Origin: Gammaproteobacteria bacterium
Lineage (GTDB): Bacteria > Pseudomonadota > Gammaproteobacteria > Ga0077536
NCBI GenBank assembly: GCA_016191285.1
Contig: JACPPA010000033.1
Location: 1 to 64,000, forward strand
Reading direction: 5' to 3'
Length of the DNA stretch: 64,000 bases
This document shows, one piece after another, positions 1 to 64,000 of this stretch. The translations under genes were made by a program, and so were the position numbers. Under the pieces are notes generated by a model that was not told where the DNA came from, ran no database searches, and saw nothing but the letters and a program-made list of their open reading frames with translations. Positions within the stretch are counted from its first letter, which is position 1; each line of letters starts with the position of its first letter.

Positions 1-24
1 GGTCTCCGCCGCGTAGCGGCTGCG

Positions 25-152
25 CCCGGAATGACGGTGGTAGTTGGCTGCCCGGAATGACGGCGGCGGCGCCCGAATGACGCCGGTCGGGGTCAAGCGT
101 GGATCAACGGACTTGAGTCGCGCCTGGGATCCGTAGATCCCCGTCATTCCGG
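25..152. repeat. Short CCGGAATGACGG repeats, direct and inverted
   Basis: The motif CCCGGAATGACGG occurs at 25-37 and 51-63, a degenerate copy lies at 72-82, and the inverted form CCGTCATTCCGG lies at 141-152. Copies of opposite orientation can pair, so a transcript would fold. No gene is visible in 1-231. This type of motif is common in intergenic dispersed repeats of proteobacteria; I cannot assign a named family. Confidence 0.6.
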
Positions 153-231
153 AAGTCGCGCAGCGACTATCCGGAACCCATGCGAGTGATCCGAAGCCCG
201 ATGTGATTCCGTATAGATACTAGCCCGCCGG

Positions 232-1179
232 CTACCGTACCACCGCGACGAGATTCGCTGTGAGCCGCGCGGACGCCGGCGCCGCGGTCGGCATTAATAT
301 CCGTTCACGCTCGGCGGGCGTCTCCCATTGAACGCCGTTGGAGTCGGCTTCGCGATCGCGCACACGATAAGGGCCAACATGGCGTTGCAGTCGCTCGGGG
401 TATAGCTGCCAGAACTCGTCTCCTTCCCAATCCTCGCGTTCGGCCGGAACGATCAATGGTTTGATGCCCGTTTCCGCTTTAATTTTATCGAAGGCGGGAA
501 GAAATACGTCGCGGGTAAATTCGCATTCCGCGGCGTGCAACACAAACGTTTCAAAGAGGATCGCGTGGCGCAGAAATAACGAGATAAAAGCGGGATAATA
601 ACCGCGGGCGCCGGTACCCTGGGCGGTGAACCATTCGGAAGCATCAAATAGCGCGTCTCCGGAAAGACTCGGACACTCGGCCGCCAACAGCCGATGATGG
701 AAGTCAATTAAAGACTCGCCGCGAAAGGCTTTAATGGCATGGAACGGCGAACCATTCTCGGCGTCGAGATCGAATAACGAGATGTACTCGACGCGGCGTC
801 CCCCATTCCGCCCAAGGCCGCTGTAAAACCCGGGCCGACCCAGCGAATATTTGTCCCGGTTCCGAGTTAAGAATCGATCCGCGTGGTATTCGAAGATCAC
901 GAGCCGCAACCCGTGTTCTTCCGCGAGTCGCACCACGCGGCGGGTTTCGTAGTTGGCCGAACCGATTTGTCGAAATAGAACCGCGATTGGCCCCGGCCCT
1001 CGCAACGGCGCGGGCACGGCCGCGCCGAGCGCGGTCCGATCGGAACGCGCTGAGCCACGCGTCTGGCGTTGCCGGAGCGTCACCACCGCTTCTTCGAGGG
1101 GGGTATAGACGCTTGCGCCGAAGCGTTCACGGTTAGCGGTGAGATCCGTAAATGAGAGATCGCTTGTCGATGCTTCCAT
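232..1179 (-). CDS. Conserved-looking hypothetical protein, 315 aa
   Basis: I do not recognise this 315-residue protein. It has no signal peptide and no clear membrane segment. The first 60 residues are Arg/Ser/Ala-rich, followed by an alternating hydrophobic/charged region that looks globular (RRVVRLAEEHGLRLVIFEYH, then aromatic-rich stretches) and an acidic, Trp-containing region near residues 240-260. It starts 3 bp after the stop of the membrane-protein gene at 1183-1806 on the same strand, so the two are probably co-transcribed and may work together. Downstream lies only a repeat-rich intergenic stretch. Function unknown; the open frame and tight coupling are the support for it being a gene. 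Confidence 0.65.
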   Translation of the reverse strand: MEASTSDLSFTDLTANRERFGASVYTPLEEAVVTLRQRQTRGSARSDRTALGAAVPAPLRGPGPIAVLFRQIGSANYETRRVVRLAEEHGLRLVIFEYHADRFLTRNRDKYSLGRPGFYSGLGRNGGRRVEYISLFDLDAENGSPFHAIKAFRGESLIDFHHRLLAAECPSLSGDALFDASEWFTAQGTGARGYYPAFISLFLRHAILFETFVLHAAECEFTRDVFLPAFDKIKAETGIKPLIVPAEREDWEGDEFWQLYPERLQRHVGPYRVRDREADSNGVQWETPAERERILMPTAAPASARLTANLVAVVR

Positions 1180-1182
1180 GTC

Positions 1183-1806
1183 TTACCCCAGAATCGAACG
1201 CGCCGCAGTCCAAACCGCGACCGCCACGTGACCGAGCGCGGAAGCGATAAAAACCCAATAGAAATTAGCGACGATGACCGACAGGATGAAGCGTCCCCAA
1301 TCGCCGCGTGTGATGACATCGAATTGACCACGCTTGAAGTAAGCCGTGGTGATGAAGGGATCTTGGACGATACAAAGCAATGTAAAAATCGCCAATGAAT
1401 GGCGAGCATCGGCCCACAACAGAAACCGTTCGAATGGATTGGGCCGCGGTTTCAGCCGTATTTCGGCTAATAATCCGGCGCCGACCCAATCGATCCGCAT
1501 GCGTTGGTAGAGCACCAAAGTGCCCGCACATTGCGCGAAAGATAGCGCGGTCATCAACAACCCGCCGCGGAGCATGCCGAACTGATAAACCACGTAGACG
1601 TAGATCACGTGGTCGAACAGCCAATTGAATCCCGCGTAGAGAGTATGGCCCACTCCGACGTGCGCGAGCCGGCGCCGGCCGCTCGGCGACTCGGTCGCAA
1701 CGCTCGGCAAGGCGCCCGCGGTTACGCCCTGCAGGCTCAGTGGCATCCTGAGCCAGCGCACGGTCGTCTGTGGACGGTCCATGATCCCCTCTTCATGCGT
1801 GGTCAA
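1183..1806 (-). CDS. Hypothetical multi-pass membrane protein, 207 aa
   Basis: The first 50 residues are polar and basic (GRRRLAHVG), followed by about four hydrophobic segments: around residues 58-78, 80-100, 135-155 and 170-205. Loops contain basic stretches (EIRLKPRPNPFERF), which suggests a cytoplasmic side. It is an inner-membrane protein of unknown role. Its stop is 3 bp before the start of the 315-aa gene at 232-1179, which implies a two-gene operon reading leftwards. The start is uncertain: ATG at 1806 or ATG at 1782 (MDRPQTT). I do not recognise the family. Confidence 0.65.
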   Translation of the reverse strand: MTTHEEGIMDRPQTTVRWLRMPLSLQGVTAGALPSVATESPSGRRRLAHVGVGHTLYAGFNWLFDHVIYVYVVYQFGMLRGGLLMTALSFAQCAGTLVLYQRMRIDWVGAGLLAEIRLKPRPNPFERFLLWADARHSLAIFTLLCIVQDPFITTAYFKRGQFDVITRGDWGRFILSVIVANFYWVFIASALGHVAVAVWTAARSILG

Positions 1807-2030
1807 CCGCTCGATATATTGTCTTTTTTTGAGGGCGGCCGGCCGGGCTTTTATAAGTATGAATGGAGGCTAGAGGGAAGACGGACGATCACGGGATACC
1901 CGGAATGGGGTAGTCTATTTGAACCGAGGTTAACGACCGCAACAACGCGCTTCGAGCAGCGCGGCGGACTCACCGTCGCCGGCACGACTGGTATCGCTAG
2001 CCGGTTGCGCCGTGGCGTTTTGACCAGGCC

Positions 2031-2432
2031 TTAACCCATGGTCTGGGCTTTATCGACCGTAATTTTATAGATGACACGCACTTCGGTCGGGCCGCGCCAG
2101 GGGTAGGTATCTTTACCGAGGTACTTTTTAGCCAATGAGTCGATATGGGCGTCCGCGCCCTGCTCGGTGATTTCGACCACTCGCCCTATCAATTGCAAAT
2201 AGCGATAGGCGTTGTCGGGATCGATAATCGACAGCGCCACGTCGCGCCGTGCGCGCATGTTGCGGTCTTTGACCCGCCCCTTCGCCGAGTTGACGAGGAT
2301 GTGCGTTCCATCATAACTAAACCAAACTGGCGTCACTTGCGGATGACCGTTGCTCATCGTCGTCGCGAGATGCGCAAAAGTCGCTTTAGTCGTGAGCAGG
2401 TCCTTGAATCCTTCTGGGATGGTCGCGGACAT
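2031..2432 (-). CDS. PPOX-class (pyridoxamine 5'-phosphate oxidase-like) flavin/F420-type protein
   Basis: 133 residues, the usual size of a single-domain split-barrel flavoprotein. The N-terminal part MSATIPEGFKDLL followed by FAHLATTMSNGHPQVTPVWF, and the later NSAKGRVKDRNMRARRDVAL, match the pattern of the PPOX-class F420/FMN-dependent family, where the conserved Lys-x-Arg-x2-Arg region contacts the cofactor phosphate. The substrate cannot be told from sequence; members include F420-binding reductases, haem-binding and pigment-reducing proteins. It stands alone, with about 220 bp on one side and 157 bp on the other. Cytoplasmic. Confidence 0.85.
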   Translation of the reverse strand: MSATIPEGFKDLLTTKATFAHLATTMSNGHPQVTPVWFSYDGTHILVNSAKGRVKDRNMRARRDVALSIIDPDNAYRYLQLIGRVVEITEQGADAHIDSLAKKYLGKDTYPWRGPTEVRVIYKITVDKAQTMG

Positions 2433-2559
2433 GAGTGATCTCCTCGTTGCTAGGCATGGGGCTGAGTTGGCAGGCTAGGCGCGCACGCCGACCGCGTCAA
2501 GTCTCGATCAATCGCGATCAACAGAGAGACCATCGTCTTACGCGTTGGACTTGAGTCGC

Positions 2560-2591
2560 TGGCGGCCAGCAGTTCTGGCGGCCAGCAGTTC
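2560..2591. repeat. 16-bp tandem duplication at a gene end
   Basis: TGGCGGCCAGCAGTTC is present twice head to tail (2560-2575 and 2576-2591). The second copy touches the stop codon of the diguanylate cyclase at 2590. It looks like a small replication-slippage duplication. Confidence 0.8.
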
Positions 2592-4128
2592 AAGCAGTTT
2601 CAGTCACGACTCGATTGCGGCCAGCGTTCTTCGCTTTATACAGCGCACGATCGGCGCGCTCAAAGAAACCTTCTAGCGTGTCGGCAACGGCGAGCTCGGT
2701 AAGCCCGATCGACACCGTCACGGGAACCCGTTGGCCCTGGAATTGGAAGACCGCGCGTTCAATTTGGCGGCGCAGCTCTTCGCAAACCTCGGTGGCCGCG
2801 ACCACGCCCGTATCGGGGAATACGGCGACAAATTCTTCACCACCATAGCGCGCCAACAGATCGGTCGCGCGGACCCGTTGACGGCAAATCGCCGCGACAT
2901 GGCGCAGCACGCGGTCACCGACCTTGTGACCGTATTTGTCATTGATTTGCTTAAAGAGATCCAGATCAAGCACCGCCAAGGCCAGCGAAGTTTCGGTGCG
3001 CCGCGCGCGCAGGATTTCGAGTTGCGCGCGCTCGTCATAAGCCAGCCGATTCGGTAGCTGGGTTAGCGAATCGCGGTAAGCCTTTTCTTGCTCGGTCGCG
3101 AGCGTCTGACGCAAATTAGTCGCTTCTTGCTCGAAGGCGGCGACGCGCCGAGTTAGTTCCGCGATGCGCTCTTCATATTCCGTCTGGCGTGTCCGATGGA
3201 TCGCAACATAGCCCGCGATCGATGAACGTACCGAATGGACGCGCCCTTCGATCGTCTCCTTGAGTTCGGAAAGACCTGATTCACCTTTAATGATGCGAGC
3301 GATTTCCGTCATGTCGGCGTTAATATCTTCGGTAAATTGTTGCGAGGCGGCGACTGAATGCCGACGCTCGTCCACCGACTGTTGCAAGGCCAATTCAACC
3401 GCGCTCAATTCGCCGGTCGCACGCTTAAGGTAATTGTCTAGCGTGTGTACGTCGCGACGAAGATAGGCATGCAGGTCATTTAAAAAAGTGCCGGTCGCGA
3501 GCAGCGGATCCTCGGCGGTGCCGCTGGCAATTTCCGCGCGTAGCGCCTTGGCGCGAGGTTCAAACTCGATCGGCAATAACAACCAGTCAAGCAATCTGCA
3601 AAGTTCGGCAACCCCGAGTCGGGCCGCCGAACTTTCATCCGGCGCGGCATTTACCTGCGCAACATCGTTCAATAAGGCGGCGAACCGCCGCAGCCACGTC
3701 GGCAGTTCGCCACCCGCTTGGCAGCGTGCGCGAAGTTGTTTGGCCTCGAACGCCAGCGCCTCGGGCAGTGTGAGCTGATCGAGCAAGGTCGTGCACGCAG
3801 CCCATGCATCCGGCAGTGGCTCGCCACGCGAGCTCGGAACCGCGGCGCAGGCTTCCACCACCGGGTTCAGCGCCTGCGGGGCGATCGCTACTGGCGGCAC
3901 GCGGACCAATTCACCGCGCAACGTCGCAAGCTGATGATCTAGCGCTTCGTTGACGCCCACGAATAGATGACTGAATTTGAGGACCGCTTGACGCAATAAT
4001 TGGTCTTGCGCGTTCCAGCCAATTTTTTCAGCGTCGTATTCGCGACACAATTCACGATAACGCTGGCGCCAATCGGCGCCAGCGGAATTTAATGACGTGG
4101 TAGTTTCGGTTATTTCGGCAATCGGCAT
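2590..4128 (-). CDS. Diguanylate cyclase (GGDEF) with long helical N-terminal region
   Basis: 512 residues. The C-terminal ~165 residues are a GGDEF domain with active-site GGEEF (ARYGGEEFVAVFPDTG) and an upstream RATD that fits the RxxD inhibitory I-site, spaced five residues before GGEEF. An active enzyme would make c-di-GMP from two GTP and be product-inhibited. DSLTQLPNRLAYDERAQ is the typical domain entry. The first ~330 residues are soluble, Glu/Gln/Ala-rich and helical, with a coiled-coil-like stretch just before the cyclase (TRRVAAFEQEATNLRQTL). There are no membrane segments, so it is probably cytosolic and activated by dimerisation. It is monocistronic; a relic mobile element lies 45 bp upstream. 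Confidence 0.9.
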   Translation of the reverse strand: MPIAEITETTTSLNSAGADWRQRYRELCREYDAEKIGWNAQDQLLRQAVLKFSHLFVGVNEALDHQLATLRGELVRVPPVAIAPQALNPVVEACAAVPSSRGEPLPDAWAACTTLLDQLTLPEALAFEAKQLRARCQAGGELPTWLRRFAALLNDVAQVNAAPDESSAARLGVAELCRLLDWLLLPIEFEPRAKALRAEIASGTAEDPLLATGTFLNDLHAYLRRDVHTLDNYLKRATGELSAVELALQQSVDERRHSVAASQQFTEDINADMTEIARIIKGESGLSELKETIEGRVHSVRSSIAGYVAIHRTRQTEYEERIAELTRRVAAFEQEATNLRQTLATEQEKAYRDSLTQLPNRLAYDERAQLEILRARRTETSLALAVLDLDLFKQINDKYGHKVGDRVLRHVAAICRQRVRATDLLARYGGEEFVAVFPDTGVVAATEVCEELRRQIERAVFQFQGQRVPVTVSIGLTELAVADTLEGFFERADRALYKAKNAGRNRVVTETA

Positions 4129-4172
4129 CGGGGTCCTCGCATCTCCGATTTATCGACCTCGGACAAAGCAAC

Positions 4173-4263
4173 TTAAGGAAATTTCAATGAAATTTGCAAC
4201 CATCTAAAATGGTGGCACATCCGTGTGCCCCAGGAAGCTCTACCTTTTGCAGAACTTCCTTAA
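4173..4263 (-). mobile_element. Internally deleted copy (F) of the YTAR hairpin element
   Basis: An 83-bp element at 4177-4259 is bounded by TTAA at 4173-4176 and 4260-4263. It starts GGAAATTTCAATG and ends GCAGAACTTCC. From its TTTGCAACCAT onwards it follows the last ~85 bp of the 152-bp island copies, with several substitutions. The outer end is kept and the middle is missing, as expected for an old internally deleted copy. It lies between the diguanylate cyclase and the SYLF gene, outside the genomic island. Confidence 0.75.
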
Positions 4264-4361
4264 ATTGCCGATCCATCCCGAGCGCCATGCGGTCGGCATG
4301 CTGTCGGTTCTGCCACTACCCGATTCAACGACGGCTGCCAGGCATGGGTTGGGGGTTAGGA

Positions 4362-4907
4362 CTATTTGTCGATGTGCGTGATCTTGCTGCCTTCAAGACT
4401 CAGGTTGTACATCAAGCCCTTATTGGAAAAAATGAAACCGATGATCGGCGCCTGTAAGGTATTGGTGTCGAGGCTGCCGCCAGTACCTAAGGTGGCGAGC
4501 GCCACGCTGCCATCGACCCCGGCTTCCCAACCGTGGCTGGCGCGAAACTTTTTAAGCGCCGCGTTCGTCATGAATAGCAGGATTTGGGTTTTCACCTGCG
4601 CCCCGAGTTGTAAACCAACCGAGGCCGAAGCAGTACTGTAATAAGCGGCGGTTTTGCCGCCGGTCAACAAGGCCCCTTCGCCATATTCTCCGCCGACGAC
4701 GAAGCCACCTTTTAGTACCGAGGGGAATACCAACATCCCAGCGGCCTTGCTCGCCAGTTCGCGGCCGGCACCGACGGTGGCGTAGAAGTTCTTTACCGCC
4801 GCTCGCACCTCGGCATCGAGCTCGACCTTGGTCGCGGCGCCGACAGTCGAACCGATGCCGCCGGCGAGCAGACAGAGCGTTAGGATTTGGAGTAGGCGCT
4901 TGATCAT
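4362..4907 (-). CDS. SYLF/YSC84-domain lipid-binding protein, secreted
   Basis: 181 residues beginning with a signal peptide (MIKRLLQILTLCLLAGGIGSTVGAA). The rest is one SYLF domain: AAGMLVFPSVLKGGFVVGGEYGEGAL, then YYSTASASVGLQLGAQ and the C-terminal SNKGLMYNLSLEGSKI. In this family the domain binds phosphoinositides or other lipids; bacterial members are periplasmic or envelope proteins of unsettled function. Length is normal. It sits 3' of imuB on the same strand (gap 57 bp) but is probably a separate unit rather than part of the SOS cassette. Confidence 0.88.
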   Translation of the reverse strand: MIKRLLQILTLCLLAGGIGSTVGAATKVELDAEVRAAVKNFYATVGAGRELASKAAGMLVFPSVLKGGFVVGGEYGEGALLTGGKTAAYYSTASASVGLQLGAQVKTQILLFMTNAALKKFRASHGWEAGVDGSVALATLGTGGSLDTNTLQAPIIGFIFSNKGLMYNLSLEGSKITHIDK

Positions 4908-4964
4908 TTGCTTATCTCATTTATGCCGCTTAGGGTTTTAGCGCGGCGAGAAGCGAGCATAAGC

Positions 4965-6527
4965 CTATTCAAAAATTCCGTGCAAATACCAGCCGCGTTC
5001 GCCGCCGAGATCTTTATAAATCCACCACCGCTGGCCACGTGCGTCGGTGGCGACAAAATAGTCGCGCGTAACGGACTCTTTAGCCCACCACCCACTTTGA
5101 ATTCGCTCGCGTTCAGCGCTCAAGGTAAGTGCGCCGCCCCATTCCGGCTTGCCTTCGGGCGCGCGTAAGGGGATAGGTCGGCGAGTCAACCACAAGGGCC
5201 GGATAAGGCCCTTGGCCAACTTTGACTTGCAATCCGCAGTGGCGCGCGGGCTGGCTAGCGGTTCCCGCCAATGCGTGGCGTGCTCTGGCCGATGTTCAGA
5301 CACGGACGCCAGACGATGTAGCGCACGCGGCCCTAGTCGCGCCCGCAAACGTGCGACAAACTGTGGCCAATCTTCGGGTAGCGCAGTGGCTGGACGCGTA
5401 AAAAGATCAGGCTCATGCGGCGCCGGTTCGGGTTCGATCGATTCCACGGTTAGTTCGATCGCGCGGACCGGTGCGTGCAAGATCTCGCGGTGAAAGCGTT
5501 CACGCGTCAATAAACTCAACCGCGCGAATTCCCGGCTGGGAGTGCCGAGCCCCAACACCTGCCGTTTACTTGTGCCGTCGGCCTGGTGTAGGCGCCAATG
5601 CAGCTGCCGAGTCGTCGCGGCGTGCACCCGCAGATAAGCGGTCAATTCGTGCAGTAAGCGCATCATCGCCACCTGCAAGGCAGGGGTATGTTTAATCTCC
5701 CAGGGCAATTCGAGACGACTGTTAAACGACTTCGGCAGCTCGAAATAAAGTCTTAAGTCTGGTTGTCGACCATAGAGTTGATCGAGTTCGCGCAAGAACT
5801 GCGGTGCGAAGCGTCGGCCTAATCCCTCGCGCGGTAACCGTGTGCACTCACCTAAGGTCCGCACCCCGATGTTGTAGAGGTCTTGGGCTTTAGCCGGCGA
5901 TAACGCCAGCACGTCGATGGGTAATTCGTTTAGCGCGCTGGGCAAAGCTTCATTAATGGTGACCACGCCTTGCTGTCGAGCCCGCGCCAGCGCGGTCGCG
6001 GCGGCTGGGTTTGGTGCGACTGCCAAATAACCGCGATAGCCCAAGTCACGCAGTCCGCGGCGCATTTGTTGGAGCAAGGTATCCAGGCCTTTGAATAATT
6101 TAAGGCTACCTTGAATTTCGAGCACCAAGCCCGTACCAGCAACTGGGCTGAGTAGCGGGCTAAACTGATAAGCCCATAGACAGAGCTGCTCCAAGGCTCG
6201 CTGCTCGGCTAACAAGTCGCGCGGCAGCATGCGTACGTCACCCAACGCATGTACCGCACCGAGCGGTAACCCAGGCCGGATCCCAAGCCGGATCGCCGGC
6301 GTGTTGGCGAACAAGACTTGTTGACGGGTCCCATCTCCCGCAGCCATCACACAAGCGCGCGGCGAAGGATCGCCACGCAACGCCACTTGCAACGGAAACT
6401 GCGGAAGTTCGAGCGCAAGCCATAATCGCGAGGCATGCGGGGCGGCAAGCGGGGCTGGAGCCGGCAGCGCTCGCAGTGCTGCCGGCATTGGGGTCGAGGA
6501 CCTGGGGCGAGTTAGTTCGCTATACAT
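4965..6527 (-). CDS. imuB: ImuB, inactive Y-family polymerase homologue for SOS mutagenesis
   Basis: 520 residues, the usual length of ImuB. The N-terminal half follows the Y-family palm/finger fold, but the metal-binding acidic motifs of active DinB enzymes are replaced: ALELPQFP where DinB has DMDAFF, and VLEIQGSLKLF where DinB has the SxDE motif. In known systems ImuB is a catalytically dead hub that binds the beta clamp, ImuA and DnaE2 and directs error-prone lesion bypass. It is third in the lexA-imuA-imuB cassette, 29 bp after imuA, and so should be LexA-controlled. The usual partner dnaE2 is not downstream (a SYLF gene follows) and not elsewhere in the window. Confidence 0.9.
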   Translation of the reverse strand: MYSELTRPRSSTPMPAALRALPAPAPLAAPHASRLWLALELPQFPLQVALRGDPSPRACVMAAGDGTRQQVLFANTPAIRLGIRPGLPLGAVHALGDVRMLPRDLLAEQRALEQLCLWAYQFSPLLSPVAGTGLVLEIQGSLKLFKGLDTLLQQMRRGLRDLGYRGYLAVAPNPAAATALARARQQGVVTINEALPSALNELPIDVLALSPAKAQDLYNIGVRTLGECTRLPREGLGRRFAPQFLRELDQLYGRQPDLRLYFELPKSFNSRLELPWEIKHTPALQVAMMRLLHELTAYLRVHAATTRQLHWRLHQADGTSKRQVLGLGTPSREFARLSLLTRERFHREILHAPVRAIELTVESIEPEPAPHEPDLFTRPATALPEDWPQFVARLRARLGPRALHRLASVSEHRPEHATHWREPLASPRATADCKSKLAKGLIRPLWLTRRPIPLRAPEGKPEWGGALTLSAERERIQSGWWAKESVTRDYFVATDARGQRWWIYKDLGGERGWYLHGIFE

Positions 6528-6556
6528 GCTTGTGCTCTTGAATTTTCCATTTAGTC

Positions 6557-7216
6557 CTATGAATAAGCGCTCAAATCGAGATGGCAGGTCTGCGCACGCA
6601 GACTACCGCGACACTTGAAGATTTGAATGTCGAGCCCCGTGGCGTGCACCGCTGGGCTGAGCAGGAGGCGCAACACCGCCGGCGAGGCGATGGCGGCAAA
6701 CCGCGCTGGTCGAAATATCACACCTAAGGTGACGCCCGCTTCACAAGCCAATTGCAAGCGGCGTAGCGCGCGTGAATCAAGCGCCTCGCACCAGGTGAGA
6801 CTAGCTCCGCAATCGACGCAGCGCAGCGCTTGCTCGAAAGCCCATAGATTTGCCTCGATACTTTCGCGCACTCTAGGTCTCTGCGGTAATGCTTCTTCCG
6901 CGGGGAGTGCATCGACTATCAGTAATCGCGCCGGGTCTAGCCCATGACGCTGTAAGGCGGGGACGTAAGGCAGGTGAGGCGGCGCGACCCAAATTAGCCA
7001 TTGCGCGCGACTCAATTCGGCCAATGCCGGCAACCATAAGCTGAGCGCGCCGATTCCTTCGCAATCGGTTAATACTTCAATGAGCGCGGGGTAAGGCCAG
7101 CCCTGTGCGGGTAACAACGCATCAAGCGCGGGGAACCCAGTGGTCAAACCACGCGCAAGCGGCGCCTGGTCGGCGCGCCAAACCTGGGCGCGCCGCACCA
7201 GTTCATCCAAACTCAT
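6557..7216 (-). CDS. imuA: ImuA, RecA-like SOS mutagenesis protein
   Basis: 219 residues, typical for ImuA. It resembles a reduced RecA core: [19 protein letters not shown] near residues 24-42, [21 protein letters not shown] where a Walker-type region would be (with no GKT, so ATP binding is doubtful), and [21 protein letters not shown], which is typical of ImuA. It works with ImuB in translesion synthesis. The ATG overlaps the lexA stop by 4 bp, implying translational coupling and shared SOS control. Confidence 0.9.
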
Positions 7217-7827
7217 GACACCTGCGCGCGTACGATGCCGACGCCCAGTCCTTCGATCACTAATGCGCGTGTGCGCAGATCAATTTCAAGCGTGGGGAAA
7301 TCCGGATTCTCCGCCGCCAGCCACACGCGCTGGCCACGCCGTCGAAAGCGCTTCACGGTCACTTCGTCCTCTAAACGCGCAACCACGATTTGACCATTCA
7401 CAGCCTCGGGCGTGGCGTGCACTGCCAATAGATCACCCTCGAGAATGCCGATGCCTTGCATACTCGAACCGCGCACACGCAGGAGATAATCGGCGCGCGG
7501 CCGAAATAACTGGGGATCCACTTGGTGCCGTTCTTCGATATGTTCGGCCGCCAAAATGGGTTGCCCCGCGGCCACTCGGCCCACCACCGGCAACCCTGAT
7601 TCCTCGTCTTCGCGAACCACCATCTGAATGCCGCGCGAGGCCCTGGGCAACATGGTGATGGCGCCCTTGCGCGCCAGCGCTCGCAAATGATCTTCCGCGG
7701 CATTCGGCGAACGAAACCCCAAGGCTTGCGCGAGTTCGCTGCGCGTAGGCGGTAATCCAGTACGCTTAATGGCGCGACGAATGGCGATTAAGACCTCGGC
7801 CTGCCGAGGGGTGAGCTGGTCAGACAT
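7213..7827 (-). CDS. lexA: LexA SOS repressor
   Basis: 204 residues from ATG 7827. The frame is open further upstream, but [13 protein letters not shown] is the normal LexA start and the operator lies just before it. The N-terminal winged helix has the recognition segment [13 protein letters not shown]. Self-cleavage site Ala87-Gly88 (VAAGQP), catalytic Ser122 (GSSMQGIGI) and Lys159 (DEVTVKRF) are all present, so RecA*-stimulated autocleavage should work. It is first gene of lexA-imuA-imuB; the LexA box lies 27 bp before the start codon, giving autoregulation of the whole cassette. It could be the main LexA or a second cassette-specific copy; one window cannot tell. Confidence 0.95.
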
Positions 7828-7853
7828 AGTAGTGAATCTGGATTGATATACAG

Positions 7854-7869
7854 CTGTAATTATATACAG
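7854..7869. promoter_or_regulatory. LexA box upstream of lexA-imuA-imuB
   Basis: CTGTAATTATATACAG is a perfect CTGT-N8-ACAG operator of the E. coli/gammaproteobacterial type, 27 bp before the lexA ATG. A further ATACAG half-site (7848-7853) abuts it on the gene side. Damage-inducible, autorepressed transcription of the cassette is expected. Confidence 0.92.
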
Positions 7870-8089
7870 CTTCGAGTGACTGGCAAGCCCATTACCCGGC
7901 CTCGGGCACGGAGAATTTTCGACACCCTTGGCTGCCAGGTCCGGGACAAATGCGCAATCCGCTATACTCGCCGGCCGCCAAGCTAACTGTCGATAACCCT
8001 GCCATGCAGCGCGTGCTGAACCCCCATCAGTTCGAAGTAGTTTCAACGACGAATCGGTTCGACGACTTCGCTTAACCCACGCGAATACA

Positions 8090-8461
8090 ATGGCAAGCAA
8101 AGCCACAGGCCTCACCCGACTCCTCAACGCGACCGGCTATTCGTGGTCCGGCTTCAAGGCCGCCTGGCGCCATGAAGCGGCCTTTCGCCAAGAAATCATC
8201 CTTGCCTTGTTATTGCTACCGGCGGCATTTTGGTTAGGTCGCAACCCGTTTGAATACGTCATACTGATCGCACCACTGTTCCTCGTATTGATTACCGAGT
8301 TGTTGAATTCCGGTCTTGAAGCGGTGGTCGATCGAATCGGCTCCGAATATCACGAATTGTCGGGGCGCGCCAAAGATCTGGGCTCGGCCGCAGTCTTCAC
8401 GGCGCTGGTCCTGGTGGGCGTGTGTTGGGGTGGTATTTTCGCCGCTCGCTTCCTGCCGTAA
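8090..8461 (+). CDS. dgkA: Diacylglycerol kinase DgkA
   Basis: 123 residues with three hydrophobic segments. It carries the DgkA signature [20 protein letters not shown] followed by [13 protein letters not shown], including the Glu and Asn residues that form the active site at the membrane interface. It phosphorylates diacylglycerol to phosphatidate in the inner membrane, recycling lipid from osmoregulated glucan or polysaccharide synthesis. It is divergent from lexA with 262 bp between; in E. coli dgkA also neighbours lexA, so this pairing is conserved. The end lies 47 bp from the convergent kinase gene. Confidence 0.95.
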
Positions 8462-8508
8462 GCAGCGGCAAAAAAAATATCTCAAAAATACTTACGGAAG
8501 GGTTAAGA

Positions 8509-9792
8509 CTAAGTGCGCAAGGCGCGGGCCAATTCCTTGGTCGTATTGCGTAGTCGCTCGATCAGGACATTTTGAAAGGTTTTGCTCATCCGTAATTGGC
8601 AGGGCAGCGAGGCCCATTCCTTGAAGTCGCGGTCGACTCTGAGCACGGTCGATTCGCGATTAGCCGACACCGTGGCGCTACGGCCGCCGTTGGCGAGATA
8701 CTCCATCTCGCCGAAACACTCGCCAGTTTCAAGATCTCGAATACGCACCCCGTTGATCGCGATCGATACCGCGCCATCGACGATCACGAAGAATGCCCGG
8801 TCGCGCTCGCCTTCTGAAAAAATCGCGGTTCCAACGTCTATTCGCTGCCACACCGCGACCTTGCAGATTTCCTTCAATTCGTTCTTGTTGAACTCGCTGA
8901 AAAAAGCGAGCTGCACCATCCGCGCGATCTTTTCATCGTCCGACAAAACCAGCGAAACCGTGCGCGAATCATTTAGGATTTGATCGAGATCGTGAACGAT
9001 TTCGGCGCCATGCTTATAGCGCTTGGCGATATCCTTCTCGAGCATTTTGCGCACGATGCGCCACAATTGTTCAGGCACGTCGTTGCGTAAATCGGTGAGC
9101 GGTTGCGGATCTTCGTGGACGACTTTTTGGATGAGCCCGGTCAGGCCTTTGGCGGCGAATGGCGGCGTGCCGGCCAGCATTTCGTAGAACACCGAGCCGA
9201 GCGAGAATAAATCGGATTGCTGAGTGATGTCCTGATCGCGGGCCTGCTCGGGCGACATGTAGAGCGGCGAACCAAACCAGCCGACGATTTGCGTCTGATC
9301 CGCACCGATGCGACGGGCGATGCCAAAATCGCCGATCTTGGCCACCCCGTCCTTGGTCAACATGATGTTCGCAGGCTTGATATCGCGATGCAGTACGCCG
9401 TGCTTATGCGCGTAATCGAGGGCGTCGGCCGCTTGGCGAACAATGCGCATCACGGCCGCGATCGGCAATAACACCTCGCGTTTGCAGTAATTGCGTAAGG
9501 TGTCACCGCCGGCGATGTACTCCATCACCATATACGGCTGTTCGGCGTCTTCCCCGGCCTCGTAAACCTTCAATACATTGGGGTGATCAAGACGGCCGGC
9601 CGAGCGGGCTTCATTAATGAACAAGCGCCGCGCGACACCCTCGGTACTTTCGCCATCCATGCTGTTGGCGAGTTTGATCGCGACTGGGCGATCGACGTAG
9701 GGATCGTGTCCGCGATAGACCACGCCCATGGCGCCGCGGCCGAGCACGTCGATGACGTCGTATTTACCGATCTTTTTAGGTGCTTCAGCCAT
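8509..9792 (-). CDS. Ser/Thr protein kinase with C-terminal cyclic-nucleotide-binding-type domain (copy 1)
   Basis: 427 residues from ATG 9792; the open frame continues upstream but MAEAPKKIGKYDVI is where the paralogues begin. The Hanks-type kinase at residues 8-270 has glycine loop GRGAMG, Lys40 (VAIK), HRDIKPANIML and DFGIAR: all catalytic elements intact. Residues ~300-410 form a CNB/Crp-like domain (TAIFSEGERDRAFFVIVDGAVSI, then GECFGEMEYLANGGRSATV), suggesting regulation by a small nucleotide or protein contact; the ligand is unknown. No membrane segment, unlike PknB kinases. The start overlaps the end of the DUF1631-GGDEF-EAL gene by 8 bp, so they are one operon and plausibly one signalling unit. 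Paralogues: 31674-32969 and 35012-36295. Confidence 0.9.
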   Translation of the reverse strand: MAEAPKKIGKYDVIDVLGRGAMGVVYRGHDPYVDRPVAIKLANSMDGESTEGVARRLFINEARSAGRLDHPNVLKVYEAGEDAEQPYMVMEYIAGGDTLRNYCKREVLLPIAAVMRIVRQAADALDYAHKHGVLHRDIKPANIMLTKDGVAKIGDFGIARRIGADQTQIVGWFGSPLYMSPEQARDQDITQQSDLFSLGSVFYEMLAGTPPFAAKGLTGLIQKVVHEDPQPLTDLRNDVPEQLWRIVRKMLEKDIAKRYKHGAEIVHDLDQILNDSRTVSLVLSDDEKIARMVQLAFFSEFNKNELKEICKVAVWQRIDVGTAIFSEGERDRAFFVIVDGAVSIAINGVRIRDLETGECFGEMEYLANGGRSATVSANRESTVLRVDRDFKEWASLPCQLRMSKTFQNVLIERLRNTTKELARALRT

Positions 9793-12700
9793 CCGCTTCC
9801 AACAACAGGCGGGTTGAACGCGAGGCATCATGCACGAAATCGACGCCGATTTCGCGTAACACCTCGAGCAGTCCGGCTTCGGCGTTGATCTTACCGACCG
9901 TGAGCTTGCCCATGAAGTGCGCGAGTTCGTTGATCGATTTCGCCATCGCCAAGTCCTTCGGATCTTGGCGCGCGTCGGCGACAAAACTACTTTGAATCGT
10001 CACGAAATTAACGGCCAATTCTTTCAGATATTCATAATTCGACTGGCCACCACCGAACTCGGCCAAAATGAATTGGCAACCAAATTCGCGCAGGGTATTG
10101 ATGAGGTCGGCGGTCTCGTTCAATTTGGCGAACGCGTCCTTATCATCGATCTCGAAGCACACCCGTGACGGCGGTACGCTGGTCTGCATCAACTCCCCGA
10201 CGATCACATTTGCGATATCGTCTTTGTCTAACGCCGCACGCGATAGCGGCACGATAAACGCACTGAAGCGCTCGAGATTTTCGGCGTGCGCGGTCATCCA
10301 TTTCAAGGTGCCGCGCAGGGTCCAAAGATCGACCGTATAGGCGTGCGCGGTCGCGATTGCGGCTTGCGTGAATAACGCCGGTGGCACGAGCTTACCATTG
10401 CGATCCTCGGCGCTGACCACCACGCGTGCCGCGGGTAACGCCTGGCGCGTAATGCCACGCACTTCATTAAACAGCAGCGCCAAGCGTTCGCGTTCGATCG
10501 CTTTGCTGACATAGCTCATCATCTGTTCGATCTGCTTGCGGAATTTATTATCAGCGCCGGCGACATAAATCGGCTTATCCGGCGTTGTTCTCGCGAGTCC
10601 GCACGCATCGCCGACCGCCGCCATCAGTTGCTCGACCGACACGAGTTCATCCTCGATCGCGGTAAGTCCGGCGACAAATTTCGGCTGTGCTTGAACGCCA
10701 CTTGCCGCGGCGATTTTTTCAATGAGCGCCTGCATTTCACGATAAGCGGATTGGAGTCCGCCGCGCTGCCAAAACACGCCCCACTCTCCGCCACCGAGTC
10801 GACCAAGGTGCACCGGCTTCTTATCGAACACATTTTTCAGTTCGTCGCTAAGACTCTTGATTAGGCGATCACCGGTATCAATGCCGAATTGATCGTTTAT
10901 CGATTTTAAATTCTCAAGCGACAATTGACCCAGCACCGCGCCCGTATTCAACGGTCCCGTTTGCTTCAGTAACGGTTCGATGGTCTGCAGGAAGGTTTTG
11001 CGGTTTGAAAGCCCCGTGAGCGAGTCATGCATCGCATGTCCGGCTACTTCCTCATGGATTCGATTGACCACCCCAAACAAGGCGCGATCGAAGGCATTAT
11101 CGCCTTCGCCGGTCAGCGGTTTGATAATGCCGCGTCGCAAATACATCGCAACCTGCTGCAAGGTAAGCGATGCGGATTTTTGGCCAGCGGTGTCAGCTAA
11201 TACGAAGGGGTTGTAATCGTCCCCCACCCACACCAGGCTTACTGGGTAAGGCGCTTTGGACGTGGCGTTCATCAACACGCGATCGCCAACCCGCAAGGCT
11301 TTGGCGCGCGCGATCCAACGCGTTAACTCGGGCGGCGCCACCGGCTGCGGTTGGGTTGATTCGCCGGACGAAGTACCGCTGCGGTCACGCCGCTCACGCA
11401 ATACGCGTTGCTGATCTTCACACGCGGCGACCACGGCTTGAATGTTCCGCGCGTAAGCACCGCGTTGTTCCGAGAGCACGGAATCTAGTTCGCCTAGCAC
11501 CGGGTCAAGCGGCGGCAAATTGCGGTCGAACGAAAGATTGACGCCATCCACCATTTCGCGCACGCGGTCGGCAACACGCTGACCTGACGCGCCGGGGTCG
11601 AGCTGGAGCATCGAGACGCGGTTTACAAGCTGACGTAACGGATGCTGAGTTGAAGCCAAGAATTCTGCGTCAAGCAACGCCGCCTTATGTACTGACCCTT
11701 GCAACCGCTTGAGATTACCCTTGGCGAAATCCGCGACCATTGAATCGCGCAACAGAGCTTGAAATAAATTGACGATGATTTCGATCGCATCGCTTTCGGT
11801 TTGACCGAGGCCGCGCGCTTCAACGCCGCGTGCAGCCAAGGCCTCGCCGATCCGGGACTTAATATTGTCGCTGGTGAGGAGTTCAGGCTCCACGGTCCCG
11901 GTGAGATACTGCTGAAGATCCGACAAGCCGTCCGCGATCTGTCCCATGGAATAGGAACCACGCGGAGCATTATCCGGCGCCGCCACCGGATTGACTTGCC
12001 GGCGTAATGCGAGTTGCGCCTGCGCGGTCGAGAACGCCTGTTCGAAATTCGGCATCATCGACACCGCCGGACCAAAACCAAACCCGCTGAAGGTCGAATC
12101 GAGTCCGATGCCACTGCCGACCATTTGTGGTCCGGTCGCGCCGAAGTTGCCGGCTTGTACCCGGCCTGGTGCGAACGCCGTGCCAGCGCGCATTTCGGCC
12201 CCAGGTATGCCCGAACCCACGGACACCGGAGGCGCCCCCCATGAACCCGAAGTAGGCGGTCCGCTTACCGCCGAGTACCCGGGACCGGCAGGACTAACCG
12301 CCGGGGCGCTTGGATAGTTAGCGCCCGCGCCACCCGCCGGCAGGGGAGATTGCGCCACGCCCGGTGCGCGCGGACTGCCACTTGCCAGCGGACCACCAAC
12401 CGCCGGGTACCGTGGCTGCGTGTAGGACAACCGATTCATCGTGTCCGCAAGATTGGCCGGCGGCGTGGTCCCCTTCACTCCGGCTTTGGACGCTTCGAGC
12501 GGATTCGGGGCGCTGGTGGGGGCGCGTGAATCGTTGGGCGTGCGGCGTACGCCGAGCTTCGCGTCGTGATCGATTTTCGGAAGTATGCCTGTTTCGATCA
12601 GAAGAGTGTTCGCTTCGTCGTACAATCGTTCGAGTTCCGGCTCGATGGTTCGCCGCAACGTCTTGTACACCACGTCGCTAATTTGGCGATCGAATGATAC

Positions 12701-13603
12701 CCCCTTCATAGCCTCGGCGAACGCGTTGCAAATCAACGCTGGGGCGAGTGGGTTGGAGTCGTCATCGATTTCGCGTCGCGCTAAGAACGAAAAGCGCTGA
12801 TTGAGTTCAAACAGAGGTTTTTTAAATTTGGCCTCAAGATCCGACACCACTTCCGATACCGACAAAAATTCCTCGAACTCGTCTTTATCCACCAATGACA
12901 AGTTGGACAGCTCGGCGCCTCCCTTCGGCGATTTCGTGCGCAACGGGTTATTAAGTGTAGTCACCGCCTTGGTCATGAGCTGCGGCACATGTTCCTTAAT
13001 TTCGTCAGCGCGCCGACGCAATTGGACTTGTGCGTCAGTGAACTTGGATTGTTCGCGATTAGTGCGAGCGTCGCGTGCGCCGATAAACAAGGCATCGCCG
13101 GCGAGGCGAGTAAATTCAATCGCGATATGGGCCGCGGACCGTTCCGCAAGTTCGGTAAGCCCGGGTAGCGCGCGGCCAAACTCGGGCGCAAATCGGCGCT
13201 GAGTATCGGCTAACGATTCTCCCGGCTTTACGTCGGTCGCGGCCGGCGTTGCTTGCGCCAGATTGTGCAGTAGTCCGATGACTTTCGGGTCGGGCGCTTT
13301 GAACGCGACCCCCAGGCCGTTGCTGGTCACCCGGCACACGGTTAACGCCATTTGGAAATCCTGCCGGCGATCCTCAAGCCTCAACGCAAAATAGACCACG
13401 GCGGGCGTCTGTGGCTGTACGAATCGAAGTTGCCGCATGTCGATCTGAATAAACATGCCAGCCACACAGAAATCCTTGACCACGCAGGCGATGGCGGGGC
13501 GCGGTCCAAGCGCGAGCATCGCCTCAAGTTGCAGCGGCAACCGCAAGTAGCGTCGGCGCTCACGTCCAGAATTTGTCGAATCAGCGTCTTGCACGATTTC
13601 CAA
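9785..13603 (-). CDS. Giant PilZ-DUF1631-GGDEF-EAL-type signalling protein (cyclase and esterase parts degenerate)
   Basis: 1272 residues. Residues ~15-110 resemble PilZ (RERRRYLRLPLQ with the RxxxR-type start, then KDFCVAGMF, where the usual D/NxSxxG has Cys for Ser), so c-di-GMP binding is possible but weakened. The middle third fits DUF1631, with a Pro/Gly/Ala-rich linker around 400-520. Around 860-1020 is a GGDEF fold (HDSLTGLSNRKTFLQ) whose active site reads GGGEW, so cyclase activity is unlikely. The last ~240 residues are EAL-like but lack the EAL signature (LALLFNEVRGI). It probably acts as a receptor or scaffold rather than an enzyme. No membrane segments. Its 3' end overlaps the kinase-CNB gene, implying coupled translation. 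Confidence 0.85.
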   Translation of the reverse strand: MEIVQDADSTNSGRERRRYLRLPLQLEAMLALGPRPAIACVVKDFCVAGMFIQIDMRQLRFVQPQTPAVVYFALRLEDRRQDFQMALTVCRVTSNGLGVAFKAPDPKVIGLLHNLAQATPAATDVKPGESLADTQRRFAPEFGRALPGLTELAERSAAHIAIEFTRLAGDALFIGARDARTNREQSKFTDAQVQLRRRADEIKEHVPQLMTKAVTTLNNPLRTKSPKGGAELSNLSLVDKDEFEEFLSVSEVVSDLEAKFKKPLFELNQRFSFLARREIDDDSNPLAPALICNAFAEAMKGVSFDRQISDVVYKTLRRTIEPELERLYDEANTLLIETGILPKIDHDAKLGVRRTPNDSRAPTSAPNPLEASKAGVKGTTPPANLADTMNRLSYTQPRYPAVGGPLASGSPRAPGVAQSPLPAGGAGANYPSAPAVSPAGPGYSAVSGPPTSGSWGAPPVSVGSGIPGAEMRAGTAFAPGRVQAGNFGATGPQMVGSGIGLDSTFSGFGFGPAVSMMPNFEQAFSTAQAQLALRRQVNPVAAPDNAPRGSYSMGQIADGLSDLQQYLTGTVEPELLTSDNIKSRIGEALAARGVEARGLGQTESDAIEIIVNLFQALLRDSMVADFAKGNLKRLQGSVHKAALLDAEFLASTQHPLRQLVNRVSMLQLDPGASGQRVADRVREMVDGVNLSFDRNLPPLDPVLGELDSVLSEQRGAYARNIQAVVAACEDQQRVLRERRDRSGTSSGESTQPQPVAPPELTRWIARAKALRVGDRVLMNATSKAPYPVSLVWVGDDYNPFVLADTAGQKSASLTLQQVAMYLRRGIIKPLTGEGDNAFDRALFGVVNRIHEEVAGHAMHDSLTGLSNRKTFLQTIEPLLKQTGPLNTGAVLGQLSLENLKSINDQFGIDTGDRLIKSLSDELKNVFDKKPVHLGRLGGGEWGVFWQRGGLQSAYREMQALIEKIAAASGVQAQPKFVAGLTAIEDELVSVEQLMAAVGDACGLARTTPDKPIYVAGADNKFRKQIEQMMSYVSKAIERERLALLFNEVRGITRQALPAARVVVSAEDRNGKLVPPALFTQAAIATAHAYTVDLWTLRGTLKWMTAHAENLERFSAFIVPLSRAALDKDDIANVIVGELMQTSVPPSRVCFEIDDKDAFAKLNETADLINTLREFGCQFILAEFGGGQSNYEYLKELAVNFVTIQSSFVADARQDPKDLAMAKSINELAHFMGKLTVGKINAEAGLLEVLREIGVDFVHDASRSTRLLLEADG

Positions 13604-13859
13604 TCAGGGCTTGCTAGGGTTTCGTTACGAGTTAGTTTTATACTGCGTCACGTGGCAGGGCATAATCGCAACCCACTGGTATTCGTCGCAGATTGATCGG
13701 TGGCCCAACAGCCATACCCAGGCTGGACTGAATTGTAACATTCCCACCACGACATGTACGGCTCGGGCCGCGGACAAACGCGTGGCCATAAGCCGAGTCC
13801 GGTTTATGCGAGAATGCACGTGCACCCGTGCTCCACCCAACCCTTGCAACAGATGAGTT

Positions 13860-15539
13860 ATGGATTCTGATACCGCGGCGCCGCGCAACCACTTCATACG
13901 GACGATCATCGACGCCGACCTCGCACATGGCAGACACATCGCGTTGGCGACGCGATTTCCGCCCGAGCCCAATGGCTACTTACATCTTGGACACGCAAAA
14001 TCCATCTGCCTCAATTTCGGCCTCGCCGAGGATTACCGCGGCACCTGTAACCTGCGGTTTGACGACACCAATCCTGAAAAAGAGAGCCAAGAATTTGAAG
14101 AGGCCATTGCCGCCGACGTGCGCTGGCTCGGCTTCAGTTGGGACACGCGCTATTTTCACGCCTCAGATTATTTCCCGCAGCTCTACGATTATGCGGTGCA
14201 CCTGATTAGGGCGGGTAAGGCCTATGTCGACAGTCTGGCGGCGGAAGAAATTCGAATTCATCGCGGCACCTTGACCGCACCAGGACGCGATAGCCCCTAC
14301 CGGAGTCGCAGCGTCGCTGAGAACCTGGCGCTATTTGAACGGATGCGGGCCGGCGAGTTCAACGACGGCGAACACGTGCTCAGGGCCAAGATCGATATGG
14401 CCTCGCCGAACATCAACCTGCGTGATCCCATACTGTATCGAATTCGCAAAACGCCGCACCACCGGACCGGCGCGACGTGGAATATCTATCCGATGTACGA
14501 CTATACGCATTGCCTGTCGGATGCGCTGGAAGGCATCACTCATTCGCTGTGTACGCTTGAGTTTGAAGATCATCGACCACTCTACGACTGGGTGTTGGAC
14601 AATTTGCCGGTGCCTTGTCATCCTCAGCAAATAGAATTCGCGCGCCTCGAAGTGAACTACACCATCACCAGCAAGCGCAAGCTGCACGCCCTGGTCGCGG
14701 AAAAATTGGTCGATGGCTGGGACGATCCGCGGCTGCCGACGCTTAAAGGCTTACGTCGGCGGGGTTACACACCGGGCGCGCTCCGCGAATTCTGCGAGCG
14801 GGTCGGCGTTACAAAAAAGCAAACCATCATCGACATTAGCGCGCTTGAAACTTGCGTGCGCGAGAACTTGGATGCCACCGCCCCGCGCGTGATGGCCGTG
14901 CTGGCGCCGCTTAAGGTGGTGTTGGATAACTATCCCGCGCAGCAGGTTGAAATGCTCGCGGCGGCAAATCATCCGAAATTCCCCGAGCTTGGCACCCGAC
15001 AGATCCCGTTTGCGCGCGAACTCTATATCGAGCGCGACGATTTCATGGAAGTTCCCGCCAAAAAATTTCATCGGCTCGCGCCCGGTCAGGAAGTACGTCT
15101 GCGCTATGGCTACCTCATCACCTGTCGCGAAGTCATCAAGGATGCGCAGGGAGAAATTATCGAGTTGCGCTGTATTTACGATCCCGCGACCCGCGGCGGC
15201 AATGCGCCTGACGGGCGGCAAATAAAAGGCACCCTCCATTGGGTCGCCGCGCCGACTGCGCTGCGCGCCGAAGTACGGCTTTACGATCGCCTGTTCAACG
15301 TGCCAGACCCCGGCGCGCGTGACGATTTTCGCACGTTTTTGAATCCGGATTCGAAGCAGATCATCGCCGATGCGCGCATCGAACCGAGCTTGAGCGGATC
15401 GGCCAACGGTGCCCATTTCCAATTCGAGCGGGTCGGTTATTTTTGTGTCGATCCGGACTCGCAGGCGGACTTACCGGTGTTCAATCGCACCGTTGCGTTA
15501 CGCGATACCTGGGCCAAGGTGCAATCCGCCACGGGATAG
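13860..15539 (+). CDS. glnS: Glutaminyl-tRNA synthetase
   Basis: 559 residues, the normal length. Class I motifs are present: HLGH (residues 42-45, the HIGH motif, within [15 protein letters not shown]) and TSKRK (the KMSKS counterpart). The C-terminal part forms the two anticodon-binding beta-barrels. It charges tRNA-Gln with glutamine in the cytoplasm. ATG 13860 follows GATGAGTT and gives the canonical N-terminus ([12 protein letters not shown]). It stands alone between the divergent PilZ-DUF1631 gene (256 bp away) and tRNA-Arg. The 256-bp gap 13604-13859 holds the two divergent promoters; I see no other gene in it. Confidence 0.97.
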
Positions 15540-15587
15540 CGCGCCCAATCTTCAAGCTAATTTTTTGCGTTGAGCGCGTTTATCAAT

Positions 15588-15662
15588 CTCGCCATAGTTC
15601 AACGGATAGAACGGGGCCCTCCTAAGGCCCAGATGCAGGTTCGATTCCTGCTGGCGAGGCCA
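15588..15662 (+). tRNA. tRNA-Arg (anticodon CCU)
   Basis: A full cloverleaf can be folded: acceptor CTCGCCA pairs with TGGCGAG, the D arm is GTTC/GAAC, the anticodon stem GGGCC/GGCCC encloses loop CTCCTAA (anticodon CCT), and the T arm GCAGG/CCTGC encloses TTCGATT. Discriminator G is followed by encoded CCA (15660-15662). A tyrosine integrase gene begins 173 bp downstream in the same direction, making this tRNA the likely attachment site of the island. Confidence 0.93.
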
Positions 15663-15666
15663 TAAG

Positions 15667-15768
15667 GACTTCCGTAGACTTCCGTAGACTTCCGCTACCG
15701 TCCGCAATTCGCAGTATTTCCGTAGGTTTACCGATATTTTTCTTCCGCTACCCTCCGCTGCCGTCCGT
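15667..15768. repeat. CTTCCG-rich repeats next to the attachment site
   Basis: GACTTCCGTA is repeated in tandem at 15667-15676 and 15677-15686, with a third, altered copy (GACTTCCGCTACCGTCCG) following. A related block (TCTTCCGCTACCCTCCGCTGCCGTCCG) lies at about 15741-15767. Repeats of this type beside attL are usual binding sites for the integrase arm domain or an excisionase; that role is inferred from position. Confidence 0.6.
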
Positions 15769-15835
15769 TGATAGCCGGGGGTAACAGGAGGTAGATATAG
15801 GGGTAACTACCAGATGCCAGAAAGCAGTTACCCTC

Positions 15836-16975
15836 ATGCCGCTAACCGACACCGCCATGCGGAACACCAAACCCAGCGCGAAGCCGCAGAAGCTTTTTGA
15901 CGCTGGCGGCTTGTTTATGCTGGTCGCCGCCAACGGCGGGCGATGGTGGCATCTCAAGTACCGCTTTGGGGGTAAGGAGAAGTTGCTGTCGCTCGGCACT
16001 TACCCCGAGGTGTCCTTGAAAGACGCCCGCGATAAACGAGACGCGCTCAGGAAGCAGATAGCTGCAAAAATCGACCCGTCGGACGTCCGCCGCGACGAAA
16101 AGGCCGCGCGCGAGTACACCTTTGAAGTTGTCGCGCGCCTGTACATCGCGGCTCGGTCTAAGAAATGGTCGCGCCGAACCCTTGAGTTGGTAACCAGCCG
16201 CCTTGAAAAGGGACTATTCCCCAAAATCGGCAAGCGTCCTATTCGCCTCATTCTGGCAAGGGAGCTGTTACGCGTGCTGGAACCTATTCAGGCGCGTGGC
16301 GCTGTGGAAACGGCACACCGTCTTCGGCAGGACGCCAGCCTGATTTTCTGTTTCGCATTGGCGCAGGGTTATGTTGATCGGGACCCCGCAGCGGATTTAC
16401 GCGGGTCGCTTGATGAGCGCACGACGAAACACCATGCAGCGATTACGGACGCTAGGGAAATTGGCGCCCTCCTGCGAGCCATCGGCGGCTATACAGGCGA
16501 GCCTGCGGTCCTGGCTGCGCTCCGCCTTGCGCCGCACGTTTTTCTCCGCCCTGGCGAGCTACGTGCCGCGGAGTGGTCCGAAATCGACTTCGATGCGGCG
16601 GAATGGCGCGTGCCGGCGAATCGCATGAAGCTCAAGGAGACGCACCTCGTTCCCCTCTCGCGACAGGCATTACGAATATCGGCAGAACTCCGCGCTATCA
16701 CTGGCAAGCGTCGTCTCGTTTTCCCGAGTATTAGAACGGCTGAGCGACCAATCTCCGAGAACACCGTGAATGCCGCCCTACACCGTTTGGGTTACACGAA
16801 AGAGCAGATGACCGGGCACGGCTTTCGGTCGATGGCATCTACGCGGCTCAACGAATCTCAGAAGTGGCACAGGGACGCGATCGAGCGACAGCTAGCCCAT
16901 GGCGAGCGCGACAAAGTCCGAGCGTCGTACAACTACGCCGAGCACCTCACCGAGCGCCGCAAGATGATGCAGTGA
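15836..16975 (+). CDS. P4-type tyrosine recombinase/integrase, C-terminus cut by a stop codon
   Basis: 379 residues. The N-terminal DUF4102-type arm-binding region (residues 1-90, KLFDAGGLFMLVAANGGRWW) is followed by the core-binding and catalytic domains. Catalytic residues visible are Arg in LRPGELRAAEW, His-x-x-Arg in HGFRSMAS, His in LAHGERD and Tyr in SYNYAEHL. It should integrate and excise the island at tRNA-Arg. After MMQ-TGA at 16973-16975 the same frame continues WSNYLDALRDGAEIVPLHKKA to a TAA at 17039-17041. That tail is the normal end of this family, so the gene has a nonsense mutation removing about 21 residues after the catalytic Tyr. Activity is uncertain. The native stop codon lies inside the target site of element copy A. 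Confidence 0.88.
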   Translation: MPLTDTAMRNTKPSAKPQKLFDAGGLFMLVAANGGRWWHLKYRFGGKEKLLSLGTYPEVSLKDARDKRDALRKQIAAKIDPSDVRRDEKAAREYTFEVVARLYIAARSKKWSRRTLELVTSRLEKGLFPKIGKRPIRLILARELLRVLEPIQARGAVETAHRLRQDASLIFCFALAQGYVDRDPAADLRGSLDERTTKHHAAITDAREIGALLRAIGGYTGEPAVLAALRLAPHVFLRPGELRAAEWSEIDFDAAEWRVPANRMKLKETHLVPLSRQALRISAELRAITGKRRLVFPSIRTAERPISENTVNAALHRLGYTKEQMTGHGFRSMASTRLNESQKWHRDAIERQLAHGERDKVRASYNYAEHLTERRKMMQ

Positions 16976-17037
16976 TGGAGCAATTATCTGGATGCGTTAC
17001 GCGATGGCGCCGAAATCGTGCCGCTGCACAAAAAGGC

Positions 17038-17165
17038 TTAAGGAAGCTCTGCAAAAGGCAGAGCTTCCCGCGGCACAGGGAGGTGCCGCCATTTTCGATG
17101 GTTGCAAACCATTGAAAATGAAGGGAAGCAAAAATCATACTTTTTGCTTCCCGTACTCTGAATAA
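17038..17165 (+). mobile_element. YTAR hairpin element, copy A (right end missing)
   Basis: It begins GGAAGCTCTG at 17042 after TTAA (17038-17041) and matches copy D through the three main hairpins, then stops after CTCTGAATAA near 17165. The last ~28 bp of a full copy and the second target duplication are absent, replaced by CCGCCCGGGACGG. It was truncated by later recombination or deletion. It sits exactly at the original 3' end of the integrase gene. Confidence 0.85.
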
Positions 17166-17263
17166 CCGCCCGGGACGGTCTCCCGGAAATTGGAACGGCG
17201 GGGACGGTGGTAGTAGCACCGGACCCGCCTAACCTCAACGTGACCTTACGAGGAGGACACATC

Positions 17264-17569
17264 ATGGCTAAGGCAAATGTTAACCGCACCACGCAACCGG
17301 ATAGAAGCGATGAAATCGTAGAACTAGTGAACCTCGTTCAATTCGTCCTGGACGAACTTGAGGAGAAAATCGAGGACCTGGATGACGAAAACTACTACGA
17401 CCGCCGGGCGGTTTGCCTGGCTCTGGTGAAAGGGATTTTGGACATTCCAGATCAAATTATTGGGCTCGCGAAGTCAGACGATCTCGAAGCGTTGTTTGAA
17501 CGCCGATACGAGAATCTCGCCACTCAGGCTGCGAGAGAGGCTTCGACTGCCGCGGAGGTGTCAACATGA
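17264..17569 (+). CDS. Small acidic hypothetical protein, 101 aa
   Basis: ATG 17264 is preceded by a strong AGGAGG at 17251-17256. The 101-residue product (MAKANVNRTTQPDRSDEIVE...) is acidic and helical, with a run ELEEKIEDLDDENYYD and no recognisable catalytic motif. Its stop overlaps the next start region by ATGA (17566-17569), so it is translationally coupled to the DUF4258/HTH pair that follows and may be a third component of that module. Function unknown. Confidence 0.65.
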   Translation: MAKANVNRTTQPDRSDEIVELVNLVQFVLDELEEKIEDLDDENYYDRRAVCLALVKGILDIPDQIIGLAKSDDLEALFERRYENLATQAAREASTAAEVST

Positions 17570-17831
17570 ACTGGACCGTGAATCCGCGAATGTCATCATT
17601 GGCTACCATGCTCGTGCGCGAATGTCCGAACGTGACATTTTTATCGATGATGTTTTCCGGGTGCTGCGAACCGGAAGCGTTAACGCCGATCCTATCCGCA
17701 CCGATCGCGGTGAATGGCAATGCAAAATAGCGAAACGAATCAAAGACACGCGATCTGTAGGCGTCGTCACGATCATCTTTCACGAAGAGAAACTATTCCC
17801 TAAAACCGTCGAATGGGAAGACTTACGATGA
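17566..17831 (+). pseudogene. DUF4258 putative toxin, start region frameshifted
   Basis: The frame ending at 17831 encodes a DUF4258 domain: IGYHARARMSERDIFIDDVF, then RTGSVNADPIRTDRGEWQCK and VVTIIFHEEKLFPKTVEWED. This domain is found in RelE-like toxins of type II pairs. No in-frame ATG precedes it. The natural-looking coupled ATG at 17566 (ATGAACTGG) is out of frame by one base; one more A after ATG would give M-K-L-D-R-E-S-A-N-V-I-I-G-Y-H. Either the gene lost an A, or translation starts at CTG 17571. The downstream HTH gene overlaps it (ATG 17828). Confidence 0.7.
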
Positions 17832-18316
17832 ATGTGAATCATTGGCGGCACAAAGACGAAAAATTAAAGAAGCCGTTGCACTTTCTGGAGTGCGGGCTGG
17901 ATGACGTTTATCTCGTGAGTGGATACGAAGTCGCCAAGACGCCGTACGGGAAAGGCGTTGCGGTGAAAAACGTCGACGCCTTGCTCCGCGCTATCGGGAC
18001 CAAACTCGCGACCGAGAAAAATTCGCTCACGGGCAAGGAGCTGCGCTTCCTGCGTAAACAGATGGACCTAACGCAGCCGGAATTGGGAAAACTCGTCGGC
18101 CTGAGTGGCCAGCAGGTGGCGCGCTGGGAGAAAGGTGAATACAAGATCCCCGGTCCGGCTGATCGGTTGGTCAGATTGCTGTTCATCCAAAACGCCGGCG
18201 GCAGCGTCGACCTCCGAAAACTTCTACGTAAGCTGGAAGCACGCGAGGCGCCGACAAAAGAGCCGCTCGTCTTCGAGAAGACTGCCAAGGGCTGGCACAC
18301 CAAGAAGGCGGCGTAG
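17828..18316 (+). CDS. Helix-turn-helix antitoxin partner of the DUF4258 gene
   Basis: 162 residues. The N-terminal part HFLECGLDDVYLVSGYE with TPYGKGVAV is the family entry; residues ~62-120 are an Xre-type HTH (LTGKELRFLRKQMDLTQPEL, LVGLSGQQVARWEKGEY). It probably binds its own promoter and neutralises the DUF4258 toxin. ATG 17828 overlaps the toxin stop by 4 bp, typical of a type II pair with the toxin gene first. The frame is intact although the toxin frame looks damaged. Confidence 0.82.
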   Translation: MNVNHWRHKDEKLKKPLHFLECGLDDVYLVSGYEVAKTPYGKGVAVKNVDALLRAIGTKLATEKNSLTGKELRFLRKQMDLTQPELGKLVGLSGQQVARWEKGEYKIPGPADRLVRLLFIQNAGGSVDLRKLLRKLEAREAPTKEPLVFEKTAKGWHTKKAA

Positions 18317-18608
18317 ATGGCCCGACGTAAACGACCTATCGGTAGCGATTTCGATCAATATGCTTGCGTGGATCTTAAATTCTGATTGCAAAATTAAATT
18401 ACGTCGGTAGGCTTTTGTACGTCAGCGGAAATTGAGCTAACGCAAGCCTAGCGATAAAGGCATTCAAGACCCGCGACACTCCCTGCGATCCGCAGCTCAG
18501 CGACACGAGCTGTGGCCAGTCGTCCCCGCCGCGGCAGGAAAGAAGGCTCGCGCAACTATTTAGTTGCCGGGGCCTGCATTTTTCCGCGCGCCCTGGCGGA
18601 GATTCAAA

Positions 18609-18779
18609 ATGGAACTAATCCCTACTGCACCAAACTCGGAGAGCATTTCGCCGAGTGATTCGTCTCATGCAGCGAGCTATATCAACTTCGAAATCATCCG
18701 CGAAAGACCCAGCCAGCAACAGAAAGCGTTAGGTACTGGTCATTCAGACTATTACCGCCGACTGAAGGAAAGGTTATGA
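18609..18779 (+). CDS. Small hypothetical protein, 56 aa
   Basis: MELIPTAPNSESI... to ...RRLKERL. No domain is recognised. Its TGA overlaps an ATG at 18776 (ATGA), a phage-like gene arrangement. The 292-bp stretch before it (18317-18608) has no convincing gene; it contains an AT-richer patch near 18370-18420 that could hold a promoter. Confidence 0.35.
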   Translation: MELIPTAPNSESISPSDSSHAASYINFEIIRERPSQQQKALGTGHSDYYRRLKERL

Positions 18780-18836
18780 CCATCGCTAGGCAAGGACGGT
18801 CGTATCAGCTGCGGATACCGTCACGAGCGATTACGA

Positions 18837-18956
18837 ATGATGGCCGCCGATCTGGCTACAGATGACGAACGTCGGGCGCTGGTTTTGGAAATCGAAGCCT
18901 CGCGCCCGAAAATTTTCGCGAGGTTGAGGGCCGCTTTTGACGCGGTAGCAGCCTAG
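18837..18956 (+). CDS. Very small phage-type ORF, 39 aa, possibly frameshifted at its 5' end
   Basis: MMAADLATDDERRALVLE... to ...FDAVAA. It is strongly helical, with good codon use. An ATG at 18776, coupled to the preceding ORF, opens MTIARQGRSYQLRIPSRAI in another frame and meets a stop after about 29 codons. The two pieces together would make one ~60-residue protein, so a one-base shift near 18830 is likely. Too short for confident assignment. Confidence 0.4.
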   Translation: MMAADLATDDERRALVLEIEASRPKIFARLRAAFDAVAA

Positions 18957-19746
18957 ATCAGCGCCCCCGAAATCGGGGGCGCTGCGCAGAAAGTCTCAAC
19001 CGAAGTCGCTAGAAACGACGGACGAGATTTTGCGCCGACCCCTCACACGAATCAAGCGATCGAACCGCTCACCCGCGAAGATGCGGGCGCGCTCAAGCTC
19101 TATGAGCACGTAATCGAGTCAGGGCTTAAAACGTTTCTCCAAGTCGGAAACGCATTCACGTATATCCGCGATATCCGTCTCTACAGAGAACAATTCACGA
19201 CTTTCGATGGCTACTGTAAGGTGCGCTGGGGCATAAGTCGGCAGCGTGCGTATCAACTGATCGGCGCAGCTGGGACTATCGGGCATTTGTCTACAATTGT
19301 AGACACTGAGAACGTGTCTCCCATGGGGGACATCCTCCCCGACGCAGAATCCCAAGCTCGCCCGCTGGCCTCACTTGCACCGGCCGAACAGCGCGAAGCA
19401 TGGGCCGATGCTGTTACGACCGCTCCACGCGACGAGCACAACAAGCACGAAGATTACTGGTGCCCATGTTACTCAAGTAGCAGAGCGCCGTCGCGAGCTA
19501 AGACCGCGCGATGATGCCGGTCCAAGCCCGGTCCATCCGGAAAAGCCCAAACCCGTACTTGGGATTAATGATGCCGTAACGGCACTGCGCAAGGCTGTGG
19601 AGCGCGAACCTAAGAGTGCGCAGTTCGCACTCGCAGACTTGCGCGAATGCGCTACCCGCGACTACTCACCGTTAACACGCGATGCGCCTGGCTCGTTTCA
19701 CGAGCTGGTTGAGATCGTCGGTCTGCTGTTGGGGGTGCCGTCATGA
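18957..19746 (+). pseudogene. ParB-like phage/plasmid DNA-binding protein, frameshifted
   Basis: The first frame (18957-19514) encodes GALKLYEHVIESGLKTFLQV, TYIRDIRLYREQFTTFDGYC and RWGISRQRAYQLIGAAG, a pattern common in phage and integrative-element proteins of unknown role that end in an HTH-like SRxRAYxLI segment. At about 19440-19455 the homology passes to the +1 frame: KITGAHVTQVAERRRELRPR and so on to 19746. A one-base indel therefore splits the gene. No ATG opens the first frame either; an ATC directly follows the upstream stop, so the start codon may also be mutated. GTG 19221 is the first conventional start. Confidence 0.7.
19289..19304. repeat. Perfect 16-bp palindrome
   Basis: GTCTACAATTGTAGAC is a perfect palindrome inside the ParB-like pseudogene. 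Its core TACA-N2-TGTA resembles operators of BlaI/CopY-type repressors, but its position in a coding region and the lack of such a regulator in the window make a regulatory role unproven. Confidence 0.5.
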
Positions 19747-20065
19747 AGCACGGCATTGTGCCTCGCGACCTCTGGCTTGAGCCGCGATTCAAACGCCTAT
19801 CGCCTCGCGCCAAACTCATCTTCCTCAATCTGCTGACATCACCGTACGGAAATTCGGCGCAACTTTATCGAGTTGGTCCCGAAGAAATTGGATTAGCCAG
19901 GGTGGGCTCGCGGCGTACGATCCAGAATTTAATCTCGTTTGGCTAGAGCGCCAGATGGTGACGGAATTGGGCGCGACATTGAAGCCCGATGACAACCGCA
20001 TTAAATATCTTCAGAAACTGTTAATTGAATTGCCACACTGTGTGATCAAGCGCGAGTTTGAATAA
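19743..20065 (+). pseudogene. Phage replication-initiator-like gene, disrupted
   Basis: ATG 19743 overlaps the preceding stop (ATGA). The first 60 residues (PRDLWLEPRFKRLSPRAKLI and the following YGNSAQLYRVGPEEIGLARV) look like the N-terminus of small phage replication proteins. The frame then closes at 19946, while another frame from about 19905 continues YDPEFNLVWLERQMVTELG and IKYLQKLLIELPHCVIKREF to TAA 20063-20065. The pieces fit one protein with a shift plus probable internal loss. Confidence 0.55.
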
Positions 20066-20093
20066 AGTTGCCGCCTGCGATTGGAAGTGCGGC

Positions 20094-20971
20094 ATGAACT
20101 GGCTTCACGACCTCCTTGGCGAAACGGCGGCTCGCGGCCTGGCACCGGCGAACGGCGTTACGACGGATGGCCTGCTGCATCGTTTCCGCGTCGACGGTGA
20201 CAAACCTGGATCGCGCAATGGCTGGTACGTGGTGCACGCTGACGATCACCCGACGGCTGTCTTCGGATCCTGGAAGACCGGCGCGCAACACACCTGGCGC
20301 GCGTCCGCCCCGAGTCACGACACTGGCGAGACAAAGCGCCAACACATCGCAGTCGAACAACGCCGACGCCAAGCCGAAGAAACCAGGACCCACGCCGACG
20401 CTGCGGCACGCGCTCGCCGAATCTGGGATCAGGCACTCGATCCCGATCCGAGCCACCGCTATTTACGTGGCAAAGCGATCCGTCCATATGGAATTCGTCA
20501 GCATCAAGACGCGCTCGTCGTGCCGCTCAAGGACATCGCCGGCAAGCTTTTCAGCCTCCAATTCATCGCACCTGATGGCCACAAGCGATTTCTGCGCGGT
20601 GGCCGGGTGAAGGGTCTGTTTGACGTGATCGGACCCCGCACGCCGCGAGTTTGGCTGTGTGAAGGCTACGCCACCGGAGCAAGCCTGCACGAAGATCGGC
20701 GCGAGTGCGTAGTCATCGCGTTTAACTGCGACAATTTGCTGGCCGTCGCCGAAAGCATCGTGAAGGGCTGGCGGCCGCAGTCACTAACCGTCATGGCCGA
20801 TGACGACTGGCAGACGCCTGGCAATCCTGGCGTCGCCGCGGCGCGCGAAGTGTCGGACAAACTTAATCTCGACTGATACGTGCCCGAGTTCCCCCTAACC
20901 GGCCCGGGTGGGCGACGGATTTCAACGATGCTGTTCGCTTGGCGCTGACGACGCGTAAGGGGGCAGCATGA
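20094..20971 (+). pseudogene. TOPRIM-domain phage primase, 3' frameshift
   Basis: From ATG 20094 (MNWLHDLLGET) the frame encodes a primase-like protein: RYLRGKAIRPYGIRQHQDAL, then PLKDIAGKLFSLQFIAPDG and the TOPRIM core VWLCEGYATGASLH with its catalytic Glu, and VMADDDWQTPGNPG carrying the second acidic motif. It stops at 20876. In another frame ARVPPNRPGWATDFNDAVRL follows to TGA 20969-20971; TDFND is the normal end of this family. A one-base shift near 20873 thus removes the tail. The true end overlaps the helicase ATG (ATGA). Confidence 0.75.
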
Positions 20972-22560
20972 TCGATCTACGCCCCCACCAAGAGCGCGGC
21001 GTTGAGTTGCTTCGAGAAGGTTTTCGGGTGGGCCACCTTCGGCAATTGTTGGCGATGCGGTGCGGCGCCGGCAAGACTATTACCGCGGCCAGTGTCGCGT
21101 TATCGGCCAAAGCCAAAGGCAACGTCACCCCGTTTATCGTCGACCGCATTGAACTCGCTGCGCAGGCCGCTGACACCATGCAGCGCGTCGGGCTTACCGT
21201 TTCGATTATGCAGGGCGAGAACACAAACATGGTGACGGGTCATGGCGTTATCGTTGCCAGCATCCAAACCTTGGCGCGGCGACGATTTCCTGATGCCCGG
21301 CTGATCGTCATCGACGAAGCCCATGTGCTGCACCAAGCGCATATCAAACTACTTGAGCGCTGGAATGCGCTGCCGGTTATTGGGCTCACCGCGACGCCTT
21401 TTGCGTGCGGCCTTGGTCGCCATTTCACCAACCTAGTGGTCCCAACCGCGATCCGCGATCTCACCCATGACGGTTTACTCGTGCCGGTTGTTGCGTACGG
21501 CCCGAACAAACCAGACTTAGGGAAACTCTGAATAAGTCCATCCTGGACTTTTCAGAGTACGGGAAGCAAAAAGTATGATTTTTGCTTCCCTTCATTTTCA
21601 ATGGTTTGCAACCATTGAAAATGGCGGCACCTCCCTGTGCTTTTAGGAAGCTCTGCCTTTTGCAGAGCTTCCTTAGCCGGCATCGAAACACGCGGCGGCG
21701 ACTATGCAGTTGGGCAGCTACCGGCGCGCATGCAGCACCCCACCATTCACGCGGATATCGTTGAGACGTGGCAGCGCCTCGGCGAGAACCGGCCGACCCT
21801 AGCGTTTGCCTGTGACATCGCGCACGCCAAACACATCGCAGCGAGTTTCAATGACGCCGGAATTTCCGCGAGTAGTGTCGACGCGTATCAGAATACCGAC
21901 GAACGCCGCGACACCATCAAGCGCTTTAAGGCTGGCGAGATCAGGGTCCTGGTGTCGGTTGCGTGTCTGTCGGTTGGATTCGATGCGCCGATAGCCGCCT
22001 GTGCCCTCCTCGCGCGGCCGACCAAGCCGTTAACCGTGCATCTGCAACAAATTGGTCGCGTGCTTCGACCTTACTCTGACAAAGCCGACGCCATCGTCCT
22101 CGACCATTCAGGAAACATCGAACGTCACGGCCTACCGGATGACATCGCGATCGGCGCGCTCAATACCCACACCAAAACATGGAGCGTGAAAGCAGGACGA
22201 GAGCCAACGCCGAAACCGTGTCAGAAGTGCGCGTTCTTGAAACCGCCGAGCACGCACAAGTGTCTGCAGTGTGGATTCGCGTTGGAGCGACAGAGCACCG
22301 TCCAACGCAGCGACGGCGAGCTGATTGCGCTCACGACCGTCGCAGCGCTTCAAAGCAACCGACGCCTGTATCAGGAATATCTCGGATGTGCCGAGCACTT
22401 CGATAAAAGTCGTGGCTGGGCTTATTACCTTTGCTTGGCGAAAACCGGCGAGAAACCCGCATGGAGTTGGAATTCACTCACTGCGATCGAGCCCAGCGAC
22501 GAGACGTTGCGCTACGCCAAGTCCCAACTGATCCGGTTTGCGAAAAGGCGGGCTGCGTGA
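20968..22560 (+). pseudogene. SF2 DEAD/DEAH-type helicase interrupted by element copy B
   Basis: The first part (20968 to 21520) has Walker A RCGAGKT, DEAH box VIDEAHVL and motif III TATPF. The second part (21677 to 22560) has the C-terminal RecA domain: LAFACDIAHAKHIAASFND, VSVACLSVGFDAP and QQIGRVLRPY, then a Cys cluster CQKCAFLKPPSTHKCLQCGF that may bind zinc. Removing the 152-bp element plus one TTAG joins ...NKPDL to AGIETRGG... in frame, so the insertion is recent and the rest is intact. As it stands the first frame stops inside the element (TGA 21529-21531). It probably acted in island replication next to the primase. Confidence 0.9.
21517..21676 (-). mobile_element. YTAR hairpin element, copy B (152 bp, inside helicase gene)
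   Basis: Element 21521-21672 is flanked by TTAG at 21517-21520 and 21673-21676. Ends are GGAAACTCTG and CAGAGCTTCC. Internal stems: CTCTGAA/TTCAGAG around AAGTCCA/TGGACTT (21526-21557); a perfect 12-bp stem GGGAAGCAAAAA/TTTTTGCTTCCC (21561-21590); a perfect 13-bp stem CATTTTCAATGGT/ACCATTGAAAATG (21593-21623); and an 11-bp stem GGAAGCTCTGC/GCAGAGCTTCC (21646-21672). There is no transposase gene. Confidence 0.93.
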
Positions 22561-22842
22561 GCGAAGAAACGATCCGCCACGCGACCGAGATCAGCTTGGA
22601 CGCCGAGCGGAAGCTAGGGGCGATCTTGGCGGATTCGCCTAAGAACGAAGGGACGCTTCTCCGTGGTACCGAAATAGAACCACGGGAAAAAACACCAACT
22701 CTCGCCGAACTCGGCATCAGCAAAAAAAACCAGTGCTAGAGCCCAGAAGCTTGCTGAACTTCCAGATGAAACTTTCGAGGCCGTGAAAACAGGCTCGGTG
22801 CCCTTCGGGCCGAAGAAGAAATACGGTCGGCGACCAGTGTTG
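22557..22842 (+). pseudogene. Phage-type protein with frameshift in an A8 run
   Basis: GTG 22557 overlaps the helicase stop. The frame encodes IRHATEISLDAERKLGAILA and EKTPTLAELGISKK, then breaks after eight As (22722-22729). With seven As it would read ISKKTSARAQKLAELPDETFEAV, the usual continuation of this family of phage proteins of unknown function. The 3' end is not clear because the second frame runs on antisense to higA; I end it where higA begins. Confidence 0.65.
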
Positions 22843-23130
22843 CTATGCCGTCATCGCCGGCACGTCCCGCTCGATCACCCGACCAAGGCTCTGTCTAGTG
22901 ACGGAAAGATCGTAGTGCGTTTGGAGGTTCAGCCAGAATTCCGGGGTGGTGCCGAAGTACCGGGCCAAGCGCAGCGCGGTATCCGCCGTGATAGCGCGCG
23001 TGCCGTTGACGATACCGGTAATACGGTTCGCCGGCACGCGCAGCGCTTTCGCCAGCGCATAGGCGGTGAGCCCGAGTTCGTCCAGAAACTCAGTCTTAAG
23101 AATTTCGCCGGGATGGATGGGTGCACGCAT
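22843..23130 (-). CDS. higA: HigA-type antitoxin (pair 2)
   Basis: 95 residues, standard length. It has the HigA entry IHPGEILKTEFLDELGL, an Xre HTH (AYALAKALRVPANRITGIV) and the family end TPEFWLNLQTHYDL. It binds and neutralises the HigB encoded just upstream and represses the shared promoter. It is 12 bp after higB on the minus strand. The order toxin-antitoxin is the normal higBA order. Intact. Confidence 0.93.
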   Translation of the reverse strand: MRAPIHPGEILKTEFLDELGLTAYALAKALRVPANRITGIVNGTRAITADTALRLARYFGTTPEFWLNLQTHYDLSVTRQSLGRVIERDVPAMTA

Positions 23131-23142
23131 GGTGTAAGGTCC

Positions 23143-23427
23143 TCAGTGATAGTCCGCTATTCCAACTTGGTAGGCATCGCCACCGCGCCACGCAAAGCAG
23201 ATCCGATACTGGTCATCGATCCGGATGCCGTATTGCCCGGTGCGATCGCCATGGAGCTTCTCAAGCCGATTCGCTGGCGGCGAGCGCAAGTCACGCAAAT
23301 CGGCCGCGGCATGCAGCATAAGAAGCTTCCCGTGTGCCCTTTTCAACAGGTAGCGCGGGACAATATCGGGGCTCCCGCCGTCGAATATCGCCTGCGTCTT
23401 GGCACAGGCCCATGTCTTGATTGCCAT
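23143..23427 (-). CDS. higB: HigB-type RelE-family toxin (pair 2)
   Basis: 94 residues with the RelE/HigB fold pattern: DLRDLRSPPANRLEKLHGD, then GQYGIRIDDQYRICFAW and the end VGIADYH. In this family it is a ribosome-dependent mRNA endonuclease. It is first gene of the pair, with a strong promoter directly upstream. About 50% of its C-terminal half is identical by eye to the HigB of pair 3, whose antitoxin is broken. Confidence 0.93.
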   Translation of the reverse strand: MAIKTWACAKTQAIFDGGSPDIVPRYLLKRAHGKLLMLHAAADLRDLRSPPANRLEKLHGDRTGQYGIRIDDQYRICFAWRGGDAYQVGIADYH

Positions 23428-23429
23428 TC

Positions 23430-23470
23430 GTACGCATTATGTTTTACATACATAGATACGTCAAGCGTAC
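23430..23470 (-). promoter_or_regulatory. higBA (pair 2) promoter with flanking inverted repeat
   Basis: Reading leftwards: -35 TTGACG (23464-23459), 17-bp spacer, -10 CATAAT (23441-23436). The expected start of transcription is within a few bases of the higB ATG at 23427, so the mRNA would be leaderless or nearly so. GCGTAC (23465-23470) and GTACGC (23430-23435) flank the core promoter as inverted repeats and could be the HigA operator. Confidence 0.65.
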
Positions 23471-23531
23471 ACAGTGGATATCACGTTACGCAACCCTTGT
23501 GACGGTCGAGCGAAGGCGCGAGATCTAACCG

Positions 23532-23696
23532 ATGAGCATTGAACGCTTCCGTCGCCTGATCAAGGACGCACCCGCGCCAGGTGACGATGGCGAGAGGCTA
23601 GCGTCCGCACTGACGAGATACATCGACAAAGCTCCGCGCGGGATGACACTCGACGAAGCACTGGGCGTAAAGCCAGCGTCAGGTAGTCGCGCTTAG
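23532..23696 (+). CDS. Small hypothetical protein, 54 aa
   Basis: MSIERFRRLIKDAPAPGDDG... to ...LGVKPASGSRA. It lies between higBA and further phage-like small ORFs. It has good codon use and an acidic/basic helix pattern, but no known domain. Confidence 0.45.
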   Translation: MSIERFRRLIKDAPAPGDDGERLASALTRYIDKAPRGMTLDEALGVKPASGSRA

Positions 23697-23712
23697 TGGC
23701 AACGCGAGGAAC

Positions 23713-24038
23713 GTGAACGCCAACGCGAAGCCGCCCACGTTCTTGTCACATTATGCCCAGCAAGAGGCCGCTCAAAAGCCGCGACGATCGCTGATTCGCT
23801 ACGACGTTATCAGGGTGGACGCTGGCAACTGGACCATCGTCGCGAAACTTGCGCCGGCTTCGATCGGAAGCGAAACGCCATGCACGCTTTGCTGACGGCG
23901 AATAATGGTGGCGTCCCGTCCTCGAAAACGATTAAGCGGCTACTCGACGAAGTGGACACAAGCCACCAAGGCTCGTGTCCAGTAACCCGTGGTCCAATAG
24001 ACGAAGAAGTACCCGATGATGAATGCACGGCCGATTGA
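23713..24038 (+). pseudogene. Hypothetical island protein, probably frameshifted
   Basis: The first frame (23713-23895) reads PTFLSHYAQQEAAQKPRRSL then DVIRVDAGNWTIVAKLAP. From about 23857 another frame continues FDRKRNAMHALLTANNGGVP, KTIKRLLDEVD and ends at TGA 24036-24038. Coding character passes from one frame to the other, so I infer a one-base indel. Function unknown. Confidence 0.4.
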
Positions 24039-24210
24039 AGTACTCGATGACCTGACGTTAGTTGCAGATCGCAAGGTCGTTGCGCATCTGTTGCCGTCGC
24101 AAGCGCTCGACCTAGCGGAAATTTTAGTTCGCTCCGGCATGCGCCGAATTCTGTTCGAGGAAGGCGCCGATTCATTGCTGGTCGAAGAGTCGGCGCAGCC
24201 GTCCGACTAA
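24016..24210 (+). CDS. Small hypothetical protein, 64 aa
   Basis: MNARPIEVLDDLTLVADRKV... ends in ...SLLVEESAQPSD. It looks like a compact alpha/beta protein with regular codon use. It overlaps the end of the preceding frame by about 23 bp, a phage-like arrangement. No domain recognised. Confidence 0.5.
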   Translation: MMNARPIEVLDDLTLVADRKVVAHLLPSQALDLAEILVRSGMRRILFEEGADSLLVEESAQPSD

Positions 24211-24232
24211 ACCCAACCGTAAGGATATTGCT

Positions 24233-24526
24233 ATGCCTAGAACCAAATCTAGTCACCCAGGCGTGCCGGATCGAGCGCTGTGGAACGATTTCGAGGATGG
24301 CCCTGGCGATATAAATATCTACGAAGCGGTGCGGAGTGACCACAGCAACACCACAGCGCTAGACCGTGGCGGGGTTGGAAGTCGGGATGACCGCGTGATC
24401 CCTGGCCCGGATACCGAGTCCAGGATAGGGACTGCGAAGAACCTCATAGCGGAGGGCAGAAGCGTCTTTCTGGAGCATTCTGGAGCATTCTGGAGCATTC
24501 TGGCGCCCCCGATAGGCCTGAATTAG
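24233..24526 (+). CDS. Hypothetical protein, 97 aa, MPRTK-type start
   Basis: ATG 24233 follows GTAAGGATATTGCT. It is acidic (WNDFEDGPGDINIYEAV), with no known domain. The C-terminus runs through a 10-bp tandem repeat (24471-24500), so its last residues depend on repeat copy number. The gene at 24571 starts with the same five residues (MPRTK) and a similar layout, suggesting two diverged related genes. Confidence 0.5.
   Translation: MPRTKSSHPGVPDRALWNDFEDGPGDINIYEAVRSDHSNTTALDRGGVGSRDDRVIPGPDTESRIGTAKNLIAEGRSVFLEHSGAFWSILAPPIGLN
24471..24500. repeat. Tandem 10-bp repeat, three perfect copies
   Basis: TGGAGCATTC is repeated at 24471-24480, 24481-24490 and 24491-24500, preceded by TTTC and followed by TGGCG. 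The unit is not a multiple of three, so gain or loss of a copy shifts the reading frame of the ORF that contains it. Confidence 0.9.
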
Positions 24527-24570
24527 ACAAAGGCAACGCCCGCATTCGCGGCGCTTAAAGGAGACCGATC

Positions 24571-24759
24571 ATGCCAAGAACCAAAACCGACCAAGAACTG
24601 CCGACCGACGACCAGATCGTACAACCGTTCGACTATGAGAGTTATTCGACCGATCGCGCGAAAAGTCCGCAGCCGGGCTACAACGATTCGATGATCACTG
24701 ACCAAAATCCGAATTCGGCGCGTCGCACGCCGCGCAATCCACGAATTCGTGGGGTATAG
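24571..24759 (+). CDS. Small hypothetical protein, 62 aa, MPRTK-type start
   Basis: ATG 24571 has a good ribosome site (AAAGGAGACC). The product MPRTKTDQELPTDDQIVQPF... is polar and Pro/Asn-rich and looks disordered. It starts like the 24233 product. It ends 3 bp before the target site of element copy C. Function unknown. Confidence 0.5.
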   Translation: MPRTKTDQELPTDDQIVQPFDYESYSTDRAKSPQPGYNDSMITDQNPNSARRTPRNPRIRGV

Positions 24760-24762
24760 CGC

Positions 24763-24922
24763 TTAGGGAAACTCTGAATAAGTCCATCCTGGACTTTTCA
24801 GAGTACGGGAAGCAAAAAGTATGATTTTTGCTTCCCTTCATTTTCAATGGTTTGCAACCATTGAAAATGGCGGCACCTCCCTGTGCCTTTAGGAAGCTCT
24901 GCCTTTTGCAGAGCTTCCTTAG
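24763..24922 (-). mobile_element. YTAR hairpin element, copy C (152 bp)
   Basis: Element 24767-24918 has TTAG at 24763-24766 and 24919-24922. It is nearly identical to copy B (for example GTGCCTTTAGG against GTGCTTTTAGG), with the same four stems. It is inserted between two genes, without damage to either, about 13 bp upstream of the terminase small subunit start. Confidence 0.93.
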
Positions 24923-24934
24923 GTCGAACGTGAT

Positions 24935-25372
24935 ATGACGGCGGGTTCAAAAACGCGAGACAAAAAGGGCACCGGCAGATTAGGCGCTCGTAAATCCGGC
25001 CGGCCGCAGACCTACATGGACACCGATATCGCGAACCTGTTACAGCGGATGGGCAGCGAGGGCAAGCCCTTGCTTACGTTGTGCAAGGAGGCACACATCG
25101 CGTATTCGACGGCGCGCAAACGCATCAACGAGAGCAACCACTTATCGGCGTTGTACGCGGTCGCGATTGAGGAGTATGCGGACACACGGGTGCAGTTGCT
25201 AGATGAAATCGCTCTCGGCGCTAAGACCGCCGTCGACGTGCAACGAGCCAAGCTCCGCTGCGACAACATCAAGTGGAAAATCGCCAAAGTCATCCCGAAG
25301 GTGTACGGCGATCGCATCCAGAATGACCCGAGTGGCGGTTTGTCGATCACGATCCACGAGGCTTTCGAATGA
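24935..25372 (+). CDS. Phage terminase small subunit-like protein
   Basis: 145 residues. The N-terminus is basic; residues ~45-75 look like an HTH (LLTLCKEAHIAYSTARKRIN). The C-terminal pattern LYAVAIEEYADTRVQLLDEI, VDVQRAKLRCDNIKWKIAK and PKVYGDRI is typical of small terminase subunits, which recognise phage DNA for packaging. Its stop overlaps the start of the truncated large subunit (ATGA at 25369-25372). Its promoter region may have been altered by element copy C just upstream. Confidence 0.8.
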   Translation: MTAGSKTRDKKGTGRLGARKSGRPQTYMDTDIANLLQRMGSEGKPLLTLCKEAHIAYSTARKRINESNHLSALYAVAIEEYADTRVQLLDEIALGAKTAVDVQRAKLRCDNIKWKIAKVIPKVYGDRIQNDPSGGLSITIHEAFE

Positions 25373-25515
25373 ACGCCACGATGGGCATTGAGTATCGACC
25401 ACCAGGGCCGATCGCGGCGTCGTTTCTGCGTTCGGACGCGTTCGTGTGTGGCATTCGCGGACCCATCGGCTCGGGCAAGTCCACAGCCTGTGTGATGAAG
25501 CTCCTCCGGCACGCG
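25369..25515 (+). pseudogene. Phage terminase large subunit, N-terminal fragment
   Basis: About 49 residues remain: IEYRPPGPIAASFLRSDAFV, then a Walker A motif GPIGSGKSTACVMKLLRHA. This is the ATPase start of TerL. The homology ends near 25515 where IS3-family sequence begins on the opposite strand; the rest of the ~500-residue protein, including the nuclease, is gone from the window. The prophage cannot package its own DNA with this gene. Confidence 0.85.
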
Positions 25516-25735
25516 CTTCAACCACGCGTAATACCCGCTCTTCGAAACTCCCAACACACGACTCATCAACGTCACTGGAATTTGCGTCCGTAACCGGCTC
25601 ATCAGGGCGTCCTTCACTTGCTGTCCTTCGCGAAGTACGCCGTCGCTTTTTAACAGGTCACGCTCCTGCTTCATCTCCGCCAACTCACGACGCAATCGCG
25701 ACACTTCGGCATCGCCTTGGCCGCCTAACCACCAA
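25516..25735 (-). mobile_element. IS3-family insertion sequence fragment (orfA end / orfB start)
   Basis: Reading leftwards, EVSRLRRELAEMKQERDLL is the leucine-zipper end of IS3-family OrfA. It is followed in one frame by KATAYFAKDSK-stop (OrfA end) and in the -1 frame by DALMSRLRTQIPVTLMSRVL and GVSKSGYYAWLKR (OrfB start). The TTAAAAAG stretch between them suits the programmed frameshift of this family. Both element ends and the DDE catalytic region are missing, so it is a dead fragment replacing most of the terminase large subunit. Confidence 0.85.
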
Positions 25736-25758
25736 GCAACCTAAGAGAAGGCTGCATC

Positions 25759-26532
25759 ATGGCTGACGTTAATTCTATCAAGACAATCGATGAGGTATCG
25801 CCTGGCCACGTGCGATACATCGGCCGCAAGGCAACGCTAATCGCTGCGGGCGTGGCGGCGACCGAAGACATGTTCCCCGCCAGGGGCAAGAAGCGTCGCT
25901 ACATAACCGACCAGCGGTTGCGACCAACTCCCGCGTACTTCGCCACCACCAAGCGCGGGCCCAAATTCATGGTAACCCGCTCGATTTATTGGAACGACCC
26001 TGAATGAGCGGCGGCCGCAAAAGCGGAGCAAGCAGAGCGCGAGAAAATCGACAACGAGCGTTGGGCGAGCCTTGAAGGATCCCAGCAAACGCCCGTGCAG
26101 CAAGCGTCTCTATTTGATGAACGACAGGATGCAGATGACGCAGATGACGAGGTTGACGAAGACGACACGCTAGCACTGGGAGCGATTGACACCGACTGGG
26201 GTTTTTATAAGCGCGATGACAGTTGGTTTTTTTCCTTCGCCTACAAAGGCCGGCGCGATCAACTGATCGAAGCCGGGATTATCACAGCAAACCAGCTTCC
26301 AAAGAAAAAGAGCAGCCGACGGTCGTGCGGTTCTTCTCACCCCGAATCGGGCGACTGGTGTGTATCGCGATCAGAAAGTGGCGACAACTTTGATTCTCAT
26401 TACCACGTTGATGCTGCTGTGATCCTCTCCGAGCTTGACGAGAAGCAGTTCAGGCGATTCTTCATTGCAATCGGGCACACAGATCAAAGTTCCTATGGCG
26501 ATCGAACGGCGGGCTTAGTTGACCCCGGCTAG
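25759..26532 (+). pseudogene. Hypothetical island gene with in-frame TGA
   Basis: ATG 25759 opens MADVNSIKTIDEVSPGHVRY... to ...SIYWNDPE, then TGA at 26005-26007. The same frame continues without a break, AAAAKAEQAEREKIDNERW... to ...SSYGDRTAGLVDPG, for 175 more codons. The continuation includes an acidic run (DADDADDEVDEDD) and FYKRDDSWFFSFAYKGRRDQ. A CGA-to-TGA change would explain it. TGA is used as a normal stop elsewhere here, so readthrough coding is unlikely. Function unknown. Confidence 0.65.
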
Positions 26533-26575
26533 CAAGAAAGCTTGTCGGCGAATGCGGGTAAAAGGAGAATTCAAC

Positions 26576-26821
26576 ATGAACATCGACACATTCACACTCG
26601 AAGATCGCCGGAACATTTTGGGCCAAGCCATCATGCGGCACCTTGTCCAAATATCCGGTCACATCAACGGCCGGCACTCAGTACTGCCGGGTTGGAAACT
26701 CGCAAACGCCGAGGAGATCGAAAAACTCCTGTGGTCGATTACGGCAGGAGTGATGTATGGCGACCTCATCGATCCTAAAAGCCAACCGCGCCAAATTAAG
26801 CACCTGACGGTCATTAAGTAG
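26576..26821 (+). CDS. Hypothetical protein, 81 aa
   Basis: ATG 26576 is preceded by AAAAGGAGAATTC, a strong ribosome site, which decides this start over upstream ones. The product (MNIDTFTLEDRRNILGQAIM..., ...WSITAGVMYGDLIDPKSQ...) is mixed alpha/beta with no known domain. It is the last phage-type gene before the TA cluster. Confidence 0.6.
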   Translation: MNIDTFTLEDRRNILGQAIMRHLVQISGHINGRHSVLPGWKLANAEEIEKLLWSITAGVMYGDLIDPKSQPRQIKHLTVIK

Positions 26822-26895
26822 TCAACGCAGCCGTCATCGCCGACGCGGTCGCGGTTGCCAACGCCCTGACTAGAACCCGGTCACGTTTCCTGCGC

Positions 26896-26926
26896 ATTAC
26901 GTTTGGCGTATAACGAATACCGTAAT
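26896..26926. promoter_or_regulatory. Inverted repeat upstream of higB (pair 3)
   Basis: ATTACG (26896-26901) and CGTAAT (26921-26926) are perfect inverted arms separated by 19 bp that contain GTATAACG. They lie 13 bp before the GTG start of higB, the position of a higBA operator. Its role is inferred. Confidence 0.45.
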
Positions 26927-26938
26927 AAGATCGCAAGC

Positions 26939-27217
26939 GTGATTCAATCTTTCAATTGTGACAACACACGGGTGCTGTTTGAAGGTGGGAATCCGCGACA
27001 ATTTCTAGCATTCAATGGTATCGCGACACGCAAATTGACGTATCTCGATGCCGCACTGGAATCGAAAGACTTGGTGTCTCCGCCAGGTAACCGACTGGAA
27101 AATCTGCGCGGAGACAAGACCGGACAATACAGCATCCGGATTAGCGATCAATGGCGTCCGTGCTTCGTGTGGGGTTCTAGCGGACCCACAAATGTCGAGA
27201 TCGCCGATTACCGCTAA
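26939..27217 (+). CDS. higB: HigB-type toxin (pair 3), antitoxin gene broken
   Basis: 92 residues from GTG 26939, chosen because HigB proteins begin at this point (VIQSFNCDNTRVLFEGGN). RelE-family pattern: LVSPPGNRLENLRGDKTGQY, SIRISDQWRPCFVW and end VEIADYR. The frame is intact, so an active mRNA-cleaving toxin is possible, yet the adjacent higA is split by a mobile element. Survival implies that the toxin is weak, silent, or neutralised by another HigA such as pair 2. Confidence 0.88.
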   Translation: MIQSFNCDNTRVLFEGGNPRQFLAFNGIATRKLTYLDAALESKDLVSPPGNRLENLRGDKTGQYSIRISDQWRPCFVWGSSGPTNVEIADYR

Positions 27218-27229
27218 GAGGATACGAAT

Positions 27230-27685
27230 ATGCCGAAACCAACGAACCGCATGCGCCCGGTGCATCCGGGCGAAGTCCTACGTGAAGACTTCTTGATCCC
27301 GCTGGCGATGAGCGTCAACGCGCTCGCATCCCAGCTAAGGAAGCTCTGCAAAAGGCAGAGCTTCCCGCGGCACAGGAAGGTGCCGCCATTTTCGATGGTT
27401 GCAAACCATTGAAAATGAAGGGAAGCAAAAATCATACTTTTTGCTTCCCGTACTCTGAATAAGTCCAGGATGGACTTATTCAGAGGTTCCCTAAGTGTGC
27501 CGGCGACTCGCATTCACGAAATCGTGAAGGAGCGGCGCGGCATTACTGCCGACACTGCAGCCCGCCTGGCACGCTTCTTCGCGACTACTCCCGAAGTATG
27601 GTTAAACCTGCAGAACGCCTACGACCTCAAGACCCTGCCGTCCCGCGCGGAGATCGAAGCGCGGGTCGCGCCACGGGCAGCATAA
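27230..27685 (+). pseudogene. higA: HigA-type antitoxin (pair 3) interrupted by element copy D
   Basis: The N-terminal part reads RPVHPGEVLREDFLIPLAMS then VNALASQL, followed by element copy D. The C-terminal part resumes SVPATRIHEIVKERRGITAD, with end TPEVWLNLQNAYDL. Deleting the element and one CTAA joins SQL to SVPATRI in frame and gives a full ~99-residue HigA. As it stands the protein stops after about 60 residues with 25 foreign ones, losing the second half of the HTH. Confidence 0.93.
27335..27494 (+). mobile_element. YTAR hairpin element, copy D (152 bp, inside higA)
   Basis: Element 27339-27490 is flanked by CTAA at 27335-27338 and 27491-27494. It is the reverse orientation of copies B, C and E. 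Ends are GGAAGCTCTG and CAGAGGTTCC. All four stems are kept. It is almost identical to B and C, which suggests recent movement. Confidence 0.93.
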
Positions 27686-27760
27686 CCGGATCCGCGCATG
27701 CCTGCGTGGCGCGACCATTGCAGAGGAATACGTCTTGAAATATGGGCAATGTAATGAATA

Positions 27761-27778
27761 ACTTTACAATAGTAAAGT
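27761..27778. promoter_or_regulatory. Putative higBA (pair 4) operator
   Basis: ACTTTAC-AATA-GTAAAGT is a perfect 7-bp inverted repeat with a 4-bp spacer, ending 19 bp before the GTG start of higB at 27798. TACAAT within it could serve as a -10 box. Position and symmetry fit binding by the HigA HTH dimer. Confidence 0.65.
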
Positions 27779-27797
27779 CATGGGCTACAGTTAATCC

Positions 27798-28073
27798 GTG
27801 ATCAAGAGCTTCCGGCACAAAGGGCTGGCACGCTTCTTCAACGAAGGCGAAGCGGGCGGAATAGCGCCCAGCCTAGCCGCCCGAGTGGGTGTTCGTTTAA
27901 GGACTTTGCACGCGGCCACCCGGCCCGAGGACCTGAACATTCCCGGCTTTGACTTTCACGCACTGAAGGGCAAACCCAAACGATACAGCGTCCACCTCAA
28001 TGGTCCATTCTGTGTCACGTTCGAATGGGTAGATGGGGCAGCGTGGCGAGTCGATTTACAGAACTATCACTGA
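27798..28073 (+). CDS. higB: HigB-type toxin (pair 4)
   Basis: 91 residues from GTG 27798 (MIKSFRHKGLARFFNEGEAG). RelE-like pattern: LRTLHAATRPEDLNIPGFDF, then KRYSVHLNGPFCVTFEW and end VDLQNYH. It is probably an mRNA endonuclease acting at the ribosome. It is directly followed by its antitoxin gene (1 bp gap) and preceded by a symmetric operator. Both genes of the pair are intact. Confidence 0.93.
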   Translation: MIKSFRHKGLARFFNEGEAGGIAPSLAARVGVRLRTLHAATRPEDLNIPGFDFHALKGKPKRYSVHLNGPFCVTFEWVDGAAWRVDLQNYH

Positions 28074-28074
28074 G

Positions 28075-28452
28075 ATGAAGACCATGGCAAGAGAGTACAA
28101 AGCAAGCGCGTTCCCGGCGCTACCACCAGTTCACCCGGGTGCGCTACTTCGGGAAGAAACACTACCGGCCGCAGAGCTGTCCGTCACGGCCGCGGCCATC
28201 GCGATCGGTGTAACCCGCCAGACGCTCCACAGCATTCTGCGCGAGGCGCAGAGCGTGACGCCAGCCATGGCGCTGCGCCTCGGTAAGCTATTCGGCAACG
28301 GACCGGATCTGTGGCTTCGCATGCAGCAGGATTATGACCTGTGGCACGCGCAGCGAGAGATTGCCGCCGAACTGAATACCATCAAGACGCTGGCGGTCGC
28401 CTCACCGAACTCTGCGCTTGACTATCTGGATAAATATCGCATATTGAGATAA
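28075..28452 (+). CDS. higA: HigA-type antitoxin (pair 4)
   Basis: 125 residues from ATG 28075 (an ATG at 28084 is an alternative). Entry PPVHPGALLREETLPAAELS, HTH AAAIAIGVTRQTLHSILREA, then GPDLWLRMQQDYDLW and a ~25-residue tail that is longer than in pair 2. It neutralises the HigB before it and represses the pair. Confidence 0.9.
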   Translation: MKTMAREYKASAFPALPPVHPGALLREETLPAAELSVTAAAIAIGVTRQTLHSILREAQSVTPAMALRLGKLFGNGPDLWLRMQQDYDLWHAQREIAAELNTIKTLAVASPNSALDYLDKYRILR

Positions 28453-28461
28453 TAGTACGCG

Positions 28462-28749
28462 GTGCACGTAATAGCTTGGAAGGCGCTGAAGTCCTTCGGC
28501 GAGCGACACCCGGACGCCGCCGGCCCGCTTCGCCAGTGGGTTAAGTTGGTCGAGAACGGGCGCTTTACTTCGTTTGCCGATCTGCGGCGTACCTTCGGAT
28601 CGATCGATAAAGTGAGAGAACTGCGCGTTTTTAACATCGGCGGTAACAAGTATCGGTTAGTCGCCTACGTGCGATTCGATTGGCAACGGTGCTACATCAA
28701 ACACGTGCTGACCCACGATGAGTACGACGAAGGAGACTGGAAATCATGA
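28462..28749 (+). CDS. higB: HigB-family mRNA interferase of the second type (pair 5)
   Basis: 95 residues from GTG 28462. It belongs to a different HigB subfamily from pairs 2-4: HVIAWKALKSFGERHPDAAG, then FNIGGNKYRLVAYVRFDWQR and CYIKHVLTHDEYDEGDW, the pattern of HigB_toxin proteins (E. coli HigB type). It would cleave mRNA. It overlaps the antitoxin start by 4 bp. Confidence 0.9.
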   Translation: MHVIAWKALKSFGERHPDAAGPLRQWVKLVENGRFTSFADLRRTFGSIDKVRELRVFNIGGNKYRLVAYVRFDWQRCYIKHVLTHDEYDEGDWKS

Positions 28750-29153
28750 ACGCCACGCTGAATAAAATTGCCCCGGCATGGAAAGCGATCGAACAAGCAA
28801 CACGCTTAGGGCCGATTAAGAATAAAGCCCACTACCACGAAATCGTGGTCCTTAGCGATGCGCTAATTGGCGAAATCGGCGGCAACGCTGCGCATCCGCT
28901 GGTCAGCTTGCTGTACATCGTGGGTGACTTAATCCGGGACTACGACGAGAAGCATTACGCAATCCCGGATGCGTCGCCCGCTGGAATCGTCGCCTTCTTA
29001 ATGGAACAGCACGGGCTACGTCAGTCCGATCTACCGGAGATCGGCACGCAAGGTGTGGTGTCCGAAGTCCTGAGCGGCAAACGCGCATTGAATGCCCGAC
29101 AAATAAAGCGCCTCGCGGAGCGCTTCGGCGTGGCTGCGGGGGCGTTTCTGTAA
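28746..29153 (+). CDS. higA: HigA-family antitoxin (pair 5)
   Basis: 135 residues. The N-terminal half is LGPIKNKAHYHEIVVLSDAL and DLIRDYDEKHYAIPDASPAG; the C-terminal HTH is LMEQHGLRQSDLPEIGTQGV followed by EVLSGKRALNARQIKRLAER. This matches the HigA partner of the E. coli-type HigB. ATG overlaps the toxin stop (ATGA), implying coupled translation. The 213-bp stretch that follows (29154-29366) shows no gene. Confidence 0.92.
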   Translation: MNATLNKIAPAWKAIEQATRLGPIKNKAHYHEIVVLSDALIGEIGGNAAHPLVSLLYIVGDLIRDYDEKHYAIPDASPAGIVAFLMEQHGLRQSDLPEIGTQGVVSEVLSGKRALNARQIKRLAERFGVAAGAFL

Positions 29154-29366
29154 CAACCACTCGAACCCGGCGCTTAGCCACAAGCCGATCACTCGGGGCG
29201 AATAGCTGGGGCCTTGCCGGCACGGCGCGGGCCTTGCGAGTGGATAAAAATCCGGAGTCGAGTGTGAAGAAACGAGATCTCAAATAAAGCCGAATCGCCT
29301 TGTTCGACCGATGACCGTTCCGCTCACTCCAGCCCGTATCCGGATAGCTCTGATCTGGGCGGTGCA

Positions 29367-29776
29367 ATGATCGCCGTAATGCATCGCCATGATCCCTTTG
29401 CTGCAAAAAAACTAATCAAACACCTTCATCGGCTCCTCGAAGAAAACGAAGCGATAGATTTCTTGCTTCCCTATTTGAAGCACGCGTTCGGCCGAATGGT
29501 CGAGAATAACCATTCGGCGGATGCCGCTTTCGGTGTGAATACTCCACCGGCTAAAGCCGGTTGCTTCGGATTACCGCTAGGGAAACTCTGAATAAGTCCC
29601 TCCTGGACTTTTCAGAGTACGGAAAACAAAAAGTGTGATTTTTGTTTTCCTTCATTTTCAACGGTCTGCGACCATTGAAAATGGCGGCACATCCCTGTGC
29701 CGCAGGACTCTCTGCCTTTTGCAGAGATTCCCTAGAAGCCGGATTGATCGACCTTGCGGCCGATGAGGTAGGCTGA
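29367..29776 (+). pseudogene. Hypothetical ORF split by element copy E
   Basis: MIAVMHRHDPFAAKKLIKHL... continues to GCFGLPL, where element copy E begins. Deleting the element and one CTAG continues the frame EAGLIDLAADEVG and stops at TGA near 29776. No domain is recognised, and the middle (NNHSADAAFGVNTPPAKAG) looks low-complexity, so this may be a chance frame. Confidence 0.3.
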
Positions 29777-30018
29777 AAATAACGGACGCCATCGTCAAGC
29801 AGCGGAGCGTAGCTGACACTGTTGTGCGAATACCGCCGGGGCCAAGCGCCCGGCTGCGCCATACCGTTCAATTCGAACAATTCGGGATTTAACGTAACGA
29901 CTATATTGCGCAGCATTTCGACCGCTGCGGTTTCGGCCACGAGGCCCGGAACGTCATTGCTAGTCGCGACCCAGACTTTCGCCTCGTCGTCCCACACTAC
30001 CGTGACCGTGATCTTCAT
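29551..30018 (-). CDS. DUF1902 (HicB-like) protein, C-terminus read into element copy E
   Basis: ATG 30018 is preceded by GGAAGGACGAGGT. Residues 1-65 are a DUF1902 domain: MKITVTVVWDDEAKVWVATS, then NDVPGLVAETAAVEMLRNIV, a HicB-antitoxin-like fold. The next 30 residues end ...RYFQPTSSAARSINPAS, then the frame enters element E and stops at 29551. Upstream the same frame continues without a stop into soxY, so the domain is fused in frame to the soxY C-terminal frame. No HicA-like toxin is seen next to it. Confidence 0.6.
   Translation of the reverse strand: MKITVTVVWDDEAKVWVATSNDVPGLVAETAAVEMLRNIVVTLNPELFELNGMAQPGAWPRRYSHNSVSYAPLLDDGVRYFQPTSSAARSINPASRESLQKAESPAAQGCAAIFNGRRPLKMKENKNHTFCFPYSEKSRRDLFRVSLAVIRSNRL
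29577..29735 (-). mobile_element. YTAR hairpin element, copy E (151 bp, diverged)
   Basis: Element 29581-29731 has CTAG at 29577-29580 and 29732-29735. It has the same end motifs and stems as B and C but several substitutions (for example GGAAAACAAAAAGTGTGATTT in place of the GGGAAGC stem start). Some stem changes are paired so that the helix survives: GGAAAACAAAAA opposite TTTTTGTTTTCC. It is the oldest full-length copy in the window. Confidence 0.92.
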
Positions 30019-30479
30019 ACCTCGTCCTTCCGTACCGTCGCCGATTGTTACCTTGACCAACTGGGTGGAGTAGAAAATGCCCGCATCGGTCGTGATCAAG
30101 GCGTGCAAATTCGAGGTTTCCGCCACTTTGGCGCAGGTCGCGATGAAGGGCTCAGTCCCGTTCGGAATGGCGAACACCGCCGAGAGTAGATGCGGATTTT
30201 TTTATGACGATCGCAATCGAGCGGATCCCAGGTAATTTGCTCTCGACTTCGATGGGAACGACCGTGCCGTTCTCCGCAATTTCTGGCGCGCTAACCGCGA
30301 TATCAGAAGAGCGTTTGGCGCCGCTCGCGCCAAACGCTTTGAATACGGCGTCGAGACCGGTCGAATCGAAAGCCGCGCGGTCGTCAGTGGCCGCGGCCAC
30401 CCGAACGCCGGTGGCAAATGCCATCGCGCACACGCCACCGGCGCTCGCTAATCGGAGAAAGCGTCGGCATTGAGTGCAT
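30019..30479 (-). pseudogene. soxY: SoxY-like thiosulfate-oxidation carrier, frameshifted and lacking its GGCGG tail
   Basis: The N-terminal frame has a Tat-type signal (CRRFLRLASAGGVCAMAFAT) and the SoxY pattern ENGTVVPIEVESKLPGIRSI. At a run of seven T (30197-30203; A on the coding strand) the frame shifts. The C-terminal part reads NPHLLSAVFAIPNGTEPF and VKVTIGDG. With six instead of seven bases the two join as IVIKNPHLLSAV. The ATG at 30479 is also one base out of frame. SoxY normally ends VTIGGCGG, whose Cys carries the sulfur intermediates; here the frame runs VTIGDGTEGRG into DUF1902. The gene is dead. No soxZ, soxX or soxA is nearby. Confidence 0.82.
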
Positions 30480-30541
30480 AGGATCGCGCCTTATTGCGTG
30501 CGTCGATTGGACCCGCGGCGAGCATAGATGGTTGCATGGGG

Positions 30542-31627
30542 CTAGGGGTGGTCGGGATACGAAAGACGGTAGAGCGCACCGGCGTCGTCGTCGGAAATCA
30601 ACACTGAACCATCCGGCAATGGAGCAACGTCCACCGGTCGCCCGGAAACCTTACCGTCGCGCAGCCACCCGGTGATGAACGGCTCGTGTTTGATCGCGAC
30701 GCCGTTTTTGTCGAGTGCCACGCGTACGATGCGATAGCCGACCTTCTCGGTGCGATTCCAGGAACCGTGTTCGGCGATGAATAAATTATTGCGATATTCT
30801 GCCGGAAATTGCTGGCCGGTATAGAACATCATGCCAAGCGGCGCAACATGCGGTCCGAGTTTCACCACTGGCGGGGTAAATTCTTGCGTCGTGTGTCCCG
30901 CGCCAAACTCGGGATCGAGGACATCGCCGCCGTGCACATAGGGAAAGCCGAAATGTTGTCCGACGACGGTCACGCGATTCAACTCGCAGGCCGGGCGGTC
31001 GTCGCCTAACCAATCGCGTCCGTTATCTGTGAACCAGAGTTCCGAAGTCACCGGATGCCACGCAAAGCCCTCTGAATTTCGGATTCCCCTGGCCACAACT
31101 TCAAGATCGCTACCATCCGGATTCAGGCGCAAAAGTGCGGAATACGGCAGCGGCTTCACGCAAACATTACACGGTGCGCCGACTGGCACGTATAACTTTC
31201 CATCTGGACCAAACCCGAGATATTTCAAACCGTGATGGGTATCCGTCGGCAATTGGTCGTAGACAATATGCGACACTGGTCGCTCGCGATAATGTGCAGC
31301 GATGTTATCGAAGCGGAGAACCCGACTGACGTCGCCAACAAACAAATTGCCGGTGTGCAGCGCCACTCCGGTCGGGAGTGTCAGTTCGTCGGAAATTACC
31401 ACAATCTCTTCGGCTTTGTGCACGCCATGATCCACTAGCGCGTAAACCTTGCCGCGACTCGACCCTACGAACACCAGACCTTGTGGAGCGACGGCGATTT
31501 GTCGCGCCCCCGGTACATTCGTCGCGTATAGCGCAATTTTAAATCCGGGCGGAACATGCAAGTTCGCTAGCGGATCCGCGCTTGCGTTCGATTGCACCAG
31601 CGCAATCGCAATGAGCCATGCGCACAA
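30542..31627 (-). CDS. PQQ-type sugar/sorbosone dehydrogenase-like beta-propeller protein, periplasmic
   Basis: 361 residues with a signal peptide (CAWLIAIALVQSNASA then DPLANLHVPPGFKIALYA). The mature part is a six-bladed propeller of the sorbosone dehydrogenase/GDH-B type: ARQIAVAPQGLVFVGSSRGK, DTHHGLKYLGFGPDGKLYVP, GIRNSEGFAWHPVTSELWFT and LFIAEHGSWNRTEKVGYRI, with the His/Arg/Trp positions typical of the family. It probably oxidises a sugar or polyol in the periplasm with a PQQ-like cofactor; substrate unknown. The start is uncertain: TTG 31627 is the first start codon, and no ATG with a basic n-region is visible. Confidence 0.82.
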   Translation of the reverse strand: MCAWLIAIALVQSNASADPLANLHVPPGFKIALYATNVPGARQIAVAPQGLVFVGSSRGKVYALVDHGVHKAEEIVVISDELTLPTGVALHTGNLFVGDVSRVLRFDNIAAHYRERPVSHIVYDQLPTDTHHGLKYLGFGPDGKLYVPVGAPCNVCVKPLPYSALLRLNPDGSDLEVVARGIRNSEGFAWHPVTSELWFTDNGRDWLGDDRPACELNRVTVVGQHFGFPYVHGGDVLDPEFGAGHTTQEFTPPVVKLGPHVAPLGMMFYTGQQFPAEYRNNLFIAEHGSWNRTEKVGYRIVRVALDKNGVAIKHEPFITGWLRDGKVSGRPVDVAPLPDGSVLISDDDAGALYRLSYPDHP

Positions 31628-31673
31628 GCAGCGGGTGGGGTTGATATGGTTTCTCTCGTGGGGACTAGTGTGA

Positions 31674-32969
31674 CTAAATTTCCTGCGACACCTTCTCGGT
31701 AGTCACCGATAAGCGATGAATTAGGGTTCGCAGAAACACCTTTAAGAATCGTACCTGACAATTGAGCGAGACCTGGCTAATAACGCTGGCATTCACCTTT
31801 AACAGCGATGTTGGACCATTGGCGACGATGGTCGCCGTGCGTTTAGTTTTGGCGAGATAGCCCATTTCCCCAAAGCAGTCACCGGCATTCAGACCGCGTA
31901 GCGTTTTGCCGAGCTTACGCACGGCAACTTCTCCATGCACCAGAATGTAGAAAGAATCGTCTAAATCGCCTTCCAAAATAATTTTGCTGTTATCCGGATA
32001 ATCCTGCCATTTGCCAGCGCGCACGATCTCCCAGATTTCCGCATCTGGAAACCCTTGGAAAAAGTCGAGTTGCTTAACGGCGGCAAATTTTTCCTGTTCC
32101 GAAATATTCTCTTGCGGCTGTTCGAGCAGACGCTCGAACGCTTTGCTTAGGTCGATAGCGAGATCGGCGCCCATTTGATAACGGGCTGCGCGATCCTTGG
32201 CCAGCGCCTTGGCGACGATCGTGTCCAGGCTGGGGTGGACATCGCCGCGGAGCTCACTTAACGGCGGCGGCACATCGTGCATGATTCGTTGCACCAAACG
32301 CGAAAAATTGTCCGCGGCAAACGGATGCTTCCCGGTGAAGAGCTCGAACATCACAATACCGAGCGAAAATATATCCGTTTGGTTGGTTAAATAATCCTCG
32401 CTGACCTGCTCGGGCGACATGTAACGCGGCGAACCGACCAAGCCGAGCGGCATCGTCTCGGTGGAATCCATCTTGGTTAAATGCGCGATGCTAAAGTCGC
32501 CAATCTTCACATCCATGGTTTCGGTCACCAGGATATTCGTCGGCTTGATGTCACGATGGATCACGCCTTGTTTGTGCGCGTAATCGAGCGCCTTGGCGCA
32601 TTTGAAAACCATCTCGACGACCTTATCGATCGGCAACAGGTTGTCACCACGGCAGTACGGCTTAAGGGTCTGCCCGCCTTCGACATATTCCATGACGATG
32701 TAGCAGATTTCACCATCCACCCCGGCATCATAAATCGCGATGATGTTGGGATGGGTAAGGCGCCCCGCCGTGTGCGCCTCATTGAAAAACATCTTGCGGT
32801 AGCGTTGCCCCGATTCCTCGTCGTTCAATTGCTCGGCGTGCGCTACCTTGATCGCGACCGGCCGGTCGATATACGGATCGTGGCCCAAGTACACCGTCCC
32901 CATACTGCCACGATTGATCTCGCGGATGACTTCATACTTACCAAGACGGTGCGGAGGGGAATCGCTCAT
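31674..32969 (-). CDS. Ser/Thr protein kinase with C-terminal CNB-type domain (copy 2, DFS variant)
   Basis: 431 residues. Kinase region 10-270: nucleotide loop NRGSMG (first Gly replaced by Asn), Lys41 in VAIK, HRDIKPTNIL, and GDFSIAH where Ser replaces the Gly of DFG. CNB-type region 300-420: SKIILEGDLDDSFYILVHGE and GDCFGEMGYLAKTKRTATI. No membrane segment. It is closest to copy 3, with which it shares DFS. It is monocistronic and reads leftwards, divergent from pgi (170 bp between starts). Catalysis may be altered or substrate-gated; Asp and Lys are kept, so it is not clearly a pseudokinase. Confidence 0.9.
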   Translation of the reverse strand: MSDSPPHRLGKYEVIREINRGSMGTVYLGHDPYIDRPVAIKVAHAEQLNDEESGQRYRKMFFNEAHTAGRLTHPNIIAIYDAGVDGEICYIVMEYVEGGQTLKPYCRGDNLLPIDKVVEMVFKCAKALDYAHKQGVIHRDIKPTNILVTETMDVKIGDFSIAHLTKMDSTETMPLGLVGSPRYMSPEQVSEDYLTNQTDIFSLGIVMFELFTGKHPFAADNFSRLVQRIMHDVPPPLSELRGDVHPSLDTIVAKALAKDRAARYQMGADLAIDLSKAFERLLEQPQENISEQEKFAAVKQLDFFQGFPDAEIWEIVRAGKWQDYPDNSKIILEGDLDDSFYILVHGEVAVRKLGKTLRGLNAGDCFGEMGYLAKTKRTATIVANGPTSLLKVNASVISQVSLNCQVRFLKVFLRTLIHRLSVTTEKVSQEI

Positions 32970-33139
32970 AGGTAATCAAGAATAGCACGGTGGTATAGTG
33001 GATTGCAGGCAGGTCGTCCGCGGCTGTGACGGCGCTCTACCGTTTACTAATCGATTGTTCTACAAGTCGGCCAAACCCGTGGGTACTTGAGCGGTTTACT
33101 CCGCAAGGCGCATTGGCTTAGTGCTGTGATGGAGAAATC

Positions 33140-34759
33140 ATGATAATGAGTTTGCCAACCCTTCAATCAATGTTGAATGAATACGCCGACGGCTGGCATA
33201 CGCGACGGCTCCGGTCGCTGTTTGATCTGGCGCCAAATCGGGCTGCCGAGTTCACGGTCGAAGCTGCCGGGCTAACCCTCGATTACAGTAAAAACCATAT
33301 CGATGCGAAGATCCGCGACGCGCTGCTGAACTTGGCAGCGGCGAGCGGCCTTAGCGCAAAAATCGAAGGCTTATTCACTGGCGCGATGCTGAACCGTACC
33401 GAACAGCGCGCAGTGTTACATACCGCGCTCAGGGCCGCGCCTAGCGAGACGCCCACCGCGGTGGCGAGCGAGGTCGCGGCCGTTAAGCAGCGCATGCGCG
33501 AATTGGTCACGGCGTTACATACTGGGCAATGGCGCGGTCACACCGGCCTCGCCATTACCGATGTGGTCAATATCGGGATCGGTGGCTCGCATCTCGGACC
33601 GCAATTGGCGTGCGCGGCATTGCGCGATAACCACGTGCCGCAATTGCAAGTGCATTTCGTGTCTAACGTCGACGGCGGAGATATCGCGAGTCAGCTGACG
33701 CGGCTCGATCCGGCGCGCACGCTGTTCATCGTTGCCTCAAAATCGTTCGCCACGCCTGAAACCGCATTGAACGCGCGTACCGCGGAGCGCTGGCTGCAAG
33801 CGCGCCTCGCCGATCCCGCGGCCAATCCCCGGCACTTCATCGCCATCACGGCTCACCCGGATCGGGCGGTCAAGTTCGGCATCGCGCGCGAAAATGTCTT
33901 GCCGATGTGGGATTGGGTTGGCGGCCGTTATTCGTTGTGGTCAGCGATAGGCTTGCCCATCGCACTCGCCGTCGGCATGGATTCTTTTGAGGCCATGCAG
34001 GCCGGCGCAGCCAGCATGGATCGTCATTTTCGAAGCGCGCCATCCGCCACCAATTTACCGGTGCTATTGGCCTTGGTCGGGATCTGGAACACGAATTACC
34101 TGGGAGCGGAGACGCTCGCCGTGGTGCCGTACGATGAACGCTTGTTTTATCTGCCGTCCTACCTGCAACAACTTGAAATGGAAAGTAACGGCAAGCGCGT
34201 GCTCGAATCGAACACCTTGGTTAGCGGCCACACCGCGCCAATTTTATGGGGTGGATTGGGGACTAATGTCCAACACGCGTTCTTTCAATTGTTACATCAG
34301 GGCACGCGCTTGATCCCGGTGGATTTTGTGCTCGCGCTGCACAACCCACGCTCGCCGCCTGGGCATCACGACATGTTGATCGCGAATTGTCTGGCCCAAG
34401 CCGAGGCGTTGATGTGTGGTCGTACGCGCGAAGAAGCCGTGGCGACGAGCGCTAACGTACCCGGCATCGATCTTCCACTACATCGCGCAACGGCCGGTAA
34501 TCAACCGAGCAATATGCTGGTGATGGAAGCCCTCACCCCAGCGACTTTCGGCGCGTTGCTCGCGCTCTACGAGCACAAGACCTTTGTACAAGGCGTGATC
34601 TGGGGAATTAATTCTTTTGACCAATGGGGCGTAGAGCTCGGCAAGGAACTGGCGCAATCACTGTTGAATGAGATCGAAACGGCCCAAGTGGGTGCGCACG
34701 ATAGTTCGACCACGGCGTTACTTCAACGATATTTACGGGCGAGACAGTCTGTCGAATAA
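33140..34759 (+). CDS. pgi: Glucose-6-phosphate isomerase
   Basis: 539 residues, normal length. Signatures: NIGIGGSHLGPQLA, SKSFATPET, GGRYSLWSAIGLP and QGVIWGINSFDQWGVELGKEL, which hold the catalytic Glu, His and Lys. It interconverts glucose-6-phosphate and fructose-6-phosphate in glycolysis and gluconeogenesis. ATG 33140 follows GATGGAGAAATC; ATG 33146 is an alternative. It sits alone between two kinase-CNB genes. Confidence 0.96.
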   Translation: MIMSLPTLQSMLNEYADGWHTRRLRSLFDLAPNRAAEFTVEAAGLTLDYSKNHIDAKIRDALLNLAAASGLSAKIEGLFTGAMLNRTEQRAVLHTALRAAPSETPTAVASEVAAVKQRMRELVTALHTGQWRGHTGLAITDVVNIGIGGSHLGPQLACAALRDNHVPQLQVHFVSNVDGGDIASQLTRLDPARTLFIVASKSFATPETALNARTAERWLQARLADPAANPRHFIAITAHPDRAVKFGIARENVLPMWDWVGGRYSLWSAIGLPIALAVGMDSFEAMQAGAASMDRHFRSAPSATNLPVLLALVGIWNTNYLGAETLAVVPYDERLFYLPSYLQQLEMESNGKRVLESNTLVSGHTAPILWGGLGTNVQHAFFQLLHQGTRLIPVDFVLALHNPRSPPGHHDMLIANCLAQAEALMCGRTREEAVATSANVPGIDLPLHRATAGNQPSNMLVMEALTPATFGALLALYEHKTFVQGVIWGINSFDQWGVELGKELAQSLLNEIETAQVGAHDSSTTALLQRYLRARQSVE

Positions 34760-34833
34760 ATCTCGCAATGGCCTTTTGAGACGCCAGAAGGAGTTTTTGG
34801 AACGCTTCTAAATAAAAGCTCCGATGGGTAACC

Positions 34834-34990
34834 AGGCCAAGCCGGCCGGCAGTTGGGTGCGCGCTCCGCTCTTCTTCGCCGGCCCTCCCTGGCCGGCTCG
34901 TCGCTGTTCCGCGTGCGGCGCTGTCCTGCGCCGCACGCTTCACAATGACGCTACGCGCGCACCCAACTACCGCCTCCCTGCTCCTCCGAG
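34834..34990. repeat. Hairpin-rich palindromic stretch
   Basis: The 252-bp gap 34760-35011 holds nested inverted repeats. GTTGGGTGCGCGC (34852-34864) pairs with GCGCGCACCCAAC (34955-34967). Inside lie GCCGGCCCTCCCTGGCCGGC and GCGTGCGGCG/CGCCGCACGC, and just outside is CCGCCTCCCTGCTCCTCCGAGGCGG. It sits between convergent pgi and a kinase gene and could act as a two-way terminator or be a degenerate mobile repeat. Confidence 0.65.
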
Positions 34991-35011
34991 GCGGTATTCA
35001 CGAGCGCTTAT

Positions 35012-36295
35012 CTAAAGTCCCGCGCGCACGACTAAATCATTGGTCTTCGACAATCTGTCGATCAAAACACGCAAAAACACCCGGCTAAAGCGCAGCTGAC
35101 ACTCCGTAGTGGCTTGCTCGATCAATGTCGCGTTGAACTTCATCAGCGACACCGGGCCATCAGCGATCACGCTGGCCGTGCGCCGGATCTTACTTAAATA
35201 GCCCATTTCACCAAAGCAATCGCCCATTCTGAGTTGGCCAAGCGGGTGGCTCTGTTTGGTGACATTGACGGTACCGTTGATGATGATGAAAAAGGAATCG
35301 TCGACATCGCCCTCGCGGATCAGTATTTCGCCTGGCGCCGCCTCTTGCCACACACTGGCGCGAATGATCTCCCAGATCTCGGCGTCGAGAAATCCGCGGA
35401 AAAAATCGAGCGGCTTCACTAGCTCAAATTTCTCCCGCGCTGGAATATCTTCCTGCGGGCGCTCGAGATGCGTGAACGCGGTGCTTAAGTCCGACGCCAG
35501 GTCGAGCCCCATACGGTAACGTCGTTCCGGAGTTTTCTCGAGACATTTGAAAACTATCCGTTCCACGATTGGTGGCAGATCTGCACGGTGCGAACTAAGC
35601 GGAACGGGATCTTCGTTGATGACTCGATGGATCAAGTTCGAAAAGCTTTCGCCACCAAACGGATGCTGACCCGTCAACATTTCATACGCGACAATACCGA
35701 GCGAAAATAAATCGGTTTGATGCGAAATTATGTCTTCCTGAATTTGTTCGGGCGACATATAGCGCGGCGATCCCACAAACCCCATCGGCATCGTTTGCGA
35801 CATATCGGTGCGATTGATATGCGCAATGCTGAAATCCGCGATTTTTACATCCATATCGTGGGTCAGCAGAATATTCGACGGCTTGATATCACGATGAATC
35901 ACGCCTTGGCGGTGCGCGTAATCAAGCGCTTTTGAACAGCGAAAAATCAATTCTGCAACTTGATTGACCGGCAGTAGGTTATCGGATCGACAATAGGACC
36001 GAAGCGTGTCGCCGTTCTCGATCAACTCCATGACGATGTAGCATTTATCCTCATCCACCCCGGCATCGAAAATATCGAGAATATTCGAATGGCGAAGCAT
36101 ACCGGCGGTGTGCGCTTCGTTGAAGAACATTTTGCGAAAGCGTTCACCCGAGTCGCGGTCCTTCAACGCATCCGCCATGGCGACTTTCACCGCGACCTGC
36201 CGATCGATATAGGGATCATAGGCTTCGTACACGATGCCCATGCTGCCGCGGCCAATTTCGCGGGCGATCTCGTATTTGCCAAGTTTGGTAAACAT
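35012..36295 (-). CDS. Ser/Thr protein kinase with C-terminal CNB-type domain (copy 3, DFS variant)
   Basis: 427 residues. Kinase region 6-265: loop GRGSMG intact, Lys37 (VAVK), HRDIKPSNIL, and ADFSIAH with Ser for Gly in DFG. CNB-type region 295-410: GEILIREGDVDDSFFIIING and GDCFGEMGYLSKIRRTASV, including the Arg of the phosphate-binding cassette. It is cytosolic by sequence. Divergent from the SCO gene 115 bp away. Copies 2 and 3 are clearly close relatives; copy 1 is more distant. Confidence 0.9.
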   Translation of the reverse strand: MFTKLGKYEIAREIGRGSMGIVYEAYDPYIDRQVAVKVAMADALKDRDSGERFRKMFFNEAHTAGMLRHSNILDIFDAGVDEDKCYIVMELIENGDTLRSYCRSDNLLPVNQVAELIFRCSKALDYAHRQGVIHRDIKPSNILLTHDMDVKIADFSIAHINRTDMSQTMPMGFVGSPRYMSPEQIQEDIISHQTDLFSLGIVAYEMLTGQHPFGGESFSNLIHRVINEDPVPLSSHRADLPPIVERIVFKCLEKTPERRYRMGLDLASDLSTAFTHLERPQEDIPAREKFELVKPLDFFRGFLDAEIWEIIRASVWQEAAPGEILIREGDVDDSFFIIINGTVNVTKQSHPLGQLRMGDCFGEMGYLSKIRRTASVIADGPVSLMKFNATLIEQATTECQLRFSRVFLRVLIDRLSKTNDLVVRAGL

Positions 36296-36410
36296 TCAAT
36301 TCAATCGCAGGTAATTTGCATAGGTTCACGTGTAGTGTACCTGACGACGCCATTTCGCAAAGCCTCGCCGGAATCGCTCGCGGCCGCGTGCCTTCGGTAT
36401 AATCGCGGCC

Positions 36411-37064
36411 ATGGATCCCGCCGCCAACCGCCTGCGTCACGTCGTCGTCGTCGCTACTTTAATTATCGGCGCGTTTGGCGCCGGCGTTTATTTCGCGCTG
36501 GGACCGGCCGGCGGCGACTCGCAGGCCAACATACCCGGATTGTTATGGCCGAATCCGCCCCGCGTAGATACTTTCGCGCTGACCAACGCCGATGGTCAAC
36601 CGCTCGATACCGCGTACCTCACCGGGAAATGGACCCTAGTCTTCTTCGGTTTCACGCATTGTCCTGATGTTTGTCCAACCACGCTCGCGACGCTGAAAAG
36701 CGTGCGCGAACTGCTGATAACGGCCGACCCATTCAAGTCCACGCTGCAAGTGCTTTTCGTGTCGGTCGATCCGGAACGCGATAATCCAGCCGCTTTAAAA
36801 TCGTACGTCAGTTACTTCGATCCGAGCTTCAATGCGGCGACCGGCACGGAAGCCGAACTTAAAGCCATAGCGCGCGAACTCGGGATTATCTACGCCAAGA
36901 TCCCAACGGCCGATCCAGCCGTATATAACGTCGACCACACGGCCTCGGTGCTGCTCATCGGTCCGGCGGCCACGCTGATAGGCGTCTTTCCACCGCCCCA
37001 CCGCGCCGACCAGATTGCGCAACGCGTGCGTCAAATCGCGGCCTTTGCGGCGACCCATTCATGA
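36411..37064 (+). CDS. SCO1/SenC-family copper chaperone
   Basis: 217 residues with one N-terminal membrane anchor (residues 12-32, VVVVATLIIGAFGAGVYFAL). The thioredoxin-like domain has the copper motif CPDVCP (GFTHCPDVCPTTLATLK) and the conserved His in NVDHTASVLLI. It delivers copper to the CuA site of cytochrome oxidase or acts as thiol-disulfide reductase at the outer face of the inner membrane. It overlaps the PCu(A)C gene by 4 bp, so both are one copper-handling operon. Confidence 0.93.
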   Translation: MDPAANRLRHVVVVATLIIGAFGAGVYFALGPAGGDSQANIPGLLWPNPPRVDTFALTNADGQPLDTAYLTGKWTLVFFGFTHCPDVCPTTLATLKSVRELLITADPFKSTLQVLFVSVDPERDNPAALKSYVSYFDPSFNAATGTEAELKAIARELGIIYAKIPTADPAVYNVDHTASVLLIGPAATLIGVFPPPHRADQIAQRVRQIAAFAATHS

Positions 37065-37483
37065 TCAAGATTATCGGTGCCGCCTTGCTGCTAGTGACGG
37101 CGAATTCGCCCGCCTGTACGGGCTTGACGATCGACCAAGGGTGGGTGCGAGAACCGCCACCCGGCGCCACCGTCGCGGCCGCGTTCATGACCTTGCGCAA
37201 TAACGGCGCCGCGCCCATCACGATAACGGCCGTCAGCAGCCGTCGCTTCGCCCACGCCATGCTTCACCAGTCGATGACCGTCGATGGCACCGCGCGCATG
37301 GTGGCGCATGAGACGCTGGTAGTGGCGCCACACAATTCGATCCAGCTCGCGCCCGGAGGGTTGCACCTCATGTTGATGCAACCGAACATGTCTCTGAGGA
37401 AAGGTCAACAGGTCGAAATTGAATTCGATTGCGGTGGACATCGCAGCACGGTGGATTTGCCGATTCGACGCGACTTACCCTAA
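37061..37483 (+). CDS. PCu(A)C-family periplasmic copper chaperone
   Basis: 140 residues with a signal peptide (MIKIIGAALLLVTANSPACT). The copper-binding pattern of His and Met residues is visible: HAMLHQSMTVDGTARMVAHE, later GGLHLMLMQPNMSL. It binds Cu(I) and passes it to SCO or cytochrome oxidase in the periplasm. Start ATGA overlaps the SCO gene stop, which supports joint function in oxidase assembly. Confidence 0.93.
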   Translation: MIKIIGAALLLVTANSPACTGLTIDQGWVREPPPGATVAAAFMTLRNNGAAPITITAVSSRRFAHAMLHQSMTVDGTARMVAHETLVVAPHNSIQLAPGGLHLMLMQPNMSLRKGQQVEIEFDCGGHRSTVDLPIRRDLP

Positions 37484-37540
37484 ACCTCTACCTTCGATCC
37501 GGTAAATGCCTTAACCGAATGTGTAAATGCCGTCTCAGTC

Positions 37541-37674
37541 CAGAACTCATCTCAAAACTCATTCTGGAGCGCCCATACGTTGTTGCGCGAGGACCGAAAG
37601 TTGCTCATTTACTGCGTGCAAGCCGCGCGCCCGGTCTGGACACCCCACAATGAGTTTTGAGATGAGTTCTAGTC
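37541..37674. mobile_element. 129-bp element with perfect 22-bp terminal inverted repeats
   Basis: Positions 37542-37563 and 37649-37670 are perfect 22-bp inverted repeats (start AGAACTCATCTCAAAACTCA). The 85 bp between them encode nothing. AGTC occurs at 37537-37540 and 37671-37674 and could be a 4-bp target duplication. The layout is that of a non-autonomous transposable element unrelated to the YTAR family; as RNA it would form one long hairpin. It lies between the copper operon and psd. Confidence 0.8.
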
Positions 37675-37690
37675 GGGAAAAGAATTAAGC

Positions 37691-38554
37691 GTGGCGAGTC
37701 TTCGCGATTACCTCAAAGTACTACCGCAATATATCTACGCGCAGCACACCGCGTCGCGCGTTATCCGGCGCCTGACCCACTCGCGAAGACGGTGGCTGGC
37801 GGCGTGGTTGATTCGACGTTTTATGCGCGTCTACGCCGTCGATTTAAGCGAGGCGGTGGAACCGAATCCTGGCGCTTATCCCACCTTCAATGCGTTTTTC
37901 ACGCGCGCGTTGCGGCCCGGGACGCGGCCGCAACCGACCGATGACTCGGCCGTTGCAAGTCCTGCCGACGGCGTGGTCAGCGAATTCGGCCAACTCCTAG
38001 GCGACCGAATCCTGCAAGCCAAAGGACAGTATTATTCGGTCGACACGCTACTCGCGAATGATCTTTACGCGTCTCAGCAATACCATCGTGGGCGCTTCGC
38101 CACGATTTACCTCGCGCCCGGCAATTATCATCGCGTGCACGCGCCGCTCGCCGGCCAGATCCACGAAGCCGTGTATGTGCCGGGCACGTTGTTTTCGGTA
38201 AACGCGCGCACCGCGCGCGTGGTGCCGAATTTATTTACGCGCAACGAACGCGTGATCTTGCACTGTAGCGGCGCTGGCGGTCCCTTCGTGGTGGTTCTGA
38301 TCGGCGCGATGCTGGTCGGCAATATGGAGCTCGTCTGCTGCAAATTGCGGACGCTGATTCGGCAACGCCAAATCGCACGGCAAGGTTTCGATCGCCCGAT
38401 TCCGTTCGCGCGCGGCGCGGAATTAGGGCGCTTTAACATGGGCTCAACCGTTATCGTGCTGTTTCCGCGCGACACACTCGTATGGAGCGAGGCGCTAATA
38501 CCCGGGCACGTGATTCAGATGGGGCAAGTCCTGGGGCGGCTAATTCGCCGCTAA
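37691..38554 (+). CDS. psd: Phosphatidylserine decarboxylase proenzyme
   Basis: 287 residues from GTG 37691. It has the self-cleavage motif in GRFNMGSTVIVLFP (MGST here, LGST in E. coli; cleavage makes the pyruvoyl group from Ser), the family motif SPADGVVSEFG and the GNYHRVHAP His. It makes phosphatidylethanolamine at the inner membrane. No phosphatidylserine synthase gene is next to it. Its end is 45 bp from the convergent nuoN. Confidence 0.95.
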   Translation: MASLRDYLKVLPQYIYAQHTASRVIRRLTHSRRRWLAAWLIRRFMRVYAVDLSEAVEPNPGAYPTFNAFFTRALRPGTRPQPTDDSAVASPADGVVSEFGQLLGDRILQAKGQYYSVDTLLANDLYASQQYHRGRFATIYLAPGNYHRVHAPLAGQIHEAVYVPGTLFSVNARTARVVPNLFTRNERVILHCSGAGGPFVVVLIGAMLVGNMELVCCKLRTLIRQRQIARQGFDRPIPFARGAELGRFNMGSTVIVLFPRDTLVWSEALIPGHVIQMGQVLGRLIRR

Positions 38555-38599
38555 AGTGGCTCCCACCAAAGTTGCCAATGTGGTCAATGCGCTTGCGCG

Positions 38600-40039
38600 C
38601 TACCAGGGCAGATACGGAATAGTCGCCGAGATGCAGATGGTCATCAGCGCGCTCGGCATCACGCCGAGGGCGAGCACCGCCAGCGTATTTACCGAGAATA
38701 CCAATTTTAGGTCCGCCGACGTTTCACTGTTCAGCGCCTCGGACGGCTCATCGAAGTACATTATTTTAACGATGCGGAGGTAGTAGTACGCGCCAACAAT
38801 TGAAAAGAAGACCGCGACCCCGGCCAGCCACACATAGTTCGCGACGACTACTTCCTTCAACACAAACCATTTCGCCCAAAAGCCGCCGAACGGCGGGACA
38901 CCCGCCATCGAGAACATCAAAATCATCAGCATGAAGGCCAGCCACGGATTGCGCTTGGCCAATCCCGCCAGATCGCTTACCTGATCAGATTCCGAATGCG
39001 CCGACGCCAACAAGATAATTGCACCGAAGGCGCCCATGCTCATCAGCGCGTACATCGTGACGTAAAACATCGAGGCCGCATAACCAGACGCAGTCGCCGA
39101 CAACATCCCCAACAGAAAAAACCCCATATGCGCAATCGTCGAATAGGCGAGCATGCGTTTCAAATTCGATTGCGCGATGGCCAGGATATTGCCCACACCC
39201 ATCGACAGTAGCGCGAGAATTACCAACATCTGTTGCCATTCCTCGACTAGCCCCCATAGGCCATCGACCAGCAATCGCATGGCCATCCCGAACGCGGCGA
39301 GTTTGGGCGCTGTGCCAATAAACTGCGTGACGGGAGTGGCCGCGCCTTGATAAACATCGGGAAGCCACATGTGAAACGGCACCAAACCGAGCTTAAAGGC
39401 GATCCCGACCACCAGGAACACGAGACCGAAAGTAAGCAGCAGCCGTTGTTGCTCCAAGTGGTCAACTTTAATGAGCAACTCTGATAAATCGAGCGTGCCG
39501 GCGACGCCGTATAGCATCGACATGCCATAGAGCAGCATGCCCGAGGCCAACGCCCCGAGCACGAAGTATTTCATCGCCGCTTCCGAGGCATTGACCGAGT
39601 CGCGTTGCATGGCGACCAGCGAATACAGCGATAACGATAGAAGTTCCAGACCGAGGTAGATGGTAATCAGGCTGTTCGCGGAGACCAGAATCATCATCCC
39701 GAGCGTGGCGAACAACGCCAGCGGATAGTATTCGCTCGGCACACTCGGCCGTTTGTTGAAATATTCCCGGGCGTAGAAAAAAGATAAAACCACTAGCACC
39801 AATAGAAATGCCTTGAGCACGGTCCCTAGAACATCGACCCGAAACGTACCGGAAAATCCAAACGTGGCCGCTTCCGGCACGTAACTCGCAACCTGGCCAA
39901 GCACGATGAGGCAGCTTCCGACCGTGCACCAAAAGGTCACCCCCGGGTGGCGCTTGCCAATGAACGCATCCAGCAGCAGCACCCCACAAGCCAGCCCGAG
40001 CAGCAGCATTTCCGGAATGATTAATGAGATGTCATTCAT
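38600..40039 (-). CDS. nuoN: NADH-quinone oxidoreductase subunit N
   Basis: 479 residues from ATG 40039; the longer frame begins inside nuoM. It is a Mrp-antiporter-like proton channel of complex I with many membrane helices, the conserved Lys in IAFKLGLVPFHMWLPDVYQG and the helix-breaking PVTQFIGTAPK. Last gene of the operon; overlaps nuoM by 8 bp. After its stop comes the convergent psd, with no strong hairpin visible between. Confidence 0.96.
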   Translation of the reverse strand: MNDISLIIPEMLLLGLACGVLLLDAFIGKRHPGVTFWCTVGSCLIVLGQVASYVPEAATFGFSGTFRVDVLGTVLKAFLLVLVVLSFFYAREYFNKRPSVPSEYYPLALFATLGMMILVSANSLITIYLGLELLSLSLYSLVAMQRDSVNASEAAMKYFVLGALASGMLLYGMSMLYGVAGTLDLSELLIKVDHLEQQRLLLTFGLVFLVVGIAFKLGLVPFHMWLPDVYQGAATPVTQFIGTAPKLAAFGMAMRLLVDGLWGLVEEWQQMLVILALLSMGVGNILAIAQSNLKRMLAYSTIAHMGFFLLGMLSATASGYAASMFYVTMYALMSMGAFGAIILLASAHSESDQVSDLAGLAKRNPWLAFMLMILMFSMAGVPPFGGFWAKWFVLKEVVVANYVWLAGVAVFFSIVGAYYYLRIVKIMYFDEPSEALNSETSADLKLVFSVNTLAVLALGVMPSALMTICISATIPYLPW

Positions 40040-41570
40040 AAGCGGCGATCGATGTCTTGGGTTGCGCGACCTGGTGGAGCAAGTGGCCGACACTCGCGTG
40101 CATGGTGTTGAGCAACGGCGCGGGCCATAGTCCCAGCCACAGCACGGCCACGGCCAGCGCCGACAAAATGAACGACTCGCGGCCATTCAGATCGGTCAAG
40201 GCCGCGACGTGCGGATTACGTACTTCGCCGAAGATCACGCGCTTATACATCCACAAGGTATAGGCGGCGCCGAGAATCAGCGTGGTCGCCGCCAGGAAGG
40301 CGTACCAGAAATTGGCCTTGAAGCTGCTCAAGATGACCAGAAACTCACCGACAAAGCCTGACGTGGCGGGCAGGCCGGCGTTCGCCATCGCGAATAACAA
40401 CATAAACGCCGCGAATTTCGGCATGGTGTTGACCACACCGCCGTAGTCGCCGATTTGCCGGCTATGCATGCGGTCGTACATCACACCCACGCACAGGAAC
40501 ATCGCGCTCGAGATAAAGCCGTGCGAAATCATTTGTACCATGGCGCCTTCGACACCCATGGCCGCGGACTGCCAACTGCCGGTGGCACTCGAGATCTCGA
40601 AAATGGTGAAGAGTCCGAGCGTGACAAATCCCATATGTGAGATTGAGGAGTACGCGATAAGCTTCTTCATGTCTTGCTGGGCCAGCGCCACGAAGCCGAT
40701 ATACACCACCGCCACCAAGGACAGCGTGATCATCAGCCATCCGAACGATGCCGCGCCATCAGGAGTGATTGGCAGACTAAAGCGCAGGAAGCCGTAGCCA
40801 CCCATTTTCAGCATGATGGCCGCCAGCACCACCGAGCCGCCGGTCGGCGCTTCGACGTGCGCATCGGGCAACCAGGTATGCACCGGCCACATCGGCACCT
40901 TGACGGCGAAGGCCAACAGAAAGGCAATGAAGATCCAGCGTTGTTCCGGCAGCGTGAGCACCGCGTCCTGCATGTCCTGGAGCGCGAAGCTGCCAGCCTT
41001 ACCATGCAAGTACAACAGGGCCACTAGCATGAATACCGAGCCCAAGAAGGTGTAAAGGAAAAACTTAATGGTGGCGTACACCCGGCGTGGGCCACCCCAA
41101 ATGCCGATGATCAAGAACATCGGGATCAGCATCGCTTCCCAGAACACATAAAACAAAATCGAGTCGAGTGCGCTAAACACGCCGACCATGAATCCTTCGA
41201 GTACTAGAAACGCGCCCATGTATTGGTTCACGCGATCTTCGATCACTTCCCAACCCGCGAGCACCACCAGCACGGTGGTGAACGTCGTCAGCAAGATCAA
41301 GGGCAGCGCTATACCATCGATCCCAATGTGATAGCTGATCTTGAACGCATCGATCCAACTGTGTCGTTCGACGAACTGCATCGCGGCCGTGCTCGCGTCG
41401 AAATCGCGAAACAGCAGCAACGACAACACGAAGGTAATCATCGCCACGACTAGCGCCTGGTGCTTGACCTTGCGCTCGCCACGGCGACTACCGGCAACGG
41501 TAAGCAGCAGACCGCCGATGATCGGCAACCATATACATAAGCTTAGAAGCGGGAAGTTAGTGCTAGTCAT
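40032..41570 (-). CDS. nuoM: NADH-quinone oxidoreductase subunit M
   Basis: 512 residues. Antiporter-like membrane subunit with the proton-channel Lys in FAVKVPMWPVHTWLPDAHVE, APTGGSVVLAAIMLKMGGYG, and the channel Glu in LFYVFWEAMLIPMF. It pumps protons together with NuoL and NuoN. It follows nuoL after 39 bp. Confidence 0.97.
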   Translation of the reverse strand: MTSTNFPLLSLCIWLPIIGGLLLTVAGSRRGERKVKHQALVVAMITFVLSLLLFRDFDASTAAMQFVERHSWIDAFKISYHIGIDGIALPLILLTTFTTVLVVLAGWEVIEDRVNQYMGAFLVLEGFMVGVFSALDSILFYVFWEAMLIPMFLIIGIWGGPRRVYATIKFFLYTFLGSVFMLVALLYLHGKAGSFALQDMQDAVLTLPEQRWIFIAFLLAFAVKVPMWPVHTWLPDAHVEAPTGGSVVLAAIMLKMGGYGFLRFSLPITPDGAASFGWLMITLSLVAVVYIGFVALAQQDMKKLIAYSSISHMGFVTLGLFTIFEISSATGSWQSAAMGVEGAMVQMISHGFISSAMFLCVGVMYDRMHSRQIGDYGGVVNTMPKFAAFMLLFAMANAGLPATSGFVGEFLVILSSFKANFWYAFLAATTLILGAAYTLWMYKRVIFGEVRNPHVAALTDLNGRESFILSALAVAVLWLGLWPAPLLNTMHASVGHLLHQVAQPKTSIAAYE

Positions 41571-41609
41571 GTCGATGCTGGTTGTCGCACGGTACGGATT
41601 GGCGATCGG

Positions 41610-43571
41610 CTAGTTAAGTAAGTGATGAACGAACACGCCGAGCAAGGCGAGCAGACCAAGAATCATCGCAAACGCATAATGGTACAGATAGCCGGATTGC
41701 ACATTGCGCAGGACACCTGACCACCAGCCGACAAATTTGGCCGAACCATTCACGAGCAAGCCATCAATCAACGCCTCGTCACCGACACGCCACAGGAACC
41801 CCCCGGTGCCGCGGGCGCCGCCAGCGAAGAACCAATTATTAAACGCATCGAAGCCGTATTTATTGACGAGCAAGCCATGCAGCGGTTTAAACGTATCGGC
41901 GATTCGCGCCGGCAACGCGGGGGCTTTAAGGTAGAGGAACCAGGCCGTGAACACCCCGGCCATCGCCAACCAAAACGGCGCTTGCTGCAGGCCGTGCACG
42001 ACGGTCGCCCACGACCCGTGAAAATGTTCGCCCATCTCGGCAAGCACCGCGTGTTCCGGCACGACCACGATACTGCCACCGAAATAATCGCCGAACAGCA
42101 GCGGTCCAACGCCAAGCGCCCCCGCCACGACCGACGGGATCGCGAGGGCAACCAGCGGGACCCACACCACGGCCGGCGATTCGTGCAGATGCTCGCGCGT
42201 GTGATGGTCCATGCGTCCCTCGCCATGGAAGACCATGAACACCAGTCGAAACGAATACAACGCGGTGACGAACACGCCGCCCAACACCGCCAAATACGCC
42301 AGGTGCGCACCGGGGAGAGTCGATTGTGCAGCGGCTTCGATAATGGCGTCCTTGGAAAAGAACCCAGAGAATCCCGGAAAACCGATCAGCGCCAGCGTGC
42401 CGACCAAGCTGGTCCAATAGGTGATCGGTAGGTAGCGTCTAAGCCCGCCCATCTTGCGCATGTCCTGTTCGTGATGCATGCCCATGATGACCGAGCCCGC
42501 GGCGAGAAACAGCAGCGCCTTAAAGAAGGCATGCGTGACCAAATGAAAGATCGCCGCCGCATAGGCCGAGGTGCCGAGCGCGACCGTCATATAACCGAGT
42601 TGCGACAACGTGGAGTACGCGACCACGCGTTTGATGTCGTTTTGCACCAGGCCAAGCAGGCCCATGAAAAACGCGGTAATCGCGCCGATGATGAGCACCA
42701 CCGACAACGCGGTACTCGACAATTCAAACAACGGCGACATCCGCGCGACCATGAAGATTCCGGCGGTAACCATGGTGGCGGCATGGATTAACGCCGAGAT
42801 CGGCGTGGGGCCTTCCATCGAGTCCGGCAACCACACATGTAACGGGACTTGCGCCGACTTCCCCATGGCGCCAATAAATAACAATAGACACGTCACGGTC
42901 ATCAACGACCAGGGATGTCCCGGAAATACGGTGATGGATTGTCCCGCGAGGCTCGGCGCGCGCTCGAAGACCTGTGCGTAATCGAGGTTGCCGAAGTACA
43001 TGAACACTGCGGCAATCCCGAGCAGAAAGCCGAAGTCGCCCACGCGATTAACGAGGAAGGCCTTGAGATTCGCGAAAATCGCACTATCGCGCTTAAACCA
43101 AAATCCGATCAGCAGATAGGACACCAACCCGACCGCTTCCCAGCCAAAGAATAACTGCAGAAAATTATTGGCCATCACCAGCATCAACATGCTGAAGGTG
43201 AACAGTGAGATATAAGAAAAGAATCGCTGATAGCCCGGATCATCGTGCATGTAACCGACGGTATAGATATGCACCATCCACGATACGAACGTCACGACCA
43301 CCATCATCGTGACGGTCAGCTGGTCGATTAAAAATCCAATTTCGAACGGCACTCCACCGGTTTCGAGCCAGGTATATAGATTGACGTTAAGCACCGGCGC
43401 ACCGCCAAAAACAATTTGACGAAATACGACGCAAGACAGCACGAAGGACAGGCCAACGCCCAGGATTGTCACCCAGTGCGCGGCGGACCGCCCTAGCGCG
43501 CGACCCAACAGACCCGCAACCACGGCGGCGGCCAGCGGCGCTAAAACGATAAGCAAGCACAGATCTTTCAC
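41610..43571 (-). CDS. nuoL: NADH-quinone oxidoreductase subunit L
   Basis: 653 residues, the largest membrane subunit, at the distal end of the arm. Signatures: GKSAQVPLHVWLPDSMEGPT, ISALIHAATMVTAGIFMVAR, FGWEAVGLVSYLLIGFW. The C-terminal part holds the long lateral helix that spans NuoM and NuoN. Proton translocation. Gap to nuoK is 39 bp. Confidence 0.97.
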   Translation of the reverse strand: MKDLCLLIVLAPLAAAVVAGLLGRALGRSAAHWVTILGVGLSFVLSCVVFRQIVFGGAPVLNVNLYTWLETGGVPFEIGFLIDQLTVTMMVVVTFVSWMVHIYTVGYMHDDPGYQRFFSYISLFTFSMLMLVMANNFLQLFFGWEAVGLVSYLLIGFWFKRDSAIFANLKAFLVNRVGDFGFLLGIAAVFMYFGNLDYAQVFERAPSLAGQSITVFPGHPWSLMTVTCLLLFIGAMGKSAQVPLHVWLPDSMEGPTPISALIHAATMVTAGIFMVARMSPLFELSSTALSVVLIIGAITAFFMGLLGLVQNDIKRVVAYSTLSQLGYMTVALGTSAYAAAIFHLVTHAFFKALLFLAAGSVIMGMHHEQDMRKMGGLRRYLPITYWTSLVGTLALIGFPGFSGFFSKDAIIEAAAQSTLPGAHLAYLAVLGGVFVTALYSFRLVFMVFHGEGRMDHHTREHLHESPAVVWVPLVALAIPSVVAGALGVGPLLFGDYFGGSIVVVPEHAVLAEMGEHFHGSWATVVHGLQQAPFWLAMAGVFTAWFLYLKAPALPARIADTFKPLHGLLVNKYGFDAFNNWFFAGGARGTGGFLWRVGDEALIDGLLVNGSAKFVGWWSGVLRNVQSGYLYHYAFAMILGLLALLGVFVHHLLN

Positions 43572-43610
43572 TGGCGGTTGTTCCGGGGTTTAAGACGGTT
43601 ACGCAATTGG

Positions 43611-43916
43611 CTAACCACGCATCGTGCTGATGTCGTCGACGTTAATCGAGCCACGGTTACGAAACAGGACTACCAGGATCGCAAGGCCAATCGCCGACTC
43701 GGCAGCCGCTACCGTCAGGATAAAAAAGACAAAGATTTGACCGCTGATGTCTTGGTTGTAATGCGAGAAGGCGATGAAGTTCAGATTGACCGCGAGCAGC
43801 ATCAATTCAATACACATCAACAGCACGATGATGTTCTTACGATTGATGAAGATGCCGGCGACGCTCAAACAGAACAGCACCGCGCCGACAATCAGAAAAT
43901 CCGCCAACGCTAACAT
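43611..43916 (-). CDS. nuoK: NADH-quinone oxidoreductase subunit K
   Basis: 101 residues from ATG 43916 ([20 protein letters not shown]). Three membrane helices with the two conserved buried Glu residues, one in [18 protein letters not shown] and one in [12 protein letters not shown], which carry protons through the membrane arm. The upstream extension of the frame is non-coding. Confidence 0.97.
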
Positions 43917-43956
43917 TGATGACGGCCTCGCGACACCGCGGATAGCATACATCTGT

Positions 43957-44559
43957 TCATTCCGGCTTCTCCGCCGCCATCTTCACCAGCCGCACTCGAT
44001 CGCCTCGCATCACCTGCACTTGGTGTCCGGGATGCGGCGCGCGCGTTTGCCGCGTGGTCCGCAAGGTCAATGCAATGGCGGCGATGATCGCCACCAGTAG
44101 GATCACCGACGCCACTTCGAACGGCAGCACATACTGCGTGTAGAGCACGCGCCCCAGCACCGCGGTGTTGTTATACGACGCGGCGGCGGCTTCCGGTTGC
44201 GAGATCCGATTGAGCCCAAAATGCTGGTGTCCCACCACATAGCCAATCGCCGCCAACATCAGGACCGCCACACCGGAGGCAATGGGCAAATAGCGAGCGA
44301 AGCCTTCGCGCAGTACCGCGATGTTGATATCGAGCATCATGACGACGAACAGGAACAACACCATGACGGCGCCGACATAGACCAACACCAGTGCGATGGC
44401 GAGAAACTCCGCTTCCAACAGTAACCACAAACCCGCGCTGGCGAAGAACGCCACTACGAGAAAGAGGGCGGCATGCACCGGATTGCGCACGGTGATAACC
44501 ATGGAGGCGGCGAAAATCAACCCCGCGGCAAAGGCGTAGAAAACGAGCTGCTGGACCAT
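43957..44559 (-). CDS. nuoJ: NADH-quinone oxidoreductase subunit J
   Basis: 200 residues, five predicted membrane helices. Typical NuoJ stretch [20 protein letters not shown] followed by FVVMMLDIN, with the pi-bulge glycine region. It lines the E-channel with NuoK and NuoH. The polar tail ([20 protein letters not shown]) is a little longer than minimal members. Confidence 0.96.
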
Positions 44560-44613
44560 TGTGTCGTTTTACCCTTGGTTACCGTGGGACATTCGTCATG
44601 GCTCGCGGCGGGC

Positions 44614-45102
44614 TCAGCGGTAACGCGCTTCGGCCGCGCGATCAGCGGCGATTTGTGCTTCGAATCGATCGCCGTTGGCGAGGAGTTTTTCCTTGGTCAT
44701 CAACAAATCGCTGCGCTGTTCGGCGTGATATTCAAAATGCCGGGTCTCGACGATCGAATCAACCGGACACGATTCCTCACAGAACCCACAGTAAATGCAT
44801 TTACTCAAATCGATGTCGTAACGCGTAGTACGGCGCGTGCCATCGTCGCGCGGCTCGGATTCGATGGTGATCGCAAGCGCCGGACACACGGCTTCACAGA
44901 GTTTGCATGCGATACACCGCTCTTCGCCATTCGGATAGCGGCGCAAGGCGTGTAGACCGCGGAAACGCGGTGACTGCGGCGTTTTTTCTTCTGGATACTG
45001 CACGGTGATTTTGCGCGCGAACAAGTACCGCCCAGTTAATCCCATGCCCTTGACGAGTTCGACCAGGGTCAAACTCTTGAGATAGCTAACGACTGCGTTC
45101 AT
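44614..45102 (-). CDS. nuoI: NADH-quinone oxidoreductase subunit I
   Basis: 162 residues with two 4Fe-4S sites: [12 protein letters not shown] (near residue 60) and [12 protein letters not shown] (near residue 100), clusters N6a and N6b on the path to quinone. The N-terminal amphipathic region ([19 protein letters not shown]) docks on the membrane arm. It lies 13 bp after nuoH. Confidence 0.97.
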
Positions 45103-45115
45103 TGGGTTCTCCTGC

Positions 45116-46219
45116 TCATGTCGCGTCGAACCACGGTGGCACGTGCAAAATCACCAAGGTCGCGACGACGACCAGCCACACGATGGTGATCGGCAAAAAG
45201 ACTTTCCAGCCGAGCCGCATGATCTGGTCATACCGATAACGCGGGAAGGTGGCGCGGAACCACAGAAAACAGAATAGAAAAAAGAATATTTTGAACACAA
45301 ACCAGTGGATCCCGTCGCCGAGCAAGGTCCCAATCACGGGCGTGATCGCCAAACTCGCCGGGAGCGGCGACATCCACCCGCCAAAGAACATCACACTGGT
45401 GAGGGCGGAGATCAGAATCATGTTTGCGTATTCGGCGAGGAAAAATAACGCGAAGCCCATGCCGGCGTATTCCACATGAAAGCCGGCGACAATTTCCGAT
45501 TCCCCTTCGCTGACATCGAATGGCGCGCGATTGGTTTCAGCCACGCCAGAAATGAAGTAGATCAAAAAGAGCGGGAACAGCGGCAACCAGAACCAAGTGA
45601 ACACATTGCCGCGTTGCGCTTCGACGATTTGCCCAAGATTCAAACTGTGCGAAGCGATTAACACGCCGACCAGCGCGAAGCCCATTGCAATTTCGTAGCT
45701 GACGATTTGCGCGGCCGAACGCATCGCGCCCAAGAACGCGTATTTCGAATTCGACGCCCAGCCGGCGATGATAATGCCGTAGACGCCCAGTGAGGTCAGC
45801 GCCAGGACGTATAACAATCCGGCATTGATATTACTCAACACCAATTCGCCACCAAACGGCACCACCGCCCACGCCGCTAGCGCCGGCACCAGCGCGACGA
45901 TGGGCGCCACCAGAAAAAGAAACGTGCTCGCGCCCGTCGGCACGATGATTTCTTTGGTCAACAGCTTGAGCGCGTCCGCGATCGGTTGGCCAAAACCACC
46001 GAGTATTTTGATGCCGAAGAAAGTCACGCGGTTCGGCCCGAGGCGTACCTGCATGTAGCCGATGACCTTGCGTTCGACCAGCGTTAAGTAAGCGACGGCG
46101 CCCATCAGGGGCAGCACGATCAGGCCGATTTTCAGCAGGATCAACGTGACCGCAAACACCGGACTTGGCAGAAAATCCAAAATATGGTGCAGCAGTTCGG
46201 TGGCGGCGCTGGGGTGCAT
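45116..46219 (-). CDS. nuoH: NADH-quinone oxidoreductase subunit H
   Basis: 367 residues from ATG 46219 ([13 protein letters not shown]); an ATG 30 bp upstream lies inside nuoG, so this start with a 7-bp gap is preferred. It forms most of the quinone-binding chamber: [18 protein letters not shown] and the acidic loop [20 protein letters not shown], with [20 protein letters not shown]. Membrane subunit. Confidence 0.96.
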
Positions 46220-46226
46220 GCGAGGT

Positions 46227-48590
46227 TTATCCGGCCCGCGCGACGGCAACCGTGGTGATCGTTGGCAGCGCGGCGGTCAGCTCGGTTCCACTGTAGAGGA
46301 AGCAACAACCGTCGGCGACTTCCGCCGCCAATTTCGCCGTGGCGCGCACGGTGACGCCCTCGGCGCTCAACGTGAGCGCGCCGCCGTCAGACACGTCTAA
46401 CGCGGCCAGGCTCGCGGCCGACAAATGCACCAATCTATCACCCGCTTGCGGCATTTGCTGGAGCGCCGCCGCCCGGCGCACGAGCGCGTCCGCGCCATAC
46501 ATGGGCACATGGATCACGGGTTCGAGGCCGCTGCCGCGCGGCGCTCGACTGCCCGGCAGTGCTTTGGTATCGGCGCTCAGATCTGGACGAGTCAATGGGC
46601 CGCACAGCGCGGCCAGTTCAGCCGTTACATCGGGGCACGTTACCGCATCAAAGCCAGGCAACGCGCAGAGTTCACCGAGCGCGCGCAAAACCTTCCACGC
46701 CGGCCGCGCGCTGCCCGGCGGCTTTACCGCGCTCGCAAAGGTCTGCCATTCGGCAGCGGCATTGATGAAGCTTCCCTCGTTTTCGGGGAACACCGCCACG
46801 GGCAATAATAGATCGGCAACTCGTTCGAGCACCGGCGAGGTAAACGCCACCATCGCGGCGACGAAGTCAGCGGCGTCTAGCGTGGCGACCGCGCGCGCTG
46901 GTATCGCGCAATCGCGATCGGGTTCAATGCCGAGCAATAAATAAGCAGTCGCCGGTTCGCGCAGGAGGTCAGCGGCCGTCTTACCCGCCGCGGCGACAGG
47001 ACGTCCCGCCGGACCACGATGCGGTAGCGCGCCGGCGAGCCACGCGCCGGCGGCGTTCGCGCCTTCAGTTAGCTGGCCGGCGCGGCATTGGACTTGTGCG
47101 GCAAGCCGGCCCAGCAGGCTCAACAAGGCGCTGCGGTCGGCATGGGTTTGAACGCGATTCCCCGCCAGCAACACCGCGCGCCGTGAATTATCCAAGATGT
47201 CGGCGAACTCGCGCTGCGCGGACGTTGGTTCGACGTCTGCGAGATCCGCTTCCGCGATTTGTTTGAGATCGGCATGGGCCTTGATCACGCCGCATAGGGC
47301 TTCAACCCAACCACTAGGTGCGAGATTGAGGCGCAATGTCACCTCGAAGTTGTAATCAAACGCGACCGCGTCCAACACCAACACCTTGGCACCGCGATTC
47401 ACCGCCTTGCGCAGGCGATGATTGAGTAGCGGTTGGTCGTGTCGAGGATAGCCACCGATCAGCAGCACGGTATCGGCGTGTTCTAGCTCGTCGAGACTGA
47501 CGCCGAGCGACGGGAAAAGTGGATCGTTTCCGGCGCCACTAAAATCGGTCTGGCGCAGTCGATGATCGATGTTTTGGCTACCCAAGCCGCGACACAACCG
47601 CTGCAACAAGAAAAATTCTTCGCAGGTCGACGATGGCGACGCCAATGCCGCCAGCGAATTCTTGACGCCAGCGGCAGTTAGTTTGTCGCGCAGGTGCTTA
47701 AACGCCGTTTCCCAATCACAATCCTGCCATACACCCGCCTGCTTGATGCGTGGCGTGAGGAGTCGGCTCTCGCTCCGCAGTGCTTCATAGCTGAAGCGAT
47801 CGCGATCCGCGAGCCAGGTCTCGTTCACCAGATCGTTTTCTTTCGGCACGACGCGCTTTACGGTTTGGCCCTTGGCATGCACATGGACGTTCGAGCCGAT
47901 GCAATCATGCGGCGCAATCGAATCATATTGCTGAAGCTCCCACGCCCGCGCCGAGTATCGATAAGGCTTGGAGGTTAACGCGCCCACCGGACAGAGATCG
48001 ATCACATTGCCGGACAACTCGGAGGTCATCGCCTGCGCCACGTAGGTGCCGATCTCCATGGTCTCGCCGCGCCCCGTCGCCCCGAGCTCGCGCAGGCCCG
48101 CGATTTCCTCGCCAAAGCGCACGCAACGCGTGCAATGAATACATCGCGTCATGTCGGTTTGGACCAGCGGCCCGATGTTCTTATCGCGCACCACTCGTTT
48201 GCGTTCGCTGTACTGCGAGACCGACGTGCCGTAACCCAGCGCGAGATCTTGCAGCTCACATTCCCCGCCTTGATCACAGATCGGGCAATCGAGCGGATGG
48301 TTGATCAGCAAGAACTCCATCGTCGCCTGCTGCGCCGCAACCGCTTTGGCCGACTTGGTAAACACTTTCATGCCATCCATCACTGGCGTGGCGCACGCAG
48401 GCTGAGGCTTGGGCGCACGCTCGACTTCGACCAGGCACATGCGGCAATTAGCGGCGACCGTTAGTTTTTTGTGATAACAAAAGCGCGGGATATAGATCCC
48501 GAAGTGATCGGTCACGTCGATCAACATCGCCCCCTTGCGCGCGGTCAGGGCTTGCCCATCGACTTCAATCGTGACTTGATCATCGCTCAT
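46227..48590 (-). CDS. nuoG: NADH-quinone oxidoreductase subunit G
   Basis: 787 residues. The N-terminal 2Fe-2S part ([15 protein letters not shown]) is followed by the His/Cys cluster region ([18 protein letters not shown]) and a 4Fe-4S pair ([20 protein letters not shown]). The C-terminal molybdopterin-like fold has no cofactor role in complex I. It carries electrons from NuoF/E towards NuoI in the peripheral arm. It is shorter than the ~900-residue E. coli form. Confidence 0.96.
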
Positions 48591-48605
48591 CGGGTGCTGA
48601 TCGCC

Positions 48606-49913
48606 TTACGCCGCGGCGGCCGCGCGCGTGACATCGACCACGCTCCGGCCGTGCTGAATGTAGTGTTCAAATTCCGCGCGAAAATGTTTAATAAAGCTAC
48701 GCACCGGCATCGCCGCCGCATCGCCCAACGCGCAGATCGTACGGCCCTCGATCTTGGACGCAACATTATCGAGCCGCTCGATGTCTTCCATTTTGCCCTG
48801 GCCGCCGACGATGCGCGTGAGCATGCGGTATAACCAGCCCGTGCCTTCGCGACACGGCGTGCACTGACCGCATGATTCGGCGTAGTAAAAGCGCGAGATC
48901 CGTTGCAGCACTTTGACCATATCAGTCGTCTCGTCCATCACGATCACGGCGCCGGAACCGAGCATCGAACCTGCTTTACCGATCGAGTCATAGTCCATAT
49001 CAAGTTCAAGCATGACCGCACCAGGCAACACCGGCACCGACGAGCCGCCGGGGATCACGGCTTTTAATTGGCGTCCGTCACGCATGCCACCGGCGAGTTC
49101 GAGGAGGACCTTGAACGGCGTGCCCAACGGAATTTCGAAATTACTCGGGCGCGCGACATGTCCGCTGACTGAAAAAATCTTGGTGCCGGCGTTATTGGGT
49201 TTGCCGTAACTCGTGAACCATTCGGGACCGTTGCGCAGAATAGCCGGGACCGACGCGAACGATTCGGTATTGTTGATGGTGGTGGGCTGACCGTACAGGC
49301 CGAAGGTCGCCGGAAACGGCGGCTTGAACCGCGGTAGACCTTTCTTGCCTTCGAGTGATTCGAGCAGCGCGGTTTCTTCGCCGCAGATGTAGGCGCCGGC
49401 GCCCAGATGATCGTAAAGATCGAAATCGACACCCGAGCCTAAGATATTCCGGCCGAGATAGCCGGCGGCATACGCTTCCTGCAACGCGCCGACAAAGCGC
49501 GTGTAGGGCTCGTCCAGGAACTCACCGCGAATGTAGTTGTAACCGACGGTCGCGCCGATCGCGTAACCGCCGATGGCCATGCCTTCGACCAATGCATGCG
49601 GATTGAAGCGCAGAATGTCGCGGTCCTTGCACGTTCCTGGTTCGCTTTCATCCGAATTGCACACCACGTATTTTTGGACGCCCGGTGTCTTCGGCATGAA
49701 GCTCCACTTCACGCCGGTCGGGAATCCGGCGCCGCCGCGGCCGCGGAGCCCCGAGGCTTTGATGCGCTCGATGACTTCGCTGGGCGGGATCTTGTCGCGC
49801 AGGATTTGTTCCCACACCTGATAGCCGCCGAGTTTGCGGTAGATATCAAACGACCACGGTTGATCCTCGCCAAGGGTCGCGAAGCAAGTCAGGTTGAGGG
49901 GAACGGAGTTCAT
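48606..49913 (-). CDS. nuoF: NADH-quinone oxidoreductase subunit F
   Basis: 435 residues. FMN/NADH site [16 protein letters not shown] and [17 protein letters not shown]; 4Fe-4S (N3) ligands in [19 protein letters not shown] and a later Cys in [10 protein letters not shown]. It oxidises NADH and passes electrons through FMN to the iron-sulfur chain. Gap to nuoE 12 bp. Confidence 0.97.
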
Positions 49914-49925
49914 TTAAACGATCGC

Positions 49926-50426
49926 CTACGTTAGCTTGGCCAAAATGCCATCCGCTTTTTCCGGCGTGAGGTGCTCATGGTAGACGTGATCGACCATCAT
50001 CATCGGCGCGCCACAGCAGGCCGCCAAGCATTCTTCTTCTGGTTTCAAGAAAATCTTGCCGTCGGCGGTCGATTCGCCGACTTTGATCCCGAGGCGCTTC
50101 TCCACGTGCGCAAGCAAGGCGTCTCCGCCGCGCAACATGCACGAAATATTAGTGCACACCGAAACACTGTGGTGGCCCACGGGCTTGGTCTCGAACATCG
50201 AATAAAAACTCGCGACTTCATAGACCGCGATGCGTGGCAATTCCAGATAGGCCGCCACGGCATCCATGAGTTCAGTTGTTAGAAACCCGTGGTTTTCGTG
50301 TTGGACTTCGCGTAACGCCGCGAGCACCGCCGAGCGCTTTTGATTCGCCGGGTATTTCCGCAACCAGGCATCGATGACTTCGCGGGCGCGCAACGAGAGC
50401 AGCGAGGTGTGTTCTGCGGTGATCAT
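49926..50426 (-). CDS. nuoE: NADH-quinone oxidoreductase subunit E
   Basis: 166 residues from ATG 50426 (MITAEHTSLLSLRA), 4 bp after nuoD; longer starts would overlap nuoD. Thioredoxin-like fold with the four 2Fe-2S (N1a) Cys: VCTNISCML and EECLAACCGAPMMMV. It pairs with NuoF in the NADH-oxidising module. Confidence 0.96.
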   Translation of the reverse strand: MITAEHTSLLSLRAREVIDAWLRKYPANQKRSAVLAALREVQHENHGFLTTELMDAVAAYLELPRIAVYEVASFYSMFETKPVGHHSVSVCTNISCMLRGGDALLAHVEKRLGIKVGESTADGKIFLKPEEECLAACCGAPMMMVDHVYHEHLTPEKADGILAKLT

Positions 50427-50430
50427 GGCG

Positions 50431-51684
50431 CTAACGATCAATTTCGCCGAAGACGACATCCATCGTCCCGATAACGGCGACGACATCGGCCAACATATGA
50501 CCGGCGACCATTTCGTTCATCGCCGACAAATGCGCAAACCCTGGCGCCCGCGCTTTAAGGCGGTACGGTTTATTCGCACCATCCGATACCAAGTAAATGC
50601 CGAACTCCCCTTTGGGATGCTCGACCGCGGCGTACACTTCGCCCGCCGGCACGCAGTAGCCTTCGGTGAACAGTTTGAAATGATGAATCAGCGACTCCAT
50701 GTCGCCCTTCATGTCGCCGCGATTGGGCGGTGTCAGTTTGTGATCATCGATCATCACGGGACCCGGGTTCGCACGCAGCCAGTTCACGCATTGTTTGATC
50801 AGGCGCGCTGATTGGCGCATCTCTTCGATCCGCACCAGGTAGCGATCGTAGCAATCCCCATTGACGCCAACGGGGATATCGAAATCGAGATCCGCATAAA
50901 TCTCGTAGGGCTGCTTCTTGCGCAGATCCCACGCGATCCCCGAGCCGCGAAGCATGGGTCCGGTGAAGCCCAAGGCCAGCGCGCGCGCTGGCGTTACGAT
51001 ACCAATATCGACGGTACGCTGTTTCCAAATTCGGTTGTCGGTGAGCAAGGTCTCGTATTCATCGACGCAGGCTGGGAACCGCGTGACAAAGTCATCGATG
51101 AAATCGAGCATGGAACCCGTTCGGTTCTGGTTCAGCGCGTGCGCCTCTTTTTCACTCCGCCACTTCGTGACCTGGTACTGCGGCATGCGATCCGGCAGAT
51201 CGCGATAGACGCCGCCCGGACGGTAATAGGTCGCGTGCATGCGCGTGCCGGAAACCGCTTCATAGCAATCCATCAGATCTTCACGCTCGCGGAAGCAGTA
51301 CAGAAACACCGTCATGGCCCCGATATCGAGGCCGTGCGCACCCAACCACATCAGATGATTCAGAACACGCGTGATCTCATCGAACATGACTCGGATGTAC
51401 TGCGCACGCACCGGTGGCGTGACACCCAACAAGCGTTCGATCGCCAGCACATAGGCGTGTTCGTTACACATCATCGACACATAGTCGAGACGGTCCATGT
51501 AACCAATGCTTTGATTGAACGGCTTGCTCTCGGCCAACTTTTCAGTTGCCCGATGCAACAGACCAATATGCGGATCGGCGCGTTCAATGACTTCGCCATC
51601 CATTTCAAGCACCAGGCGCAACACCCCGTGAGCCGCTGGATGCTGCGGTCCGAAATTAAGCGTCATGTTGCGAATTTCAGGCAC
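50431..51684 (-). CDS. nuoD: NADH-quinone oxidoreductase subunit D
   Basis: 417 residues, a separate protein (fused to NuoC in E. coli). It begins [20 protein letters not shown], the quinone-site His-containing loop, with [20 protein letters not shown] and [20 protein letters not shown]. It forms the quinone pocket with NuoB and NuoH. Gap to nuoC 29 bp. Confidence 0.97.
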
Positions 51685-51713
51685 GAATCACTTTATTCGT
51701 TAAGGCATCGGCT

Positions 51714-52397
51714 TCAATGCTTAGTCGCTGGTGTCCGCCCATCGTCACGGATCACGCGCGGCACCAAGATGCGCGGTTCGATCGACACGGGCTGGTAGAC
51801 CACGCGCTTTTTGTCCGAGTCGTAACGAACTTCCACATAGCCTTCGAGCGGAAAGTCCTTGCGGAACGGATGACCGATAAATCCGTAGTCGGTCAGGATG
51901 CGCCGCAGATCCGGGTGTCCTTCAAACAATATTCCGAAGAGATCGAAGGCCTCGCGCTCGTACCAATTGGCGCAGGGCCATACCTCAGCCACCGACGCCA
52001 CGCGCGGCGGCTCCTCCGCGAGATAGGTTTTCAGACGCAGCCGGTGATTGGTTGCCGTGGACAGCAATTGATAGACCACCGCGAAGCGGCCGGTCGAGCG
52101 GCCCGGATCGGCTTGCTCGTGGCCACGACTGACCGCGCGACTAAAGCCCGAGGTCGTCGCTTGCTGGGTAATCCAATCCGCACGGCCGTAGGCGCTGTAG
52201 TCGATGCCGGAGAGGTCACTTAACTGATGGAATTGGAGTCCCGGGGTATCGCGCAAAATCGCCGCGGTGTTCAGAACATCAGCCGGTTTCACGGCGATGG
52301 TGAGTTCACCGTACGCAAATTCATGTGAACACAGCGCGTCACCGAGGTATTGGGTAAGCAGCGCAATCAACGCTTGCGCTTTGCCGTCGGTCATCAC
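51714..52397 (-). CDS. nuoC: NADH-quinone oxidoreductase subunit C
   Basis: 227 residues. Typical stretches [40 protein letters not shown] and the end [20 protein letters not shown]. It is a structural subunit of the connecting module, not fused to NuoD, as in many gamma- and betaproteobacteria. Confidence 0.97.
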
Positions 52398-52410
52398 GCG
52401 TGATATTCCC

Positions 52411-52887
52411 TCAACGCCTTATCGTGGTCGTTCGTTTAATTTTTTCTTGCAACTGGATCACGCCGAAAAGCAAGGCTTCGGCAGTCGGCGGACACCCCGG
52501 CACATATACGTCGACCGGCACGATGCGATCGCAGCCACGCGTTACCGAATAAGAATAATGGTAGTAACCGCCGCCATTCGCGCACGATCCCATCGAGATC
52601 ACCCATTTGGGCTCGGTCATTTGGTCGTAGACCTTGCGTAGCGCCGGCGCCATCTTGTTGACCAAGGTGCCGGCTACGATCATTACGTCGGATTGACGCG
52701 GGCTGGGGCGAAACACAATGCCGAAGCGATCTAAATCGTAGCGCGATGCCCCGGCGTGCATCATTTCAACTGCACAACAGGCCAGACCGAAAGTCATTGG
52801 CCACAGCGAGCCGGTGCGCGCCCAATTCACGACATTATCAATCGTCGTGGTGACAAATCCACGCTCGCTGATCTCGTTTATTCCCAC
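52411..52887 (-). CDS. nuoB: NADH-quinone oxidoreductase subunit B
   Basis: 158 residues from GTG 52887 ([20 protein letters not shown]), which fits family length; an ATG at 52908 would add seven residues and lies deeper in nuoA. N2 cluster ligands: LACCAVEMM (tandem Cys), [14 protein letters not shown] and [14 protein letters not shown]. It reduces quinone next to NuoD. Overlaps the nuoA end by 10 bp. Confidence 0.96.
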
Positions 52888-53246
52888 TCGAGAGCGCCTT
52901 TTTTCCACTCATAGATGAAACCCACTACGAGCACGCTCAAGAAGATCATCATCGCGAAGAAGCCGTAATAGCCGATCTCATTTAAGACCAGCGCCCACGG
53001 AAAGAAGAAAGCGATTTCAAGATCGAACAGGATGAAGAGGATGGCGACGAGGTAGTAGCGCACGTCGAATTTCATGCGGGCGTCGGCGAACGCGTCGAAG
53101 CCACATTCGTAGGGCGCCGATTTTTCCAAATCGGCTTTATAAACGCCGAGCAAGCGGCCGATGCCGTAGCCTGCTCCCAGCGACACCACCCCCACCGCGA
53201 CACCTACCGCGAGGAACATCAGGATCGGCAAATAAAGTTCTAGCAA
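52878..53246 (-). CDS. nuoA: NADH-quinone oxidoreductase subunit A
   Basis: 122 residues, three membrane helices. Typical [20 protein letters not shown] and [18 protein letters not shown], the loop that closes the quinone channel, with the conserved Cys. First gene of the nuo operon, about 120 bp downstream of tRNA-Leu on the same strand, with which it may share transcripts. Confidence 0.97.
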
Positions 53247-53365
53247 TTCCGCGTTTCCGTTGACCGTGTCAGCCTACAACTTCGCAGGGTTCTAACACAC
53301 CGATTCTAAACTTGGGCACGATGCTAACTTAGGACCCTTAGGATCGCCGGTCAGCGGGTGCCATT

Positions 53366-53450
53366 TGGTGCCGACGGTGAGACTCGAACTCACACGGGTT
53401 TCCCCACCACCCCCTCAAGATGGCGTGTCTACCAATTTCACCACGTCGGC
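53366..53450 (-). tRNA. tRNA-Leu (anticodon GAG)
   Basis: On the minus strand the sequence starts GCCGACGTGGTGAAATTGGT, has anticodon loop TTGAGGG on stem CCATC/GGTGG (anticodon GAG), a long variable arm, T loop GTTCGAGTC, acceptor end CGTCGGC and ACCA. The long variable arm marks a class II tRNA. Its place between secG and nuoA is conserved in many gammaproteobacteria. Confidence 0.96.
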
Positions 53451-53598
53451 CTTGCACGCTTAAGTCACCGCTACCCGTTCGGCTCGCCGCGCATCATACG
53501 CAATGCGCGCGGGACTCGCTAGACAATCCTCGAAACGATTACGCGCGCCGGCGCGCGCGGTTCGCGCAAATTTATTCGGCACCGCTTAGCGCGGTTCG

Positions 53599-53985
53599 CT
53601 ACGGCTTGCCGACCGGAATGCTCGGCATATCCGACGTTGATGGTGCTGACGCGGGCGCGGCGGGCACCGGCGGCACGTCGGTCGCGGGCGCCGGCGTTTT
53701 GACCGCGGGCGCGTGTTGCTCGAGCTGCTGCACGATGCTCAAGGGCGCGGTATGCCGCGCGGCAAGAAATCCCAACAATAAACAATTGCCGAAAAACAGG
53801 ATGGCGAGAACCGACGTCGTACGCGATAGGAAGGACGCCGAACCGCGCGCGCCGAACACTGTCGACGACGCACCGCTACCGAACGCGGCACCCGTCGTCG
53901 CACCGCGGCCCTGTTGCAACAAGATGATCGCGATCAAGGCCATCGCGAGCACGATATGCACGGCGAGTAAAATGGTTTGTAACAT
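53599..53985 (-). CDS. secG: Preprotein translocase subunit SecG
   Basis: 128 residues. Two membrane helices (residues 4-22 and ~56-76) joined by the conserved QQGRGATTGAAFGSGASSTV loop, with GSASFLSRTTSVLA before helix 2. The C-terminal 45 residues are a Pro/Ala/Val-rich tail, longer than in E. coli. It assists SecYE in protein export. It lies 23 bp after tpiA and probably shares its transcript. Confidence 0.94.
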   Translation of the reverse strand: MLQTILLAVHIVLAMALIAIILLQQGRGATTGAAFGSGASSTVFGARGSASFLSRTTSVLAILFFGNCLLLGFLAARHTAPLSIVQQLEQHAPAVKTPAPATDVPPVPAAPASAPSTSDMPSIPVGKP

Positions 53986-54008
53986 AACGACTCCTTCGAA
54001 AAATCCGG

Positions 54009-54782
54009 TCAGCGCCCGCGTCGTAGCTGTTCCGCGCTAACGCATATGGCGACGAAATCCTCAATCTTGAGCGCGGCGCCGCCGATCAAACCGCCATCCA
54101 CATCGGGCATGGCAAACAGTTCGTTGGCGTTCACCGGCTTCACGCTTCCGCCGTACACAATCCGCACCGATTGAGCGACGTTAGGGCCAACCGCCGCCAA
54201 TCTCCGCCGAATGAAGGCATGCACTGACTGCGCTTGCGCCGGCGTCGCGGTTTCCCCGGTGCCGATGGCCCACACCGGTTCGTAAGCGATGACGCCATGC
54301 GCGAGCAACGCGACCACGTCAGGTCGCGCCACTAACGGTTCGAGTTGCGACTCGATAACAGTTTCGGTGGCATTTGTCTGGCGTTCGGCGAGTGTTTCGC
54401 CGACGCATAGCACCGGACACAAACCCGCGGCGTGCGCGTGAACATATTTAGCGACGACGCCGGCATTGGTCTCGGCATAGCCTTGCCGCCGCTCTGAGTG
54501 ACCAACGAGCACATAGGTGCAGCCCAATTCGCGCAACATGGTGGCCGCGATTTCGCCGGTAAACGCCCCTTCGCCGCGTTCGCTGACATTTTGCGCACCA
54601 ACCCGAATGGCGCTGCCGAACACTACGGCGGCCACCGTCGGTATATGCACAAAGGGTGGGCAGAGCCCGACGTCGACATGGCTGAATTCGGCGGCGCGCG
54701 CGACCACTCCCAGCGCCAATGCATGCGCGGAGCGCTGCGTGCCATGCATTTTCCAATTGCCGAGGACGAGAGGTTTACCCAT
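54009..54782 (-). CDS. tpiA: Triose-phosphate isomerase
   Basis: 257 residues from ATG 54782 (MGKPLVLGNWKMHG); upstream in-frame ATGs give an unusual Arg-rich extension. Catalytic Lys in GNWKMHG, His in GHSERRQ, Glu in YEPVWAIGTG, and the phosphate loop YGGSVKPVNA. It interconverts dihydroxyacetone phosphate and glyceraldehyde-3-phosphate. It is followed by secG, tRNA-Leu and nuo. Confidence 0.96.
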   Translation of the reverse strand: MGKPLVLGNWKMHGTQRSAHALALGVVARAAEFSHVDVGLCPPFVHIPTVAAVVFGSAIRVGAQNVSERGEGAFTGEIAATMLRELGCTYVLVGHSERRQGYAETNAGVVAKYVHAHAAGLCPVLCVGETLAERQTNATETVIESQLEPLVARPDVVALLAHGVIAYEPVWAIGTGETATPAQAQSVHAFIRRRLAAVGPNVAQSVRIVYGGSVKPVNANELFAMPDVDGGLIGGAALKIEDFVAICVSAEQLRRGR

Positions 54783-54864
54783 GCATTTATTTCGGCAAGC
54801 TCGAACGTATCGCTGCCGCATCTTGAGGGCGCGCAAGCTTAGCCGCCCGGCGGGTTAAGTTCAA

Positions 54865-55719
54865 TCAATTGGCGCGCTTGCGTGCGGCGCCCGGCGCGGA
54901 TCGCGACGGTTTTCGCGACCGGCGCTGAGTGGTCGGCGCGGTGGGCGTCGAATACGGCGTCAAATCGACCAGCGCATACAACGCCGCCAATTCAGGCGCG
55001 GGCAATTCAGCCCAACGCCCCGCATGTAAACCGCGCGGGAGCTGCAACCCGGCAAACGCCACCCTGATCAGCCGACTCACCGTACAGCCCTGCGATTCCC
55101 ATAGCCGGCGAACTTCACGATTACGGCCGGTACGCAAGGTGCAGGTAAACCATTCATTCGAGCCGCTGCCGTGCTGTCGCGTGACGGCATCGAGTAGTAG
55201 ACGCTCGCCATCGACGTCGACACCCTGCCGCAGACGCGCGAGTAGCGTCTCGTCCGCGCCGCCGAAAACACGCACGGCATACTGTCGCATCACGGCGTAG
55301 CGGGGATGCATCAAGCGGTGCGCAAGTTCGCCATCGTCGGTGAACAGTAATAATCCGCTGGTCGTGAAATCCAGCCGGCCGACCGCGATAAGACGCGACC
55401 GCGCCTCCTCGGGCAGTAATTCATGAACGGTCGGGCGGCCGTCTGGATCATGCCGGGTGCAAACGGTGCCGGCCGGCTTATGGAGCATGAGCACACGCGG
55501 CGCCAGCGGGCGCGGCGTCGCGGTCGCGATCGGGCGACCGTCGACGACGATCCGATCGCTCTCACTAACCCGCACACCCAACGTCGCCGGCTTGCCATTG
55601 ACCGTCACGCGCCCGGCCACAATCCACGTTTCGATTTCACGGCGCGAGCCTAAGCCGGCGCGCGCGAGGACTTTCTGCACGCGGTCGCCAGCGCTCGGCC
55701 GCGGTCGCGGAATTTTCAT
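54865..55719 (-). CDS. rluB: 23S rRNA pseudouridine synthase, RluB-type
   Basis: 284 residues. N-terminal S4 RNA-binding domain (RVQKVLARAGLGSRREIETW), then the RsuA/RluB catalytic domain with GRLDFTTSGLLLFTDDGELA (Asp catalytic), and CTLRTGRNREVRRLWESQG. The basic C-terminal tail (RRSRKPSRSAPGAARKRAN) binds RNA. It probably modifies U2605 of 23S rRNA. It follows scpB by 3 bp; the pairing scpA-scpB-rluB is common. Confidence 0.92.
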   Translation of the reverse strand: MKIPRPRPSAGDRVQKVLARAGLGSRREIETWIVAGRVTVNGKPATLGVRVSESDRIVVDGRPIATATPRPLAPRVLMLHKPAGTVCTRHDPDGRPTVHELLPEEARSRLIAVGRLDFTTSGLLLFTDDGELAHRLMHPRYAVMRQYAVRVFGGADETLLARLRQGVDVDGERLLLDAVTRQHGSGSNEWFTCTLRTGRNREVRRLWESQGCTVSRLIRVAFAGLQLPRGLHAGRWAELPAPELAALYALVDLTPYSTPTAPTTQRRSRKPSRSAPGAARKRAN

Positions 55720-55722
55720 CCG

Positions 55723-56415
55723 CTACGACGCATCGTCGGCGGTCGCCGCCGATTCAGAATCGACCATTGGCTCCTCATCGCCCCTGGGTTCTTCGAGTAG
55801 CAGGTCGCCGCGATGGTCCTCGGCGGTTGAAGATTCTGCCTCGGCGGTCATGACATCGGCGAAGAGATCCGGATTGAAATCGTCAAAATCCTTGAGCTCG
55901 GCCAAGGTGGGCAAGGCGTCCAAGCTAGTGAGATTGAAGTATTCAAGAAATTGGCGCGTGGTCGCGTAAATGGCCGGGCGGCCGGGAACATCACGATGGC
56001 CGACGATTTTGACCCACTCGCGATCGTGCAAGGTCTTGATGATGCCGGTGCTGACCGCCACGCCGCGGATATCTTCGATTTCGCCGCGCGTAATCGGTTG
56101 CCGATAGGCGATAATCGCCAGCGTTTCGAGCAACGCGCGCGAATAACGCGGTTTGCGTTCTTCCCACAAGCGATTAACCCACTGAGCGTAAGTCGCACGC
56201 GTTTGGAAGCGATAACCACCGGCCACTTCGACCAATTCGATTCCGCGCCCGACGTAATCCGACTGCAGTGCCGTAATGGTCGTGAGCAGTTCAGCGTGTG
56301 ACGGCGCCTCTGCATTAAGGTGCGCGAACACGCTGGCTAGGCGCTCGAGGGTTACCGCGCCTTCGGCAGCCATGACGGCGGCTTCGATAATCGGTTTAAG
56401 TGCGTCGGTTTCCAT
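55723..56415 (-). CDS. scpB: Segregation and condensation protein ScpB
   Basis: 230 residues. Two winged-helix domains: LKPIIEAAVMAAEGAVTLER near the start, and LETLAIIAYRQPITRGEIED with IRGVAVSTGIIKTLHDREWV in the middle. The acidic C-terminal tail (~60 residues, ESSTAEDHRGDLLLEEPRGD) is variable in the family. With ScpA it bridges SMC for chromosome condensation. It lies 11 bp after scpA. Confidence 0.95.
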   Translation of the reverse strand: METDALKPIIEAAVMAAEGAVTLERLASVFAHLNAEAPSHAELLTTITALQSDYVGRGIELVEVAGGYRFQTRATYAQWVNRLWEERKPRYSRALLETLAIIAYRQPITRGEIEDIRGVAVSTGIIKTLHDREWVKIVGHRDVPGRPAIYATTRQFLEYFNLTSLDALPTLAELKDFDDFNPDLFADVMTAEAESSTAEDHRGDLLLEEPRGDEEPMVDSESAATADDAS

Positions 56416-56426
56416 AAGGCGAAAAA

Positions 56427-57221
56427 TTAAGCTGCCAGTTTGATATAAATCGGCGCACGTTCATCGTTTTGCACCAGCTCGATGAGGCGTTGCCGCAGAA
56501 GCTCGAGGACGGCCAACAAGCTCACGACCGCGCCGGCCTTGCCTTCGGCCGCATTGAATAGTTCCACAAACGCAATGAAGCGATCAGCCACGGCGCGTTC
56601 GAGAACAATCGACATGCGCTCGCGTACCGACAAGGGCTCACGTTGGATTCGATGATCGCCGAACATCTCGTTCCGCCGCATGACATCGCGAAACGCCGCG
56701 AGCACCACGTCCAGACTCACGGCCGGCGGTAGCGCGCGGCGTTCGCGCTGCTCGAATTCGACCACGACTCGATGCAGTTCGCGTTCGAGTCGCGGCAGGG
56801 CGTCGATATCCTCGGCCGCTTTTTTATAGCGTTCATATTCTTGCAGGCGACGTACGAGTTCCGCGCGTGGATCGTCTTCTTCCGGCTGTTGGCCCGGCGG
56901 CCGCGGCAACAGCATCCGCGACTTGATTTCGGCCAGCACCGCGGCCATCACCAAATAATCCGCCGCCAATTCCAGCTTCGCGCCGTGCATCATGTCGATA
57001 TAGCGCATGTATTGCTCGGTGATACGCGCAATCGGAATATCGAGGATGTCCAGATTCTGACGCTTGATGAGATACAGCAATAGATCGAGCGGTCCTTCGA
57101 ACGCCTCCAAAAATACTTCGAGTGCGTCAGGCGGAATGTAAAGATCTTTCGGTGGCATCGTCAGCGGTGTACCTAGAACGATGGCAAACGGCATTTCGTC
57201 CTGCAGCGGACGCTCGCCCAT
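56427..57221 (-). CDS. scpA: Segregation and condensation protein ScpA
   Basis: 264 residues from ATG 57221 (MGERPLQDEMPFAIV); GTG 57248 or ATG 57194 are possible, while the much longer upstream frame overlaps trpS. Kleisin pattern: FEGPLDLLLYLIKRQNLDIL, DIPIARITEQYMRYI, AADYLVMAAVLAEIKSRMLL, and the C-terminal winged helix VSLLAVLELLRQRLIELVQN. It links the SMC heads together with ScpB. Confidence 0.94.
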   Translation of the reverse strand: MGERPLQDEMPFAIVLGTPLTMPPKDLYIPPDALEVFLEAFEGPLDLLLYLIKRQNLDILDIPIARITEQYMRYIDMMHGAKLELAADYLVMAAVLAEIKSRMLLPRPPGQQPEEDDPRAELVRRLQEYERYKKAAEDIDALPRLERELHRVVVEFEQRERRALPPAVSLDVVLAAFRDVMRRNEMFGDHRIQREPLSVRERMSIVLERAVADRFIAFVELFNAAEGKAGAVVSLLAVLELLRQRLIELVQNDERAPIYIKLAA

Positions 57222-57253
57222 CGGCAAATAATTAATCGTACTCGCCACAATGC

Positions 57254-58465
57254 TTACCGATAGACCAGATTCATGACTTGGCGAACTTCGTCCAAGGTTT
57301 CGCGCGCGACCGCACGCGCCACCTCGCAACCTTCGTCGACGATGGCGCGCACGGTATCCGGATCGTTCAAGAACTCTTGGCTGCGTTCGCGGATCGACGC
57401 CTGTTCTTTCAAGACCGCGTCGATCACCGGTTGTTTGCAGTCGAGACAGCCAATCGAAGCGCTCCGGCAGCCTTGCTGCACCCATTGCCTCACGTCCTCG
57501 CCCGAATAGATCTCGTGGAATTTCCACACCGGACACTTCGCCGGATCGCCTGGATCGGTGCGGCGCACGCGCGCTGGATCGGTCGGCATGGTGCGCAATT
57601 TTTGACGCACCGATTCTGGGGCTTCGCGCAGTCCAATGGTGTTGTTGTAGGACTTCGACATCTTCTCGCCGTCGAGCCCCGGCATTTTTGATTCTGGCGT
57701 CAACAAGGCCTGCGGCTCCGGCAGGATTACTTTACCGCCGCCTTCGAGATAGCCGACCAAGCGTTCGCGATCGCCTAAGGAAATATTCTGCTGGACTTCG
57801 AGAAAGGCCTGCGCCCGCCCCAGCGCTTCGAAGTCGCCGCCTTCCTGATAACGTTTGCGCAAATCGTGATAGAGCTTGGCATTTCGCTTGCCGAGTTTGG
57901 CGACCGCCGCTTCGGCCTTCTCTTCAAAACCTGGCTCACGGCCGTAGAGATAATTAAAACGGCGCGCGACTTCACGCGCGAGTTCGATGTGCGCGACCTG
58001 GTCTTCGCCGACCGGCACATTGCCTGCTTTGTAGATCAGGATGTCGGCGGCTTGTAACAGCGGATAACCGAGGAACCCGTAGGTCGAGAGGTCGCGTTCT
58101 TTCAGTTTTTCCTGCTGATCTTTATAGGTGGGGACGCGTTCCAACCAACTGATCGGCGTCACCATCGACAGCAGCAAGTGCAGTTCGGCGTGCTCGGGGA
58201 CTCGCGACTGGATGAAGATCGTCCCTTCGCCGGGATTGATGCCGACCGATAACCAATCCACTACCAGGTCATACACGCTTTCGCTGATCACCGCCGTGTC
58301 TTCGTAACTGGTGGTTAGTGCGTGCCAATCCGCGACGAAGAAAAAGCATTCATATTCGTGTTGCAACTGAACCCAGTTCTTGAGTACGCCGTGGTAATGC
58401 CCGAGATGCAGTTGCCCGGTGGGTCGCATCCCGGATAACACGCGCTTATTGGCGCCGAGACTCAT
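57254..58465 (-). CDS. trpS: Tryptophanyl-tRNA synthetase
   Basis: 403 residues. HIGH-type motif in GMRPTGQLHLGHYHGVLKNW and KMSKS in GEKMSKSYNNT. It carries an insertion of about 60 residues around the middle (GYLEGGGKVILPEPQALLTP) and is longer than the E. coli form (334), as in a known longer TrpRS subtype. It charges tRNA-Trp. It is upstream of scpA in the same direction (33 bp). Confidence 0.95.
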   Translation of the reverse strand: MSLGANKRVLSGMRPTGQLHLGHYHGVLKNWVQLQHEYECFFFVADWHALTTSYEDTAVISESVYDLVVDWLSVGINPGEGTIFIQSRVPEHAELHLLLSMVTPISWLERVPTYKDQQEKLKERDLSTYGFLGYPLLQAADILIYKAGNVPVGEDQVAHIELAREVARRFNYLYGREPGFEEKAEAAVAKLGKRNAKLYHDLRKRYQEGGDFEALGRAQAFLEVQQNISLGDRERLVGYLEGGGKVILPEPQALLTPESKMPGLDGEKMSKSYNNTIGLREAPESVRQKLRTMPTDPARVRRTDPGDPAKCPVWKFHEIYSGEDVRQWVQQGCRSASIGCLDCKQPVIDAVLKEQASIRERSQEFLNDPDTVRAIVDEGCEVARAVARETLDEVRQVMNLVYR

Positions 58466-58497
58466 CGGAAATTAATGACCATAAGTTAAAAGGCAAA

Positions 58498-59115
58498 CTA
58501 AGCAACAAGGAGTTGGATTACGCGCTCGATCCAGCTAAGGGCCGGGCTGAGCACTGCGCCGACTAAGCCACCCATTAACAAGGCCGCCAATATCACCAAC
58601 CCGAACGGTTCGACCTTGTTATAAGCAATCGCCAATCGCGGCGGCAATAACGAGGTGACGATTCGGCTGCCGTCGAGTGGCGGGATGGGAATTAGGTTTA
58701 GGAGCATGATTGTTGCATTGAAGAACACACCCGTCCAACTCATTAGCCCCAACAGACTCGAGTCGCCGACTAACCGGAGAACCACCGCCCAGGCCGCGAG
58801 CATTAACAAATTCGACGCCGGTCCGGCGGCCGCCACCAACGCGATGTCGCGTGGCATGTGCTTAAGATTGCGCCAATCCACGGGTACGGGTTTGGCCCAA
58901 CCGAAGAATGAGCCGCTGGCTAAATAGACCGCTGCGGGGATCACTACACTGCCGAGCAGGTCGATATGTTTAAACGGATTAAGCGACAAACGGCCAAGGC
59001 GCGCTGCCGTGGGATCCCCTAACTGATTAGCCGCCCAGCCATGCGCGACTTCATGCAAGGTGATGGCGAGGATCGCGGGCGGTGCAAAAATTAAGATTTT
59101 TAGCAGTAATATCAC
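58498..59115 (-). CDS. Site-2 protease family (M50) membrane metallopeptidase
   Basis: 205 residues from GTG 59115, which overlaps the TsaC-like stop by 4 bp; longer starts run through that gene. Zinc motif HEVAHG in ITLHEVAHGWAANQLGDPTA and the third ligand in LNLIPIPPLDGSRI. About six membrane segments. It belongs to the short M50 proteins without PDZ or CBS domains found beside trpS/scpAB in many proteobacteria; substrate unknown. Confidence 0.92.
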   Translation of the reverse strand: MILLLKILIFAPPAILAITLHEVAHGWAANQLGDPTAARLGRLSLNPFKHIDLLGSVVIPAAVYLASGSFFGWAKPVPVDWRNLKHMPRDIALVAAAGPASNLLMLAAWAVVLRLVGDSSLLGLMSWTGVFFNATIMLLNLIPIPPLDGSRIVTSLLPPRLAIAYNKVEPFGLVILAALLMGGLVGAVLSPALSWIERVIQLLVA

Positions 59116-59753
59116 TGGTCTACCGGCTCCTCGTCGAATAAATGCGCGACATCGCCCAAGCCACGCCGCAGCAGGCGCGGCTCGTCGCCGGACAAATCGA
59201 TTATCGTGGTTGGTGTGCGGCCACCGTTGCCGGCGTCGATAAACAAATCGATTTGATTCAAATAACGCTCGGCAAGATGATCTGAGTCGTAGGCTTCTAG
59301 CGTTTCGGGCTCGATCGGCAGCGTAGCACTCAGCATCGGTTGTTGCAGTTCCGCGAGCAGGCCCTGGGTGACCGGATGCGCCGGGATCCGTAAGCCAATG
59401 GTCTTGCGCTTGGGATCCAGGAGCCGCTTCGGCAGTTCGCGCGAGCCTTGCAAGATAAAGGTGAACGGTCCCGGAGTTAGCGCGCGCAGCAATCGAAATG
59501 CGGTATTCGAAACCCGCGCGTAAGTGCCTAGCTCCGCCAGATCCCGGCACACCAAGGTTAGATAATGCGACGCGGTTTCGCCGCGAATTCGATGGATGCG
59601 CGCGGGCCCATCGCGCGTTTGCACGGCACAACCCAACGCATAAGTCGAGTCGGTCGGATAAATAACGACGCCGTCCGCCCGCACCGCTTCCGCAGCCAGA
59701 CTGAGCAACCGCGGTTGTGGATGGGTCGGGTGAATAATGAGTCGTCTGGTCAT
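59112..59753 (-). CDS. TsaC/YciO/YrdC-family protein
   Basis: 213 residues from ATG 59753 (MTRRLIIHPTHPQPRLL). YrdC fold: ADGVVIYPTDSTYALGCAVQ, RPGP-type ALTPGPFTFILQGSRELPKR and KTIGLRIPAHPVTQGLL, with the later STIIDL-like TTIIDLSGDEP. TsaC proteins make threonylcarbamoyl-adenylate for the t6A base of tRNAs; YciO is the paralogue with weaker or different activity. The gene neighbourhood (trpS, M50 peptidase) is more typical of YciO. Divergent from yciB by 57 bp. Confidence 0.88.
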   Translation of the reverse strand: MTRRLIIHPTHPQPRLLSLAAEAVRADGVVIYPTDSTYALGCAVQTRDGPARIHRIRGETASHYLTLVCRDLAELGTYARVSNTAFRLLRALTPGPFTFILQGSRELPKRLLDPKRKTIGLRIPAHPVTQGLLAELQQPMLSATLPIEPETLEAYDSDHLAERYLNQIDLFIDAGNGGRTPTTIIDLSGDEPRLLRRGLGDVAHLFDEEPVDQ

Positions 59754-59810
59754 GACTACAAGGACGATGCGATACTCACGATCTTGCGAAAGCACACACC
59801 GAGCGCGGGT

Positions 59811-60374
59811 ATGAAACTCCTGGGCGATTTCCTGCCGATTATTGCATTTTTTGTTGTGTTCAAGCTGGTTGGCGGAACCTCCGGCATCTACGCCGCGACC
59901 GCGAGTGCGATTACGGTCGCGCTCGCGAGCGCGATTTACTGCTGGGTACGCTACCGAAAAGTCGAACGGCAACAACTGGTGATGCTCGCCATCCTGGTGC
60001 TCATGGGCGGCCTGACTTTAGCCTTGCACGATGAACGGTTTATCAAGTGGAAACCAACCGTGGTTAGTTGGGTTACCGCCGGTGCGTTCTTGGTCGTCCC
60101 GTGGTTCGGTCTCCGCAAGACTTTAGTGGAGCGGATGTTCGGCGCCAACATCGCCGCCCCCCATCGCGTCTGGCGTCAACTGAATGTGGCGTGGATTGTG
60201 TTTTTTATCAGTCTTGGCTGGTTGAATTTATACTTTGCATTCCACTGGCCAACCGCCGTGTGGGTCAATTTCAAGGTGTTCGGGACTTTTGGCCTATCGC
60301 TCGGGTTCGCGTTTCTGCAGTCACTCTATTTATTGCGTTTCGACGCCTCGACCCAGTCGAAAGAAGAGGACTAA
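59811..60374 (+). CDS. yciB: YciB/septation protein A family inner-membrane protein
   Basis: 187 residues, five membrane segments. Typical [40 protein letters not shown] and [20 protein letters not shown]. In E. coli it affects envelope integrity and cell division. Start chosen at ATG 59811; the longer frame overlaps the divergent gene. First of a run yciB-yciI-bolA-methyltransferase-dapE on the plus strand. Confidence 0.94.
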
Positions 60375-60376
60375 GC

Positions 60377-60679
60377 ATGTTATATGTAATTCTCGGCCAC
60401 GATGCGCCCGACAGCCTCGCGCGGCGGCTGGCCGCACGTCCACGGCATTTGGTGCGCGCCCAACAATTGCACGATCAAGGGCGCCTGGTCCTGGCCGGCC
60501 CATTTCCTGCCATCGATTCGCCCGATCCAGGCCCGGCCGGTTTCACGGGCAGCCTGATTGTCGCCGAATTCGATTCACTGGCTGATGGCGAGGCGTGGAT
60601 CGCGGCGGATCCCTATGTCACTGACGGCGTCTTTGCACGCACCGAAGTTCGACCCTTCAAACAGGTTTTCCCGCAATGA
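60377..60679 (+). CDS. yciI: YciI-family protein
   Basis: 100 residues from ATG 60377, 2 bp after yciB. Ferredoxin-like fold with the conserved His and Asp: [20 protein letters not shown] and [20 protein letters not shown]. Biochemical role unclear in the family; the yciB-yciI link is widely conserved. Overlaps bolA by 4 bp. Confidence 0.94.
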
Positions 60680-60957
60680 GTGAAAATGCACGTTGCGCGC
60701 AAATTCGCGCGACCTTGACCGCGGCGTTCTCGCCCACGACGCTCACGGTCGACGACCAGAGCGCGCAACATCGTGGCCATGCCGGTGCCGCGACGGGTAA
60801 GGGGCACTTCGCGGTCGCGCTCGTCGCCGAGGCATTCCGTGGTAGAAGCCAGGTTGCACGCCACCGTGCGATCTATACCGCCCTTGCTAGCTTGCTCGAA
60901 ACCGACATCCACGCCCTTAGCATCGAGGCGCTTAGTCCGGATGAGTGTAAATCCTAA
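60676..60957 (+). CDS. bolA: BolA-family transcription/iron-sulfur regulator
   Basis: 93 residues. BolA fold with [20 protein letters not shown] (conserved His) and [20 protein letters not shown] (the RxxRH helix that binds nucleic acid). BolA proteins partner monothiol glutaredoxins in iron-sulfur handling and act on cell shape. The stop lies 17 bp inside the methyltransferase gene, so translation may be coupled. Confidence 0.93.
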
Positions 60958-61777
60958 GGCGCCAGCGCGGCCGCGCGCCTACGTGCTCGACAACTCCGTC
61001 TGGTCGTCGCTTGATGGACACTCGTCTCTGACCTGTGCCGATCAGCAGCCGTTCATGGCCGGTGTTGCCGCGGAGAGTGTCGATTGTATTTGGACCGATC
61101 CCCCCTACTTTCTTTCGAATAACGGAACGACCTGTGTCGCCGGTCGCCGTCAGAGCGTCAACAAAGGGCAATGGGATAAAAGTCAGGGGATAACCGACGA
61201 CCACGCATTTAACCGCGCCTGGTTGGAGGAATGCTGGCGGGTGCTCAAGCCGGCCGGCACGGTTTGGGTCAGCGGCACGCTGCACGTGTATCTCAGCGTC
61301 GGGATGGCGCTCCGCGAACTTGGATTCCGGATCTTGAACGACATCGTGTGGGAGAAACCTAATCCGCCGCCGAATCTCGGCTGTCGTTGTTTTACGCACG
61401 CCACCGAAATGCTGTTATGGGCAACCAAGGCGCCGCAAGGCAGTCGTCACCGCCACGTGTTCAATTATGCGGCGATGAAGCACGCGAACGGCAATCGGCA
61501 GATGAAGAATGTGTGGCAGTTTAAAGCCTCTGGCGCCGCCGAAAAGCAGTATGGGCGGCACCCGACTCAGAAGCCGCTGGCACTAATTGAACGGTGTTTG
61601 CTGGCGAGCACCCAGGTGGGTGATCAGGTACTCGACCTGTTCGCCGGTTCTGGTTCCACCGGGGTCGCCGCCCTGCGCCTTGGTCGACGCTTCAGGGGAT
61701 GTGAAATAGAGCCTAAGTACGTCGAGATCGCGGCGCGGCGCTTGGCCGCCGCTGAAGTAGAAGGTAGTACTTCATGA
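60941..61777 (+). CDS. DNA methyltransferase (beta-type order), no partner endonuclease seen
   Basis: 278 residues from ATG 60941. Motif IV DPPY at residues 53-56 ([13 protein letters not shown]), then [28 protein letters not shown], and SAM-binding motif [16 protein letters not shown] near residue 235: the DPPY-before-FxGxG order marks a beta-class N6-adenine or N4-cytosine methylase. The stretch DPPYFLSN followed by [10 protein letters not shown] resembles MboII/DpnA-like N6-adenine methylases; target site unknown. No restriction gene lies beside it, so it looks like an orphan with a housekeeping or regulatory role. It is inside a housekeeping run and overlaps dapE by 4 bp. Confidence 0.9.
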
Positions 61778-62910
61778 ATTCGCCGACCCTCATTCTCGCG
61801 TGCGAGTTGATCAAGCGGCCATCGGTGACACCCGACGATCAGGGCTGCCTCGAGTTACTCGGGACGCGTCTCGCTGCCAGTGGTTTTCAAATCGAACTCC
61901 TGCCCTTTGGTGCGGTTTCCAACTTGTGGGCCGTCCATGGTTCAGGCGCGCCGGTATTTTGTTTTGCCGGGCATACCGACGTGGTGCCGCCGGGCGACCT
62001 GGCCAACTGGCAAAGTCCGCCGTTCGAACCCACGATTCGCGACGGCGTGCTCTATGGGCGCGGCGCCGCCGACATGAAGGGCAGCGTGGCCGCGATGGTG
62101 ACGGCGGCCGAGCGCTTCGTCGCCACACACCCCGCGCATGGCGGCACGTTGGCGTTTTTATTGACGTCGGATGAAGAAGGTGTGGCGGTGGATGGCACGC
62201 GCCGTGTCGTCGACACCCTCGCCGCCCGTCAGCAGCCGATAACTTGGTGTTTAGTCGGCGAACCCAGTAGTCAGCGGCGCCTGGGCGACTTATTGCGCAA
62301 TGGACGCCGCGGCTCGCTGAATGGACGCTTGCGCGTGCACGGAGTCCAAGGGCATATCGCGTACCCAACGCTCGCGTCCAATCCGATTCATTTGGCGCTG
62401 CCGGCCCTGACCGAGATCTGCGCCAACGAGTGGGACGCCGGCAACGAGTTCTTTCCGCCGACGTCATTTCAAATTTCGAATCTGAACGCCGGCACTGGCG
62501 CTGAAAACGTGATCCCGCCCCGCCTCGATGCGTGGATAAACTTCCGCTTCGGAACGGCGAGCACGGTGACGGGCTTGCAGGCGCGCGTGACCTCAGTCCT
62601 TGAACGGCATAGGCTCGATTACACCTTGGAATGGCATTTATCCGGCGAACCTTTTCTGACGCCGCGTGGCGCCTTGGTCGATGCTGTCGTGACCGCAATC
62701 CGCGAGGAAAACGGCGTCAGCGCGGCATTGTCGACCGGCGGCGGAACCTCGGACGGGCGTTTTATCGCCAAGCTCGGTAGCGAAATCATCGAACTCGGGC
62801 CGGTGAACGCGACGATTCACAAGATTAACGAATGTGTGCGGGTCGCCGAACTCGATGAACTCTCGACAATTTATCAGAGCGTACTCAACCGGTTATTGCT
62901 GGATGTCTAA
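61774..62910 (+). CDS. dapE: Succinyl-diaminopimelate desuccinylase
   Basis: 378 residues, normal length. M20 di-zinc peptidase fold: [60 protein letters not shown], and the end [20 protein letters not shown]. It releases succinate from N-succinyl-LL-diaminopimelate in lysine and cell-wall synthesis. It overlaps the methyltransferase by 4 bp and ends at a two-way hairpin terminator. Confidence 0.96.
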
Positions 62911-62912
62911 AA

Positions 62913-62942
62913 CATGAATGCCCGCAGGCGCGGGCATTCATG
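62913..62942. terminator. Bidirectional hairpin between dapE and aceA
   Basis: CATGAATGCCCGC (62913-62925), loop AGGC, GCGGGCATTCATG (62930-62942): a perfect 13-bp stem between convergent genes. No long T run follows, so termination efficiency is uncertain. Confidence 0.75.
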
Positions 62943-62961
62943 AGCCATCGGCAAAGGCGAT

Positions 62962-64000
62962 TTAATGCGCGGCGGCAGCTTTAAACTGTTCTTCTTCGGT
63001 CGAACCGGTCAGGGCGGTGACTGAGGACTTGCCGCCCTGAATGACGGTAGTGACATCGTCGAAGTAGCCCGCACCGACTTCTTGCTGATGACTCGCGAAG
63101 GTGTAACCACGCTTGGCCGCGGCAAACTCTTTTTCCTGCACCATCTCAACGTAGGCGGTCATGCCTTTTTTGACGTACTCATTCGCCAGGTCGAACATGT
63201 TGTACCACATGTTATGGACCCCGGCTAAGGTGATGAACTGGTACTTATAACCCATCGCGCCGAGTTCACGTTGGAATTTCGCAATCGTCACATCGTCCAG
63301 GTTTTTCTTCCAGTTGAACGACGGCGAACAGTTATATGCCAACAGCTGCTCGGGAAATTGTTTTCTAATCGCCTCGGCAAAGCGGCGTGCTTCGTCGAGA
63401 TCCGGAACCGCGGTTTCACACCACAGGAGATCCGCGTAAGGCGCATACGACAGACCCCGATCGATCGCCTGGTCAAGGCCGGCACGGGTCACATACAAGC
63501 CTTCCGCGGTGCGCTCGCCGGTAACAAACGGCTGGTCCCGGACATCGACGTCAGAAGTCAATAAGTTCGCCGCGTTCGCATCGGTGCGCGCGAGAACCAC
63601 CGTGGGGACACCCATGGTATCGGCGGCTAAACGCGCCGCGACTAATTTTTGCACGGCCTCTTGGGTCGGAACCAACACCTTCCCGCCCATATGTCCGCAT
63701 TTTTTGACGGACGCTAGCTGATCTTCGAAGTGCACACCGGCGGCGCCCGCTTCGATCATGTTTTTCATCAATTCGAAGGCGTTCAGGACTCCACCAAAAC
63801 CGGCTTCGGCGTCGGCCACAATCGGGATGAAATAGTCGATGTCTTGCTTGCCCTTGGCCCATTGAATTTCGTCGGCGCGTTTGAAGGCGTTATTGATGCG
63901 CCGAACCACGGTCGGGACTGAATCAACCGCGTAGAGCGATTGGTCGGGGTACATAGTCTCGCTGGTATTGGCATCCGCAGCCACCTGCCAACCCGAAAGG
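62962..64000 (-). CDS. aceA: Isocitrate lyase, C-terminal part (5' end beyond window)
   Basis: The frame runs without a start to the right edge; at least 346 residues are present of a usual ~430. The visible N-terminal stretch [20 protein letters not shown] is internal in the family. Active-site loop [11 protein letters not shown] (catalytic Cys), [10 protein letters not shown] and [14 protein letters not shown] are present. It splits isocitrate to glyoxylate and succinate in the glyoxylate shunt, so growth on acetate or fatty acids is possible. Convergent with dapE. Confidence 0.95.

Follow-up and report, generated by a model that had tools for sequence, protein, structure and literature searches.

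The window analysed here, a 64,000-nucleotide stretch of gammaproteobacterial DNA, carries two overlapping genes, one for a kinase with a cyclic-nucleotide-binding (CNB) domain and one for a large PilZ-DUF1631-GGDEF-EAL protein, whose linkage is conserved across families and whose functional sites show a pattern of kept and lost residues. On balance, we favour the view that the large protein has become a c-di-GMP receptor or scaffold without catalytic activity and forms one unit with a cNMP-gated kinase; ligand binding, complex formation, the direction of control, and phosphorylation and its targets are what we infer within such a unit. Control of kinases by c-di-GMP is known mainly for histidine kinases. 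The conserved two-gene unit would join c-di-GMP and cyclic mononucleotides to Ser/Thr phosphorylation and supply DUF1631, a family still uncharacterised, with a partner that can be tested. Furthermore, the kinase-free relatives with an intact EAL domain and the kinase-linked ones with a decayed domain would provide a natural series for the evolution of an enzyme into a receptor.

Both genes, and all of the domains described below, lie on the minus strand. The large gene is the upstream partner (9785-13603; 1272 amino acids, by translation and Pfam), with a TTG start at 13603 or, equally possible, a GTG start at 13594. The kinase-CNB gene lies downstream (8509-9792; 427 amino acids), running from an ATG at 9792 to a stop at 8509, as assigned by translation, Pfam and ortholog alignment. 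The stop of the first gene and the start of the second share exactly 8 bp (ATGGCTGA, 9785-9792), as claimed in the first-pass annotation of this DNA, whose coordinates, domains and motif readings for both genes also proved correct by translation, Pfam and alignment. A scan for consensus promoters and terminators gave fewer matches than in shuffled sequence, so it is the gene overlap that speaks for co-transcription of the pair.

The pairing extends well beyond the window. The first-pass annotation had proposed a survey of genomes for this adjacency and had staked its reading on conservation in relatives; the two genes are adjacent in all 23 same-family genomes in which both sides of the junction lie on one contig, as well as in 12 genomes of four other families (f133, four; f134, five; f67, two; f29, one), which brings the total to 35 genomes in five families, all with the same gene order. 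Within the family, the junction varies between a 17 bp overlap and a 14 bp gap; the exceptions are a single gap of 64 bp and a copy with a frameshift. A further same-family genome (G012) has the orthologous kinase at a contig edge, and the 10 same-family genomes that lack the large protein also lack the orthologous kinase. The same-family genomes are mostly drafts assembled from uncultured organisms, and the named relatives retrieved are nearly all assemblies of uncultured Gammaproteobacteria, some of them evidently mislabelled. In the window's family, the pair is surrounded by glnS and by dgkA-, lexA- and imuA/imuB-like genes (assigned from sequence, with no family search), while in f133 it is accompanied by genes for an Lhr-type helicase and a glycerate kinase. 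Since the neighbours differ between families, the pair has outlasted the rearrangement of its surroundings, and the neighbourhood comparison found no other gene, including any output gene, that accompanies it across families. At one f133 locus (L129, 1077-2015), a gene for a protein with an FHA domain, the type that reads phosphothreonine, lies two genes away from the pair.

A class-wide DUF1631 search provided an unlinked set of 19 DUF1631-GGDEF-EAL proteins whose genes have no adjacent kinase; most of them contain PilZ, and they are spread over 17 genomes and 12 families. A search at E 1e-60 found no full-length kinase-CNB protein anywhere in these 17 genomes. In a tree built on the PilZ and DUF1631 columns only, with the enzyme domains excluded, all linked proteins form one clade (support 99/98), and this clade was recovered with an SH-aLRT of 98 when the tree was repeated with f67 added. 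The linked kinases, in a tree that excludes those of f67, also form one clade (99/97), separate from the kinase-CNB paralogs found elsewhere in the genomes. With one linked clade in both trees, the linkage thus arose once, as far as sampled. The complete EAL catalytic set is present in 18 of the 19 unlinked proteins and, among the linked ones, only in G168, G403 and G375, and both GGDEF residues, Asp and Glu, occur in 13/19 unlinked versus 2/25 linked proteins (G016 and G022); given the single origin of the linkage, these counts are non-independent and the contrast partly reflects one historical event. Within the linked clade, the EAL set must have been lost about three times separately (in the window's family, in f133 with f67, and in G280/G402), a count that depends on deep branches with moderate support only.

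The N-terminal part of the large protein contains the site that appears to have been kept. Its PilZ domain (residues 15-113; 13265-13561; Pfam 2.7e-6 and predicted model) retains RxxxR (R17 and R21), and its second motif reads D44-x-C-x-x-G49, with Cys in place of the Ser of DxSxxG. The description of PilZ as partly altered was overstated, since RxxxR, the Asp and the Gly are intact and only this Ser differs. The same Cys occurs in most linked and most unlinked members, including relatives with intact enzyme domains, and is thus ancestral and no mark of PilZ decay. Conservation of the PilZ Arg, singled out earlier as a check, holds for both Arg residues in 24/24 readable linked proteins, all of which also keep the Asp/Asn. 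In G004, the second motif has decayed to DFAPAD, which counts against the receptor reading. The PilZ model matches the PilZ domain of BcsA with a Z of 14.1 and an rmsd of 1.8 Å over 96 residues, and in the fold search the model of the N-terminal half also matches other c-di-GMP-bound PilZ domains.

PilZ is followed by DUF1631 (residues 164-850; 11054-13114; Pfam PF07793, 3.7e-80, and model), whose profile match of 270.8 bits compares with a curated cut-off of 33.7. The model shows two helical blocks and a linker, along with a small C-terminal part rich in beta structure. The fold search matched the helical blocks only weakly, as is common for helical bundles, and explained PilZ alone; weak matches of this type give no evidence for a new fold. 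The linker inside DUF1631 (residues 344-516; 12056-12574), of low complexity and rich in Pro, Gly, Ala, Ser and Thr, has a pLDDT below 50 and is predicted to be disordered, and one may speculate that it offers a place for phosphorylation. No description of DUF1631 function was found in the searchable open-access literature, where the name appears in three papers, a single time in each. The NCBIfam name PacR was rejected for the large protein, for which it scores 93.9 bits, far below its cut-off of 1200, and could not be traced to any bacterial c-di-GMP paper in the open-access literature. At L001 (G000:C49:59869-63827), a full-length DUF1631 gene that stands alone directly follows a GGDEF-EAL gene of the same genome, an order also seen in G013, which provides another tie of DUF1631 to c-di-GMP.

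The C-terminal part is where decay is found. In the GGDEF domain (residues 857-1001; 10601-11035; Pfam 7.8e-16), alignment bore out the earlier reading of the cyclase site as GGGEW, and the I-site RxxD is absent; by its motifs, the protein falls outside the GGDEF diguanylate cyclases, which carry GG[D/E]EF with the metal-binding Asp/Glu. In the EAL domain (residues 1032-1257; 9833-10510; Pfam 1.6e-28), ExLxR reads RVVVS, DDFG reads AEFG, KID reads TIQ and AE reads GK. The loss of the EAL motif noted earlier thus extends to six of the seven positions of the catalytic set (E, N, E, D, D, K, E), and same-family relatives are likewise without most of this set. The dead domain has strongly conserved residues of its own, SAEDRNGKLVPP and SINELxHFMGK. 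EAL domains of the FimX type bind c-di-GMP through ExLxR, and a degenerate EAL domain can bind (PMC12564702); RVVVS in place of this motif leaves PilZ as the one c-di-GMP site predicted in the large protein. The window also encodes, at 2590-4128 and 5 kb from the pair, a diguanylate cyclase that has a DGC-associated coil and matches the GGDEF profile strongly over its full length.

The 427-residue partner is, by its motifs, a Hanks-type Ser/Thr kinase and is predicted to phosphorylate proteins. Its kinase domain (residues 11-260; 9013-9762; Pfam PF00069, 3.7e-53) contains a G-loop GRGAMG, the VAIK Lys40, HRDIKPAN and DFG, and these catalytic motifs are conserved among the linked kinases, of which a few show small variants of the G-loop in the alignment. 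The nucleotide-type sensor expected at the C-terminus was recovered by Pfam as a CNB domain (residues 288-420; 8533-8931; PF00027 cNMP_binding, 2.8e-13), with a phosphate-binding cassette, FGEMEYLANGGRSATV, that includes Glu362 and Arg371. Both residues are invariant in 39/39 aligned kinase-CNB proteins, which settles the conservation of the phosphate-binding Arg raised in the first-pass annotation. In most aligned kinases, a Ser/Thr directly follows this Arg; such a residue has been noted for cGMP kinases and also for some cAMP sensors (PMC6717892), so either nucleotide may be the CNB ligand. In a PDB search, the best full-length and the best CNB matches are cGMP-dependent kinases of apicomplexans; the predicted model of the full-length kinase is poor, with a pLDDT of 65. 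With 13 matches to class III nucleotidyl cyclases encoded in the window's genome, a cNMP signal for the kinase is plausible. In a class-wide kinase survey, 59/369 sampled genomes contain kinase-CNB proteins; being this widespread, the kinase type is not special, and it is the pairing with the large protein that is.

This pattern, in which enzyme sites are lost in the linked clade and the Arg residues of PilZ and CNB are kept, supports, at the level of sequence, the receptor or scaffold role suggested for the large protein in the first-pass annotation. In the scenario we propose, the ancestor would have been a PilZ-DUF1631-GGDEF-EAL protein with an intact EAL catalytic set, and one event would have put a kinase-CNB gene directly downstream of it. 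Afterwards, the cyclase site would have decayed, as would the phosphodiesterase site in several lineages, while the c-di-GMP site of PilZ stayed, so that the large protein would most likely act as a c-di-GMP receptor and scaffold via PilZ and DUF1631. A tentative extension, possible but not what we would bet on, is a coincidence detector in which c-di-GMP at PilZ and cAMP or cGMP at CNB jointly gate Ser/Thr phosphorylation, and which evolved from a c-di-GMP enzyme turned kinase scaffold.

The main rival reverses the direction of control. The cNMP-gated kinase would phosphorylate the large protein, in the linker or in the dead GGDEF-EAL part, and the large protein would be the output: a PilZ effector, tuned by phosphorylation, that acts on a further system, for example pili or polysaccharide export. 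Gene order and linkage leave the direction unfixed, and both the long Ser/Thr-containing linker, predicted to be disordered, and the dead EAL domain's own conserved residues (SAEDRNGKLVPP and SINELxHFMGK) would suit such a role. A conserved phosphosite, on the other hand, could not be established, and no output gene accompanies the pair, which leaves us regarding this reversal as rather unlikely.

A rival in which the two genes share no more than a transcript and work independently of each other seems improbable, even though gene overlap is commonplace in bacterial operons and the interaction within the unit is putative. The pair has been maintained in five families whose neighbouring genes differ, loss of one gene goes with loss of the other, and each tree gathers the linked copies into a corresponding clade. 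Conserved linkage and co-decay would still not amount to proof of a physical complex, which weighs against the unit. The catalytically dead state of the large protein is challenged, in turn, by kinase-linked members that keep the EAL set (G168, G403 and G375) or the GGDEF Asp and Glu (G016 and G022). The former, together with the FimX precedent of a degenerate EAL domain that binds c-di-GMP (PMC12564702), would speak for residual c-di-GMP enzyme activity or for binding via EAL in the manner of FimX/LapD; we hold this to be very improbable, as most of the catalytic positions are gone from the window protein and from its relatives in the family, and ExLxR has become RVVVS.

The preferred reading, a dead receptor or scaffold in one unit with the kinase, has partial parallels in known systems. 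Pkn1 of Myxococcus xanthus also joins a Ser/Thr kinase with PilZ, but does so in a single polypeptide whose PilZ is predicted not to bind c-di-GMP, and it is described as kinase and PilZ only, hence without CNB, DUF1631, GGDEF or EAL (PMC8316039). Bd1971 of Bdellovibrio likewise brings a CNB-type cNMP sensor and EAL into one pathway, but it is one protein, an active cAMP-gated phosphodiesterase, without a kinase (PMC6717892). HapZ-SagS resembles the proposed unit in that a PilZ protein regulates a kinase, but it consists of a two-component histidine kinase and a separate PilZ adaptor (PMC12564702). None of these three shows the kinase-CNB / PilZ-DUF1631-GGDEF-EAL arrangement. FimX and LapD share with the large protein a catalytically dead GGDEF-EAL tandem within a large multidomain protein; FimX keeps ExLxR and binds c-di-GMP in EAL (PMC12564702), whereas the large protein has lost the motif and its predicted site is PilZ. 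The apicomplexan cGMP-dependent kinases, like the window kinase, unite the kinase domain and CNB in a single chain, but with several N-terminal CNB domains instead of one at the C-terminus. The pairing is undescribed in the open-access literature searched, a scope outside of which subscription papers fall.

Two more kinase-CNB paralogs are encoded in the window, at 31674-32969 and 35012-36295, where they flank pgi (phosphoglucose isomerase; 33140-34759), and this kinase-pgi-kinase order is also present in another member of the window's family, G020, as well as in families f119 and f140. The stretch at 15588-30000, which lies between glnS and the pgi region, is likely an integrated island: a tRNA-Arg is followed by an integrase (15836-16975) and by some 14 kb of short ORFs in a mosaic. 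A near-identical ORF fragment (FRVREAKSMIFASLHFQWFATIENGGT...) occurs twice within it, at 16947-17219 and 27214-27513.
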